DNA of 64,000 bases, from the NCBI GenBank assembly GCA_951799425.1, contig OX637392.1, positions 59,001,093-59,065,092 of the forward strand, read 5' to 3'. Made by a program: the position numbers and the translations under genes. This document shows positions 1-64,000 of this stretch, piece after piece. Numbering within the stretch: the stretch's first letter is position 1; each line of letters opens with the position of its first letter. This stretch comes from Ilex aquifolium (Eukaryota > Streptophyta > Magnoliopsida > Aquifoliales > Aquifoliaceae). Under the pieces are notes generated by a model. The model ran no database searches, was not told the origin of the DNA, and saw nothing but the letters and a program-made list of their open reading frames with translations.

Positions 1-1527
1 AAACATGCTTGTGCCTTGAAGGCCCCTTTCAAAAATGCATCTACAGATTTAGAATATGATGTCGTTGACATGTGAGCAAGAAAGCAGCCTCGAATGTAGG
101 ATAAAGCCCAAGATGTCCGCAGGGAGAAGACTAAAGCAATGTGTTTATCTGAATTAAGTCCAAATTGGGAAACCATCTGATTCCATCGGAATTCAAAATC
201 CTCCCTATTCTCCAAATGATATAATGCTTCAAACTCAGATTTGAATTCTGCAAACCTCGGTCCAAGTGGAAGAGAAAACCAGCAGGGCATTTTTGGCAGA
301 ATACTCCATATAGAAACGACATGTTTAGTGTTTGGTAATTCACTTCTTATAGCATCTATAAGCCCAGGGTCAAGATCAGATATAATTGTTTGCGGACATC
401 TTCCCTTCATAAAATGCAGAAAAGCCTACACCAATGAATACAATAAGCAAATAACATTACGAGAATAAATTGAAAACATTTATGTACTGATCATATAAGT
501 TTTAAACCTGTAAAGCCCATGCAAAGGAACGAGGTGTTTCATCCTGCAACAGAGCACAACCAAAGAAGAGGATTTTGCCATTGTTGTCAATGCCAAGCCA
601 TGCTCCGAAAAGCATACCATAGGTGATCGAACGATATGTTGTGTCGAAATAAACTACATCACCAAACATGTTGTATGCTTGAATAGTGTCTCCATATGAC
701 CAAGCAATGTTCTCAATTTTATCATTCTCATCCACAGTAACATCATAAACAAAGCATGCATCCGTCTCTTTCGCAGCCCTACAGGCCTCAAGAAGATCTA
801 TTGTATCGTTTTCTCTTTTCTCAGTCAGTATAGCATCATTTTCTTGAACAACTTTCTTACGGTTTTGAACAAAGTTCCTGACATCCCTTTCAAGAAAGGG
901 CAACTGTCCACCTTGTATTCCCTTTTCCAACTCAAGCACCTTAACTATACGATGTATGGGAAAACCAGCCTTGGAAAGCAACAGAATGCGCTCTTGATCA
1001 GCCTCATGAATTTTGCGGTACGCAGGAAGGAGCCGCACTTGGTCATCTTCCAGGAGTTCATGATTGTGCACATTACTGAATTGTACAACAAACCATTGAG
1101 AAACACCATCAATAACCTCCTTTGACAAATACATTTTCGCATCACATCCACACCTTACCGACTTCCTATCCCTATGGTGCTCCCCAGTAGGCTTTTTTCT
1201 TGTTGGTGCAAAACCAGAACGGTAACAAACAAAGTCTCGTTTATAAATACCCAATTGTGGGCTCAACCTTGACCGCTCTTTCCTGATTGAAAACCCATTC
1301 TTTCTAGCAAAATTGGCATAATATTCAAATGCATCATCGTCACTTTTGAATACCATTCCCACATAAGGGGCAACCATAGCGTCTGCTGATGCCAAATCAT
1401 TTTTCATCAATTGACATCCTATATTTGTCTCTTCCACCTCTCCTTCATAGGTAACAAAACATTTCCAATCCCCACATGGGCATTGTTGGCGCCGCATCCA
1501 TACATTTTTTGACGGTAGTGAGACCAT
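1..1527 (-). CDS. FRS10: FAR1-RELATED SEQUENCE 10-like protein, N-terminal part
   Basis: Partial gene running off the left edge. Exon 1 is 508-1527 and exon 2 is 425-1 (partial); the 82-bp intron 426-507 has GT-AG ends and joins WALQ to AFLHFMKG in frame. The start at 1527 is chosen because MVSLPSKNVW followed by RRQQCPCGDWKC is the usual FRS10 opening; the frame stays open upstream to 1614 without family similarity. Residues about 54-155 form the FAR1 DNA-binding domain (WRKY-GCM1 type zinc finger: CYRSGF, CGCDAK, VHNHEL). After LLPAYRKI a MULE-transposase core begins, with DTTYRS carrying the expected first Asp. The SWIM finger would lie outside the window. FRS proteins are nuclear transcription factors domesticated from Mutator-like transposases (established). 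No frameshift or stop is seen in the visible 480 residues. The FRS10 assignment rests on recalled family similarity. Confidence 0.9.
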
Positions 1528-1992
1528 TGTTGAATAACCCCACTCTATAAAAGTGTATAGGAGTGCATAAATACTATGGATTTCACTGTTCTTGAGTAAC
1601 CCAGAAGCTGGCAATAGACAACCCTACAATAGGACATTCAATGAAGCATTGAAGTGAGATGTGTTGTTCACTTGGATACAGTACATATCATGTGTAAAGA
1701 CCAACTTTTTATGTTAATCTTCTAAATGGGTACCATTGTACCGAGGATAATGTTTGGGTCTCAACTGTCAAGTTGAACGCGATACATGTACTGGAAAACC
1801 TACAATGAATAATTCAATTTTGGATGCTGTAGTTCATTGAAGTATAATATAGAGTACCTATTTAACTGTATAATTTTTCAGTCATATTCGAAATAGGTTC
1901 TTCAATTCTCATTTGCATATGTGAGAAAAGGGTACTAGTAATGATCGGCAGGGAAAGAGAAAGAAAATCAGTGGAACATTAAGAGATTTGCG
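1528..1992. other. 5' flank of the FRS10-like gene
   Basis: Upstream DNA and probable 5' UTR/promoter of the minus-strand FRS10-like gene. It is moderately AT-rich. No coding potential, RNA gene or clear TATA box was found. Confidence 0.4.
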
Positions 1993-2292
1993 TACCAGTG
2001 AAGCAGAGAAGTGATTAAAACCCTTATTCCTTATTTCCTTCTCTCTGTTCTTCCACAGCTCGAGTAAAATGAATGAGAGAAGTGCTTAAATCCCTTATTC
2101 ATTATTTCCTTTTCTCTGTTCTTCTACGGCTCGAGAAAAATTAATGAGAGTGATCAAAAAAGAAGTGATAAAACCCTTATTTCTCATTTCCTTCTCTCTT
2201 CATCCACAGCTCTGAGTGACCTTATTTCCCTCTCTCTGTTCTTCCACAGCTCGAGTGACCTTATTCCTTCCCCTCTGTTTCTCTCTCTGAAA
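1993..2292. repeat. Imperfect tandem repeat, ~80-bp and ~40-bp units
   Basis: Three ~80-bp units each contain a version of 'gtgataaaacccttatt', 'tccttctctctgttcttc' and 'cacagctcgag', followed by about two shorter ~40-bp units made only of the second half. Units differ by a few substitutions and small gaps. The array sits 0.5-0.8 kb upstream of the FRS10-like start, possibly in its promoter or 5' UTR. The small ORFs read through it are artefacts. Confidence 0.75.
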
Positions 2293-3107
2293 ATTACAGG
2301 AAAAGGCTTCAATTGGGTTGGGTTCGGACTTTTTTGTCTTGGGCCTTTGAAATGATAAAAGGATGGGTTTAACTTGATTGCATTGGTCTTTGTAACCCAG
2401 TCCATAGATTACAAAGTAGAAAATTCCCAATTAATTAACCCACAATACCCAATTCTCATTGAGCCAACGAATTGACATCCATATCTATTTAGGGTTTTTT
2501 AAGTGTCGGTACAATTTTTTAGATTTATTTAAGAGGAAGTGTATTGATAAGTTTTCTACTCTATTAAGTTCACTTTTACTAAAACATTTTTTTTTATTAT
2601 GTATAAAATTCAGATTACATTTTATTTATATTACTTGTTTACCCTTTTCTAAATTATTTTCTAATCAAATATTTAAAGATTTGATTAGATTTTAGAAAAA
2701 ATTTCAGTCACACTCCTTCTAGTTTACCATATCTTCAAGGACACCTATCTATTTTCTAAATTTTCACTGACACCCTTGTTAGAATAAAAATGTTAACTAG
2801 AATACAATTTTACTAAATTGTTCATAATATATTAGAGGAAAAATCCACACTCTTCTAGATAAGAATATCTTCAATGAGACTCTATTTTTTAAATTTTTTT
2901 ACGTATTAAAGCTGATTAAAATTCGATTTGAATTAATTAAAATTTATTTTTTACGTATTAAAATTTGAATCGATTAAAAATAATATTTTTTTACGTATTA
3001 AAATTGAGTCAATTAAAAATTATTTTTAATCGACTCAAATCAAATTTTAATCAAAACGCATTAAATTTTAATTAATTTAAATTTTAATAAATAAAAATAT
3101 ATAAATT
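2293..3107. other. AT-rich intergenic DNA with degenerate repeat
   Basis: No gene. From about 2690 the DNA resembles the ends of the Mutator-like element at 23643-36453 (a run like 'gaaaaaatttcagtcacactcc'). 2890-3060 has several copies of 'tttttacgtattaaa' interspersed with 'aatcgattaaaaat'. It is probably a decayed non-autonomous transposon without recognisable boundaries. Confidence 0.35.
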
Positions 3108-3374
3108 TTAATCGACACAAAACGATTTTAATAAGCTCAAATTGACTTCGGGGTGAGCCACTTCATTGTGACTTTTGCCCTCACTGCCTTGGGTCTCATC
3201 ATGATGTTCTTGGTTATAAGACAAATTTTTTTCTTGTGGCGGCTGAGCAGCCAGATGCTGCAGGATTTGTTGGTTCTGCAGAACCAATTCCTCCATAGTT
3301 TTCTCCAGACTCCTTTCTCTTGCCGCTTCATTGCCCAACGGGGTTGGATTCTGCTGGTCGGTTGGGCGTGACAT
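3108..3374 (-). pseudogene. Truncated retrotransposon gag N-terminus
   Basis: An 88-codon reading frame opens MSRPTDQQNPTPLGNEA and continues with a Glu/Gln-rich helix (MEELVLQNQQILQHL) typical of the extreme N-terminus of plant Ty3/gypsy Gag. It lies just inside an LTR-like segment (3491-4087), in the position expected for gag after a leader. All downstream gag-pol sequence is missing; the frame dissolves into AT-rich DNA at about 3130. Remnant, not a host gene. Confidence 0.6.
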
Positions 3375-3490
3375 TGGTCATTCATCATCACGACTTTGAT
3401 TTCTCGTCAAATTTTTTGACCTGGTGACTGTCATTGATTTTAAAAGTTTTAATGGTGAAAATTTGGTGATTTCTCACATACAACGCCAAT

Positions 3491-4087
3491 TGTTGATATT
3501 AGAAAAATAACCTTCGAGCTTCAACGACGTGATAGACCGAGGGAGGCACCTACAAAGACAAGTTGAAGACAGGAGGAATTTAGGAGATCGACCTCCGATG
3601 ATTAAGTCAAAAAAAGCATTAGAGAAGAAAGAATATTCAATTGATGTCTGATTACTTATCTCCATGGACTCCTCTTTTATAGGCCCTTCAAATTCTCCTC
3701 ACCTATTTGAATTGTGGCTGTTCCAACAGTATGGTGGAGATAGACTCCTTAACGGAGTGAAAGTCTTTAATTGAGTTGAACTAGTCAAAGTCATATGCAA
3801 ATAAGATCTTTTGTCGAGCTAAAAATGCGAGTTACAGTTTTGCCGAGCTACCGAGCTCCCAATGCCGAGTTTGTGCCAAAATTCCCATTATTAGACTTCA
3901 AGTCCAATAACTCTTCAATGGAGGAACGGCCTTCTAATCAAAATATAGTTTGTAAAAATAATATTAGTATTTTTGTTTTAATTTAAGTAAATTCTAGGTT
4001 TTCCCCACTATGAAAACATCCTCCCTCCTGTATTGCACATTAGACTCGTCAAATAAATAAGTCCACACAAACTCGGCTAAACAAACA
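3491..4087 (-). repeat. Probable LTR of the truncated gypsy element
   Basis: Bounded by TG (tgttgatatt at 3491) and CA (aaacaaaca ending at 4087). On the minus strand a TATA-like CTATAAAAG lies near 3679, and just beyond the LTR (3477-3488) is a TTGGCGTTG sequence that could be a decayed primer-binding site. No second copy is present in the window, so the boundaries are inferred. Confidence 0.5.
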
Positions 4088-4545
4088 TGAATTCACTAAT
4101 GCTCCGTTTGGTACGATAGAAAAATAGAAGGATGAAAAGTTGGAAAGATGGAAAGTGAGAGGAATAGATAAAATATCATATTTGGTAAGGAATGAATGTA
4201 GGAAGGATGTAAAAGTGGACGGATTAATTTTCCTTCCAGCTCACTAAAATCAATCCCTCCAAAATTAGGCAGAAAATGAAAGAAAATGATACTCATGTTA
4301 GGTCAAAATATATTATTTATTTTTTTAACCTTCAACTAATTACTTATTTACATTAAACACCTAAACCTAACATCCTATCATTTAAAAATTAAAACACCTA
4401 AACTAAATTCCTATCAGTTAAACACGTAAAAATCCAAATCGCAGTGGAGTGAAAATCCAGAAATCAATGGGATTCGTAGAGCGAAAATCTGACGTTAATC
4501 TTTTTCGTCGATTTTTATTTTTTAAATAAAATTAAAAATGGATAT

Positions 4546-5241
4546 TGATGGTTCCTCGGAAATCAATCTCCCAGGCCCGAGTTGATTAGGCTCTTCTTGA
4601 ATTTTATAAGATGGGTTTCAGAGAAATTGAAGTTAAGCGATGATAGGCAAGCAAATGTGAGTGGTTCACCCTAGCCAAAAGACTTGGGCTACGTCCACTG
4701 TAATGGAGGCTCTTGATCCTGGGTTGTGTATATTGATTTCAACTGATTACAAGAAAAGTATTGGCTCTGGGCCACAAACGATGCTCTCTATTGAGGCTGT
4801 CCTAGGGATCTTGGCGAAAATACCAGCTAGAAGACGGGGAAGAAGGCCCAGGAATTCGATCCCCTTTCCTCCTTTTACTGTCCTATTTATATGGTGTCTG
4901 CTCCTAGGGTTTTGTTGTCCCTGCTCTTCCTTTTTTTGATCTTGTGGGGACCGTTCGTCCTTTCTCTGCGAGCCACTCTGACCGCCGGCGATTCTGTGCC
5001 CACGATCGCCTGGGTTCGTTCGACACCATCCCTCTGTTTTTGCAGGGAGTAACTCTGAGAAATCAGAGCCGATTTTCCTTGTCCTTGGAGCGCGTGGTGC
5101 AACAGGCTCCAACTTGGGCCGTGGGCTGAGGATCGAACTTGGACCGGTTGGGGTCATTCCCTTTTGGGCTTCAGAGTCTTTATTCAGCCTTTGGGCTCGG
5201 TCGTTGTGGCAGCCTAGCCCAAAAAAAACCTACCCTCATCA
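4546..5241 (-). repeat. LTR, 3' copy of the Tat element
   Basis: 696 bp, TG...CA. Carries a minus-strand TATA box (tatttata on plus, 4884-4891). Same length as the partner at 18441-19136 with three substitutions. Reading frames inside it are shadows. Confidence 0.95.
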
Positions 5242-5260
5242 GTTGCCCCCCAGCCCCTGG
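5242..5260 (-). other. Polypurine tract next to the 3' LTR
   Basis: On the minus strand this reads CCAGGGGCTGGGGGGCAAC, purine-rich and abutting the LTR start, the position of plus-strand priming in LTR elements. Confidence 0.7.
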
Positions 5261-5327
5261 TCATGAGAATGACGTCTTCTCTGACCTGGGGGTAATAAAT
5301 GCCTTTTCTGAGGTCTTTACGGTCCCC

Positions 5328-5514
5328 ATACGTGGCGGAATGTGTGGTCAGGCGGCTTTACGCGGTTCAGGGCTGATTCGGTAATTTGCCGGCTGTGATG
5401 GGATGTTTTTTTTTTTTTTTACATGTGTCACCATGGGGTGACTCCAGTCGGTACGGTTCTGGAGACGCGTCCTGCCGCCTCATTTTTCCTGACATTGAAT
5501 GCCTTGTATAAAAG
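5328..5514 (+). promoter_or_regulatory. Promoter-like region of antisense gene A
   Basis: TATAAAAG at 5507-5514 lies 435 bp before the ATG of gene A. ACGT-core boxes resembling G-box/ABRE sites precede it (atacgtggc at 5328-5336). A GTACGT donor at about 5676 and pyrimidine tracts before the ATG allow a 5' UTR intron, which I cannot prove. Direction is opposite to gag-pol. Confidence 0.5.
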
Positions 5515-5941
5515 CGGGGGAACCCTCTCGCCAGAGTTGCTTTTTGAACCTTTTGAATCTCCTCGTGCTTGCCTCACCCCCTTTGGGCTTTCGGAGCGCT
5601 TCGTTTCAGACTTTCAGGCGGTCTTTAGAGTTTCCGAGTTCCCGGTTCTCTTCTGCTTCTAGCGCCTTGTCTAGGTACGTCTTTCCTTCTTTCTTTACTC
5701 TTTGTTTGACCTGGATCCCTTCAACCCTCCTTGGTGGGGTTTTGGGTTTCACTTCTTGATATGGAGGTTTAGCTATTTTAGGAATTGTTCCGACGACCTT
5801 TCTCCCCTGACGTGTTTCGTGGACCATCCTACCTCGCTTAGGGTGTCATTCCTTCGAGGTTGGTGTCTGAGACCTCCCTTTTTGACGGACTGCGCTTTAC
5901 ATTTGCCTTCCCTCCATTCTGGCTTAAGGTCTAGTCCTTCG

Positions 5942-8130
5942 ATGGGGAAATGGGTCGTTTCCTCCTCTGAATCGGATTCTGAGGACCAAGTGGGTGAAGA
6001 GGTCGAGGCAAGTACCTCAGGTTCTCATAGTGGCAGTTCCGCTGATAGGGCCGTGTCTGGGTCTGCCCTTGGGGTTTCTGCCTCCGGGTCCATCCTTATA
6101 GAAGAAGCTCGTCCTTTATCGTCATTCCCTCATGTTTCTTTCGCTGCGCCAAAAACTAAGAAATCCAAACCGGCTCCTCCTCCAACTCCTAGAAAAAGGG
6201 TTCGTCGGGATCAAGCCGACCTAACTTGCTGTGCGGCGTCGACTCCCAGTTGTCTTAGTGATGAGGATTTAGGCGAATTGAGGCGGGAATATTGTTTTCC
6301 CGACTCCGTTCTTTTGCACTCCCTTGACGTGCATGAGAGGTGCAATTCTTCTATCCCCGGCCTGGTTTATTTCTACGAGTCGGCTTTCCGCGCTGGTTTG
6401 CGGTTCCCTGTTCATCCTTTCATCCGGATTGTCCTTGCTTTTTATAACATATACCCTGCCCGGCTTTCTCCAAACGGATGGGGTCTCCTGATCGGATTTC
6501 TTGTCCATTGGTTGAAGAGTGGGAACGACTCTCAGCCCTCCGTTAATGAATTTGCCTCCCTTTTTCAACTTAAGTCCTCCCCTTCTGCTGGTTTCCTTTA
6601 TTTTTCGAAAAGGGTCAGGGCGAGGAATCTGATCACCGGGCTTCCTTCTTCCAACAAAGGGTGGAAACCCAAGTTCTTCTTTGTTAGAGGTGATTCCTGG
6701 GAGCTTTCCGAGAAACCAGGGGACGTCCCTCTCATTCCCAGGTCTTGGGGGGCCCCAAGGAATATAAGTAAGGCCCTTCAATTTAGCTGCATCTTTTTCT
6801 TTCCCTATTCTTCTTTTTCTGACTTAACTTCTGATTTGCAGGTTACCGTCCTGTCCTTGGGGTCGAGGAAGCGGCAAGGGTTGCTAGAGCCGAGGATTCG
6901 GGGTCGCAGTCCTTCTTCGATTTGGTGACGGATGAGAATTTAGCCCTCTACGAACTCGGGCCTCCAGTTGAGCAACCCTCAGTGCCTTCGTCACCCCCTG
7001 CTCCCCCAACTGCCCCTATGAAGAAAGATTTGATAATGGCGGTATTCACAGATGCCGAGAAGTCGAGGAAGAAAAGGAAGGTGGTGAAGGATTCCCAGCC
7101 GTTATCTACTGGTGCGTCGGTATCCGACCCCCCACCTGCTACTTCTGAGCAGAAGGAAGAGATCCTCCTTCCCTGCGAGGATGCGCCTCCCCCCCTGCTC
7201 CCTGTTGAGGCTCCTAGGGGCAAATCATCGACCGAGGGAGGTTCAGACAAAGGACGCGAGGTTCCAGCAGTTCTTCCTCACTCTGCCCCTCAGGAAGGTG
7301 GGAAGATGGGCCTCGCTCGACCTCCGTCTAAAGATCAAGGGGATGGTTTCCTGCGTGACCCTAAGGTCGCAGTTGCTGTCTTGTCCGACCTTGTTTCAAC
7401 TTCAGATCCCAGGGCAGCCATGCGGGTTCCTTTCGACAAGAAGGTCGATCGCGCTATCCGGGGCATGGCAGAGGTACTTTCTATCCTTGTCTTTTCTCTT
7501 CTCTTGTATTTCTTTATACCGAGGTCTTCAGGGATTTTTTGTTTGACCCCTTTTTCTTCTCAGACGCTCGCTTGCGTAAAGATGCTAGGATTCCACTACA
7601 AGGAGGAGCTTTCGAAGGCAAAGGAGTCCAGGGCCGTCCTGTTAGTGAGCAAGGAGGCTGCCGAGGAGAAGGTGAAGATTTTGACCTCAGAGGCCGCTGA
7701 ATTGAAGAGGATTAACGACGAGATGGATGCTCGCCTTCAGGATTTTGTCAAGGTCATGGATTCCAAGGAGAACAAACTCAAGGCCGCCGAGGCTGACCTG
7801 GTCGCCAAGGATTCCGAGCTGTTGTCTTTGCGGTCTCGTGTTTCGCAGCTCGAGAAAGACTGCGCCTCCGGCTTTGTGAAGGGTTTTCTAAACCTTAAGG
7901 ATCAACTTGAGGAGGCTCATCCTGACCTGGACTTGGACCCTTTCGTACCAGTGCTGGACTCCGAGGAGGCCGCCGTGGTGGCTGAGGAGGTCGGAACCTC
8001 TGATCTCCCTGAGGGTGTGGCTCCTGATGCGGAGAAGGTGCCTGGACCTGTGGTGGAAGCGGCGGAGGGACCATGTGTGCCAGCAGGGGCATCTGGTGAG
8101 GGGGCAGGTGATGAAGAGATTGCTTTTTGA
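5942..8130 (+). CDS. Antisense gene A of the Tat element (Transposase_28-like domain + coiled coil)
   Basis: Predicted exons 5942-6767, 6842-7473 and 7564-8130 give about 674 residues; introns 6768-6841 (phase 1, GTAAGG...TTTGCAG) and 7474-7563 (phase 0) restore one frame. The ATG at 5942 opens MGKWVVSSSESDSEDQ; the frame upstream has no other ATG. An acidic Ser-rich N-terminus is followed by basic KTKKSKPAPPPTPRKRVRR (possible nuclear signal). The conserved domain reads GLRFPVHPFIRIVL, ARLSPNGW and KFFFVRGDSWEL, the pattern of Pfam 'putative gypsy type transposon'. A second basic patch (SRKKRK), a Pro-rich linker and a long heptad coiled coil follow, then GFLNLKDQ and PDLDLDPF. It lies opposite to gag-pol. 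Function unknown; single antisense ORFs are documented in Tat elements. Unspliced, the frame breaks at 6768. Confidence 0.75.
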
Positions 8131-8540
8131 GGTCGATTTGAGGCCTTCCTGCTGTTTCCAACTTCCTTGTGACTCTTCAAGTAGTTTCTCTGTGGAATGC
8201 TCAATTGTAACTTCTTTAAATGCTAAAATGAGAACTCTTGTAGCTTTCTCTTTTTTATGATTGTTGCGTGATGCCTTGCTACAACTTCTTTGACTTGCGG
8301 TTGCGTTGTATTTTCCTTAGGCGCTGACTTCTGCTTTTTTACTTGTGGTCGAGCTTCTTTGAATCGAGCCGACCTTCACACTTTCCCCTTGGGTCTCTTG
8401 AACTTCTTTAGGGCTATTTTGGTCCTTTCTCGCTGTTTTACTCGTAGTGGTAGTCCGACGGTTTTGTTCGTTTGAGAACGTGCGCCGTCAGAGGGCTTAG
8501 TGATCCCTCGATCATGGCGTCCAAAAAGCCCCCACGACGC

Positions 8541-8627
8541 CACGTGTCCCCTCCATTAATGGCGAGGGACGTGCATTAACTGCCTTCGGCGACAGTGACA
8601 AGGCTTGTCCTGTGGCACCTATAAATA
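8541..8627 (+). promoter_or_regulatory. Promoter-like region of antisense gene B
   Basis: G-box CACGTG at 8541-8546 and TATAAATA at 8620-8627, 117 bp before the ATG at 8744, suit a plant Pol II core promoter driving gene B. Confidence 0.55.
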
Positions 8628-8743
8628 GGCCTTCAGGGAATGATTGCCTTTTACTGAGCGAACAAGTAGTTCTTAGCTTTCTGCTGCTATACGCTTTTCT
8701 TTCCCTGTTGCTCCTAAGAGATCTCTTTTCGATTCTTGCACTT

Positions 8744-10729
8744 ATGGCTACTCCTTCTTCTCCATTCGATGTTATGGAGCGAGTTTTCGGCTGCGTTGAA
8801 GCCAGCGAAATTGATGGGGACGAGGCTCAGCTCCTCGCTAGGCGCTTCAACTTTCCCCCTGGCGTGATCGTGCGCTCTGCGGGCTTGCGCAGATTCCACA
8901 GCTCGATTACTGGTGAAGCTTGCTTCTTCGAGGGCCCCTTCTCGCTAGGGCTTCGATTTCCCCTGCCTAGTTTGATACGAGAGGTCCTTCACTTTTTCAG
9001 TTTCTGTCCCGCCATGCTCCTCCCATCTGGCTGGGCGGTGTTATTGACCTTCATTGCGGCGTGGGGAAGGATGTTTCCTCAAGCTAGGGCTAACTTGAGA
9101 GAGTTTCTTCACTTTTTTTGCCCCGAGGAGGTATCCGAGTTTTACCACTTCGTCCCCAGGCGAGGGGGAGAAATTCCCATCCGGGATCTCCCGCCGAACC
9201 CTGAGGGGTGGATAAGGAGATATTTCTTCATCTCTGGAGATGGCTGGGAGTTTGATTCCCAATTTTCGGGGTCCGTCAGAGTTCCTACCGCCTGGGGGAG
9301 CCGCAGGAATTTAAGTAAGCTTTTTACCTTAATTTTTGTGGATGCTTGTCCTTGTGCTTTAACTGTGTCACCGGTTCCTAATGCAGGAGAGCTTCCGCCC
9401 CTTGACTCTTCAGAGCTGGCCCGAGTAGACCAAGCGCGTGCTCGCCTCCCCTTTTCTTATGTTAAGCTGATGCACCCCGGGGCCCCCTCGGGGTCAGGTG
9501 ATGGCACATAAACAATGTCTTTTGTTTCTCTGTTTCTTCTTTTCGGATCCTTGCTAAGTTTTTGATCTTGTTTATGTAGTTCCTTCCTACTTGGTGACTC
9601 AGCGCCACATGATCATGGAGCGCGTAGATGAGAGGAGGCGGGATAGGGCCGTAGGACCTCCGACGAAGAGGACGAGGTTGGAAGAGGGTGACCCTTCTGG
9701 TGGGGTCCCCCTATCGGCCGCCGAGGCTCCTGTTGTAGCAGCCGAGGCCCCTGCTCCTGTATCCAGCGCTCCTATTCCTTCATCCGAGGCCCCGAGGTTG
9801 ACATCGGAGTTGGTTACCAGTGCAGCCACTGCGGGTACCGTGACGATTGATCCCGTTGGAGGGCTTGTTCAGCGAGGCACTGCTTTATCTGTTGCAGCTG
9901 GTTCCAGCTCGGCTCGTGCCCCCCAGGCCTCTATTGCTGACCCCGAGGCCGGCCTACTTCGGGACATGAGTTTGAGCAGCCGGGCTTTGATGGAGTTGAT
10001 TCCCCGAGCTGACCTTCGCCGCTCTGTGGATCTTCCCTTTCAAGTCCGAAGCCGTGATGCTCTTCATGCCCTGCTCGAGGTATACCTTGGTGTTTTTTCC
10101 TCTATTTCAAACTTCTCGGTATCTTACATTGTCCCTTATATTTTCAGTCGGCGACGCATGTCTGCGCTCTTGGGAGGGAAATCTTTATGCTGAGGAGCGA
10201 TGTTCAGAGGAGAAGTTCCGAGGTTCTTGACGCCCGTCGGCAAGGCACCGAGCTGTTGGACTGGGGCTTGTCCACTGAGAGGGAATTGGAACAGGTCCTC
10301 GAACAGCGGGCTCATACTTTCAGACAACTGATTGCCAGTACCTCTGCTGAGGTTTCGCTAAGGGACGAACTAGCTTGTTTAAAGGAAGAGCGGGAGGCTG
10401 AGAAGGAGGAACTGCTGAACGCGGCTGTCGCTCGTACTCTTATGGGAGATGAGCTGAAAGAGTCCCGGGCTGAGGCTGCCGAGCTGAATAGGTCTTTAGC
10501 TGCCGAACGCCAGCTTGTAGAGGATCAACGAAAAGAGCTTGAGAAGGCGAGGCTGGAGGCAGCCAGGGCTTTTGTCGATGGGTTCTTTAATTTTGCCGAC
10601 CAGGCGATAGAGAGATATCCCGACCTAGACCTTGAGCAATTTCAGCCAAGGTTTGATGCTTCTTCAAGTGGCGGGGCTCCTGATGTTACTCCTGCTTCCG
10701 ACGCTACTCTTCCTGCAGATCGGTCTTGA
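8744..10729 (+). CDS. Antisense gene B of the Tat element (paralogue of gene A)
   Basis: Predicted exons 8744-9314, 9387-9497, 9580-10079 and 10148-10729 give about 587 residues. Introns: 9315-9386 (phase 1, same position as gene A intron 1), 9498-9579 (phase 1, absent from A) and 10080-10147 (phase 0, matching A intron 2). The start MATPSSPFDV lies 117 bp downstream of the TATA box. The domain core has CFFEGPFSLGLRFPLP, LPSGW and RRYFFISGDGWEF, clearly related to A and C but strongly diverged. Then come an Ala/Pro-rich linker with KRTR, a long Glu/Arg/Leu coiled coil, and the closing GFFNFADQ and PDLDLEQF shared with A. All reading frames rejoin exactly across the introns, which supports a functional spliced gene rather than chance ORFs. 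Role unknown. Confidence 0.75.
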
Positions 10730-10975
10730 CCACCAGGGTTTTCATAGCTGATTTTTTTTTTTTTTTTTGACGCAATTTTGTAGTGGAACTTCCCCTTTGG
10801 AATGGAAAAATTTTTGTGGTGCTGTACTTGTGTTGTGCTGTACTAGGTGCTGTACTCGTTGCTGCTTACTGTGTGTTGCTGTACTCCCCTGCCCCCTCTA
10901 CTCCGAAGAGGCCTTGGCCTGTTGGGAGTAGTGTCACTGCTTGGAATCTGGGCTTCCTTACATTGGATCTGCTGC

Positions 10976-10978
<3 letters not shown>

Positions 10979-11009
<31 letters not shown>
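10979..11009. repeat. (TA)n microsatellite
   Basis: About 14 TA repeats bounded by gtg and cac, between antisense genes B and C. Likely slippage-prone; it may form a cruciform. Confidence 0.9.
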
Positions 11010-11011
<2 letters not shown>

Positions 11012-11132
11012 TTTTTGCAATACACGATGTAGATTTAAGGAAGTTCCTGGGTGGTTTACCAACCTTGTCGTAAGTTGAGCCAGCATTCAATGCTATTTTG
11101 ATTGCGAGATTCCAACAGTCACCCTTGGGTAT

Positions 11133-11140
11133 TATTTATA
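11133..11140 (+). promoter_or_regulatory. TATA-like box of antisense gene C
   Basis: TATTTATA at 11133-11140, about 78 bp before the ATG at 11218. Weaker match than those of genes A and B. Confidence 0.35.
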
Positions 11141-11217
11141 CCCGTTTGCCTCATTGCTTTTCATCAAGCCCCTCCTTTTTTTCTTTAACTCTTCGTATCC
11201 TGCTTGAACTCGAGGCT

Positions 11218-12109
11218 ATGGATTCTTCTAAAGTCTTTAAGCATCGAGCCCGTGAATCGCTAAAGGGCGATTGGTGTTCTATCTTTCTTCTTCCCTCCCG
11301 GATGACAGCGGCGGATGCTGTCGCGATGAAGAGTCGATACGACCTTCCAGCGGATCTGAGGGTGAGGGCTCCCACTCTTGACGAACCTTGCAGTATGTCC
11401 ATTCCAGGGGAGGTTTCCTTTTTCGAGGGCGCATTTGAGTACGGCTTTCGACTCCCTCTTCATCCAGATTTCGCTCGGATTCTCTCACACCATGGTCTGT
11501 GTCCTTCTCGCCTTTCCCCGGAGGGGTGGGCTACTATGGTTGGCTTTTTCATTTTCTGGCGTATGCAAGGTTTTGAGACATTTCCTTCTGTTTTGGAGTT
11601 TTTCTACTTCATTGACCTCTCTTTCGACTTTCCCCCGTTCTTCAGTTCTCTCTCTTTTAAGTGGTATTTCCATCCTCCATTGGTTGCCGATATTCCCTCT
11701 TCCCCCGAGGGATGGACTCAGCGCTTCTTTTTTGTATCTGGGGACTCGTGGGAATCCGCTGTGGGGGAGGACCAGCATGTTTGGGTCCCTCGCTCCTGGA
11801 CGAGCTTTCGGGAGAGAGGTAAACATTTCATCCTTTCAAGGCTACCTGACCTTTTGTTCACAGCTAATTTTACTGAACTTGTTTGTGCTGATGTTGTACT
11901 GTGCAGGTATTCCCGCTCTGACTCCAAACGAGGCTTTCCGTGTCCGGATGGTCGAGAGGGCTTCCCCTCGTCCTTACTCTGCTCTCGTAACCCCTCAGAA
12001 CCTTGTCCGTTATGGGATAGGGGGGGTTCAACCAGGATCCAGCGCACGCCCTCCTTTGCTAACGAGCCAGAGGGAGTTGTCTTGGAAGACCCCGAGGTGG
12101 AGGTGCTGA
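11218..12109 (+). pseudogene. Antisense gene C of the Tat element (third paralogue, tail shifted)
   Basis: Starts MDSSKVFKHRARES at 11218. The domain core (FFEGAFEYGFRLPLHP, RLSPEGWATMVGFF, RFFFVSGDSWES) matches A and B. Intron 11819-11906 (phase 1, GTAAAC...GTGCAG) sits where intron 1 of A and B sits and leads into GIPALTPNEAF and SALVTPQNLVRYGIG, ending at a stop at 12107-12109 (267 residues). A coiled coil (EVLKRKLAEVERERDALKEE) is encoded immediately downstream in another frame to 12267. I infer a frameshift between about 12000 and 12070, perhaps in the seven-G run at 12020-12026. It lacks the PDLDL ending of A and B. Alternatively, retaining the intron gives one 350-residue frame through the coiled coil. 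Confidence 0.6.
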
Positions 12110-12417
12110 AGCGGAAGTTGGCAGAGGTGGAGAGAGAGAGAGATGCTCTGAAGGAGGAGAATGCCAGGCTCAAGGCGGATGCCGATGGGGGGGAGAAAGT
12201 AGAGAAGGAATTTCTGAAGGAAGGGAAAGCGGAGGAGGTCTCGGTGGGGGAGGGTGGCCAGGACTAGGGGCCCTGTTTCTTTTTTATAACTTCTATGTAC
12301 CAGTTGGTGGTTGCTCCTTTTGAGCTGTTGACTTCTATCCATAATGCAATGAAATCCCTGTCTTTCGTCTTCCATTTATTTTCTTTTTGCTAAGAATGTG
12401 GTTGTCTGTTGAATGTG

Positions 12418-12747
12418 GTCCCTGAGCTTACAAGGTCTTAGACATAAAACCTGTAGTTCCTGAGCTTACGAGCTCTTGAGCTTACGAGCTCTTAGACTGA
12501 AAAGTCTGTAGTTCCTGAGCTTACGAGCTCTTAGACTGAGAAGTCTGTAGTTCCTGAGCTTACGAGCTCTTGAGCTTACGAGCTCTTAGACTGAGAAGTC
12601 TGTAGTTCCTGAGCTTACAAGCTCTTAGACTGAAAAGTCTGTAGTTCCTGAGCTTACGAGCTCTTAGACTGAAAAGTCTGTAGTTCCTGAGCTTACGAGC
12701 TCTTGAGCTTACGAGCTCTTAGACTGAAAAGTCTGTAGTTTCTGAGC
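12418..12747. repeat. Tandem hairpin repeat between gag-pol and the antisense genes
   Basis: Seven units of 39 bp (short) or 55 bp (long, with an extra 16-bp gagcttacgagctctt), after a diverged first unit in the order L, S, L, S, S, L. Each has ttcctgagcttacgagctct followed by agactgaaaagtct, a 5-bp stem with a GAAA loop. The array lies exactly where the antisense genes (ending 12109-12267) and gag-pol (ending 12843) converge. Confidence 0.9.
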
Positions 12748-12842
12748 AGGGCGATCTTTTTCAGGAAACTTTGTATCTTTCATTGATAAAAATCCGATCT
12801 TTTTACAATAACCCTTCGCTCCTCGCAGAAGAAAAATCCGAT

Positions 12843-15800
12843 CTATTGGTAGTAACGCTTCAGGTGGTCTGCGTTCCATGAGTGGTGTAGGTCTCTGCCC
12901 TCCTCCGTTTGCAGCTCGTAATTTCCAGGTCGGACAATCTTCTTTACCACGTATGGTCCTTCCCAGTTTGGTCCCAACTTGCCATGGGCGGGGTCCTTCC
13001 TGGCTGGGAGCAATTTCTTCAATACTAGGTCTCCTGGCTTAAAGCCTCTGCTCCTTACTCACTTGTTATAGTATCTTGCTGTACTCCTCTGGTAAGAGGA
13101 TATTCGTTGTAGGGCCTCGTCTCTTTTTTCGTCCAGGAGGTCGAGGTTGACCAGTAATGACCTTTCGTTTTGTGTTGGGTTGAACAGTTCGGTTCTCGCA
13201 GTGAAAACTCCTATTTCAACAGGAGCCATGGCCTCCGTTCCGTATGCTAGGCTGAAAGGCGTTTCCCTGGTTGCAGTCCGAGTGGTTGTCCGGTATGCCC
13301 ATAACACCGCGGGGAGGTAGTCTACCCATTGGGACTTGGATGCCTCGAGCCTGGTTTTGAGCGCCAGTTTGATAGTCCGGATGGTCACCTCTGCTTGCCC
13401 GTTAGACTGCGGGTGGGCTGGTGTTGAGAAGAAGTTTTTGATTCCCAATCCGCTACAGAAGTCTGTGAACATCGGATTGTCGAACTACTTCCCATTATCG
13501 GAGACCACTGCTCTGGGGACGCCGAAGCGGCAAATTATAGACTTCCAGACGAAGTTTTTGACTTTTTGCGCTGTGATCTTTGCCAGGGGTTCGGCTTCTG
13601 CCCACTTGGTGAAGTAGTCGACTGCGACCACAAGGAATTTGCATTGTCCAACCCCTATTGGTAGGGGTCCTAAGATGTCCAACCCCCACTGTTGGAAGGG
13701 CCAAGGACTGACCACCGGGGTGAGGAGTTCAGGCGGGCAGTGTGGCAGATTCCCATGAACCTGGCAAGCTTTGCATCTCTTCACTATCTCTTTGGCGTCT
13801 TTGGACATTGTTGGCCAGAAGTAGCCTTGCCGGAGGGCCTTGCTGGCTAATGTCTTGGCCCCGATGTGATTGCCGCACATGCCTTCGTGGATTTCCCTTA
13901 GGATGTAGTTTGCCTCCGTTCCTGTCACACATTTCATTAAGGGAAAGGAAAAACCTCTTTTATATAGGTTACCTTGGATCAGTGTGAACCTCGCCGCCCT
14001 GGTTCTAAGTTTTGATGCGCCCTTCGGGTCATCTGGCAATACTCCGTTTTGCAAGAAAGATATGATGGAGTCCATCCATGAAGCCTCTTCTTCTTCTTCG
14101 ACTGGCATAGCCTGAGTTTCTGCGGCTGGCTCGTCGTCAAGTTGTATGCTGGGTCGTGTTAGGACTTCGATGGGTGTTCGCCCTGGTAGGTCTTGACCGC
14201 CAATAGTGGCCAGTTTGGCCAAGGCGTCTGCCCGCTGATTAGCTTCTCGCGGAATTTGGATTAGCTCGGTCGAGATGAACTTCCTCAGTAGCCTTTGGAC
14301 CTCTGTTAGGTATAAGGCCATCTTTTCGTCTCGGGCGGCGTATTCTTCTTCGACTTGCCTGACTACCAGTTGCGAGTCGCTATACACCACGATCTGTTGA
14401 GCTTCCATCGAAAGGGCCAGGTTCAAACCGGCTATGAGAGCTTCGTACTCGGCCTCGTTGTTGGATGCCTGAAAGTCAAACCTCAAGGCATACTCTAGGT
14501 CATACCCTTCTGGTGATGTCAAGATGAGTCCGGCTCCGCTTCCCTGCACATTCGAAGCCCCATCTACGAACAGTTTCCAGGTTGGAACGTCGGGGACACA
14601 GTCTTGGTTTTCCTCGTTTTCTTCGGGTGGGGAGGTGAACTCGGCGAGAAAATCTGCCAGGACTTGTCCTTTGATGGCGGTTCTGGGCTTGAATTTGATA
14701 TCAAACTCGCTAAGCTCCATCGCCCACTTTATCAATCTACCCGAGGCTTCAGGTTTGTGCAGGACCTGCCTCATCGGTTGGTCCGTTGGGACTTCGATGG
14801 TGTGCGCCTGAAAATATGGTCTCAACCTCCGAGCGGCGACGAGCAGGGCTAGCACGAGCTTTTCCATCTTCGGGTATCTTTCCTCGGCGCCTCGGAGGGC
14901 CTTACTGCAGAAGTAGACTGGCAGTTGGACCCGTTCTTTGTCTCTGACCAGCGCGGCGCTGACCGAGAAGTCCGAAACCGCCAAGTAAAGCGTCAGCACT
15001 TCTCCCTCTTGGGGGCTTACTAGCACGGGCGTGGATACCAGGTAGGCCTTTAGGGCTTGGAAAGCCTCTTCGCACTTTTCGTCCCACTGAAAGGCTGCCT
15101 TAAGGACCTTGAAGAACGGTTGGCATTTATCGCTGGAGCGCGATACAAAGCGGTTGAGCGCCGCTATCCTCCCGGTTAGGCGCTGGATTTCTCTTGTGGT
15201 GGTAGGGGGCTTCATTTCGAGGACTGCTTTAACCTTTTCTGGGTTTGCCTCAATGCCCCGGCCGTTGACTATGAAGCCTAAGAACTTTCCAGCTGACACC
15301 CCGAAGGCGCACTTTGCGGGGTTTAGCTTCATTCGGTACCTCCTCATAATCTCGAATGACTCCCTGAGGTGCTGAATGTGGGTCTCGGCCTTGAGCGACT
15401 TTACCAGCATATCATCTATATACACCTCCATGGTCGAGCCTAGCTTCTCTTTGAACATCCGGTTAACCAACCTCTGGTAGGTGGCTCCCGCGTTCTTCAG
15501 TCCGAACGGCATCACTTGGTAGCAAAAGATGCCCTGCTCTGTGACGAACGAGGTCTTTTCTTGATCGTTTGGGTCCATCCGGATTTGGTTGTATCCTGAG
15601 AAGGCGTCCATGAAGCTCAGGAGCTCATGCCCGGCCGTCGCGTCAACTATGAGGTCGATCCGTGGCAACGGGAAACTGTCCTTTGGGCACGCTCGATTGA
15701 GATCGGTAAAATCGATGCAGAGTCGCCACTTGCCGTTTACTTTCTTTACCAGAACGACGTTAGCTAACCAGGTCGGGTATTCGACCTCTCTGATGGCTTT

Positions 15801-18383
15801 GGCGCGCGAAAGCTTGGCTACCTCTTCATTGATCGCCTTTTGCCGATCTGGCGCGAAGCTTCTCCTCTTCTGCCTTACCGGCTTGCAGTTAGGATCTACA
15901 CTGAGTCGGTGTACAATCACGGCGGGGTCTATTCCTTCCATGTCTTCTTGTTTCCAGGCGAAGACGTCGGTGTTTTCCTTTAGGAAGGAGATGAGCTTTT
16001 CCTTGAGGACTGGTAACAACATGGAGCCTACAAAGACTACGCGCTCCGGGTCCTCACCCAGCTGCACCGGCTCCAACTGTTCCGAGGGGGAAGGTCGGGC
16101 TTCCATATCATCCCTCATATCCAAATCCTCCAGCTGGACCGACTCTACCTCTTTCTGCCTCATGGATGCCACGTAACATTCCCTGGCGAGGCGTTGGTTC
16201 CCCCGTACTATGCCGACTCCACTCTCAGTTGGAAATTTCATCACCAAATGGTATGCAGAGGGTACCGCCTTAATGGAGTTGAGGGATGGCCTCCCCAGCA
16301 AGACGTTGTAGGCAGAGGGTGCGTCTACCACCAGGAACCGGGCGGTGGTGGTGACCTGGCAGGGCGGATCACCTACGGTGAGTACAAGCGGAATAGAACC
16401 GACCGACAAGACTCTTTCTCCCGAAAATCCTAGGAGATGAGTTTTCACAGGCTCTAGTCTCGATCTCTCTATTCCGAGCTTCTCGAAGGCGGCTAAGAAA
16501 ATGATGTCTGCCGAGCTCCCATTGTCGACAAGCACCCGGTGTATGATTTTATTTGCTATGATTGCTTTTATAACCAGAGGGTCGTCATGGGGGTGCTGGC
16601 ATTCTTCTAAATCCGCATCTGAAAAGGTGATCTCCATGTCTCGGCGGGGCATTTTGTTGACGGTCTGGACTGTGAGGAAGTCTTCCGACCGGGCCCTTCG
16701 GGCATGGGCTCTCCGAGCCGAGCTTGTTTCGCCTCCGCCAGCGAAACCCCCAGAGATGACTCGGATCTCTCCGATGGCTTGTTGGTGTAGTGGCTGTTCG
16801 TCGGTATCTCGGGCTTCTCGCCCTTGATTGTTCTGAGCTCTCTGTTCCCCTGCGATGTAGCGGCGCAGATGGCCTCTCTGAATTAGGTATTCGATCTCCT
16901 TCTTCAACTGGATGCAGTCGTTTGTTTCGTGGCCTGTGTCTTTGTGATAATCGCAGTATTTGGTGGCATCCCGCCTGCTTGGATCAGACTTCATCCGGGG
17001 AGGCCACCGGACTGACCTCTCGTTCTGCACTTCGTGAAGGACCTGGACTATCGAGGTGACGAGGGGTGGGAGCCGTGCTGGCACATACCGCTGTTGCAGC
17101 TCCTGGGGGGGCGGTCCTAGGCGATCTCGAACGTTCCCCCTCCTCATGGGAGAAGGCTCTCTCCCCCTTCTTGGGGAGCGGTCTCTCCTCGGAGATCGGT
17201 CTCGCCTTTTCTCCTTTTTCGGACTGTGATCCCTTTTCTTCTTCTCTCCGTCTATGATCGCCGTGCTTCCCTTCAGGCGTAGAGCCTCCTCGCCGTTTAT
17301 GTACTTCTCGGCTTTCGCCAATACCTCGGCCATGGTGGCTTGAGGATTCTTTGCGATCGAAAAGAGGAGATCCTTGGACTGAACCCCGAGTCCGGACATG
17401 AAGGTGGTCAGCGCGAACTTATCGTCCACGCTCTCTACCTTCAAACATTCTTGGTTGAAGCGCTGTACGTAACTCCGGAGGGATTCGTTGGGTCCCTGCC
17501 TGACGCTCAGTAAATGGTAGGACGACTTCCTATAAGTCCTTGCCCCGATGAAGTGGGACACGAACTGTATGGAAAGTTCTCGGAAGGATGAGATCGACGC
17601 CGGTCGTATCTGGTTAAACCAGGCTATAGCCGATCCTTTAAGGGTGATCGCGAAAGCCCGGCAGCGGATGGGGTCTGGATATCCTTGGAGTTCCATTTGA
17701 TTTTTGTACAAGTTTAGGTGATCGACGGGGTCTCTGGTGCCGTCGAACGCCTCTATCGAAGGGGTCCGAAACTTCTGGGGGAGGGGGAAGTGGAGGACTT
17801 CTGGGGTGAATGGTGATTCCGTTTGCTGAACCAAGGCGTCCATGGTGTCGGGGGTTCGCCCCTTAACCACTTTCTTCATATTGCCTAGCTCCCGCTGGAG
17901 CTCACGGATTTCTTGCTCCCAGGCATGGTCATTCGCGTTCTGGGGGTAGGGCCTATCCTCTTGGCAGGCGGCCCTAGCCCTACTGTGAGCTTCATCGTCG
18001 AGTTCTTCGGGAAGTCTTCTCCGGTGGTTTTCGCCAGAATGGCTACGCTCATGGAGCTCAGTCACCCCGTTGGGCGGGGCTTGGCGCTCTTGGTGTGGGG
18101 GAGCGACATCGTGTTCGTCTTGGGGGGGAGGAGGCTCTTGTCGAGCCGGGGGAAATCGGGGAAGGGGGAGCTGATGAGACTGTATCCAATCCATCAACTC
18201 CTGGTTCTGTTTCATCAGCTGTATTGTAGTCCTATGGTAGGTTTCCAGTTCGTTTAGCGGAGGGATGTTCGCCGCTGGGGGATGACCCTCAACGTCCTCC
18301 ATGTGCGCCGGAAAGATCTCCGGCAAGTTTTGGTGGCCTTGGGGATTGGCAGGAGCTTTACTCATATTCCGAGTAGAGACCAT
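12843..18383 (-). CDS. gag-pol polyprotein of the Tat element, two in-frame stops
   Basis: One frame of about 1846 codons. Start MVSTRNMSK at 18383, 38 bp past the primer-binding site; the frame stays open into the LTR. Order from the start: Gag (FDGTRDPVDHLN near 213-224), an Arg/Ser-rich linker, a C-H-H-C knuckle (CDYHKDTGHETNDC, ~477), protease LVDNGSS (~618-624), reverse transcriptase with YIDD (~988-991), RNase H, a second archaeal-type RNase H (FVDGAS, ~1272), integrase HHCC (EIHEGMCGNH, CKACQ) and catalytic Asp residues in GLDILGP and VVSDNG. A TAG at 13487-13485 interrupts integrase just after that Asp; TGA at 13047-13045 is a second stop in the C-terminal domain; the natural end is TAG at 12845-12843. 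Both look like C-to-T changes of CAG and CGA codons. The element is probably not autonomous as it stands. Confidence 0.9.
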
Positions 18384-18420
18384 CAAGTATATAAGATTCT
18401 CAGGAGAACGATGAAAACCG

Positions 18421-18438
18421 TTCCCACAGACGGCGCCA
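18421..18438 (-). other. Primer-binding site of the Tat element
   Basis: Two bases inside the 5' LTR the minus strand reads TGGCGCCGTCTGTGGGAA, starting with TGG as expected for pairing with a tRNA 3' CCA and widespread in plant Ty3/gypsy elements. I do not assign the tRNA. Confidence 0.8.
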
Positions 18439-18440
18439 AC

Positions 18441-19136
18441 TGATGGTTCCTCGGAAATCAATCTCCCAGGCCCGAGTTGATTAGGCTCTTCTTGAATTTT
18501 ATAAGATGGGTTTCAGAGAAATTGAAGTTAAGCGATGATAGGCAAGCAAATGTGAGTGGTTCACCCTAGCCAAAAGACTTGGGCTACGTCCACTGTAATG
18601 GAGGCTCTTGCTCCTGGGTTGTGTATATTGATTTCAACTGATTACAAGAAAAGTATTGGCTCTGGGCCACAAACGATGCTCTCTATTGAGGCTGTCCTAG
18701 GGATCTTGGCGAAAATACCAGCTAGAAGACGGGGAAGAAGGCCCAGGAATTCGATCCCCTTTCCTCCTTTTACTGTCCTATTTATATGGTGTCTGCTCCT
18801 AGGGTTTTGTTGTCCCTGCTCTTCCTTTTTTTGATCTTGTGGGGACCGTTCGTCCTTTCTCTGCGAGCCACTCTGACCGCCGGCGATTCTGTGCCCACGA
18901 TCGCCTGGGTTCGTTCGACACCATCCCTCTGTTTTTGCAGGGAGTAACTCTGAGAAATCAGAGCCGGTTTTCCTTGTCCTTGGAGCGCGTGGTGCAACAG
19001 GCTCCAACTTGGGCCGTGGGCTGAGGATCGAACTTGGACCGGTTGGGGTCATTCCCTTTTGGGCTTCGGAGTCTTTATTCAGCCTTTGGGCTCGGTCGTT
19101 GTGGCAGCCTAGCCCAAAAAAAACCTACCCTCATCA
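18441..19136 (-). repeat. LTR, 5' copy of the Tat element
   Basis: 696 bp, TG...CA. The promoter LTR for gag-pol on the minus strand. Three substitutions relative to 4546-5241, no length difference. Confidence 0.95.
18779..18786 (-). promoter_or_regulatory. TATA box of the 5' LTR
   Basis: TATAAATA on the minus strand within CATATAAATAGG. It would start the genomic RNA near 18750, leaving an R-U5 of about 310 nt before the primer-binding site. Confidence 0.65.
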
Positions 19137-19450
19137 GATATATTTTTATGTTATTTGTGTTTGTTTTAACACATGGTGTGTATAGCATAGTGACATGGTG
19201 TATAATATGTACACTAATCTCATAAAATGATAAACTAGTAAATTACATATGTATATTGTTTACTCTCTTTCCATTTTTTCATCTATACCATACACAAAAA
19301 AAATAATCATTTTTATTTTCCATTCATCCAACCAAATACAAAGGAAGGAAAGTGTATCACTCATACTTTCTTTCATTGAAGGATAGAAAATGTATCCTTG
19401 CTACTTTCTATTCCACATATTTTTCATCTTTCCTACCAAATAGAGCATAA

Positions 19451-20972
19451 ATATTGACACGTCATAACTTAAAAACAACACAAATCCCAAACCCATTAAG
19501 GGCCCTAACCAAAAGCTACTTATTTATTGAGCAACGATTTGGTTCCCAAATGACATTTCTTTGGTCTCAGTTTCCAAATGTCAATTTTTTAGGTCCCACT
19601 AGCATTATTATTTGTTTAGTCACTGCCAGTACATCCATTATCTATCATTAAGTCATTTTCCCACATACGTTTTCTAGGCCTCAAATTTCTTGACCAACCC
19701 AATAATGGAGATTCCCTTCTTGTGAGCTGTTCCACAGCTATATATGACTTTGTTTTGAGGTCCACAGTTGAAAGGAGCAAAGTGTGGCCGAATCATTGTT
19801 CAGACCGAGTAAACCTACGCACTTAGGAAGCACGGATACTTTCTACAGGGTGACTGTGGCAGTATTGAACACATGTCTGACACGGATACGGTTGGACACG
19901 TGTCCAATACGGCTAGAAGTGTCTTGAATAGTGAACTCAATTGGACACGACCAGGATACATCTAGGACACGACCATAATACGTCTAGGATACGGCCAAGA
20001 GACTTTGTATGCTATTTGAGAGACGTTCGATATTGTTCTTTACTCATCAATCTATCATTATGTAAGTTACATTTTACATCCTCACTGCATAAATTCTAAG
20101 TTTGCTTGGTTGAAAGGGGATGGGAGAGAAGAGAAACTGCAAAAGAAAGAGTGGGAAATGAAGGGTAAAATAAATTCTCTTTTTCGGTAAAAGAAAAATT
20201 GGAGGAAAATTAAAAGAGAAAACAAGAGAGGAAAAAAATGACCTTTTTTTAAAAAAAAAAAACTTCATATAAAATGGAAATACTTTTTTGTTGTTTAAGG
20301 AAGGAAATAAGAAGTTTCCCTTCCCCTTTTTCTACTTTCCCTTCCCCCAAACCAAACATATTAGGTGTAAAATTATCAACGAAGGTGGTTTGGTGTGAAG
20401 TTCCATTTCAACCAAGTTTTATGGCTGCAATAAGAAATGAAGTAGAAAAAAAGTAGAAAGCCCCTAATGAGTGTGATTTCCATGTGACTGGGAATAGATG
20501 AAACTTGCGACTATCCAAACAAATCGTGATTGCCATGGAAAATGTTCCATTATTGTAAAAAAAGAAAAAAAAAGACAGTTGAGATTCACCAATACCTTGC
20601 TCTTATCATTCCCTTTAAAACATTAGTGTTGTCATTGCTTTTGTGTAAGAGAGATAGAGAGAGAGAGAGACAAAAGAAGATAGTCTGGTGCACTAGAAAA
20701 ATAACAATTCATTAAACTAAGAAAACTTTTTTTAATCAAGCATCATACTAACATCTTATTTAAGCACAACGTCAACAAACATTTGGCCGCCAGCGTTAGA
20801 CTACCAACCTTACTAATTATTGTTCCTTAGATTCCGTAATACCTTTATATATCATCCACGGAAAAACCCACATCCACCCAAAATTGATAATGACTCGACT
20901 TTTTTCCCAAAGAGAATCCAAAGCTTGATCATGATCATGATGATGGGCATGACAATGACCAGGCACCACCCA
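19451..20972. other. Intergenic region downstream of HIPP gene
   Basis: No gene found. 19860-20000 has near-repeats of 'ggacacg' and 'tctaggatacg'. 20100-20360 shows facing 'gcttggttgaaagg' and 'cccaaaccaaac' segments that could be ends of a decayed MITE. A short (GA)n lies near 20648. It probably includes the 3' UTR of the minus-strand gene ending at 20973. Confidence 0.35.
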
Positions 20973-22239
20973 TTACATGATTGTGCATGCGTATGGATTT
21001 TCGTCACTAAAACAATCACCACGACTCCCACAATAACCCCTACCATAACCCCCACCATAACCCCCATAACTATCATAACATGGTCCCGGTGGTGGTGGTG
21101 GTGGAGGCACTCCGTACCCATGGTAACATGGTCCCCCAACTCGACCTTCATAACATGACCCACAACATATCCCAATTGGATATGCAAATACCGGTTCAGG
21201 CATAGGTGGTGGAGGTGCTATTGGTGGCGGGTTAGGTTTGGGAACTTCTTTAGGCTTCTCCGTGGGCTTTTCAGGAGGGTTGGCAGGTATTACAATTGGT
21301 TTGGGAACTTCTTTAGGTTTCTCAGGCACTTTAGGCTTCTCTGGCTCTTTGGGCTTCTCGGGCACTTTGGGTTTCTCTGGCTCTTTGGGCTTCTCGGGCA
21401 CTTTGGGTTTCTCTGGCTCTTTGGGCTTCTCGGGTGGTTTGGGCTTCTCAGGCTCTTTGGGCTTTTCAGGTGGTTTGGGCTTTGGTGGCAGTAAGATGTC
21501 GATGCTCTTGATGGTCTTCCCACCTTTGCAACACAATTTGTCACGAATCTTCTCTGGGCTGCAGCATACCACCTTGATCGTCACCGTGTTGTGCTTCTCA
21601 TCATATGCTTGGTCTCTAATTTCTCTCATCACAAAAATTTCACATCACAAAAAAAGAAAAAAAAAAAGTCAGTTCTTATCCAAACATAAAGCCACAATGC
21701 ACTGTTCATAAAATGACAAGACAAACATACTAAACCGAACCTAAACTGAATAATTTTTGAAAATTATTAGAAAAATCAAGACCAACAGTGTAATTGATTC
21801 CAATTAGTATTTTCCAAAAAAACCAATGAGTGGATATGCCCCAGGCCACAACTGAATAACAACAACATGCAGAAAAAAAAAAAAAAAGATAAGAGTGGAG
21901 ACTGACGAGGGAATTTGCAGAGAATTTTCTTGATCTTCTTGCGGCAGTGAGGGCACTGGAGATCAACCTTGAGCACCATTGTTGTAACCTGTTTTGTTGC
22001 ATCAAAACAAGAACGCAGATAGGAAGAAGAACAATCCAATCCAACACAAGTGTTTGCAGAAAAGAGAATTCAAAGGAAAAAATAACAGGAAGGAAGCATG
22101 CAAAATTTAGAGGGGGAAATCTAATCTAAATGAAGAACATACAACCAAGCCAACAAAAAAGAAAAACAACCAGAAACAAGGGAGGAAAATTAATTGATAG
22201 AGGGAATCTGATGAGATTTGCATATACCTTCTCAGCCAT
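20973..22239 (-). CDS. Proline-rich heavy-metal-associated isoprenylated plant protein (HIPP, Pi21-like architecture)
   Basis: Three exons: 22239-22228 (MAEK), 21988-21907 and 21622-20973, giving 247 residues with phases 0 and 1 closing exactly. The HMA domain (VTTMVLKVDLQCPHCRKK...) has a CPHC metal-binding motif at about residues 15-18 and continues through IRDQAYDEKHNTVTIKVV. Then follow about ten Lys/Glu/Pro repeats (EKPKEPEKPKVP type), a Gly/Tyr/Cys-rich region (PPPPPPPGPCYDSYGGYGGG) and a C-terminal SDENPYACTIM whose last four residues CTIM are a CaaX farnesylation box. HIPPs bind metals and attach to membranes or nuclei through the lipid (family knowledge). One HMA plus a proline-rich tail is the arrangement of rice Pi21. 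The repeat antisense strand is open too, but is a shadow. Confidence 0.92.
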
Positions 22240-23642
22240 GGTGATCACTTCACTTTGGCAGTGACCAGATCTGAATTTACAGAATGGTTGTGGTTGTGGT
22301 TGTGGTTGTGGCGGTGGGAATGAGAGATCAATTAAAAGGTCATTATTTATGTTAACGGAATGGGTTCAAGGAGAAGAAAAGAGTGTAATTTAGTACAAAC
22401 AAGACCAATAACGTGAGGACACGCGTATACAAGGACACTGAACGTCATGCGATCATCAAGATCGTCGGTATGTGTAAAGGGAAGTGGGGGGACTATCATT
22501 GCTGACCCTTTACTCCCCCCTCCGTATTTGCATGTGCTGGCATTGATAGATCCACCTTACCCTCTTCCATTTAACATTAAAGCAAAAGTAATAATAATAA
22601 TAATAATAAATAATTAGGTGCTTTAGTTAGGTGGTCAGTTGCAATTATGGGCTATGCAGCCCCCTCCCCCACATGGCTGCCCGTAGACTAGTGTGTCCCA
22701 ACTTGTACTGGCTTCCGTCTTCAAATACCCTTTCGTTATGACTTTTGTCTTTCGAGGAAAGTTGATTGAGTATTGGCCTTTAAACCTGTACCCTTTTTTT
22801 TTCTTCCTTTTTCTATGCCATTGAAAGGTTTTGATCATCACAGCTTGCGAATCGGATTTTCACAGATCTTAACTCGAATCTATTTTAAAAACTTTTGTCT
22901 AAATTGATCAGATCCAAAATTTTAACTAATTATATCCGAATTCTTCTAAGTTTTATCATATAATCACCCAGTTTCATTAGTGTAGTATCAATAAATATGA
23001 TTTTAAATTGAATTCAAATCAAAATCATATCTATTAAGAGGCATAACCGCAACGGTACTTACTTTTACCAGAAATCCAAAGCATGTTCAACTACTCATTC
23101 TGCATTTTAGCCCATTGATCGCGTGGCCCATGAAATACGTGTCTGTAAAGGAGCCTATAAGTCTTTATGAAATAAGATCTCACAGATTGATGCTGCCTAA
23201 TCTTGGGTACAATTCAAATAGGCCCAACTTCAGAGGATCTAGGCGCCAATACTTGAGTGTATCTCGGGCCAGGCCTAACATCAATACAATGGAACCCCTC
23301 TTCACGGCCCAAAAATAATGAATTACTTGGGCTCGATTCGGTTAGGACTCGACTTAAGCTCAAAACTAGCTAAGCTCGATTAATTTTTTAGACTTGTTTA
23401 GAAACGAGCCTAAAAAGCTTAACTTGAGCTCACCAAGCTCGACTTGTTTATATGTAAAATAGTTGAATTACTCGAACTTGGCTTGAGTTTAGCTTGTTTT
23501 GGGCTCGGCTCATTTTCTAAACAAGACGAGCTTGAACAGTTTTTTAAATTCATTCAAAAAAACGAGCTCGAAAGAATTGGTTCAATTATCGGCTCTAATG
23601 ACACCATTGATATAGTGAAACCAGTACAATAAATATTTTTTT
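22240..23642. other. Intergenic: HIPP promoter and simple repeats
   Basis: 22285-22312 holds a (GGTTGT)n run in the 5' flank of the minus-strand HIPP gene; 22589-22608 is (TAA)n. 23325-23600 is rich in 'gctcg', 'gagctcg' and 'cttgttt' motifs typical of a decayed hAT-type MITE, without clear ends. No gene found. Confidence 0.45.
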
Positions 23643-23674
23643 GGAAAAAATTCATCTACACTCCCTGTAATTAG

Positions 23675-24257
23675 TAGAGGTGCAACTTGGGCGGGCTAAC
23701 CCGATTTCAACCCGAGCCCAACCCGAAAAAATTAGGGCTTGGGTTTGAGTTTTTAATACTTGGGTTGGGCTTGGGTCAAAAAATTTCAACCCAAATTCAA
23801 TTTGGGCGGGCCTCGGGTTGAGCCATCGGGTTCAACCCGAATTAATATCTCACTTTGGAGTTCCATTCTTGGGGTATGTAATAACTATGACAATATGTCT
23901 ATTGGAAAAATTGCAGCCAAGCACCTATTTAATATAGAACCTAAGAAGTCAGTAAACTATGTGGTTCTAGCAAGCATGTATGCTGCAGCTAGATTGTGGA
24001 ACAGTGCATCAGGTTTAGAACAACAAGCCTATTTTGAGCTCAACCCGATTTGAACCGGTAAAGTAACCCGAAATCAGCCCGATATCATTAACACGAATTC
24101 AACCCGAGCCTGCCCGAAATAAACTCGGGCAGTGCTTGGGTTGAGTCCCTCAACCCGAGGTAAGGTTTGAGTTAGGGTTAGGGTTGAAGATTATATACCT
24201 AGGATTGGACTAGGGTTGACTATCCAACCCGTCCAACCCGCCCGAGTTGCACCCCTA
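23675..24257. mobile_element. hAT-type MITE carrying a gene fragment
   Basis: 583 bp with terminal inverted repeats tagaggtgcaacttgggcgg / mirror image ending gagttgcacccct a (19 of 21 match) and a perfect 8-bp duplication GTAATTAG (23667-23674 and 24258-24265), the hAT length. Subterminal DNA is packed with 'aacccga' motifs. It interrupts the left terminal repeat of the Mutator-like element, and contains a PPR-like coding fragment. Confidence 0.9.
23853..24017 (+). pseudogene. PPR-protein E-motif fragment captured in the hAT MITE
   Basis: About 55 in-frame residues beginning LWSSILGVCNNYDNMSIGKI, then AAKHLFNIEPKKSVNYVVL and ASMYAAARLW. This matches the end of PLS-class pentatricopeptide proteins, where W-LL-AC, N-ELG, AA--L--LEP, Y-LL-N-YA and W follow one another in the E motif. 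It is flanked on both sides by the MITE's own aaccc-rich DNA, so it is a transduplicated fragment, not a gene. The frame extends to 23760-24053 by chance through MITE sequence. Confidence 0.75.
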
Positions 24258-24805
24258 GTAATTAGGTCTAAATTTAATGACACCCCCTCCCGATTCTGAA
24301 ATTTAACTGTCACCCCCTGTCAGTATTTATTGGGTTAGGGTGTTAACGACAATTGTTAATTTAGATAAATATCCCTAAATATTTTATAGGGTAAATTTTA
24401 TCAACGCCCCTTGTAAATAGACATAACTTTAACGATACCCTTTATAAATAGACATATCTTTAACAATACCCTCTCCCGATTCAAAATTTTCAATGCACTC
24501 TCTTTTAGTTCTATTATATTAACATTTAAGTTCATCAATTTAATATTTAATTTTATCAAATTAATGTCATTTATTTAATGTAAACTAAATTAACATTTCA
24601 TCTCATCAAATCAACACAAAATTGATATTTAATTTTATCAAATTAGCATTTAGTTATATTAATTTAATATTTTATTTCATCAAATTAATATTATTTCTTC
24701 AATTTAACATTAAAGTATTATTTAAATTCATCAAATCAACACCAATTTGACATTTAATTTTATAAAATTAAAATTTAATATATTAAATAGAATATTAAAT
24801 TCCAT

Positions 24806-25056
24806 AACTTTATCATTGCAACCACCAGCCACCAATACAGCTATAATCAACACGCTTACAAACCACCGTAGCCACAACCATCGCAACTATCAACCCAACT
24901 CAGCTACCAACCATCACAACCACAAATCAACCAGCTCACAAACCATCGTAGCCACCAACCAGCCACCCCAACCACAAACACCAGCAGCCACCACCTAACC
25001 AACTAGCCACCAGCCACCGTAGCCACCACTCAACCACCCAGTCACAAGCCACTGGA
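24806..25056. repeat. CAACCACC-rich degenerate tandem repeat
   Basis: Repeated 'accaccagccacc', 'aaaccaccgtagccac' and 'accaactcagc' blocks, belonging to the Mutator-like element's interior and ending at the Tekay insertion site. Open frames read through it are low-complexity. Confidence 0.6.
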
Positions 25057-25062
25057 TCCATA

Positions 25063-25354
25063 TGTGAGACCTAATCATGCATTTCATGCATATTAGCATA
25101 ATTTTGTGGGCTAAATTGTAATTATGTGAAATTATTAAATGGTTAATTAAATTAAATCTTCCATAGCCATGATGTGTGTGAGCATGCATTGGGTATGTGG
25201 ATCCCGTTATTGATGTATTAGTGAGACCTATTTATAGAATTTCATGTGTGAAAATCACTTAAAAACTTGAGGGGAGGCAGGTATAATTACTCAATTTAAT
25301 GACTTACCTTTACATGTGTTGGATTAAAAAAAGGGGTGAGTTTTCTTAAGTGTG

Positions 25355-25433
<79 letters not shown>

Positions 25434-25496
25434 GTGTGTATGTGTGTGTATGTGTCTTAAGGTGTAGAAGTGTGTGTGTGTGGTTAATATACAAAA

Positions 25497-25539
<43 letters not shown>

Positions 25540-27601
25540 TTAGTGTGTCTGGTTCTTTGCTGAACCGAGAATGAGGGAGAGTAAAGAGAAAAAAAATATA
25601 TGTGTGTGTGTGTGTCCATTTGAACCGTGAGCAAGGAAGGTATGTTAGACTCAATTTAAGCATGAGTTGTGATTAGTTTTAGTATATATGTATTTGTATA
25701 TGTGTGGGCTGTTTTAACATGTTTTAAATGAGTGGCTATTTTAATTTAATTCATTGACTGTTTTGGTTAATTTTAAGGGGTTGTTTTACTTTAATTTCAA
25801 AACATATTTTTGTGAGTTTAAATTAAGTATATTAAACATAAATTAGTGGGTTGTTTTGTGTTAAATTAATGGGCTATTTTATTCTAAGTTCAAAACAGAT
25901 TTTATTAAGGGTATTAAACAAAATTTAGGGGCTGTTAAGAATGGGTGTTAAATGGGTATTCAACCGAGTGTGCGAAAAGTGTGGAAATAACCATTTGAGA
26001 TATTCGATAAGCATTTAGTGGGCTAGGTTGAAACCGAAATTATGGGAGTGAAATGGATGGTTTAAGGTTCAATTAGGGGTTGTTTTACATTAATTAAACG
26101 TGTATGTGAATTTAAGTGTAGAGGTCTTAAAAGAAAAGAGTGATAGAGGTTGAAAATTGGTGCCGGTAATGCCGAAACCTTGATTTCTAAATGTTATTAT
26201 CACATGTGTAAATTTTAATCCGAATGACCTACAATTTTGCATGCTGCATTTTTAAATAATGTTTGATGTGATAATATGACTTTCGAATGCAAATGAATAT
26301 GATATCCGGTACGAAACGTATGGAATGTCGGAAGTGCAGTTTTAGGATTCGGGGTCGAAATGTATGAAAATGGGCCCCTGGTCAATGTGTTTGACCAACG
26401 TAATCATAATTGTGATTAATGTGAGTGCTTTTGGAGATTTGGGGAGGAAATATGATCCCTAGAACAAAAGTGCTAATGTGTGAGCGGATAGTGCGATAAC
26501 CGGAGTTACCGGGACACTTTGGGGTGCATCATTTTGCATGCATTAGTGCATGATTAACTATTAAATGTGATAAACGTAAAGATATTGTAATTAAAAAAAT
26601 GTTAGGTGGAACGGGGTGAGACAGTCGGTGTTGGAACAGATACGGTAACACCGAAAGGATCCATCAATAGGACCGAAGGGTCGTAGATCTGTATATTTGA
26701 GGTGGGTGTATATCTTTATATTTTTTGAAAATGCTATTATAAGATGATAGTAAATGATATAATTTAATAGCATTTCGTCAGGATTATGTGTTATGTGCTT
26801 CTGTGATTGAATGATGTTTTGTACTGTGTATTGTGTATTGTGGAATGTGGCACACTGTTTGAGACAGGAGCGTCGATGTCTGATCACTGGGCATGCAGTG
26901 GTGTGCTAACATTGTGGTGTTCCCGGGAGGTTCGAAAAACACGGATCCATGTGGGATCGATTACCCGATGAGGGGTAGTGTGGAGGTGATGTGGCTTGTG
27001 AATTCTCTGGAATTGGATTGATGTTGTTGTTTGATACATGTATCTACGTAGTATCTACCTACTTGAGTGTATTACTATCATTTTCATTTCATATACAACA
27101 TGTATACTCACTGAGCGCGTGGTTTAGCTCACACCCCTATAGTTTATCCTTTTCAGGTGTTGTAAAAGAAAGTTGCAGACCAGTCCACTGTTCAGTTGAT
27201 TGAGTTTTGTACAACGTTAGTGTGATATCACTTAGGTTGAGTGTTTGTATGACTAATTGTTGGGTTGTGTATTATATTTACGAGAGAATATTATGGCAGG
27301 TTAATAGTATATATTTGTATATAGACTCAACAAGCATACTTTGTGATGTATGCTATGTGGGTGTGGGATTTTGTATATGTCTATAACCTAGGAAACAAAC
27401 AATTGGTACAGGTGTTTTATATATGGTACGGGTTATGAGACAGGTTTTACCATCATACTTAATGACTAAGGTGATGGGTGGTGTTGTTGCACCTGTGGGA
27501 TTATTTAATGTTTGATTAGTCTAGATTATACATATATGTAAACAGGTGTATCAAAAACCTAGTCACGTCTCATCCTTGGGAGACCGGGATGGGGGATGAC
27601 A
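25063..27601 (+). repeat. 5' LTR of the Tekay-type element
   Basis: 2539 bp. Starts TGTGAGACC and ends ATGACA, followed by the primer-binding site after seven bases. Contains the long (GT)n array. ORFs within are shadows. Confidence 0.9.
25358..25544. repeat. (GT)n microsatellites in the 5' LTR
   Basis: Two long GT tracts, about 25358-25434 and 25499-25540, with interrupted GT-rich DNA between. The 3' LTR has a shorter version that includes a (GA)n tract, so the microsatellite has changed since insertion. Confidence 0.95.
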
Positions 27602-27608
27602 ATTTAGT

Positions 27609-27620
27609 TGGTATCAGAGC
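27609..27620 (+). other. Primer-binding site (initiator tRNA-Met type)
   Basis: TGGTATCAGAGC, the standard plant retrotransposon site complementary to the 3' end of initiator methionine tRNA. Confidence 0.93.
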
Positions 27621-27779
27621 TAAAATTTATAGTTCAGTAGGCGAGTTAAGTCTAGTGTGACAGTGGACTTTGGGATTGGTCTGTTTAGGTGGGGTGTTAG
27701 AGGTCCGTGTGAGTGTGTGGAATATATACTGCATGCTATCATAACTCATATGCGATACTCACATTTGTTACAATGATAC

Positions 27780-30700
27780 ATGGAGGGAGAAGGATCCTTT
27801 ACTAGGGCTGGAGATAGGGGAAAAAGATCGCAGGTGGAGGAGAAACCAGGTGATGGGAAGGCTAGGCAACTGTAGAAAGCAGCAGCTATGTACTTTGAGC
27901 AACATACAACGCGAGTGAAAACAATAAAGCTCAGGGGTACATTGTACGAACAGTTTAAAAAGCTTGATCCACCAATATTTACGGGAACTGCAGGTCCATT
28001 AGAAGAAGAGAACTGGTTATGACGCATTGAGAAGATATTCAGAGTAATGGGAATTGGCGAGGAAGATAAATTATTGTTGGCCACTTTTATTCTAGCGGAG
28101 GAGACCCAGTATTGGTGGGAGGCTATGGAAAGAGCATTGCTGCTAGTGTGCACTGAGGGGGAGGCCAGCTCAGTTCCTAGAGTTCTCACATGGCGACAGT
28201 TTACAGATGTCTTTGACAAGAAATATTTTCCCTCGAGTTATCGATACCAGAAGCAGAATGAATTCTTACATCTGCAGTAGGGGAATCAGTCAGTGATGGA
28301 ATACGAGGGGCAAATTTAGTACTTTGTCCAGATTTATGCATTATGTTGTAGCAAATGAGGGGGAAAGATGCAGAAGATTCCAGATGGAGCTAAATTACAA
28401 TATTAGATCCCGAGTTTCGATGCTGGAATTAACAACATTTTCAGACTTATACAACAAAGCCCTGATTGTGGAAGCTGATATGAAAGAGATGGAAAGTGCA
28501 AATGAACAGGCAAAAAGGGAAAGATATGAGTCAAGTGGATAGGGTTCCAAGGGGAGTTTCTTTAGCAGAGCCTGGAGAGGAATGTTTCCGAAGGGTGCAA
28601 ATAAGAAGAAATCAGGAGTCCCATTCCATAGTCGAGGACAGGGAGTGAGTGGATCATCTTCATTTGCATCGGGTCAAGAGATGGGATAGTCTCGGGGGAG
28701 TACAGTTACTTGTTACCGTTGTAGGCAGATTGGGCACATTGTACAGAACTGTCCTATGGAAGGACCAGGACCCACTATATCACAACGTTGCTTTTAATGT
28801 GGCCAGGAGGGACATATGTAGAGGGATTGTCCGCATTACTCTAACGAGAGTTCATCGATGAGCGGTGCATCTACGGTGTCCCGAGGAGCAGTGAGTGGCC
28901 GAGGTCGAGGATGAGGAGGCAGTACTGGAGGTGGCATTAGAGGTAGCGGTGTTGGTGGCAGTGGACCGAGTGGACCTGAGGCTGGAGGTCGTGTTTTTGT
29001 ACTTACCCAGCGAGATGCTCAGGCGGCCCCGGATGTGGTCACAAGTATGATATCTATTTTTAGTCGACAGGCACGAGTACTTATAGATTCAAGTGTCACA
29101 CGTTCATTTATATCACTGTCATTCTTCATGCATGTTAATAGACCACCTACTCCGTTAGACTGTGGATTGACTATAGCTACTCCCACGGGTGATTATGTGA
29201 TGACCAGGATAGTATATAGGGAGTGCCTAGTTTAGGTGGTTAATAGAGAATTACATGCAGATTTGTTACCTTTTGACTTTCAAGATTTTGATTTGATTTT
29301 AGGAATAGATTGGTTGTCTGCATATCATGCTATTATTGACTATTTTTGTAAAGAAGTAGTATTTAGAATTTCACATGTTCCTTTGTTTCGGTTCTTTGGA
29401 GAGCGACGCCCTGAGCCGAGGAATTTGATATCAACAATTAAAGCCAGTAAATTACTCAGGAAAGGATGTTATGGGTATTTGGCTTATGTGAAAGATACTT
29501 AGAGAGGTACTCCTAATTGAAGAATATTCATGTGCTTAATGAATTCGCTGATGTGTTTCCTGAAGAGTTACCAGGGTTACCAGTGGATCGGGAGGTGGAA
29601 TTTGCTATTGAGCTTGTGCCAGGAACTAGTCCCATATCCATTACTCCATACAGGATGGCTCCAGTTGAATTGAAGGAACTTAAAGTGTAGTTGCAAGATT
29701 TGTTAGATCGGAGATTTATCCGGCCTAGTGTATCTCCTTGGGGTGCACCAGTATTATTTGTAAAAAAAAAAAAGATGGCACTATGAGGTTATGCATTGAT
29801 TACAGGCAGTTGAATAGGGTGACTATTAGGAACAAGTATCCATTGCCACGTATCGATGATTTGTTGGACCAGCTACAGGGTGCTCGAGTATTTTCAAAGA
29901 TTGATCTTCGGTCAAGATATCATCAGTTGAAAGTAAGGGGTAGTGATATATCGAAGACTGCTTTTCGGACCAGGTATGGGCACTATGAGTTTCTGTTGAT
30001 GCCATTTGGTGTGACTAATGCTCCTACTGTATTTATGGATCTAATGAATCGAATATTTCAGCTATATCTTGATTCATTTGTGATAGTGTTCATTGATGAT
30101 ATATTGATATACTCCCGTAGTATAGAGGAGCATATGCAGCATTTGATGGTGGTACTGCAAACATTGAGAGATAGACAATTATTTGCCAAATTCAGTAAAT
30201 GTGAGTTTTGGTTTAACAGAGTTATGTTTTTAGGGCATGTAGTTTCTGGTGATGGTGTATGTGTTGATCCAGCTAAGATCGATACTGTAGTTAACTGGGA
30301 GAGACCGAGGACAGTGACAGAGATTCATAGTTTTCTGGGTTTGGCAGGTTACTATCAGAGGTTTGTACAAAATTTCTTCATTATAGCTATGCCTCTGACC
30401 CGATTGACTTGGAAAGGAGTGAAGTTTGAGTGGTCTGATAGATATGAGCAGAGTTTCCAGGAGCTAAAGACCAGATTGACGACTGCACTAGTATTGACCA
30501 TTCCGTCAGGTAGTGATGGGTTCGTGGTTTATAGTGATGTCTCACATCAAGGTTTGGGTTGTGTGTTGATGCAGCACGGTAGAGTGGGAGCTTATGCATC
30601 CAGGCAGCTGAAACCACATGAGTATAATTATCCTACCCACGATTTGGAGCTTGCAGCTATTGTATTTGCACTGAGGTTGTGGAGATATTTTCTATATGGA

Positions 30701-32416
30701 GTTACATGTGAGATTTATACAGATCATCAGAGTTTGAAATATCTGTTTACCTAGAAAGAGTTGAATCTAAGGCAGCGGCACTGGATTGAGCTTATTAAGG
30801 ATTATGACTGCACTATTCATTACCAGCCAGGAAAAGCAAATGTTGTGGCAGAAGCTTTGAGTCAGAAATCATCAGATAAATTGACTAGTTTGCAAGTGAT
30901 TCAGAGAGGTTTATTTGTGAATTTGAAATCTTTGAGAGTGTAGTTGGGGATAGGAGAGACTGCAGCTTTACTTGCTACGCTAACTTTGAGACCAGTGCTG
31001 GTGGACAGGATCAGAGAGGCACAACAGTTTGATCTCCAGATTGAAAAATTGAAGAAAGAGGTGAAAACTGATTTTATTGTTGACAATGCTGATGTTTTGT
31101 TATTTGGTTCTCGGTTACCAAATAATGCAAGGTTAAAAAGAGGGATTCTGGAGGAAGCGCACAGTTCAGCATATGCTATGCATCCAGGTAGTACAAAGTT
31201 GTATCATGACCTAAGAGAGCATTATTGGTGGCCTGGGATGAAGCGAGAAATAGCTGAGTTTGTGGCTCAATGTTTGGTATGTCAGCAGGTGAAGGCTGAG
31301 CATCAAAGACCAGCTGGGTTATTACAGTCTCTACCGATTCTAGAATGGAAGTGGGAGCATGTCACTATGAATTTTGTGAGTAATTTGTCTCGTACGCAGA
31401 AAGGACATGAGGCCATTTGGGTGATAGTTGACAGGTTGACGAAGTCTGCTCATTTTCTAGCTATTAAGATGTCCTATGCTCTTGACAGGCTAGCTAGATT
31501 GTACATTGATGAGATTGTGAGATTGCATGGTGTACCTGTATCTATTGTCTCTGACAGGGATCCACGCTTTACTTCGAGGTTTTGACCTAGCTTACAGACT
31601 GCGTTGGGCACTACTTTGAAGTTTAGTACAACATTCCACCTATAAACAGATGAACAATCAGAGCGTACTATTCAGACATTTGAGGACATGTTGAGAGCTT
31701 GTATCATGGACCTTAGAGGTAACTGGGATGATTATTTGCCTTTGATTGAATTTGCTTATAATAACAGTTACCAGAGTTTAATTGAGATGGCCCCATATGA
31801 AGCTTTGTATGGGAGGAAATGTAGGACCCCAGCGTGCTGGAGTGAAGTGGGTGAGAGAAAGTTATTGGGTCCAGAGATTGTGCAGATGACTGCTGATCAA
31901 ATTAAAGTTATACAAGAGAGATTACAGAGTGCACAGAGCAGGCAGAAAAGTTATGCAGATAATCGCCGACGTGACTTGGAATTTGAGATGGGTGATCGAG
32001 TATTCCTACAGGTATCACCTTAGAAATTGGTCATTCGTTTTGGCAGGAAAGGGAAGTTGGCTCCCAGGTATATTGGTTCGTACAACATTGTAGAGTGAAT
32101 TGGAGCTGTTGCATACCGGTTGAAATTACCAGTGGAGCTGTCCAGGTTGCATGATGTATTTCATGTCTCTATGCTACGGAAGTACTTGTCTGACCCATCA
32201 CACATGTTAACTTCAGAACCGATGGAGTTAGCTGAGGTTTTGACTTATGTAGAGCAACCGATTCAGATTTTGGGTAGAAAGGAGAAAGTATTACGCACGA
32301 AGACGATACCGTTGGTAAAAGTTTTATGGCGCAGTCATTCAGTAGAGGAAACAACTTGGGAGACTGAGGAGAGTATGCGGGCTCAATATCCTCATTTGTT
32401 TGGTGCAGGTAAGTAA
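27780..32416 (+). pseudogene. gag-pol of the Tekay-type element, many stops
   Basis: Similarity runs continuously from MEGEGSFTRAGDRG (27780) to PHLFGAGK then TAA (32416). Gag: RQFTDVFDKKYFP and two zinc knuckles (CYRCRQIGHIVQNC, then one with a stop inside). Protease region [22 protein letters not shown] and FIDDILIYS (near 30090). RNase [12 protein letters not shown]. Integrase: [34 protein letters not shown]. The C-terminal KVLWRSHSVEETTWETE is chromodomain-like. More than ten in-frame stops occur (for example 27873, 28278, 28319, 29233, 29500, 29687, 30752, 30941, 31583, 32024), nearly all at codons that are CAG, CAA, CGA or TGG in relatives. The 12-A run at 29762 has a frameshift. Not functional. 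Confidence 0.92.
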
Positions 32417-32451
32417 TTTCGATGACGAAATTTTTATTAGTGGGGGAGAGT

Positions 32452-32880
32452 TGTGAGACCCAATCATGCATTTCATGCATATTAGCATAATTTTGTGGGA
32501 TAAATTATAATTATGTGAAATTATTAAAGGGTTAATTAAATTAAATCTTCCATATCCAGGATGTGTGTGAGCATGCATTGGGTATGTGGACCCCGTTAGT
32601 GATGTATTAGTGAGACCTATTTATAGAATTTCATGTGTGAAAATACTAGTGGGTCGATTTTGAAATCACTTAAAAACTTGAGCGGAGGCAAGTATAATTA
32701 CTCAATTTAATGACTTACCTTTACATGTGTTGGATTAACAAAAAGGGTGAGTTTTCTTAAGTGTGTCGTGTGTGTGTGTGAGTGTCGTGTGTATGTGTGT
32801 GTGTGTCTTAAGGTGTAGAAGTGTGTGTGTGTGGTTAATATACAAAACAGTGTGTGTGTGTGTGTGTGTGTGTGTGCGTA

Positions 32881-32936
<56 letters not shown>

Positions 32937-34978
32937 AGTGTGTCTGGTTCTTTGCTGAATCGAGAGTGAGGGAGAGTAAAAGAGAAAAAAAAAATGTGTG
33001 TGTGTCCATTTGAACCGTGAGCAAGGAAGGTATGTGGACCTCAATTTAAGCATGAGTTGTGAGTAATTTTAGTATATATGTATTTGTATATGTGTGGGCT
33101 GTTTTAACATGTTTTAAATTAGTAGCTATTTTAATTTAATTCATGGACTGTTTTGGTTAATTTTAATGGGCTGTTTTAGTTTAATTTCAAAACATATTTT
33201 TGTGAGTTTAAATTAAGTATATTAAACATAAATTAGTAGGTTGTTTTGAGTTAAATTAATGGGTTGTTTTATTTTAAGTTCAAAACAGAATTTATTAAGG
33301 GTGTTAAACAAAATTTAGGGGCTGTTAAGAATGGGTGTTAAATGGGTATTCAACCGAGTGTGCGAAAAATGTGGAAATGACCATTTGAGATATTCAGGAA
33401 GCATTTAGTGGGTTAGGTTGAAACCGAAATTATGGGAGTGAAATGGGTGGTTTAAGGTTCAATTAGGGGATGTTTTACATTGATTAAACGTGTATGTGAA
33501 TATAAGTATATCGGTCTTAAAAGAAAAGAGTGATAGAGGTTGGAAATGAGTGTTGGTAATGTCGAAACCCTGATTTCTAAATGTTATTATCACAGGTGTA
33601 AATTTTAATCCGAATGACCTGAAATTTTGCAGCTGCATTTTTAAACAATGCTTGATGTGATAATATGACTTCCGAATGCAAATGAATATGATATCCGGTA
33701 CGAAATGTATGGAATGCCGGAAGTGCAGTTTTTAGGATTCGGGGTCGAAATGTATGAAAATGGGGGGGTCAATATGTTTGACCTACGTAATCCTAATTGT
33801 GATTAATGTGAGTGATTTTGGAGATTTGGGGAGGAAATATGATTCCTATAACAAAAGTGATAATGTGTGAGTGGATAGTGCAGTAACCGGGGGTACTTTG
33901 GGGTGCATCATTTTGCATGCATTAGTGCATGATTAACTATTAAATGTGATAAATGTATTGATATTGTAATTACAAATGTGTTAGGTGGAACGCGTGAGGC
34001 ATTCGGTGTTGGAACAGATACGGTAATACCGGAAGGATCCACCGATAGGACCGAATGGTCGTAGATCTGTATATTTGAGGTGGGTGTATATCTTTATATG
34101 TTTTGAAAATGCTATTATAAGATGATAGTAAATGATAGAATTTAATAGCATTTCTCCAAGATTATGTGCTATGTGCTTATGTGATTGAATGATGTTTTGT
34201 ACTATATATTGTGTATTGTGGAATGTGGCACACTGTTTGAGACAGGAGTGTCGATGCCTGATCACTGGGCGTGCAGTGGTGTGCCAGCACTGTGGTGTTC
34301 CCGGGAGGTTTGGGAAACACGAATTCATGTGGGATCGATTACCCGATGAGAGGTAGTGTGGAGGTGATGTGACTTGTGAATTCTCTGGAATTGGATTGAT
34401 GTTGTTATTTGATACGTGTATCTATGTAGTATCTACCTACTTTAGTGTATTACTATCATTTCCATTTCATATACAACATGTATACTCACTGAGTGCGTGG
34501 TTTAGCTTACACCCCTATAATTTCTCATTTTCTGGTGTTGTAGAGAGAGATGCAGACCAATCTACTGTTCAGTCGATTGAGTTTTGTACAACGTTAGTAT
34601 GATATCACTCAAGTTGAGTGTTTGTATGACTAATTGCTGGGTTGTGTATTATATTTATGAGAGAATATTATGGTAGGTTAATAGTATATATTTGTATATA
34701 GACTCAACAAGTATACTTTGTGATGTATGCTATGTGGGTGTGAGATTTTGTATATGTCTATAACCTGGGAAACAAACAATTGGTACAGGTGATTTATATG
34801 TGGTACAGGTTATGAGATAAGTTTTACTACCATTCTTAATGACTAAGGTGATGGGTGGTGTTGTTGCTCCTGTGAGATTATTTAATGTTTGATTAGTCCA
34901 GATTATACATATATGTAAACAAGTGTATCAAAAACCTAGTCGCGTCTCATCCTTGGGAGACCGGGATGGGGCGTGATA
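32452..34978 (+). repeat. 3' LTR of the Tekay-type element
   Basis: 2527 bp. Starts TGTGAGACC and ends GTGATA, where the partner ends ATGACA, so the terminal CA has become TA. Followed by the CCATA duplication. Confidence 0.9.
32765..32934. repeat. (GT)n and (GA)n microsatellites in the 3' LTR
   Basis: Short GT tracts at 32767-32803 and 32849-32898 are followed by (GA)n at 32898-32934. The GA tract is not in the 5' LTR, so it arose or expanded after insertion. Confidence 0.9.
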
Positions 34979-34983
34979 CCATA

Positions 34984-35847
34984 ATAGAGGGAGGGTTTTG
35001 GTTTTTAGTGAAAGGGGAGGAATTAGGGAGTTGAGGGAAGGGGTGGGGGTGAGTTTCAGTTTCAATTGGAGGAGGGGATTTGGGTTTTGGTGCAGTTGAT
35101 GGGGAGGGATTAGGGAGTTGAGGGAATGGTGGGGGTGGGTTTCGGTTTTAGTGGAGAGGGGACGGATTTGGGTTTCGGTTTTAGTAGAGGGGGGGAGAGA
35201 TTTGGGTTTTTCACCGGATGTGGGTTTTTTCTTTTTCTTTTGATTTTTGATTTTTATTTTTACACGAAATATTAAGACCATGATAGTTATGGGTTTTGAT
35301 TAATTTAAGTCATTTTAAAGAGTGGTCAACTAATGGTAATAGTTAATTGAAATTTATTCAAACATTAAGGGGGCAAATTGTTCAATTTTAAACCAGAGAG
35401 CCCTGATTAAAATAAGACCGAAAATTCAAGGGAGTATTTTGTAATTAACCGTTAATTTAACACCAATTGAAGATTCAATTTCATTAATTCATCATTTAAA
35501 TTTATTCAATTAATATTAAATTTCATCAAATCAACACTGAATATAAATATCAAATTAACACTAAATTAATATTTAAATTTATCAAATTAATACCTAATTT
35601 ATTCAATTATTATAAATTTTATCAAATAATATTTAAATTTTATATATGAAGGGTGATGTGTGAAGAGTGATTAGGTGACGTTGTAGAGGATAGAAGATAA
35701 CAGAAGAGTTAGAAATGGATGAGATTTTGACATAGACATTAATCTCTGTCTCTGTCTCCACCAATAATTGAAGAAGACATCAATCCTACAATAATACATC
35801 ACAAAATATTGACATAACAAAATGGAAGAAGAAAATTAAAAAAAAAT
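34984..35847. other. Interior of the Mutator-like element, right part
   Basis: 35000-35225 is a G-rich degenerate repeat ('gggtttcggttttagt', 'gggagttgaggga'); 35340-35640 is AT-rich with repeated 'caaattaa' and 'atttaaattta', mirroring the left part at 24490-24790. No gene; the minus-strand ORF here is low-complexity. Confidence 0.5.
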
Positions 35848-36066
35848 GTTCATGAACAAAATTAAAAAAAAAATTGCATGAAAAAATTTAAAAATCTACA
35901 TGAAAAAAATTAAAAATATCTGCATGAAAAAAATTAAAAAAAACTACATAAAAAAATTTTAAAAAAAAATTCATGAAAAAAATTAAAACTATCTGCATGA
36001 AAAAAAAAAAAAAATTGCATGAAAAAATTTTAAAATATCTCCATGAAAAATATTTACAAATCTGCA
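35848..36066. repeat. Tandem repeat, 'catgaaaaaaattaaaaa' units
   Basis: About eight units of 22-36 bp built on tgcatgaaaaaaattaaaaa with spacers such as tatc. AT-rich, inside the Mutator-like element. Confidence 0.75.
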
Positions 36067-36462
36067 AGAAATTTTTTTTTTTTAACAAACTTATGTAATG
36101 ATCGATCACTGTGGATAACGAGTTGAAGAAGAATGATCGACTTCAATCCACTATGTCTTTCAACAACACTAGACCATTTTTGAACTTCAGCAACAACAAA
36201 TGGTATAGTATACATAGTGAAAAAAGGGTTGAGGGCATTTTAATATATTTACATAAGGAATGGTAGTTTTGATATTTTCAGAAAATTTATAGTCAAATTG
36301 TTATTTTTTGTACTGACAGAGTTAAAAATTATCGTTAGGGGATATATTTGATTTGAAAGTATAAACTCGAAAAGAGTGAGTGAATTTTTAAAATTGAGAT
36401 GAGGTGCCATTAAATTTAAACTTAACTAGAGTAGATATGGACGCAATTTTTCCTATTTTTTT

Positions 36463-37672
36463 CCATTCGGCAGTCCCCAAACATGCATACACCAAGACAG
36501 GAATGGAGTTCAATCAGCTTTGGCCTTTCCCACTTTTCTTTCTTACCACTTTGATTTCATTGGAGACCAGAAGACGATAATGCTTATCACCACACACGCG
36601 TCCTTCTCTGGATGGTTGTCGTCCCACAATATTCCCAACTTTTCTTTTAATCCTATAGTACTTGATAGGTATTGGTTTTGGTTTTGGTTTTGGTTTGGTT
36701 CCGAATCAAATCCGTGGGCTCCAGCCATGCAATAATTCAAAATGCTAATGCTATATATCCTCGAGGAATATTTCTTTGCATCCAAAAAGTAATGTCCATC
36801 GCTCTCAATCAAAAGCTTTAATCGATATTTTGATTTTTCTGATCATTTCACATCATTGGTTTTTGATAAGCTGCAAAAACAAAAATCAATAACATATATA
36901 TTACACCCATTAATGAGTAACTAAAATTTTATAGGAAACGCAACCATTATTCAAGGTTTGTTTGGTAAAACAAGATCTCAGTTATTTAAGCGAATTGTAT
37001 TCAAGTCTATGGTGTGAGTCTTGAGTTCCCGACGAAACGCAAATCCTGATTTAAATAGTGTATGATTTGAGGGATCGGTTCATACACCCGGACTTTGCTC
37101 TTAATTTTACTCAAAGTCACGAGTTTAAGCGATATAAGCGCGTCTCTATTCACTGAGAACAGGCCATGAAATTTCCCTATATCCAAAGATATTGTGTGTT
37201 TAGGCTTTTATCAATGCTTTAGTAAACTTTGCTAAAGTGATTGACAAACCTGACGTTAGGGATATAAAAAACGACAAAAAAAACCATACTTTACAGATAG
37301 AAATTTATATGTCATACTTCTGCTACAACGTTGAGTTAATACTAATATATATGTGTGTGTCCTTTTGTTTATGTACTACGGGGATCAAGGGTAGCTTTGT
37401 GCCTAATACTGTTTTTCCCTTTTGTACATATAAATTGAACTCTTCGTGTAACACAAGAACAGTACTCCTACGGTGGACAAATAATTAGATGATGACTCAT
37501 CTAAAAGAAGTTTGTCCAGCCTGCATGCATTAAACAATTCCACGTCAGATTTGCAGTATTACCGCCCTCCTTAAATGTTATTCTTCTCCCCACCAAAGCG
37601 AGAGAGAGCGAGAGAGAGAGTTAAGATCCGAAGAGTGAGGTATAGCACATAGACTTGAGAGCTTTGGAAGAC
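36463..37672. other. Intergenic: upstream region of the two-HMA HIPP gene
   Basis: Single-copy-looking DNA without a gene. (GGTTTT)n at 36674-36702 and (GA)n at 37601-37620 just upstream of the HIPP start are simple repeats. The promoter should be in the last few hundred bases; no clear TATA box was identified. Confidence 0.4.
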
Positions 37673-40600
37673 ATGGGTGAAGTAAGTGCATTTCTCAGAC
37701 GACCTAAGCTTTCTTTGTAGTCTATCAGGCTTAATATTAATGAGCTTTGTATGTTGTTTTTAGCCAAAATGAAAAAGTATCACTCTTGATGTTCTAAATA
37801 ATTTTTTGTGCTCTCAAAGGAGAAGAAAGAGGAAGGTAACAAGGAGGAGAAGCAAGAAGGAGGTCAAGAAGAGAAGAAAGAAGAAAAGAAGGAAGAAGAG
37901 GCTCAAGAGATGGTGCTCAAGGTTGATATGCATTGTGAGGCTTGCGCCAGAAAGGTTGCAAGAGCCTTGAGAGGATTTCAAGGTCATTAATTTTCTCCCA
38001 CGTTTGGATTCTAGTAACGCCTATACAACTGATCAAGTTTTTGCCTTTCTGACTGTTCTCTCTGTGTGTGTGCACAGTTGATATGTGTCACTGTATTTGT
38101 GTGTGTGAGAGAGAGAGAGAAGGTGGGGGGGGGGGGGGGGGGGACTGGCGAGGATGGCCTTTTAGAACCACGACACTGTTGAGTATGTTTATATTTATAC
38201 ATGACACACTAGGGATAACCCGTGTTTAAAGTCACGATACAAGATGAATAATTTTGAGAGGGATGTTGTTGACTATCGATTTGAGATCTTCGAATAGATT
38301 TATTGAAGCCTACCCTATTTTATATTATAAATTTATAATAAAAGCTTGACGAAATAACTCACAATTTATATTTCATGTTTTCATCCCAACAATTATTTCT
38401 TTAGTATTTTGGTCATAAATCTGGCTGATAGTCTTCAGAATATTTTCAACATTTACTGCATCTGCTAGTTTTTTTGTGTGGGCATAATTAAAATCCTCAC
38501 AATAAAATATGACTAATGTAAAAAAAAATTATCCTAATAAAAGGTGACGTAATTTTGTCTCTTGTATTGGTCTTATTACTTTTGGATGCTTTTATAGCAG
38601 GAGTGGAGGATGTAATGGCGGATTCCAAGGCCAGTAAGGTGGTGGTTAAAGGCAAGACGGCAGACCCTATAAAGGTGATCGAGAGGATCCAAAGGAAAAG
38701 TGGCCGAAAAGTGGAGATCATTTCACCTTTACCCAAGCCACCCGAGGAGGATAATAAGGAGGAAAATAAAGAACCCAAAGATGAGAAGAAAGAGGAGGTG
38801 AGGTACTCCCTATGGTAGTGACCTTTTGGAAAATTAGAGAAAGAATACTGATGATCATGATTGTGTGTGTGTGTGTTTGCATGGGTGACTAAGAGAGAGA
38901 AGAAAAAGATGTTGAGTGTGAGACGGTGGCTATTAAACTTGTGATTGCTGTTTGTACGCTGAAGTGAAAACAACCTAGCAAGTTAATATTGCGAGCAATG
39001 TTATATGAATTTAAAAAATAGACTTGATAATTACATTGATTTTACTGTATGTCTCAGTATTTATTGGGACCCACTACCTATTCAATGATTATGATTGTCA
39101 AATTTATTTTTTAAAAATCCTATAGTTTGCAGAGTTCTTGACCCCACTACTCTGAGAAATTTTTCAGTGGGTTTAACACTCCACAGTCACAGGACTCATC
39201 TCAACTTAGCCACACAAACAAAATATTTCAATTTGGTTCAATGACCAAATTAAAGTTAATTGCTGCAAAAAGTTGTCTATTAATTCACAAAAATAGATTT
39301 TGTCATAACAGTAATGTTATTTATCTTGACTAGAGCATTACCAATACTGTTGTGTACATCGATATGACCCTCTCCTATTCCTAACATAACCAAACCCTCG
39401 TGCACTAAACTTCCCTTTTTTTTGTTTAGAAAGTTATCTATAGAGTCAGCATCTAGATATGGTTGAATAAATCAAGTAATCCTTGTATGTTCTTTCACTC
39501 CTGGCAGCCTCCTGCTGTTTTAACAGTTGTGTTGAAAGTTGGGATGCATTGTGAAGCATGTGCTCAAGTTTTGCAGAAGAGAATCCGAAAAGTCAAAGGT
39601 ATATGTATAGCTCTTAACTACCAATAGTTGGATAAAATACAATGGAATCCTGCTAGAATTATGAAGTGGATTGGATTCAGATAGTTTCTTTCTTTCAATC
39701 ATCTGGATTACCCCAGAAAAGGGTTCCATTTTTGTGAATAAAACTAAAAAGGTCAATACAGTAATAATGTATTGGTGGAATGGTGCATTTAACTTGAATA
39801 TAACACATTTATCCCACCTTTGAATTTCAAATTCCCCATTGTCAAATTTCACACGAATGGACCATATCTGTTTTTTTCCTTTTTTAGACTTTGTATAGCT
39901 AATAAACTAGGTGAGTTGTTCATTAATGAAGCCATTTGGTTTATTTATGCCCTTTATTTCTACAAGTAACTTAATTCAATATGACTCTTCACCCTTATGC
40001 TCCGTTTGGTAGGAATGATAGAAAGTAAGAAGTATGAAAAATAGGAGGGATAAACTTTGAATAAAAAATTTAATCAAGTTCGTGTCATAAAATTCGTGTC
40101 GAGTTCGAGTCGTGTTATCGTATTGAGTCGAAAATTTTCACCCCTAGCTAAGATGGAAAAAATATTTTTTTTTAATTTAAAATTTTTATTTTTTTAAAAA
40201 ATTTTTTATTGTTAAATTTATTTTTTAATTTTTTTTAAAATATGTATATAAATACATATTTTATCATTGAATTTTTATATGAAATTAATGTATACATAAT
40301 ATATGTATATATCAAAAGATATATAGACAAGTAAGATACATCTCAACACAAATAATTAATTTTCCATCCACTTTCCTTCCGATTTTGGAGGGATTAATTT
40401 TTGTGAGTTGGAAGGAAAGTCAATCCATCCACTTTTCCATCCATCTTATTTTCCTTCTTTACCAAACATGATATTTTATTTATCCCTCAAACTTTCCATT
40501 CTTCCAACTTTCCATCATACCAAATGGAGCATTAATATCCACTAGAATGATGTTTAGTGATTGATTACTGGGAGAGATGCTCTTTCCATAGAAATAATGC

Positions 40601-41210
40601 AGAAATGAAGGAAGTGCTTATTCTTCATTGTTAGGTACTGAATCATTGTAGTGAGGACATGCTTTCAACTAAACCTATTGAATAATCACGATTTCTTTAT
40701 TTCAAAAGAGCTGCATTTAAATTTTTTTCTTGATGAGAGACAACAGCATACATAGAGTACTAGGTTATGTTGTGTAGGTTAAAAAAGTTTTACAGGTTAT
40801 GTTACAAATACATAACTTTCTTTCCAAGTAACAATTGCTTGGAATTCACTGTGAATACGTTGGAATATATTGCAGGTGTAGAATCTGTGACAACAGACCT
40901 AGCAAATGATCAAGTTGTTGTGAAAGGTATCATCGATCCAGAAAAGCTGGTCAGTGATGTGTACAAGAGAACCAGAAAGCAAGCTTCCATTGTGAAGGAT
41001 GAAGAAAAGAAGGAAGAAGAGAAAAAGGTAGAAGAGAAGAAAGAAGAAGAGAAAAAGGCTGAGAAAGAAGGTGAAGAAGGCAAGGGAGAAGAGGATAACA
41101 AGATTGACATCAAGAAAAGCGAATATTGGCCTGCAAAGTACCTTGTGGAGTACACTTATCCCCCTCAAATTTTCAGTGATGAGAATCCGCATGCTTGCTC
41201 TGTTATGTAG
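37673..41210 (+). CDS. Heavy-metal-associated isoprenylated plant protein with two HMA domains (HIPP7-like)
   Basis: Five exons: 37673-37681, 37820-37982, 38601-38797, 39508-39598 and 40876-41210, with GT-AG introns of phases 0, 1, 0, 1; 264 residues. A Lys/Glu-rich N-terminus leads to HMA1 (MVLKVDMHCEACARKV, then GVEDVMADSKASKVVVKG), a charged linker, HMA2 (TVVLKVGMHCEACAQVL, then GVESVTTDLANDQVVVKG), a second Lys/Glu-rich stretch and SDENPHACSVM. Both domains keep the CxxC metal ligands; CSVM is a CaaX prenylation box. Each HMA is split by an intron at the same point (after ...FQ-G and ...VK-G), as in the HIPP5/6/7 clade. HIPPs act in metal homeostasis and stress responses (family knowledge). 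Intron 4 contains a MITE. The start gives only MGE in exon 1, common in this clade. Confidence 0.93.
38125..38143. repeat. Poly(G) tract in HIPP intron 2
   Basis: A run of about 19 G in intron 2 after a (GA)n stretch. The transcript would carry it as poly(G), potentially a G-quadruplex. Length may be unstable or affected by sequencing error. Confidence 0.85.
39998..40531. mobile_element. PIF/Harbinger-like MITE in HIPP intron 4
   Basis: 534 bp. Ends tgctccgtttggta / taccaaatggagca as inverted repeats with flanking TTA duplications (39995-39997, 40532-40534). Same family as the split MITE at 4100-19447. Its AT-rich core (40070-40330) looks like a further insertion or low-complexity expansion. 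Confidence 0.85.
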
Positions 41211-44200
41211 CTGATGACTCTACCTCTGAAGTATGTTAGTTCGCCATATATGTGATTTCCAGGCGTTTATATATGCTAGTTATATATGAGTGTGCTGGCA
41301 ATCGAGGGTTTATTCCTTCTGTGGCATTGTTAAACAATTCAATCTTCTGTTTCTGGGGATATGATGTATGTAGATACACAAAACGTGGATAAATATTTAA
41401 GTCTGCAGGAGTTTTACGTTTTGGCCTTTTTTAGTAGAGCAAATTGTTGCTTGTTGAGTTTATGGTTTCTAAGTCACTTCACGAGTTCCTAATCTCTTAG
41501 AATTGAGGTAAATATCACTTCGAAAGATTACCTCTGTGAATTTAAGTGTTATTGCCCAGAATTCATGAAGTGGCTGAGAACTTATAGCACTTTCTTTTCT
41601 GCGAAAGCTGGTATAAGTTTCAGCCGTTTGAAAAGAACTGTTCTTTCATATCTTCGCTTTATACACTGATTTAGCTTTGGCACTTACAGCCATCTTGCAT
41701 TTTTCACTTCAAGCGCTTAGTGATCAAAACTGTTGCTTAAAAATTATTTTCAATGTGCACAACTGCATGTGATAGGTTGGCCTACGAATTCCCTTGGCGC
41801 TGATTAAAATGATGCCCCCCTCTGATGAGCCATAACTCTACTGCAGGTAATATCCATCCATTCCTTGCCATTCTTTTTCAACCCTTTGTTGTATTGTTCA
41901 ACCATAAAGGTCTTTGTGCAACAATTGATGTAGACTTTATGCACTTATTGGGGACATATATTGTGTTTTTATTCAAGGTTCATAATCCATTCTGAAGTGG
42001 AAGTGACAGAAAAATGATTAAAGCATTTAACCTATTCAATAATGTACTCACACTTCGCATAGCCAATGCAACACCTTGATTTATATTTGATTGGATAATC
42101 AGTCTTTCTGTTCTTTTAAGGAACTCGTAATTGACCTATTCAACTTTTGATTGGATAATCAGCCATCTTTCTTTTCCTTATTTTTTTTCATGTAGGCTAA
42201 TTGAGATATATATGAATTCAATTCTTGATAGACCTTGCAGCACTAGCTTCATACACATCCCTTGATTTAGTTGAGAGGACCTGACCTAAGGAGACTCCAA
42301 ATCTTAATGATGCCCATCACCATACACAAACTCTTTGGCTAGGCCCCAACTAGCTGAAGCATTAGGTTTGCTTGATGCTAAATCTGTGATGGAGAGGAGA
42401 TGGACTCAAGCTAAATATGCCAAAGGTAGTGGTCCGGGAATCTTTGTTCATTTATATTTGATCCTATTAGATACAGGGACACATTCCATATGCCTTCGTC
42501 TCCTTTCAATTGGAGGTTGTCGTTCAGTCTTTTGAACAAACAAGGAAACGAGTTTAAAAGGTTAAGAAGATGTGGTATATAACTCACATAGAATTTCCCC
42601 ACAACTCCATATTCTGACACTCGTTGTCAAACTAAGAAACATTAGAGGAGATCATACTATATCAGCCACCCATAGAGATGCCCTTGGTCCATAAGCTTAT
42701 CGCCAATGGTCGGCTGGAACTTTTCCTCCCCCATGCCACGAGCAGATGCAGACATATATAGCAATGGTATGATATGTGATACTGCAATGATCAGTTTTCA
42801 ATTGGTTGAAGCTACAGTGTGTCAACCCTGCTAGATATTGCAACTAAATCATTTTTGGTATGATCAAAATCCTGCCAAATTTTCTTCTTATGGGGTTAAC
42901 TTCATGTTATTGAACCATATTGCTTATTCAAGTCAAAGTGCGACGCATTTCTGAAAAAAGGGAAGGGTGCTTAACCTTCCTATCATCCCCGTCCCCCTAC
43001 CCCATTATCACCACCAAATTTATCAATGGACACTCGAAATTTATGCATGTGATGGTTCATGAATTTCTCAAAATTTTAATACATTTTAAAGTCAGACGAA
43101 CCCCTCATTGAGAAGAATTAGAACTTGGATTGTGTATGTCACCATAGGTGACACCTTGCCATTAGAAGTTTCGAATAGATCTAAAATTCTCACCCCTAAG
43201 TAAACAGAAATTGAGATGGTTTGATGAGAGCAATATTAATGTAGTATTTGGATTCTTAAAATAGCAGTGGGAATGCAAGCTGGGCAGTCTGTCTCTTGGC
43301 ATAATATAGTTGCCTGCACTTGTGGCTTTTGGATGCAGCTGTTTGGATAAGAAATTTGAGGGAGACTGGCGAGCCCACTTACCTTTGGTTGGTTGTGGTC
43401 ATGGTAGATGCAAGGTCAAATTCTCATGTACAACACTAATCCATCTCAACAGAAGATGGAGACTACTTTCCATCATTCATGTCCTTCCACATGTTATTTT
43501 GTGTGGAAATTGATGATAATATTTTACAAGCTACATACAGCCAGCCAACTGAAAATTAAATCTTAGTATATGATTGCTTGCTGGAGTTGGAGGTACCATT
43601 ACCAACCAGCAATGAACCCTCCAATTCCAATAGTCATAGGAAATGAAATCTTCAAAATAAAAATATCCTCTAAGCATATCACTTCCGTGTGGAAATTTCC
43701 AAACGGGACTTTAAAAGTGTTGGAAGACTCAAAACAGTGGTCAGTGGACTAGCTTAGCTGACTGATCAACGTCAATGATCGCTTAAAGTCCTTTTGGGAC
43801 CCACCACCAATTGGAAAATGATCAGTTTATTATACCCTTCCCCCTGGTCCTGATAGAGGGTGTGGTCATTGACATACTTCGACTTCGGTGAAGTCAAACT
43901 GTAGACCCCACTACTGAAATGGGATGCAAAACTATAAATACATAAAATACAAATAGGGGAATTTTCATAATTTGGGGTTATAGAATGATATTTCTTTGCC
44001 ATGTGGCAAAGTTATGGGCGTAATGTAAGTGCCTATTCTATTTAAAGTCCCAACCCAACCCAACCAAGGTCATGGATGTTATTGCCAAGTTGAAAAAGTT
44101 TGACTTTGACGCCACGTAAGTGTTGTGTTGAGTTGGCCCACACACACACCACCCACACATGCATTTCGTCTTATGTGGCCACCAAACCAACGGCGACGTT

Positions 44201-44670
44201 AAGGGGCTAAGCCAAACTCGGGTGGAAATTCAAGTAGTTAAAGTAACGGCGTTGGGTGCTCTAATGACGACGTGAGCTGACTTGGGCCCACCATATCACA
44301 CGTGGAACAAGACATGTGAGTCCCATAAGTTAAGAGTTAGACTGAAGTGTGTGAGATGCCTTACGGCACGTTCACCTCACACGCTATGTAGCCAGCTTAG
44401 CTAGCTAGCCAGCCATTATAATTAATATAAACTCAGACATAATATGAGGTCCAGTCGACAATGAGCCAAGCCACTGTTATGTTAGCAGACTCGTGACACG
44501 CCTATTTCATAAAACAAGCACATCCCACTAAGGGCATTTTAGCAATTTCACTCCCTCTCTCCTTCCCTCCCTGCTTGATATATAGCCACCATCAATATAT
44601 CCGAACTAGTTACAGTACAGGTAAAAAAAAATACACTGTCAAGCACCAACCTGTTCTTCAAAACTCTACG
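41211..44670. other. Intergenic between HIPP and OPT genes
   Basis: The first ~200 bp are the HIPP 3' UTR. The rest has only short chance ORFs with no recognised domain. 44060-44570, upstream of the OPT gene, has several ACGT-containing boxes (gccacgtaag, cacacgtgga) and is a plausible promoter. No RNA gene or transposon ends recognised. Confidence 0.45.
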
Positions 44671-47600
44671 ATGGCGTCCAACAACGACACCACCTCCACC
44701 ACGACCCACCACCCTACGGACGCCGGAAAACTGAACGGAGAGCCACCCCAGGAGGACAGGTGTCAGGTGGAAGAGGTGGCTCTTGTGGTCCCGGAAACCG
44801 ACGACCCATCACTCCCAGTAATGACGTTTCGAGCTTGGTTTCTTGGTCTGACCTCATGCATAATCTTGATATTCCTCAACACTTTCTTCATCTACCGCAC
44901 ACAACCCTTGACCATCTCTGCCATTCTCATGCAAATATCTGTTCTACCCATTGGAAAGTTCATGGCTTCGACGCTTCCAAACAAAAAGTACAGTGTGTTT
45001 GGTGGTCGTTGGAGTTTTAATTTGAATCCTGGGCCCTTCAACATGAAAGAGCATGTTATCATCACGGTGATGGCTAACTGTGGGGTGTCTATTGGTGGTG
45101 GTGATGCCTACTCGATTGGGGCCATTACTGTCATGAAGGCTTATTATAAACAGAGCTTGAATTTCTTGTGTGGGCTTGTTATTGTTTTAACAACTCAGGT
45201 ACAGAATTGAGGACTTTCTTATCTCTATTCATTTGGGTGTTTTTCATTTCTGTTAGTTTAGTTTGTTACATAATTCTCTTTTGGCTTTATTTAATTTTTT
45301 ATTCTAAGATCAAACTTACTGGTTATTGTAGTTTACTTTATTCAAATTCACACTAGGGAAGATGACGAATGATAAACATAAAGAAAAAAAATATTATTTT
45401 CTTTTTTCCTTGAAGAAGAGGGCCATCAGTAGCCTACAATTAATTAATTAGTCTTTTTTTTTGGGAGGTGGGGGGTTGCTGATTTATAGAAATAATTTTG
45501 ATATGCTAATCAGTAGAACATCATGATATAACAGCCCAGCAAAGGAATTTGGGCAGCAATAGAAAGGTGTATCATGTGAATTCGATTGCCATGCATTTAA
45601 TTTGATGTCAATCTGTAGATCCTGTTGTCCTATTTGCTTCTTGTTTTACTTGATTGTAGATAATGGGGTATGGATGGGCTGGAATGTTGAGGAGGTACCT
45701 GGTTGATCCTGTTGAAATGTGGTGGCCTTCAAACCTTGCTCAGGTTTCTCTATTTAGGTTTGTCTTTCTCCTATTCAGAAACTTCCCATAATATTTCCTC
45801 AGTATTTTTTGTTCTTTAGTATATCTTTACACTGCTGGTACTCCAAATTATATCCATGAGAAGTTAAGCTCTGAATATAGTTCAAATGATAATCTGAAAA
45901 TAAGTAAAACAAGACATATGAATAAGTAATTGATAATTGATAGTTTGTTCTGTGATCATGTAATTAAGTTTTGCAAGACATTCTTGTTGTAAATGCAAGT
46001 GTTAGATGTTATATGGGTGTCTACTATTTCCCCTTTTCAATTATTTTAGTATATTTTTGCTTAAAGTTACCTTTTCTATAATTTTCATTTTCTTTTTGTT
46101 ATCTTTTTTTTCCTTGTATATTTCAGAAATCTCAGAGCAAAGAGTGTCAATATTCTTTGGGGTTATGTCATTATGGGGGAAAGCAAGGGATTCACATGAA
46201 ACTTTTCATGCCAAAGTTCACTGGCTGAGAAGTGGCCTCATCTGCTTTCCAGCTTAGTGGGTTAATATTCGCTTTCTGGACACCAAAACATACACATTAA
46301 ATTTATAAAAGCGCGATATGAAATTCTATCTTAAGAAGAATTCAGGAAGAACATGTATAAAGTGAATCAAACCTACGCTACTACTCTAATTCAAGCAGCC
46401 TTTTGAATAAGCATACCCAGTTTCAGATTTTACGTTAACTTCTTGATTTATGCCCTCATGGGAATTGTGAACTTGTTGACTTTGGCGTTACAGGGCATTG
46501 CATGAAAAAGAACCAAAAAGAAGAGGCATGACAAGGATGCAATTCTTTCTTGTTTTCCTGGCTGCAAGTTTCGCCTATTACACATTTCCGGGCTATCTGT
46601 TCCCAATTCTGACATTCTTCTCATGGGTCTGTTGGGCGTGGCCTCACAGTATCACAGCTCAGCAAATTGGCTCTGGGTACCATGGACTCGGGGTGGGTGC
46701 CTTCACTCTCGATTGGGCAGGGATTTCAGCTTATCATGGCAGCCCATTGGTGACACCTTGGTCTTCCATTCTCAATATTGGGATTGGCTTTTTTATCTTT
46801 GTCTACATAATTGTACCTCTGTGCTACTGGAAGTTCAATACTTTTGATGCCCGGAAATTCCCCATATTTTCTAGTCAGCTGTTCACTTCTACCGGGCAGA
46901 AATATGATACGGACAAGATCTTGACTCCGCAATACGATCTTAACATTACTGCTTATGACAGTTATGGAAAGCTATATCTTAGTCCTTTGTTTGCGCTCTC
47001 AATTGGATCAGGATTCGCAAGATTTTCAGCAATACTCACACATGTAGCACTGTTTCATGGCAGGTAGGCTGCTTCCTAAGTTTGTCAGGTGTGAATACCG
47101 GATATGTTTAAAATAATTGTCATTAACTTGTAATTATCTTTCTCTGGCCAATATCTTACTAGCTCACAAAATAAGATTAGTCTGTGGTCATTGTTTACAC
47201 AGCCAGTGTAGGAGCAAAAAAGAAATATATGAATTGTGAAAAAGGTGGCCCAATGCACAAGGCTCCCGGCATTGCTGGGCCTGGGCATAGAAGTGTGAGC
47301 AGGTTATGATGCTAGGTGATAGTTCTTAAAATGAAGTTAACGTTTTCCAAAAGTACAAGATTTCTTTTCAACAATTTAGAGGAAGTATTCTTGCGGGAAA
47401 GAGCCCGCATAAATCTGAATTTGTCTCGTCTGTTAAATATGCCCTCCTTGAGCACAAATGTTTCTTGGTTATTCCATAATTGACCAAATTATGTTTGGTT
47501 TGCATTGTCTAGTGATATTTGGAAGCAGAGCAAATCTGCAGTAAAGAACATTAATTTGGATATCCATGCAAAATTGATGAAAAGTTACAAAGGAGTGCCT

Positions 47601-48792
47601 CAATGGTGGTACCTCATTTTGTTGATAGGGAGCATTGCCCTATCACTCGTAATGTCTTTTGTGTGGAAAGAAGATGTGCAGCTGCCATGGTGGGCGATGC
47701 TTTTTGCATTTGCTTTGGCTTGGATTATCACCCTCCCTATCGGGATCATTCAAGCAACCACTAACCAGGTAATTTATTCAATCTTCAGTTTTCTGGATTC
47801 TCTCCTCTGCTTTACCTTCCCTTAATGCAGTAAACTAATTAGGTCAATTGCAGATTCTATCTTAATGTCCTGATGTTCTTGATACTATTATGCAGCAACC
47901 TGGATATGACATAATCGCACAGTTCATAATTGGATATATCCTTCCTGGGAAACCCATTGCAAACTTGATTTTCAAGATGTACGGTCGAATCAGCACCATT
48001 CATGCCCTCTCTTTCTTAGCAGACCTTAAACTTGGGCACTACATGAAAATTCCACCACGGAGCATGTACACAGCTCAGGTATTCGCTGAAAAAACACTTT
48101 GCATTAAACCATTTGAAATTTCATCCTCGAATTATGATATTAGCATCTGCCTTTTTTTCTTTTCTTTCCTCCAGCTGGTGGGGACACTAGTTGCTGGAAC
48201 AGTCAACCTTGCAGTTGCATGGTGGATGTTGGGGAGCATTGAGAACATTTGTGATGTCCAAGCACTTCATCCCGAGAGCCCATGGACATGCCCTAAATTC
48301 CGAGTCACATTTGATTCTTCCGTTATATGGGGCCTAATTGGACCAGAACGGCTGTTTGGACCAAGAACGTTGTACAGGAACTTGGTATGGTTATTCCTTG
48401 TAGGAGCTGTTTTGCCAGTACCTGTTTGGATAATGAGCAAAATCTTCCCTGAAAAGAAATGGATTCCCTTGATTAACATACCAGTTATATCTTACGGCTT
48501 TGCTGGAATGCCTCCAGCAACTCCCACTAATATTGCTAGTTGGCTTATTACTGGAACCATCTTCAATTACTTCGTGTTTAAGTTCCGGAAAGGATGGTGG
48601 CAGAGATATAATTACGTGCTGTCTGCGGCATTGGATGCTGGCACAGCTTTCATGGGTGTTCTATTGTTCTTCGCTTTGCAGAATGAGGGCAAAATTTTGA
48701 AGTGGTGGGGATCGGAGCCTGACCATTGTCCCTTGGCATCATGCCCTACGGCACCAGGTATTCTCGCTAAAGGGTGTCCAGTTTTCAAGTAG
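44671..48792 (+). CDS. Oligopeptide transporter, OPT family (PT clade)
   Basis: Six exons: 44671-45198, 45660-45757, 46494-47063, 47513-47768, 47896-48078 and 48175-48792; all junctions are GT-AG, and the frames close to 750 residues, the usual length. The ATG at 44671 ([10 protein letters not shown]) is the first in-frame ATG. A hydrophilic N-terminus ([12 protein letters not shown]) precedes about 14-16 hydrophobic segments. Signature motifs: NPG at residues 119-121 (LNPGPFN) and KIPPR near 534-538 ([11 protein letters not shown]), the two landmarks of plant OPT peptide transporters. The C-terminus [11 protein letters not shown] ... GCPVFK is also typical. It would move small peptides or metal-peptide complexes with protons across the plasma membrane (family knowledge). 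Not a yellow-stripe-like member, which lacks these motifs. Closest subgroup (OPT1/5 versus OPT4) undecided. Confidence 0.95.
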
Positions 48793-49840
48793 TCACATGG
48801 CCATGTAAACTGAAAGCCTGTGTAAACATTCAAAGGCAGGTTAAAAAGGGGGCCGTTATACAAACACAAGCCAGTAGAGCTGGTTATAGAAACATTGCTA
48901 CAAAATATGAACAACCATTTGCTTTGCATCATTGTAATTTTGTTGCTCCATATGCAATTTATGGCTGTTGGTACTATATTCTGTTGCTAGAATAGAACCA
49001 TTTAGTATACATAAGCTGTCCCTAAGACATAGACCAACAAAAAAATGGTCCAAGCACCATAGTGATCACATGAATGAGTCGTAAGCGATATTTTATCTCC
49101 TCCATGGGAAGAGACATCAACTATGGGAAAGAAACTGAATGTGGGGGTAAAAGGACCTTGCACAGGATGCTTGCTTCTAATTTGAAGGTAAACAATTCTC
49201 TCATGATGCCAGAAACTCATATAAGTGCCGAAAAATATAATTAATCTAAACCTGTATCAATCTGAAACTAAAACATCATTACACTTGCACGGAAGAACAT
49301 TCTGGGAATGGGACATGACATCCCCCAAAAATACTCATTACAAAAGAAGTAACTTTTTTTGGATGGGCACGAAGGCAGTTGCAAGGATATTCACCATTAT
49401 TTCACAGGCACCCACGGAATCCTTGTACTTCCCTTCAGTATTTTTTGAGGGAGAGATTAAGGCTTCCAAATCTGAGCCCAGGCAACTGAAAGGGATGATC
49501 CAACCTCAAGTTCACAAAAAAAAAAAAAAAAGGTTGTGCCTATGTGTTTGGAACATATTATCCAATAAGTACCATTTGAGTTTCTTCTTGTTGTCTCCTT
49601 TCCTTTCTTCTTGTGAGGATATTACAACGGACGAACAACAGAAAGCACAGAAGACAGAATACCCAGATAATTGTTGGAGAAATTATGATTCCGAGCATTT
49701 ACATTATACCAAACAAATTGAGTCAACCATAATGGCTCTATCTGGAATTCTCTTAAGCCATTGGCCTGACATTTACCTCTTACTAAATATATCAATTACA
49801 TGACCAGATTAAAGACTAGTGTCCAGACAGACATGTATTT
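48793..49840. other. Convergent 3' region between OPT and AKIN-beta
   Basis: Holds the 3' UTRs of two converging genes. A 192-codon open frame at 49225-49803 (plus) has no recognisable domain, includes a poly-A-encoded Lys run and lies antisense to the AKIN-beta 3' flank; not called. Confidence 0.5.
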
Positions 49841-52800
49841 TCACCTCTGTATGGACTTGTAGAGTACCACAGTTACATATTTGGCTAGAAACCGATGAGT
49901 TGAACCAAGTGCCACCACTGATGGGCTGCTCCTCCCTTTCTGCATGTAAAGATGGTTAAGCACAACATGCTGAGGTCTTGAAAAAGGAGGTGGAATCTCC
50001 ATGTGGGATGATGGAACATTGAGCAAAGTCATTTGTAGATGTGGAGGAACTAATGGCGGCTCCTTTGCATAGTCTTCAGCACCAAGTTGCAAGTTCTGAT
50101 AGCTTGAATCTGGGGACTGAGGAGGTTCGAAACCAGATATGCTTTCAATGTCTTCTGGAACATAATCCTGCAGCAGAAAGCAGTACCATCGTGGTGTCAA
50201 TTAAAAATCTATGACCTAAAGGAGGCATTCTTGACATAGCAAACCCCAAATAAGGTCAAAACAAGAAGAACTAATGAATATACTGAAGTAAATACCAAGA
50301 CTAGCATAGGGCATGTCCATGTTAACATCATGCAAGTGCAATATGTAACATATATTAGCAATGCTGCCCATTATGCTTAAGAATCTATAGATTTATTAAC
50401 GACAATACACATCAAGTTCTCCCTTTTAGTTGGTATTCACAAAATCAAATAACAAGTGAAAAATAAACAAATAAAATAATGCGACTTCATGCCAAGTTTA
50501 TAAATGTACTCCCATTGAGTATGTCAACAAACTACCCCTTACTATATTCCCATGCAACTAATCTAGCAAGTCATCAAAATTCACCCCAATTAATCACAAA
50601 AACTTCTCGGCATAGCAAACCCCAAATAAGGTCAAAACAAGAACTAATGAATATATTAAAAGTAAAAACGGTATTCAGTCAAGCTGAGTAGAGAAACAAT
50701 ATTTCACCAGTTCTTCTGCTCTTATTGTCAATTTTGTCAAGCATGTTCGCTCAGGTCTCCTTGGCTTTTATGGCCTCTCTTCAACACCCCTCCCCCCCTA
50801 AAAAAAAAAAAAACAACAGTAGTGGATTTGGCAACAAAACCTTTAACAAGGTGATTAGAGACTAAAGTTATTAAACCCTCTTCTTCAAGGAGCCATCAGT
50901 ACCTCACTTTCTCATCTTGCATCCACAATATCCTAATAGCAATAACGGTAGCACGAGTCAATGTAAGATTATGTCACTACTAACTGTGAGTTCTGAATTT
51001 ATTTTTGTCAAATGTTGATAACCTAGGGTTTGTATTTTATCCCAACAATTAAAATAGTAAAATGGGGGGAAGGCATCAGTTCCAACTTCCAGGCACCAAA
51101 TATGGACCACTATAAGGACTTGAGTCAACATTTAGGTGTCTTGGGCGTTTCTTTGCAAGACTCAAGAAGGCTACTCTGGCTCCTCATATGTGAAATTGCC
51201 TAAACAAGTCCCATTTTGTGTGATAGCTAAGATAGTCTGGAAAGGATGGAGGAGGGATGATTTGGGTTTGTACTCTAAAATCAGCCTTCATATTCCCATT
51301 TGAGCCAGGGTTTCCATGACATGAGGGCAAAATTAGGGTTCTAGAATGTGTAGTCAGCTACTTTTTTTTTTAGCACTTCAGACAGTCGTAAGCAAAATGC
51401 AGATGTCTGATACACAAACAAAATTTCTTAAAAGCGCACTGCTCATTCCATGGATCAACCACACTCACAGGGTAATGCAGACCTGGAATCCACATTCGAC
51501 CTACAGACTTACTGCAAAACCATGTTTCACAATCAGACCAGAACTCTCAGGTACCAGGGCAAGATGGTTTCCTGCCTGAGATAGCCCATACTATTTATAA
51601 ATCTAAATGCAGACATGCTGTTAAAGAGTTGTAAATGCTTTTTGATATTAATCACTTTCTAAATTAAGCGACAAAAGATGCACCGGAACATTTGACTCTA
51701 GTGACTCAGAGCCTCAGCAAATTTGGAAAATGAAAGATGTCCAGCATCATCAGACATGTTTCCCACAGGTTGTAACGCCAGAAAGATTTTGTAACCATCA
51801 AGACTGTTGGGTCTTGAAATTCAAAGAGCTGTCATCGGTATAAAGACTGTGATGTCTGATCCAGCAGTGCTCAAAGATTACATTTTTCTTATTACAGCAG
51901 AAACATAAAAGCTGAAACAGGATTTGGAATTCAGGTAAAGTTCATCATATATTAACTATTTAAGGGTCAAGAAGATATTGAGTCCACCTGCACCTCCTCC
52001 CTTCTCGGATAATGCAAAGTGTTAAAAGTCCCTAGAATATAACATTAAGGTATCATACAATTTCAGAACACCACACTTATCCAGCAAAAGGCATGCTCTA
52101 GATCAAGAAATGCGATGATTCTGAATATTCACAGTCCTCATGAATCAAACTACCCTGCTACCCACTGCGCTCACACACACCAAAACACTTGAGGATATTC
52201 TTTTTCCCCAAGCATTTGGCTGCAAGTGTAGTAGCCCGCCAAAAAGTCTTGTGAGGTGAGGAGGTGCTATAACTTCATGTGTTGTATCTCACATCGACTC
52301 GGGAGGGAGAGTGATAGGGCTATATATGTGGTGTGCTCACCCTTAATTGTCAAGAGGCCTTTTCTGGGGTGAAGCCCTAGAGGAACAAAACCGTGATGGT
52401 GTATGGGCACCCAAAACAGACAATATCTTGACAGTTAGGACGGATCGTTCTAGTAAGGCACTGAAGAATTAGTTTAAATGAGTTGGTACATGAAAGTAAA
52501 TATCCAAGATAACTCAAACTCAACTTTTACTAATGGTAGCAATTCTGCAGCAACTAGGGATTCAATAATATTGGACGTCATACCAGATTCTTCATCCATC
52601 TTGCAGCTGGGAATAATTCTAGGAAGAGAAGCTGTAAATTACCTGCAGGTCTAAAATGTTATAGGCATTGCCTGCTTCATCCTGGGCCCAAGGCATGTCA
52701 GGGGCATATCTCCATTGTCCATCAACAATAAACCTGTACTGGTAAACACCTGAAGGAAGCACTTTCACAATGGTGAAGTCTTTCCCTGATCTCTGCAAGA

Positions 52801-54303
52801 GCTTCCTGATCAACAGAGCAAAAATATTGTATGTCATATAGCAACTCATAATGCATAACTTCAAATTGCACTATCAACGAACAAAGAGCAAAGGGAGAGA
52901 ATTGGAGTATTACTTTGTTCTCCAATTATCCCATGATCCCTCCACAGCAACTTCCTTGGCATCGTAGCTCCAAGTAATCATTGTTGGAATTCCTTGCTCA
53001 TTGCTCGCGTCTTCATACCCAGAGGTATCTTGCATCCACGAAGGGCTTGGGATGTGCATCTCATCAGGTCTTTGCAGAGGAACAACAGGGACCTGAAAAG
53101 GCATGACAAAGCAAGAGATGAAATATAAAATCTTTCTCAGATATATCTCTGAGAACAGAAATCACAATTAGGGGAAACATAAATAAAGATTAACAAAGAA
53201 TACTGCCAATCACTCCAACTTTACACAAATGGATTTGATTCTCAGGTTGCACTAATGCACAGACTTGCTTAACTTTTTCTTTTGTTTTTTCCCCCTTTTT
53301 GGAGCAATGATTTAGCCTACTCCTAAGAGGAAGGATGATGAGAACCGCTCTCCGATTGGTGGTACTCGATCACAGATCATGCCTGGGAGTGGGCAGATAC
53401 TTAACCACCCAAGCAAATTAACTTGCTATCTTAACTATTTCAGCAAATGTAAAGTTAGGGCTACAGAAAGTGTTTTTCATTAGCAAGTTCCACTCTGTGC
53501 ATAGGCAAATTAAAAGTTCAGCAGTTGAAGCAACATTTAAAATTTTCACACCAATGAGGTCACCACATTTAACTTTCAATCACCATTTCTGATCTCAGAA
53601 GTAGAATTCCATGAGAAAAATTAAAAATCTATAGCCAATAGATTAGTCCATCCGGTAAGCCTAAAGCAGTAGCCTTTTGCCTTTCAATTTTTCTTCGTCA
53701 AGAGAAACAGCTTCACGAGAAAGCAAAGACCCATCAATTCTTTGAGGCCTTCTATCAAATAACTAGTGATCTTATAGAAAATAAAGAAATATTAACAAAA
53801 ATCAACTGACCGAATCACTAAAAATTAAAAGAATCACAAACAAAAAGGGTTTTCGCGATGTGGATGCACGGATCCAAGTCCCAGCCTTCGTTTCCAGATC
53901 TGGACATCTATTGCAAATTAAAGTCACTGCAGAAAATAGTAGGAAATTACCCATATAAAACAATCTAAATGTACTGAATTACTGTATCCTTTCAATAGCA
54001 ATCTAAAGATTAAATATTTACACACCCAAATACAAAACTTGAAACAGAGAAAAATATCAGAAGAAAAAGAAAACGAACACAGACCTGAGGAGTGAACATC
54101 AAAGGTGAGCGAGCAGCCCTAGGGCTAGGAGGAGGGGACTGACCCATGAACTCACCACCAGCATCAGCGTGCTCATGATAGCCAACGTGCTCACCATCCG
54201 GACGTGCCATGCTATCCTGCCCAGCACCCCCTCCAGATGGGCTGTTACTATCATCACCACCACGACCATCACCATCATCTTCTTTACCGTTCACATTTCC
54301 CAT
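49841..54303 (-). CDS. SnRK1 regulatory subunit beta (AKIN-beta 1/2 type)
   Basis: Four exons: 54303-54085, 53092-52914, 52805-52643 and 50167-49841 (phases 0, 2, 0), 295 residues. The start MGNVNGKED carries Gly2 in an N-myristoylation context, as in plant AKIN-beta1. Residues ~108-187 form the CBM48/AMPK glycogen-binding fold ([37 protein letters not shown]). Residues ~205-295 are the ASC domain that binds the kinase alpha and gamma subunits ([37 protein letters not shown]). It is a scaffold of the SNF1-related kinase 1 complex controlling energy signalling (established). Exon 4 is separated by a 2.5-kb intron containing an LTR-like repeat. The acidic Gly/Asp-rich N-terminus is typical. An AKIN-beta3 is excluded because it lacks the CBM. 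Confidence 0.95.
52235..52440. repeat. LTR/TRIM-like repeat in AKIN-beta intron 3
   Basis: Contains atctcacatcg (52286-52296), tatata 24 bp later (52321), 'aggccttttctggggtgaag' and 'aaaaccgtgatgg...gacaatatcttgaca'. This succession is familiar from short LTR or TRIM-like repeats found in many dicots. Boundaries and target duplication were not resolved. Confidence 0.4.
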
Positions 54304-54662
54304 TATAAATACCAAATCCAAGGAACCCACTCAGAATCTCATATATAAGAGATTCCAACCTGTGATATGCTCTTACCCACCACCATAAATCAATTAATGA
54401 TATATTAGCGTAGATTTTGCACAAAATGATGAAGAAAGTGGTGGTGGTTGGGGGGAAAGGGTGGTATTATGATGCCATGTGGTCCTGTGAGTTTGGAAGA
54501 ATGTTGTAATTGTTTGGTGGCCCAATGATGCTTGGATTTTATGGGGGCATGAAGGTCACGTCATCCTTTGACAAAGTCACTTTTCTTTTTTTTTATGGCT
54601 ACTCTTCATCTTTTTAGATGTTTACTTTCTTTATTTATCTCATATGTATAAATATATTATAG

Positions 54663-55558
54663 CAGGGGCGGCTTAATCTAATTTGGGGTTCTAGGCGAAA
54701 ATGTTATACGAGTATTTATAAATATTTATTCAGTAATAATAATAATATTAAATACTTATTAAAAAATATTTATTTATAAATTATTTGTTTTGTCTTTTGA
54801 GATATAACATACTAATTCAAATTGTACAAATAAAAATTGTGTTAATCGAAGTCAAATACGGAGATCAAATACAATAATATATACTACTTGTTTAAGATAA
54901 AAGAGAAACATAATTGAAAATTAGGTTGACTAGTAAAATAATTTTTTTTATAAATGTGTATAAAAATAGGAATTTATACAAGTTGAGTAGTCCTAAAATA
55001 AATGAGATATTATCAGATATCATAGAGAAAAAGAGCAATTTTTAAATAAAAAATTTTAGTAAGACAACTATGGTTAATTAATTTAAGATATCTAGTGTAT
55101 TATTTCTACTCACTCTATTTTATAGTCATCTTGTGCATCGTAACTAAAATTATTAAAAAATGACCTCAAATTTAACTTATACAAATATAAAATTATTATT
55201 TGTATATATTATACGATAGACAATTGATTTTAATAATAAGACTGTAAAGTAATAATACATATAATATAAATATCGGGTGAGATAAAAAAATAAGCTGAAC
55301 TTTAGGGCCCTAATTTTTTTTAAAAGAGGTTCTAAAAATTTTACAATAATGCTAGTTGCACTTAATTTGAGGATTAAGTACATTAGATAAATAGTGAATT
55401 TTGTTTAAACTTAGCACTCACTATTAATTCAATAATTAAAATATATTAAGTATTTAAATTATATTCTAAAATAATCATTATTTATTTTATTTTAGGGCCC
55501 CAAATTTTCTTCCAATTTAGGGGCCCTAGGCAATGGCCTAAAGGTTGGGCCGACACTG
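54663..55558. mobile_element. Non-autonomous hAT-type element
   Basis: 896 bp. Ends caggggcggcttaa / ttgggccgacactg as inverted repeats and a perfect 8-bp duplication TATTATAG (54655-54662, 55559-55566). Interior AT-rich, no transposase. Both ends have 'ggggccctagg'/'ggttctaggcg' subterminal similarity. Confidence 0.9.
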
Positions 55559-56070
55559 TATTATAGATAAAAAAAATAACTACCGTGTAATGTGAATAGT
55601 TTTGAAATGAATATTGATGATGATTAGATGAGTTTATTTGAAAATGTCAAATAAACTTATTAATATCTGTCATATATTTTTTATTATAAATGTAAGCATC
55701 AATAATGGTTACAATGTCTTAGATTTAACAACTTTTCTTTTTTTATGGCTATTCTTCATCTTTTTAGATGTTTTCTTTCTTTATTTATCTCTTTTGTATA
55801 AATACTAGCGTTATCCCGTGACTTAAGTCACTGTACACTGAATTATGATATTGTGCATGCATTGGAATGTGTGTATCAAAATGTATGTATGTATGTGTAG
55901 TTATGTGTTGGGTTTTTGAAATTTGGGGGGAGAAATATACCCCCTATAAGTTCAAATACCTATCTAATTTATTATGTAGATATTGTAAGGGGTAAGTTTC
56001 TCACTCAGCCCCTCCACGGAAGGATTCTGGCTGACCTGGGCCTTCAAAGCGCCAGTAGCCTTTACCTCCT

Positions 56071-56114
56071 ATCCCACATCGGGTAGGAGTCGTCTCCCCC
56101 CTCTGCCATATAAG
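56071..56114 (+). promoter_or_regulatory. USE + TATA module in hairpin 1, left arm
   Basis: ATCCCACATCG (56071-56081) matches the plant snRNA upstream sequence element RTCCCACATCG; TATAAG follows 27 bp later (56109-56114). The mirror copy on the minus strand is at 56209-56166 with the same 27-bp spacing (one change in the USE). Confidence 0.45.
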
Positions 56115-56434
56115 TGAACACTTCCTATAGAGGAGGTACCCACTAGCATCTATAGGAAGTGTTCACTTATATGGCAGAGGGGGGAGACGACTCCTACTCG
56201 ATGTGGGATAGAAGGTAAAGGGTACTAGCGCTCTGAAGGCCCAGGTCAGCCAGAATCCTTATGTGGGGGGCTGAGTGAGAAACTTACCCCTTACAAGAAG
56301 GCGCCTTTTTGTAAGGGGTAAAATCTGAATAGATCGCCCCTCCCCCTACAGAAGGATTTTGGCTGACCTGGCGTGTGCCGAAGCGTGTACACCCAGTAGC
56401 CTTTTACCTCTCTTTGCTAGCTGGGAGCGCGTTC

Positions 56435-56477
56435 GTCCCACATCGGAAGAGAGTCATCTCCCCACCTGCCATATAAG
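56435..56477 (+). promoter_or_regulatory. USE + TATA module in hairpin 2, left arm
   Basis: GTCCCACATCG (56435-56445) fits the plant snRNA USE consensus exactly; TATAAG at 56472-56477 is 26 bp downstream. A mirrored copy (one mismatch) is on the right arm at 56599-56557. Confidence 0.45.
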
Positions 56478-56770
56478 TAAACACTTCCTATGGAGGTGGT
56501 ACTCACTAGCCATATGATCAGATGCTAGTGGGTACCACCTCCATAGAAAGTGTTTACTTATATGGCAGGTGGGGAGACGACTCTCTTCCGATGTGAGACG
56601 AACGCGCTCCCAGCTGGTGATGAGAGGTAAAAGGCTATTGGGTGTACACGCTTCGGCACACGCCAGGTCAATCAAAATCCTTCCATGGGGGGGGGGGAGG
56701 GCGATCTGTTCAGATTTTGCCCCTTACAGATATGTAAGCATTAATAATGGTTACAATGTCTAAGATTTAG

Positions 56771-57600
56771 CGGTGATTTAGATGTGAATTAGGGGTGATA
56801 ATTCAACTCAAGCCAATGAACTCGACTAGTCAAACAACCCATGATCTTTATATCCATTAGCACAACTGTATACCATACAACCATTGAGAAGCAACAATAG
56901 CAAACCTTCAACCCTATCGTATTGCCAATAGTCCATTCCATCATATGACAAAAGCAAAGACAGACACATTCCAAAAAAGAGTAGACACTAACAGAAGGGA
57001 CAAATAAACTAGGCCAAATTATTAATTTTTTTCAATTTTTGGGGATGATATTCACAAATACATATGATCTAAAACAAACGACCCTCTCTTCAAAAAAAAA
57101 TTACAAATAAAACATGTGTGTTGTAAATGAATATTAATAAATTACAACATAATAAATTTACTAATGACATTTAGAGGCTTTAGAACGGTGGATGACAATA
57201 AGAGTCCGCTTGGCTCGAGAGAGTCTAAGGTGTAAAGCAAGGGCTTAAAATGAGACCTTTTTTGTATTTTTAATTAAAATTTATTCCTCTCACCTTTCAA
57301 GATACAAAAAGGTAAAAAAAATTGGTAAACATAGTATTACCCATACAAAAATATTAGTTGAAGTTTGCTAACATATCTTCTTTAATTCATAGTATATGAT
57401 GGATGTAGATCTAGCTAGCACGTGCATGTCCAAAGCACGTGAGGAGGCACAAAGGCGTGATCTGGTAAGATATACCTTGTCGATCTTAGTTGCATCGCTA
57501 ACTCATTCACTTTACCCTAGGATAATAGCTCAAACTAGCTCCAACCATGGAAATGAAGTTCCACTTTATGGGGCACCTTATTTGAAAAGTAGCTGAGAGA
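56771..57600. other. Intergenic, probably partly retroelement LTR
   Basis: No gene. The last ~200 bases may already belong to the LTR of the Tat-like relic; its 5' end was not found. A 66-codon ORF at 57396-57596 has no recognisable domain. Confidence 0.35.
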
Positions 57601-57628
57601 GCTCCAACGGTAAAAGAAGTTGAAAGCC

Positions 57629-57636
57629 TATAAAGG
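57629..57636 (+). promoter_or_regulatory. TATA box of a decayed LTR
   Basis: TATAAAGG about 200 bp before an LTR-like end (…atcaaca, 57827) and a sequence ttagggccttatgtgggaa (57829 on) resembling the primer-binding site of the Tat element. Confidence 0.4.
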
Positions 57637-58223
57637 AGAAGGGAAGCTAGGAACTAGGTAAGTAATTCCTCCTAGCTCCATTCCAGTTAATCTCTGTCTA
57701 CCTTTACTAACTTAATCATCAGAGGGTCGATCTCTGGAGCTCCTCCAGTCTTCGACTTCCTTGCAAGAACTCGATGGGAATCACTAAGTCATCAAACAAT
57801 CTACTAGTGCTGCTTTTGGGATCAACAGTTAGGGCCTTATGTGGGAAACGCTTCAAAAAAATTAAATCCTATTGCAGTAACGAGAGTATCAAAGGAACCG
57901 ACGATTGATCGGACATCTGAACGCCTTAGTACCCACCTAATGGGATGAAGGGTTGTGCCCCTAGCAAAAAATAAGTCCGCAAAGGTAAAGAGGTTGGAGA
58001 AAGAATTCGAGAAATTAAAGAAACAGAATCAACAAATTCTCTAACTTCTAGAGCAAGATCAAACCAATGAGTATGTAGGAGACAGCCAGGACAATAACCA
58101 GAGCCAAAACGAGGTTGCTTGACCTCATATCAACAACTGATGGGAACAAAGGTTTCAGGAAGTAAATGAAAAGTTAGGGGATGTCATGAATACAGTAAAT
58201 GTCCGAGCTCTTGAGGTCGTCGA

Positions 58224-60650
58224 TGTGATGCCTCTAAAATCGGGGGTCCTTTGTCAAGCCGTGAAAATACCCGTGAATGCCACATAAGCCGATCCACAAC
58301 ATCCCTTTTACTAGGATCACAAAAATATAAAGTTTGGGCAGAGTCTTCCTTGTACCGGGCACTCCCAAACGCACAACCTGTGTACACTTCGACCACATGA
58401 CCCATCTGAGGTCCGATATACAACAATTTATCCTCATTTAATGTCCATTTATATCATTTGAACAAAAGAACCTAAGACCCATAGGCCTAGCAAAACATTT
58501 CAAAATTTGAGATTTTAACAAAACCTATCAATAGAAGATGTGCAAGATCTACCAGTAGAAAAGGCTACTGGAAAAGTTCTACCGGTAGGTTTATCAAAGT
58601 TCTACCGGTAGATTTAGCCCACTGGAAAAATTTTACCGCAAAACTGAAGTTCTACCGGTAGGTTTAACCTACTAAAAAAGTTCTACTGGTAGAAGAGCTC
58701 GCCGTTCTACCGATAGGTCTTACCAGTTTTCTCCCGTTTTCATCATTTTTCAATTTCAATTTATTCCAACTTTGTACAACACCAACCCAACTCATATAAC
58801 ATGACATTTTAAACAAAATACAGTTCATACAAGTTCAACACAATCCTTTACATACAATTAATGTCCCCAAAACTAGATAACATCTTAGTTTTACAAAAAA
58901 ATATGATTTAAAGCCAAATTTCGGCTCTTTTTCATCAATGATGGCCCGAGTGAGAGCCGTCCACTGGCGCATATCCCGCACCTGAAATGTTGTCCCCATA
59001 AAGGGTGAGTCACGCTCAATAGAGTATCTCCTAAAGAGGCTACTCTCCAACCTTGATGCATATGAAATGTTCACATGCAAATTCAACAAGCAACAATCAT
59101 CAATTCAAGAATATGTAATTCAATGATGGATCATTTATGTCATGTCATGTTATGAGATGAGACTCACACACGCAACTCAACCCGAGCCTTTATCGGCTCC
59201 CATCACCCATGCAATGCCATGAGTATAAAATCGGGCATTTCAAGCCCTTGCCATTGATGTTGCACATCCAATGGCCTTTTAAAAATAAACTATGTGTCTT
59301 TTTTGGGTAGCGAATTTTGGTGTCGCACTGCCGGTTTCGCACACCGATACACTTTTTTGGATTTTCATCGGCGGAAGTGTATAAACCAGTAACCGGGTTT
59401 TGCACCCGATGGAGTATCTAGTCATTCTTGCTATACCCGACACAATTTTTTCATGCAATCGTGTGACTCTGTCGAACCTTGGTCCGACTGTACCGAGCCC
59501 ACTTATCAACCACCAAGGATGATATTTGATCCAACAACATGCACACACACCCACACTCATGTCAAATTTTCATAAATGTGATGTTTTTCGTGCTTATACA
59601 AATGTATATGTACAATTTACAATTCTTAACTATATGTTTCATATGTCATGTGTACAATATGAACATTTTAATAACCATCAATAATCACAATGTCAATATA
59701 TCATATGCATATACCAACATCAATCCCAAGCATGCTATTCCATAATCTATGTCAATAACACACTTAATTCACAAAGACACAATATAAAAACATAACATGC
59801 CCACGTAACACCATTTTCTAAGAAATTATAAATTAGCAATTTTTACACATCAATTCAAGCTAGAATTAATTTTTTTCCATTTTCAATACCCATTTCATCA
59901 ATTTAACAACAATAGGCAAGTGTTATACATCTCTAACAACTTACTCATTCCATATCACAACCCTAGGTTGAAAATAAACCTAATTAGGGAGAAAATCCTA
60001 CCTCGTGAAATGTAAAACAAGATTGTAGAACCTTCAAGAACACCAACCAAGATCAACTTTGATTTTTCCAAATTTTTTTTTTTTAATCTTTGGTGAAATC
60101 CGTCCTTTTGGGTACGTAGGCGTAGCCCTCATCGCGTAGATCAATTTTAATACTTGACCCGAAGGATTCCGACCAAAAGAACTTCGTAGATCATAGAGAG
60201 AAGTCTTGAACTCTCTCTTTTCCCTCTCTTCCTCTCTCTAACGAAACCTAGCAGAAAGAATGGGGAGAAAATCTTATTTATATCCCTTGGAATGCTTAGC
60301 CCTCGTCGCGCCACACGTCATCCATTCCCGGGTTCGGTTTCGTCCCGATTTTAGTTTAAAATATTTTTATATGAACTTTTTTAAAATTATTTTTCAACTT
60401 TCGAAATTTTATTCCATATCTCGTTTTTAGGTCACGCGACCCTCGATTGCCTCGTAAAACGTAAAAAATATAATTGTCTCAGAATTCGACGAAAATTGAT
60501 TGGGTAACTAAATTTTGCGAGAAAAGTCCAACGATGAGGTCCATTTCGTCATCCGAGTTCTAGAAAAATTTAGGTTTTTAACCCGTAACGTAGTGACAAA
60601 TTACCGTTTTGTTATTTTTCATAAAAATTCAAATTTACCCGGATTTTATA
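58224..60650 (-). mobile_element. Solo LTR (~2.4 kb) of a Tekay-like element
   Basis: Perfect 5-bp duplication GTCGA (58219-58223, 60651-60655). On the minus strand it ends ...GGCATCACA, the style of Tekay LTRs, and has a TATA box (ATATAAATAAG near 60272-60282). It has no internal region, so it is the product of LTR-LTR recombination. Excising it restores a continuous gag frame, which fixes the boundaries. First base pair reads TATA rather than TG. Confidence 0.8.
58545..58725. repeat. Palindromic CTACCGGTAG array inside the solo LTR
   Basis: About eight exact or near copies of the 10-bp palindrome ctaccggtag, spaced roughly 20-35 bp within 'agttctaccggtaggttta' units. Confidence 0.8.
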
Positions 60651-61482
60651 GTCGAGGCTTTAGTTCAGCATACTAAATCACCATTCACGTAGGACGTTGC
60701 GAATTACCCTTTACTAGAAAGGTTTAAGATGCTAGTCATTGAGATGTTTGACGAAACGAAAGATCCATTAGACCATCTGGAAACTTATAGATCTCTGATG
60801 ATGCTCCACAATGTCCAAGACCAAATCATGTGTCGAGCATTCGCCACCATAGTCAAACGAACGGTGAGTTGAAGCCAAGCTCAATCGATACATTTGGTGT
60901 GTTAAGCACTTCCTTCATCTCGCACTTCATTGGAGGATAAACCCATAGAAGACCTCGACCTACCTCCAAAATGTAAAGCAGTCTAGGGGAGAGATGTTGT
61001 GGGAATACATTAATCATTTCACTAAAGAGTCTCTACAAATTGATAATGTGGATGACAAGGTTGCCTTGATTGCTTTTCTGGGAGGATTGCAATCTTCTCA
61101 GTTCCTCTTCGTTCTCTCCAAGGAGCCGCCCATTTTAAATGGCAAAGCTCTTGGCAAGAACCCAGAACTACATAAATGATGAAGATACCCTCCTCCCTAG
61201 CTCGGAGGAACCAGGAAGATAGACGAGAAGACCAACAAGATGAGAAAAGAATGAGGGATTCATCAAGTAAAGAGAAAAGAGCTGGAAGTCCCAAGAAGTA
61301 CTATATAGAGAGGGTCAGTGCGAGAGATCGCCTAGGTCTTCATATTCTCAATGACCCAGTTCAAAAGTACATTCCCCTAAACACCCCTGTAGAGTAGATC
61401 CTCTTTTAGATCCAAGATGAAAGGATAATTCGATGGCCAGGGAAGATGAAGACACAGTTGGAACGGAAGTCCCAAGAATCAT

Positions 61483-61967
61483 TGGTAGCGTGTATGTATC
61501 AAATACAAAATAAAATTTCATTAAAACCCTATAAAGTGAAACTAGGGTTTACCTTCTAGATTGTTCAGGATTGATCTCGTCTAAGCACGAACGTAGAATC
61601 TAAAGACAGACATAGAAAACAACTTGATGAACCTCACGGTCTTCTGTCGTATATCCCCCAACGCCAAAATCCGGATGTAGTGTGGGCTACAAAGACTTCC
61701 GAATTTCTACTATCTCTCTCTCAGCCTCCCTCAAAACGTGAGTAATAAAGGTGATGCTAATTTAGAGAGCCTAGACGTCTATATATAGGCTACAACAGAA
61801 ACCCTAAGGGTCGGGCTTTCAATGGGCCTATGATTTCTATGTTCAACCCAGAACAAACATCTTGTAGTTCATTAATAATATGTTAGTCCACTAAAAACTT
61901 AATATTGATCTCCTAAGCCTTATCTCAAAAATTATGTTTCGAGCTCCTTATTATTATATATCTAACA
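61483..61967 (-). repeat. Copia-type LTR
   Basis: 485 bp from tggtagcg to tctaaca: on the minus strand TGTTAGATAT ... GCTACCA. Immediately outside (61968-61978) is a purine tract GTTGGGAGAT on the minus strand, the usual copia polypurine tract. TATATATA at 61780-61787. Its partner LTR and target duplication were not found; internal DNA to the right is not recognisable. Confidence 0.6.
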
Positions 61968-62830
61968 ATCTCCCAACGTTTAAGATTATAGATGTCCATC
62001 AATTAAATAAATTATTGATAATTATATTTAATTGACTTCTTTTATTCCTTGAGACCTTACCATTCAACTTATTTGTAATGTCAGATAATTAAATTCACCT
62101 GCAGGGTTTGACATGGACAAAACTTATGAGCTTCTTCAGGAGGACATCATCAAATCATTTAAATATCAGGACATGATTTTCTTTAATAATTAATTTTCAC
62201 CATACAAATAATATCATCTCCCAATTCACTGAGCTTATTGAACAGATTCTGTAATGGACATCTACTGTGACACTTTATTTTTAAATTAGGGGGTTTAGTA
62301 CAACCGTTAAAACTACGAGGAGGTCACGTGCCAATGACCCTAAGTACAAGGTTTATATTTTTGTATTTAACCCAAAATAATAAGAGTAATGCTATATAGT
62401 CTTAAAAAGTAGAGTTGATAATCACAACTGATGATGCACAAATTCGTTTGTACACCACCTGTCAAGTAAACAATAATTAAAGCAGTAGTAAGTAGAGAGA
62501 TAGAGACACAGAGATTTATAGTGGTTCGGTCAACGTGACCTATGTCCACTTTGAATGTCTAGGGGTCGCCGGGTGTTTTATTACTTTAAATGTGTAGGGA
62601 GAGCAGAGAGTTACAAGCTATGAGAGGGAGATGAGAGATGTGCTCAATTAAATGTGATTTGCCCCCCAAGTGTTGACGGAGCTTACAATTTATAGTCGTC
62701 TCATAACAGATTTGGGCGAGTTATTAGTAACTAAGTGACTAATCTAGTGGAGCTGGTGCCCTCTTTTCAATCGATGAGGCAGTTACGGTGCTCTCCATAA
62801 GATTCGGTCAAAGGATGACGCGATTGACTT
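61968..62830. other. Unassigned DNA, probably copia remnant
   Basis: No recognisable pol motifs. 62510-62580 has 'agatttatagtggttcggtcaacgtgacc', a phrase common near plant LTRs. Nothing else supported. Confidence 0.3.
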
Positions 62831-63028
62831 CTTCCAAGGCGGCGTGGATAAAGCTCTTGGGATGACTCTTACTCCAAGGTGGCTAGGATGAGCCTCTTAG
62901 GATGACCCTTACTCCAAGGTGGTTAGGATGAGCCTCTTGGATGACCCTTACTCCAAGGTGGCCAGGATGAGCCTCTTAGATGACCCTTACTCCAAGGTGG
63001 CTAAGATGAGTCTCTCATGATGACTCTA
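62831..63028. repeat. Tandem repeat, ~40-bp unit, five copies
   Basis: Units of ctccaaggtggctaggatga plus gcctcttaggatgaccctta with 1-5 changes each. Confidence 0.9.
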
Positions 63029-63395
63029 CCTCCCTTTATGATGTAGCTCTTTGAATCCTCATAAGCTTGACTGGGCGTGGACCCTTTGGGCTGGACCCAC
63101 TAGATCTCTTCAAGTTGGGCTCTTTATTCAGACTGGGCTTATAACATGAGTGGCGCCCTTGGACTTGGCCCATCATTTTTCCCCAATGCTCTGCGTCCAA
63201 TGGAAGTTGGAGAGGAGGACATTCGATTGATTTTGATTTTTTGGTTGAATGCATCACTAGAAAAACTTTTGGAGGCCAAAACATATGTTTCTAGGCCTTT
63301 TTTGGGCTTTTAATAGTGTTTATGAGTCTTGTAGGGCTCGCTGAAAGCTTCGATTTGATATATTATGAGCCTCATTTGGAGGTGGGCGAGCTGGC

Positions 63396-63551
63396 CGTGC
63401 ATGCAGGAAAGGCGGCTAGGCGCGCAGAAGGGGTTGCTGCGCTGGCTGGGAGCGCAGGAGGGGCTGCTACACTGGCTGGCACGCAGGAGGGGATGCTGCG
63501 CTAGTTGGGCACACAGGAGGGGCTGCTACGCTAGCTAGCGCGCAGGAGGGA
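63396..63551. repeat. Tandem repeat, ~36-bp GC-rich unit, about four copies
   Basis: Units of gcaggaggggctgctacgct plus ggctggc-like ends. The 62-codon ORF through it (Ala/Gly-rich) is a by-product. Confidence 0.8.
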
Positions 63552-63861
63552 CGCCCATGGTGTTGGTCGCTGCTCTAGGGCCGCCATCAGGGCGAGGCGA
63601 GGCGTCGCTGGATGGCGACTTTGCTGCTCGCAATGGAGGAGCGCTGTTTGGAGACAAGTGCAAGCAGGGCTTGTTACATTCAGTCTAATGTAGTCTCGCG
63701 GGTTGCAAACTGCCTGAGTTTCAAAAGCGTGCCTAGAAATGGCAAAAACAATGTTATTCCAACATTAAAATATCTAACATGATTACCTAAAGAGAGAGGC
63801 AGACTGTTTGCGTGAGAGTAAATACAGAGTTTGTGGATTGTTCATGAGAGAGCTACATTTC

Positions 63862-64000
63862 TTCAGACCGAGCTTTTGGCGACCCATGAGAGAGCCCCTA
63901 AGCTGGAGGTATATGTTGTCTGCTTGAAAGCAGAGATAGACCAAGCTTTTGGCTACCCGCAAGAGAGCCGCTTAACTGGAGATATAGGTTGCCTGCTTGA
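63862..64000. repeat. Tandem repeat, ~76-bp unit, nearly two copies, continues past edge
   Basis: Unit: accgagcttttggcgaccca ... gagagagcccctaagctgga ... ggttgtctgcttga. The second copy reaches the window end. Confidence 0.7.

What the first reader, a model, noticed from the sequence alone, without database searches (positions are those of the whole stretch)
5942..12109. Three tandem antisense genes in one Tat retrotransposon
Seen directly: between pol and the 3' LTR, on the strand opposite gag-pol, are three diverged copies of a gene with the same domain core (FxFEGxFxxGxRxPLxP ... LxPxGW ... FFFxSGDSWE), a phase-1 intron at the same codon position and a TATA-like box each. Known: Tat-lineage elements often carry one antisense ORF, and Pfam has a 'putative gypsy type transposon' family of this pattern. 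Inference: tandem duplication followed by divergence gave one element a small gene family, perhaps with divided roles (A and B keep the coiled coil and PDLDL tail; C has lost it).
Basis: partly seen in the sequence, partly recalled or inferred. Interest (0 to 1): 0.9.

Follow-up and report, generated by a model that had tools for sequence, protein, structure and literature searches.

The report
Retrotransposon with three antisense spliced genes
A jumping element in a plant genome carries, on the strand opposite to its replication genes, three related genes with predicted introns that natural selection has kept working across many copies, so the element seems to own a small gene family whose job is still unknown.

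Summary
The window contains a young 14.6-kb Ty3/Tat-type element (LTRs 4546-5241 and 18441-19136, 99.57% identical; TSD GATAT). Between pol and the 3' LTR, antisense to gag-pol, lie three paralogous genes (33-35% identical) with a phase-1 intron at the same site. They belong to the Transposase_28 (TRP28, PF04195) family; gene B alone scores below Pfam's cut-off. The layout is a family trait: of 150 scored gene-B matches in the host genome, 94 have A upstream and C downstream, 135 at least one. Copies differ with dN/dS 0.21 (A), 0.19 (B), 0.10 (C), and 0.09-0.13 over the TRP28 domain: all three proteins have been kept by purifying selection. That C lost its coiled coil is true of this copy only; in 16 of 17 other copies the coil is in frame. 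Antisense TRP28 ORFs are published for Retand elements; I found no report of three, or of introns in them, in the texts seen. Function is inferred: nuclear, oligomeric regulators of the element. The predicted domain fold matched nothing convincing in PDB or viral libraries.

The parts
4546..5241 (-). 3' LTR of the element (gag-pol sense is the minus strand)
   Evidence: 99.57% identical over 697 bases to 18441-19137; TG..CA ends and TSD GATAT at 4541-4545 and 19137-19141
18441..19136 (-). 5' LTR
   Evidence: minus-strand sequence next to it reads TTGGCGCCGTCTGTGGGAA, taken as primer site (tRNA type recalled, not tested)
12843..18512 (-). gag-pol; ORF 13485-18512 has gag, RT, RNase H, second RNase H-like domain and start of integrase; interrupted by in-frame stops at the ORF boundaries 13485 and 13059; end at about 12843 read by eye
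5507..5512 (+). TATA-like site before gene A
5942..8130 (+). Gene A: exons 5942-6767, 6842-7473, 7564-8130; TRP28 domain, basic clusters, coiled-coil-like tail, PDLDL motif; 674 aa
   Evidence: dN/dS 0.214 between copies
6768..6841 (+). Gene A intron 1 (phase 1)
   Evidence: GT..AG in 20 of 21 copies; similarity to P0045 stops at the donor
7474..7563 (+). Gene A intron 2 (phase 0)
   Evidence: GT..AG in 21 of 21 copies
8620..8625 (+). TATA-like site before gene B
8744..10729 (+). Gene B: exons 8744-9314, 9387-9497, 9580-10079, 10148-10729; TRP28-like domain (below Pfam cut-off), basic cluster, coiled-coil-like tail, PDLDL motif; 587 aa
   Evidence: dN/dS 0.185 between copies
9315..9386 (+). 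Gene B intron 1 (phase 1, same aligned site as in A and C)
   Evidence: GT..AG in 20 of 21 copies
9498..9579 (+). Gene B intron 2 (no counterpart in A)
   Evidence: GT..AG in 20 of 21 copies
10080..10147 (+). Gene B intron 3 (phase 0, as last intron of A)
   Evidence: GT..AG in 18 of 21 copies
11133..11140 (+). TATA-like site before gene C
11218..12109 (+). Gene C as open in this copy: exons 11218-11818, 11907-12109; TRP28 domain; 267 aa
   Evidence: dN/dS 0.099 between copies
11819..11906 (+). Gene C intron 1 (phase 1)
   Evidence: GT..AG in 17 of 20 copies
12043..12267 (+). Coiled-coil-like code of gene C, out of frame with exon 2 in this copy, in frame in 16 of 17 other copies
12414..12747 (.). 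Tandem repeat array (units of 39, 94 and 133 bases reported) between gene C and pol

Best explanation
The element belongs to a large Tat/Retand-type Ty3 family that carries three paralogous TRP28 genes, antisense to gag-pol between pol and the 3' LTR. SHOWN: paralogy, an intron site in common, the three-gene layout recurring across the genome, and purifying selection on all three. INFERRED: each gene has its own promoter and is transcribed by Pol II in antisense, spliced and translated; because the genomic RNA is the complementary strand, the introns are not recognised during the replication cycle and are copied intact. INFERRED: the proteins (basic NLS-like clusters in A and B, a conserved TRP28 domain, coiled-coil tails) go to the nucleus as homo- or hetero-oligomers and act in trans on element DNA or chromatin, as regulators of expression or of escape from silencing, with partly separate tasks.
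For: Paralogy 33-35% and PF04195 hits; shared intron site with splice dinucleotides kept in 20, 21, 20, 20 and 18 of 21 and 17 of 20 copies; similarity of A to P0045 stops at the donor, 78 of 111 residues before and 3 of 17 after. Of 150 scored B matches 94 have both A upstream and C downstream; 16 of 20 fetched stretches have A, B and C in order. dN/dS for pairs with dS above 0.15: A 0.214, B 0.185, C 0.099; domains 0.088, 0.126, 0.092; other forward frames 1.15-2.39. Shared variants in close copies have pN/pS 0.44, 0.17, 0.12 against 0.80, 0.59, 0.55 for singletons. Published: Grande gene23 product is nuclear and has its own promoter (review PMC7264820); DNA binding of TRP28 is a published prediction (PMC11963269).
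Against: No RNA, localisation, binding or interaction data. A has dN/dS 0.79-2.28 between the window and its eight closest copies (few changes). One reverse frame that shares third positions also gives low ratios, 0.29, 0.27 and 0.15, though higher than the coding frame each time. Heptad periodicity is weak (p 0.08, 0.03, 0.08). No promoter word of 7 or 8 bases is shared by all three genes. Many copies are damaged: exon chains open in 9 of 20 (A), 15 of 18 (B), 13 of 18 (C). The domain model matched no DNA-binding fold convincingly.
Confidence: 0.55

Rival explanations
1. Same three selected genes, but the proteins serve the particle or integration (nuclear import of the pre-integration complex, targeting to chromatin) rather than regulation of expression.
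For: Retroelement accessory proteins with such roles are discussed in PMC7264820; the basic clusters fit nuclear import as well as regulation; the domain has no recognisable fold that points to transcription.
Against: Antisense expression from separate promoters would uncouple them from gag-pol; Grande gene23 is reported nuclear and broadly transcribed. Neither is decisive.
Confidence: 0.25
2. The proteins mainly act against host silencing in the nucleus or cytoplasm (suppressors), each paralogue against a different host factor.
For: Paralogue number and divergence with retained domain constraint; A changes fast in protein between the closest copies.
Against: No direct evidence; the excess in A rests on few changes and may be drift after insertion (singleton pN/pS 0.80).
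Confidence: 0.12
3. The antisense transcripts act as RNA (dsRNA source) and the ORFs are incidental.
For: Antisense transcription can feed silencing, as discussed in PMC7264820.
Against: Purifying selection in the coding frame of all three genes, strongest on the domain; ORF length far above shuffles.
Confidence: 0.03
4. B and C are decaying duplicates of A without function.
For: Many copies carry damage, including C in the window.
Against: C and B have lower dN/dS than A between subfamilies (0.099 and 0.185 against 0.214); damage is mainly in single copies.
Confidence: 0.02
5. Origin rival: the three genes came together by recombination between Retand subfamilies rather than by tandem duplication within one element.
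For: A separated from B and C before its split from P0045 (A+B+C alone rejected, p-AU 0.0036); L040 is mosaic, A and B nearer to the window (p-distance 0.053, 0.038), C nearer to L043 (0.076 against 0.176); no residual similarity between the spacers at E 1e-8.
Against: Shared intron site and, for A and B, shared last intron fit duplication; an old tandem duplication followed by exchange fits all the data too. A+B+C+P0045 as one group is only weakly supported (81/33).
Confidence: 0.35

Closest known systems
Retand-lineage LTR retrotransposons with antisense TRP28 (PF04195) ORFs (Vicient 2025, PMC11963269; parts 1-3 of 5 and passages read)
   Same: Antisense PF04195 gene between pol and 3' LTR; long POL-3'LTR region; tandem array next to pol; young copies
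   Different: Three TRP28 genes instead of the reported 57 TRP28 ORFs among 104 antisense ORFs in 63 clusters; predicted introns ('intron' occurs 0 times in that text); internal region 13.2 kb and POL-3'LTR about 7.6 kb, against maxima of 12,869 and 6,566 bp there. That survey counted unspliced ORFs of 600 bp or more, so gene pieces like those of B could have been missed
Maize Grande with gene23 (via review PMC7264820; original paper not held)
   Same: Antisense gene in the 3' region, own promoter, nuclear product
   Different: One gene reported
HBZ, antisense gene of HTLV-1 (named in PMC11963269; splicing and leucine zipper recalled)
   Same: Works alike at most: nuclear protein from the antisense strand near the 3' LTR
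   Different: No homology tested or claimed; one gene; animal retrovirus
Ogre elements with the plant mobile domain (PF10536; passages of PMC6317226)
   Same: Tat-type relatives with extra ORFs
   Different: No PF10536 hit here

Membership tests
PF04195 Transposase_28 (TRP28) | Profile match above the curated cut-off | tested here: met
   A 38.8 and C 34.5 bits against 26.2
PF04195 Transposase_28 (TRP28) | The same for gene B | tested here: not met
   18.8 bits, E 0.0019; B is placed by its 33-34% identity to A and C and the shared intron
Ty3/gypsy Tat (OTA) lineage | Two RNase H domains after RT | tested here: met
   RT_RNaseH at 1174-1270 and RVT_3 at 1317-1435 of the pol ORF
Retand lineage | RT phylogeny | not tested
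   No reference RT set was placed on a tree; 'Retand' here rests on the features below
Retand lineage | Long POL-3'LTR region with antisense TRP28 gene, often a tandem array | tested here: met
   5242 to about 12842; features as in PMC11963269
LTR retrotransposon | Paired LTRs, 5-bp TSD, gag-pol | tested here: met
Antisense spliced nuclear genes such as HBZ (analogy only) | Spliced antisense transcript and nuclear product | not testable with these tools
   Introns and basic clusters are predictions

The most novel reading that the evidence does not exclude
A retrotransposon family maintains its own three-member, intron-bearing nuclear gene family on the antisense strand, the one place where introns survive retrotransposition. 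Its members combine through coiled coils and a DNA- or chromatin-binding domain of undescribed fold to run an element-encoded regulatory circuit. Paralogues like B, below Pfam's cut-off, may make multi-gene TRP28 arrays common and overlooked in Retand elements.
Probability: 0.35. Interest if true: 0.82.

Novelty: new variant of a known kind. Interest (0 to 1): 0.64.

Why it matters
Antisense TRP28 genes occur in 97% of the Retand clusters of the 2025 survey (PMC11963269), yet their function is unknown. Here one family keeps three of them, with similar strong constraint on the domain of each (dN/dS 0.09-0.13), so the proteins and not only the antisense RNA matter. At least 150 matches to each gene in one genome, conserved predicted introns and copy-to-copy differences form a natural experiment that makes the function of TRP28 testable. 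The antisense position also offers a simple reason why a retroelement can keep intron-bearing genes.

Tried and rejected
Considered and rejected: chance ORFs; antisense RNA alone and neutral duplicates; loss of the coiled coil from C as a family trait; a promoter word shared by all three genes (none of 7 or 8 bases); relation to the plant mobile domain (no hit for A, B, C at E up to 1, nor among 46 family members at E up to 5; HMMER filters drop most weak hits).

Rows dropped before counts: for dN/dS L046 (A) and L032, L034, L047 (B and C), where the gene is absent, cut or displaced; with them in, summed ratios at dS above 0.15 were 0.284, 0.296 and 0.254. L047's B is partly intact (exons 1-3) and was dropped whole.
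Full report
THE ELEMENT. A self-comparison of the window gives direct repeats 4546-5242 and 18441-19137, 697 bases at 99.57% identity; the LTRs proper are 4546-5241 and 18441-19136 with TG..CA ends and GATAT on both sides. gag-pol is on the minus strand: ORF 13485-18512 holds gag, RT, RNase H, a second RNase H-like domain (RVT_3) and the start of integrase. Its frame is closed at 13485 and again at 13059; the pieces beyond gave no Pfam match, and the end at about 12843 is read by eye. So this is a young but damaged copy. I did not place its RT on a tree; 'Retand' rests on the dual RNase H, the long POL-3'LTR region, the tandem array at 12414-12747 and TRP28.

THE THREE GENES. On the + strand the exon chains of A (674 aa), B (587 aa) and C (267 aa in this copy) have no internal stop. 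PF04195 is matched by A (E 1.1e-9) and C (2.5e-8), and by B only below the cut-off (0.0019). They are paralogues, 33-35% identical over 169-221 aa. Intron 1 has the same aligned site and phase 1 in all three; the last intron (phase 0) is common to A and B; B has one more. Introns are 68-90 nt and 60-66% A+T, exons 43-47%. In P0045, a relative of A from an unnamed source (about 70% identical), similarity runs up to the predicted donor and stops: 78 of 111 residues before it, 3 of 17 after.

A FAMILY TRAIT. The window's genome (800 Mb, 103 contigs) answered three protein searches; each scored only the best 150 of 7,060 (B), 7,460 (C) and 8,137 (A) candidates, so counts are lower bounds. Of 150 B matches 121 have a scored A match 1-5 kb upstream on the same strand, 108 a C match downstream, 94 both, 135 at least one; of 150 A matches 121 have B downstream, 11 have C but no scored B, 18 neither. 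Shifting one list by 100 kb or more, or taking the other strand, gave 0 or 1. Of 20 stretches fetched around B matches picked to span identities, 16 hold A, B and C in order; L032, L034 and L047 have A and at least the first exon of B but no C within the stretch (for L047 the genome search lists a C match starting at its very end, 3.9 kb beyond B's start); L046 has B and C with remnants of A. These 20 were chosen by B, so the share does not estimate how often A or C occur alone.

SELECTION. With absent genes left out, pairs of copies with dS above 0.15 give summed dN/dS 0.214 for A (139 of 190 pairs), 0.185 for B (113 of 153) and 0.099 for C (125 of 153). TRP28 domains give 0.088, 0.126 and 0.092; the middle parts 0.308 (A) and 0.260 (B); the coiled-coil parts 0.220 and 0.186. 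Read in the other two forward frames the same columns give 1.15-2.39. Of the reverse frames, the one that shares third positions gives 0.29, 0.27 and 0.15, above the coding frame in each gene; the others exceed 1. Within the closest copies (9 for A, 7 for B and C) variants shared by two or more have pN/pS 0.44, 0.17 and 0.12, singletons 0.80, 0.59 and 0.55, as expected of selection in source lineages and drift after insertion. Against: A has dN/dS 0.79-2.28 between the window and L031-L038, on few changes; drift, relaxation or recent positive selection are all possible. The pairs are not independent, and these ratios are Nei-Gojobori estimates without a tree model. Splice dinucleotides are kept in 20, 21, 20, 20 and 18 of 21 rows and 17 of 20 (window included); several misses are copies that lack the gene. 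Exon chains are open and in frame in 9 of 20 (A), 15 of 18 (B) and 13 of 18 (C) rows.

GENE C CORRECTED. Coiled-coil-like code is there from about 12043 to 12267 in another frame. In 16 of 17 other copies that hold C it follows in frame with exon 2, in 81-121 open residues. So the family's C has a coiled coil and the window's copy is broken; other copies are intact here. The PDLDL motif of A and B is not seen in C's stretch of the window.

ORIGIN. In a tree of 31 domains A joins P0045 (100/98) and B joins C (91/88, two long branches); A, B and C as an exclusive group is rejected (p-AU 0.0036), so A parted from B and C before it parted from P0045; A, B, C and P0045 together have weak support (81/33). 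L040 is nearer to the window in A and B but to L043 in C, so genes move between subfamilies. Old tandem duplication and assembly by recombination both remain.

MECHANISM. Shown: anatomy, layout, copy number, selection. Inferred from how retrotransposons replicate: the genomic RNA is the complement of these genes, so their introns are not recognised and pass through reverse transcription. Inferred: own promoters (TATA-like sites), nuclear action (basic clusters in A and B; nuclear Grande gene23 as told in PMC7264820) and oligomers (coiled-coil-like tails; weak periodicity). The domain model (pLDDT 79.5, pTM 0.74) matched no solved or viral structure convincingly; DNA binding rests on a published prediction (PMC11963269). 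I take nuclear oligomeric regulators as most likely, a role in integration as next.

WHAT IS KNOWN. Seen: PMC11963269, parts 1-3 of 5 and two passage searches; PMC7264820, parts 1-2 of 3; passages of PMC6317226, PMC12786077 and PMC9289625. Not held: the Grande gene23 paper and the 2011 survey of extra ORFs. Eight library searches, whose listings I saw, turned up no report of three TRP28 genes in one element or of introns in them. Subscription papers, figures and supplements were not seen; figure 3 of PMC11963269 could show elements with more than one.

Noticed in passing
13059-13487 (minus strand): pol of this copy is closed by in-frame stops in the integrase part, although the LTRs are 99.57% identical.
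   Followed up: partly
25063-34971: A second element: repeats 25063-27594 and 32452-34971 (89.7% identical) around RT, RNase H and integrase-zinc domains on the + strand.
   Followed up: partly
505-1623 (minus strand): FAR1 DNA-binding and MULE transposase domains: FAR1-like gene or relic.
   Followed up: partly
44497-48792 (+ strand): Oligopeptide transporter gene; PF03169 matched in the piece 47866-48789, the rest judged by eye.
   Followed up: partly
20973-21644 (minus strand): Proline-rich protein with KPEKP-type repeats and a start that looks like a heavy-metal-associated protein by eye; no Pfam match at E 0.001.
   Followed up: no
L040 (copy at G000:C8:1469301-1476601): Mosaic copy: A and B nearer to the window, C nearer to L043.
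   Followed up: partly
Gene C in L041-L043 against the window: dS of C (0.80-0.83) far exceeds that of A (0.25-0.34) and B (0.27-0.32) in the same copies: C may have a separate, deeper history.
   Followed up: no
Gene A in L031-L038 against the window: dN/dS 0.79-2.28 on few changes while B and C stay below 0.5 in the six copies where these are whole; drift or fast change of A.
   Followed up: partly
12414-12747: Tandem array of 39-base-type units between gene C and pol, as reported for other Retand elements.
   Followed up: no
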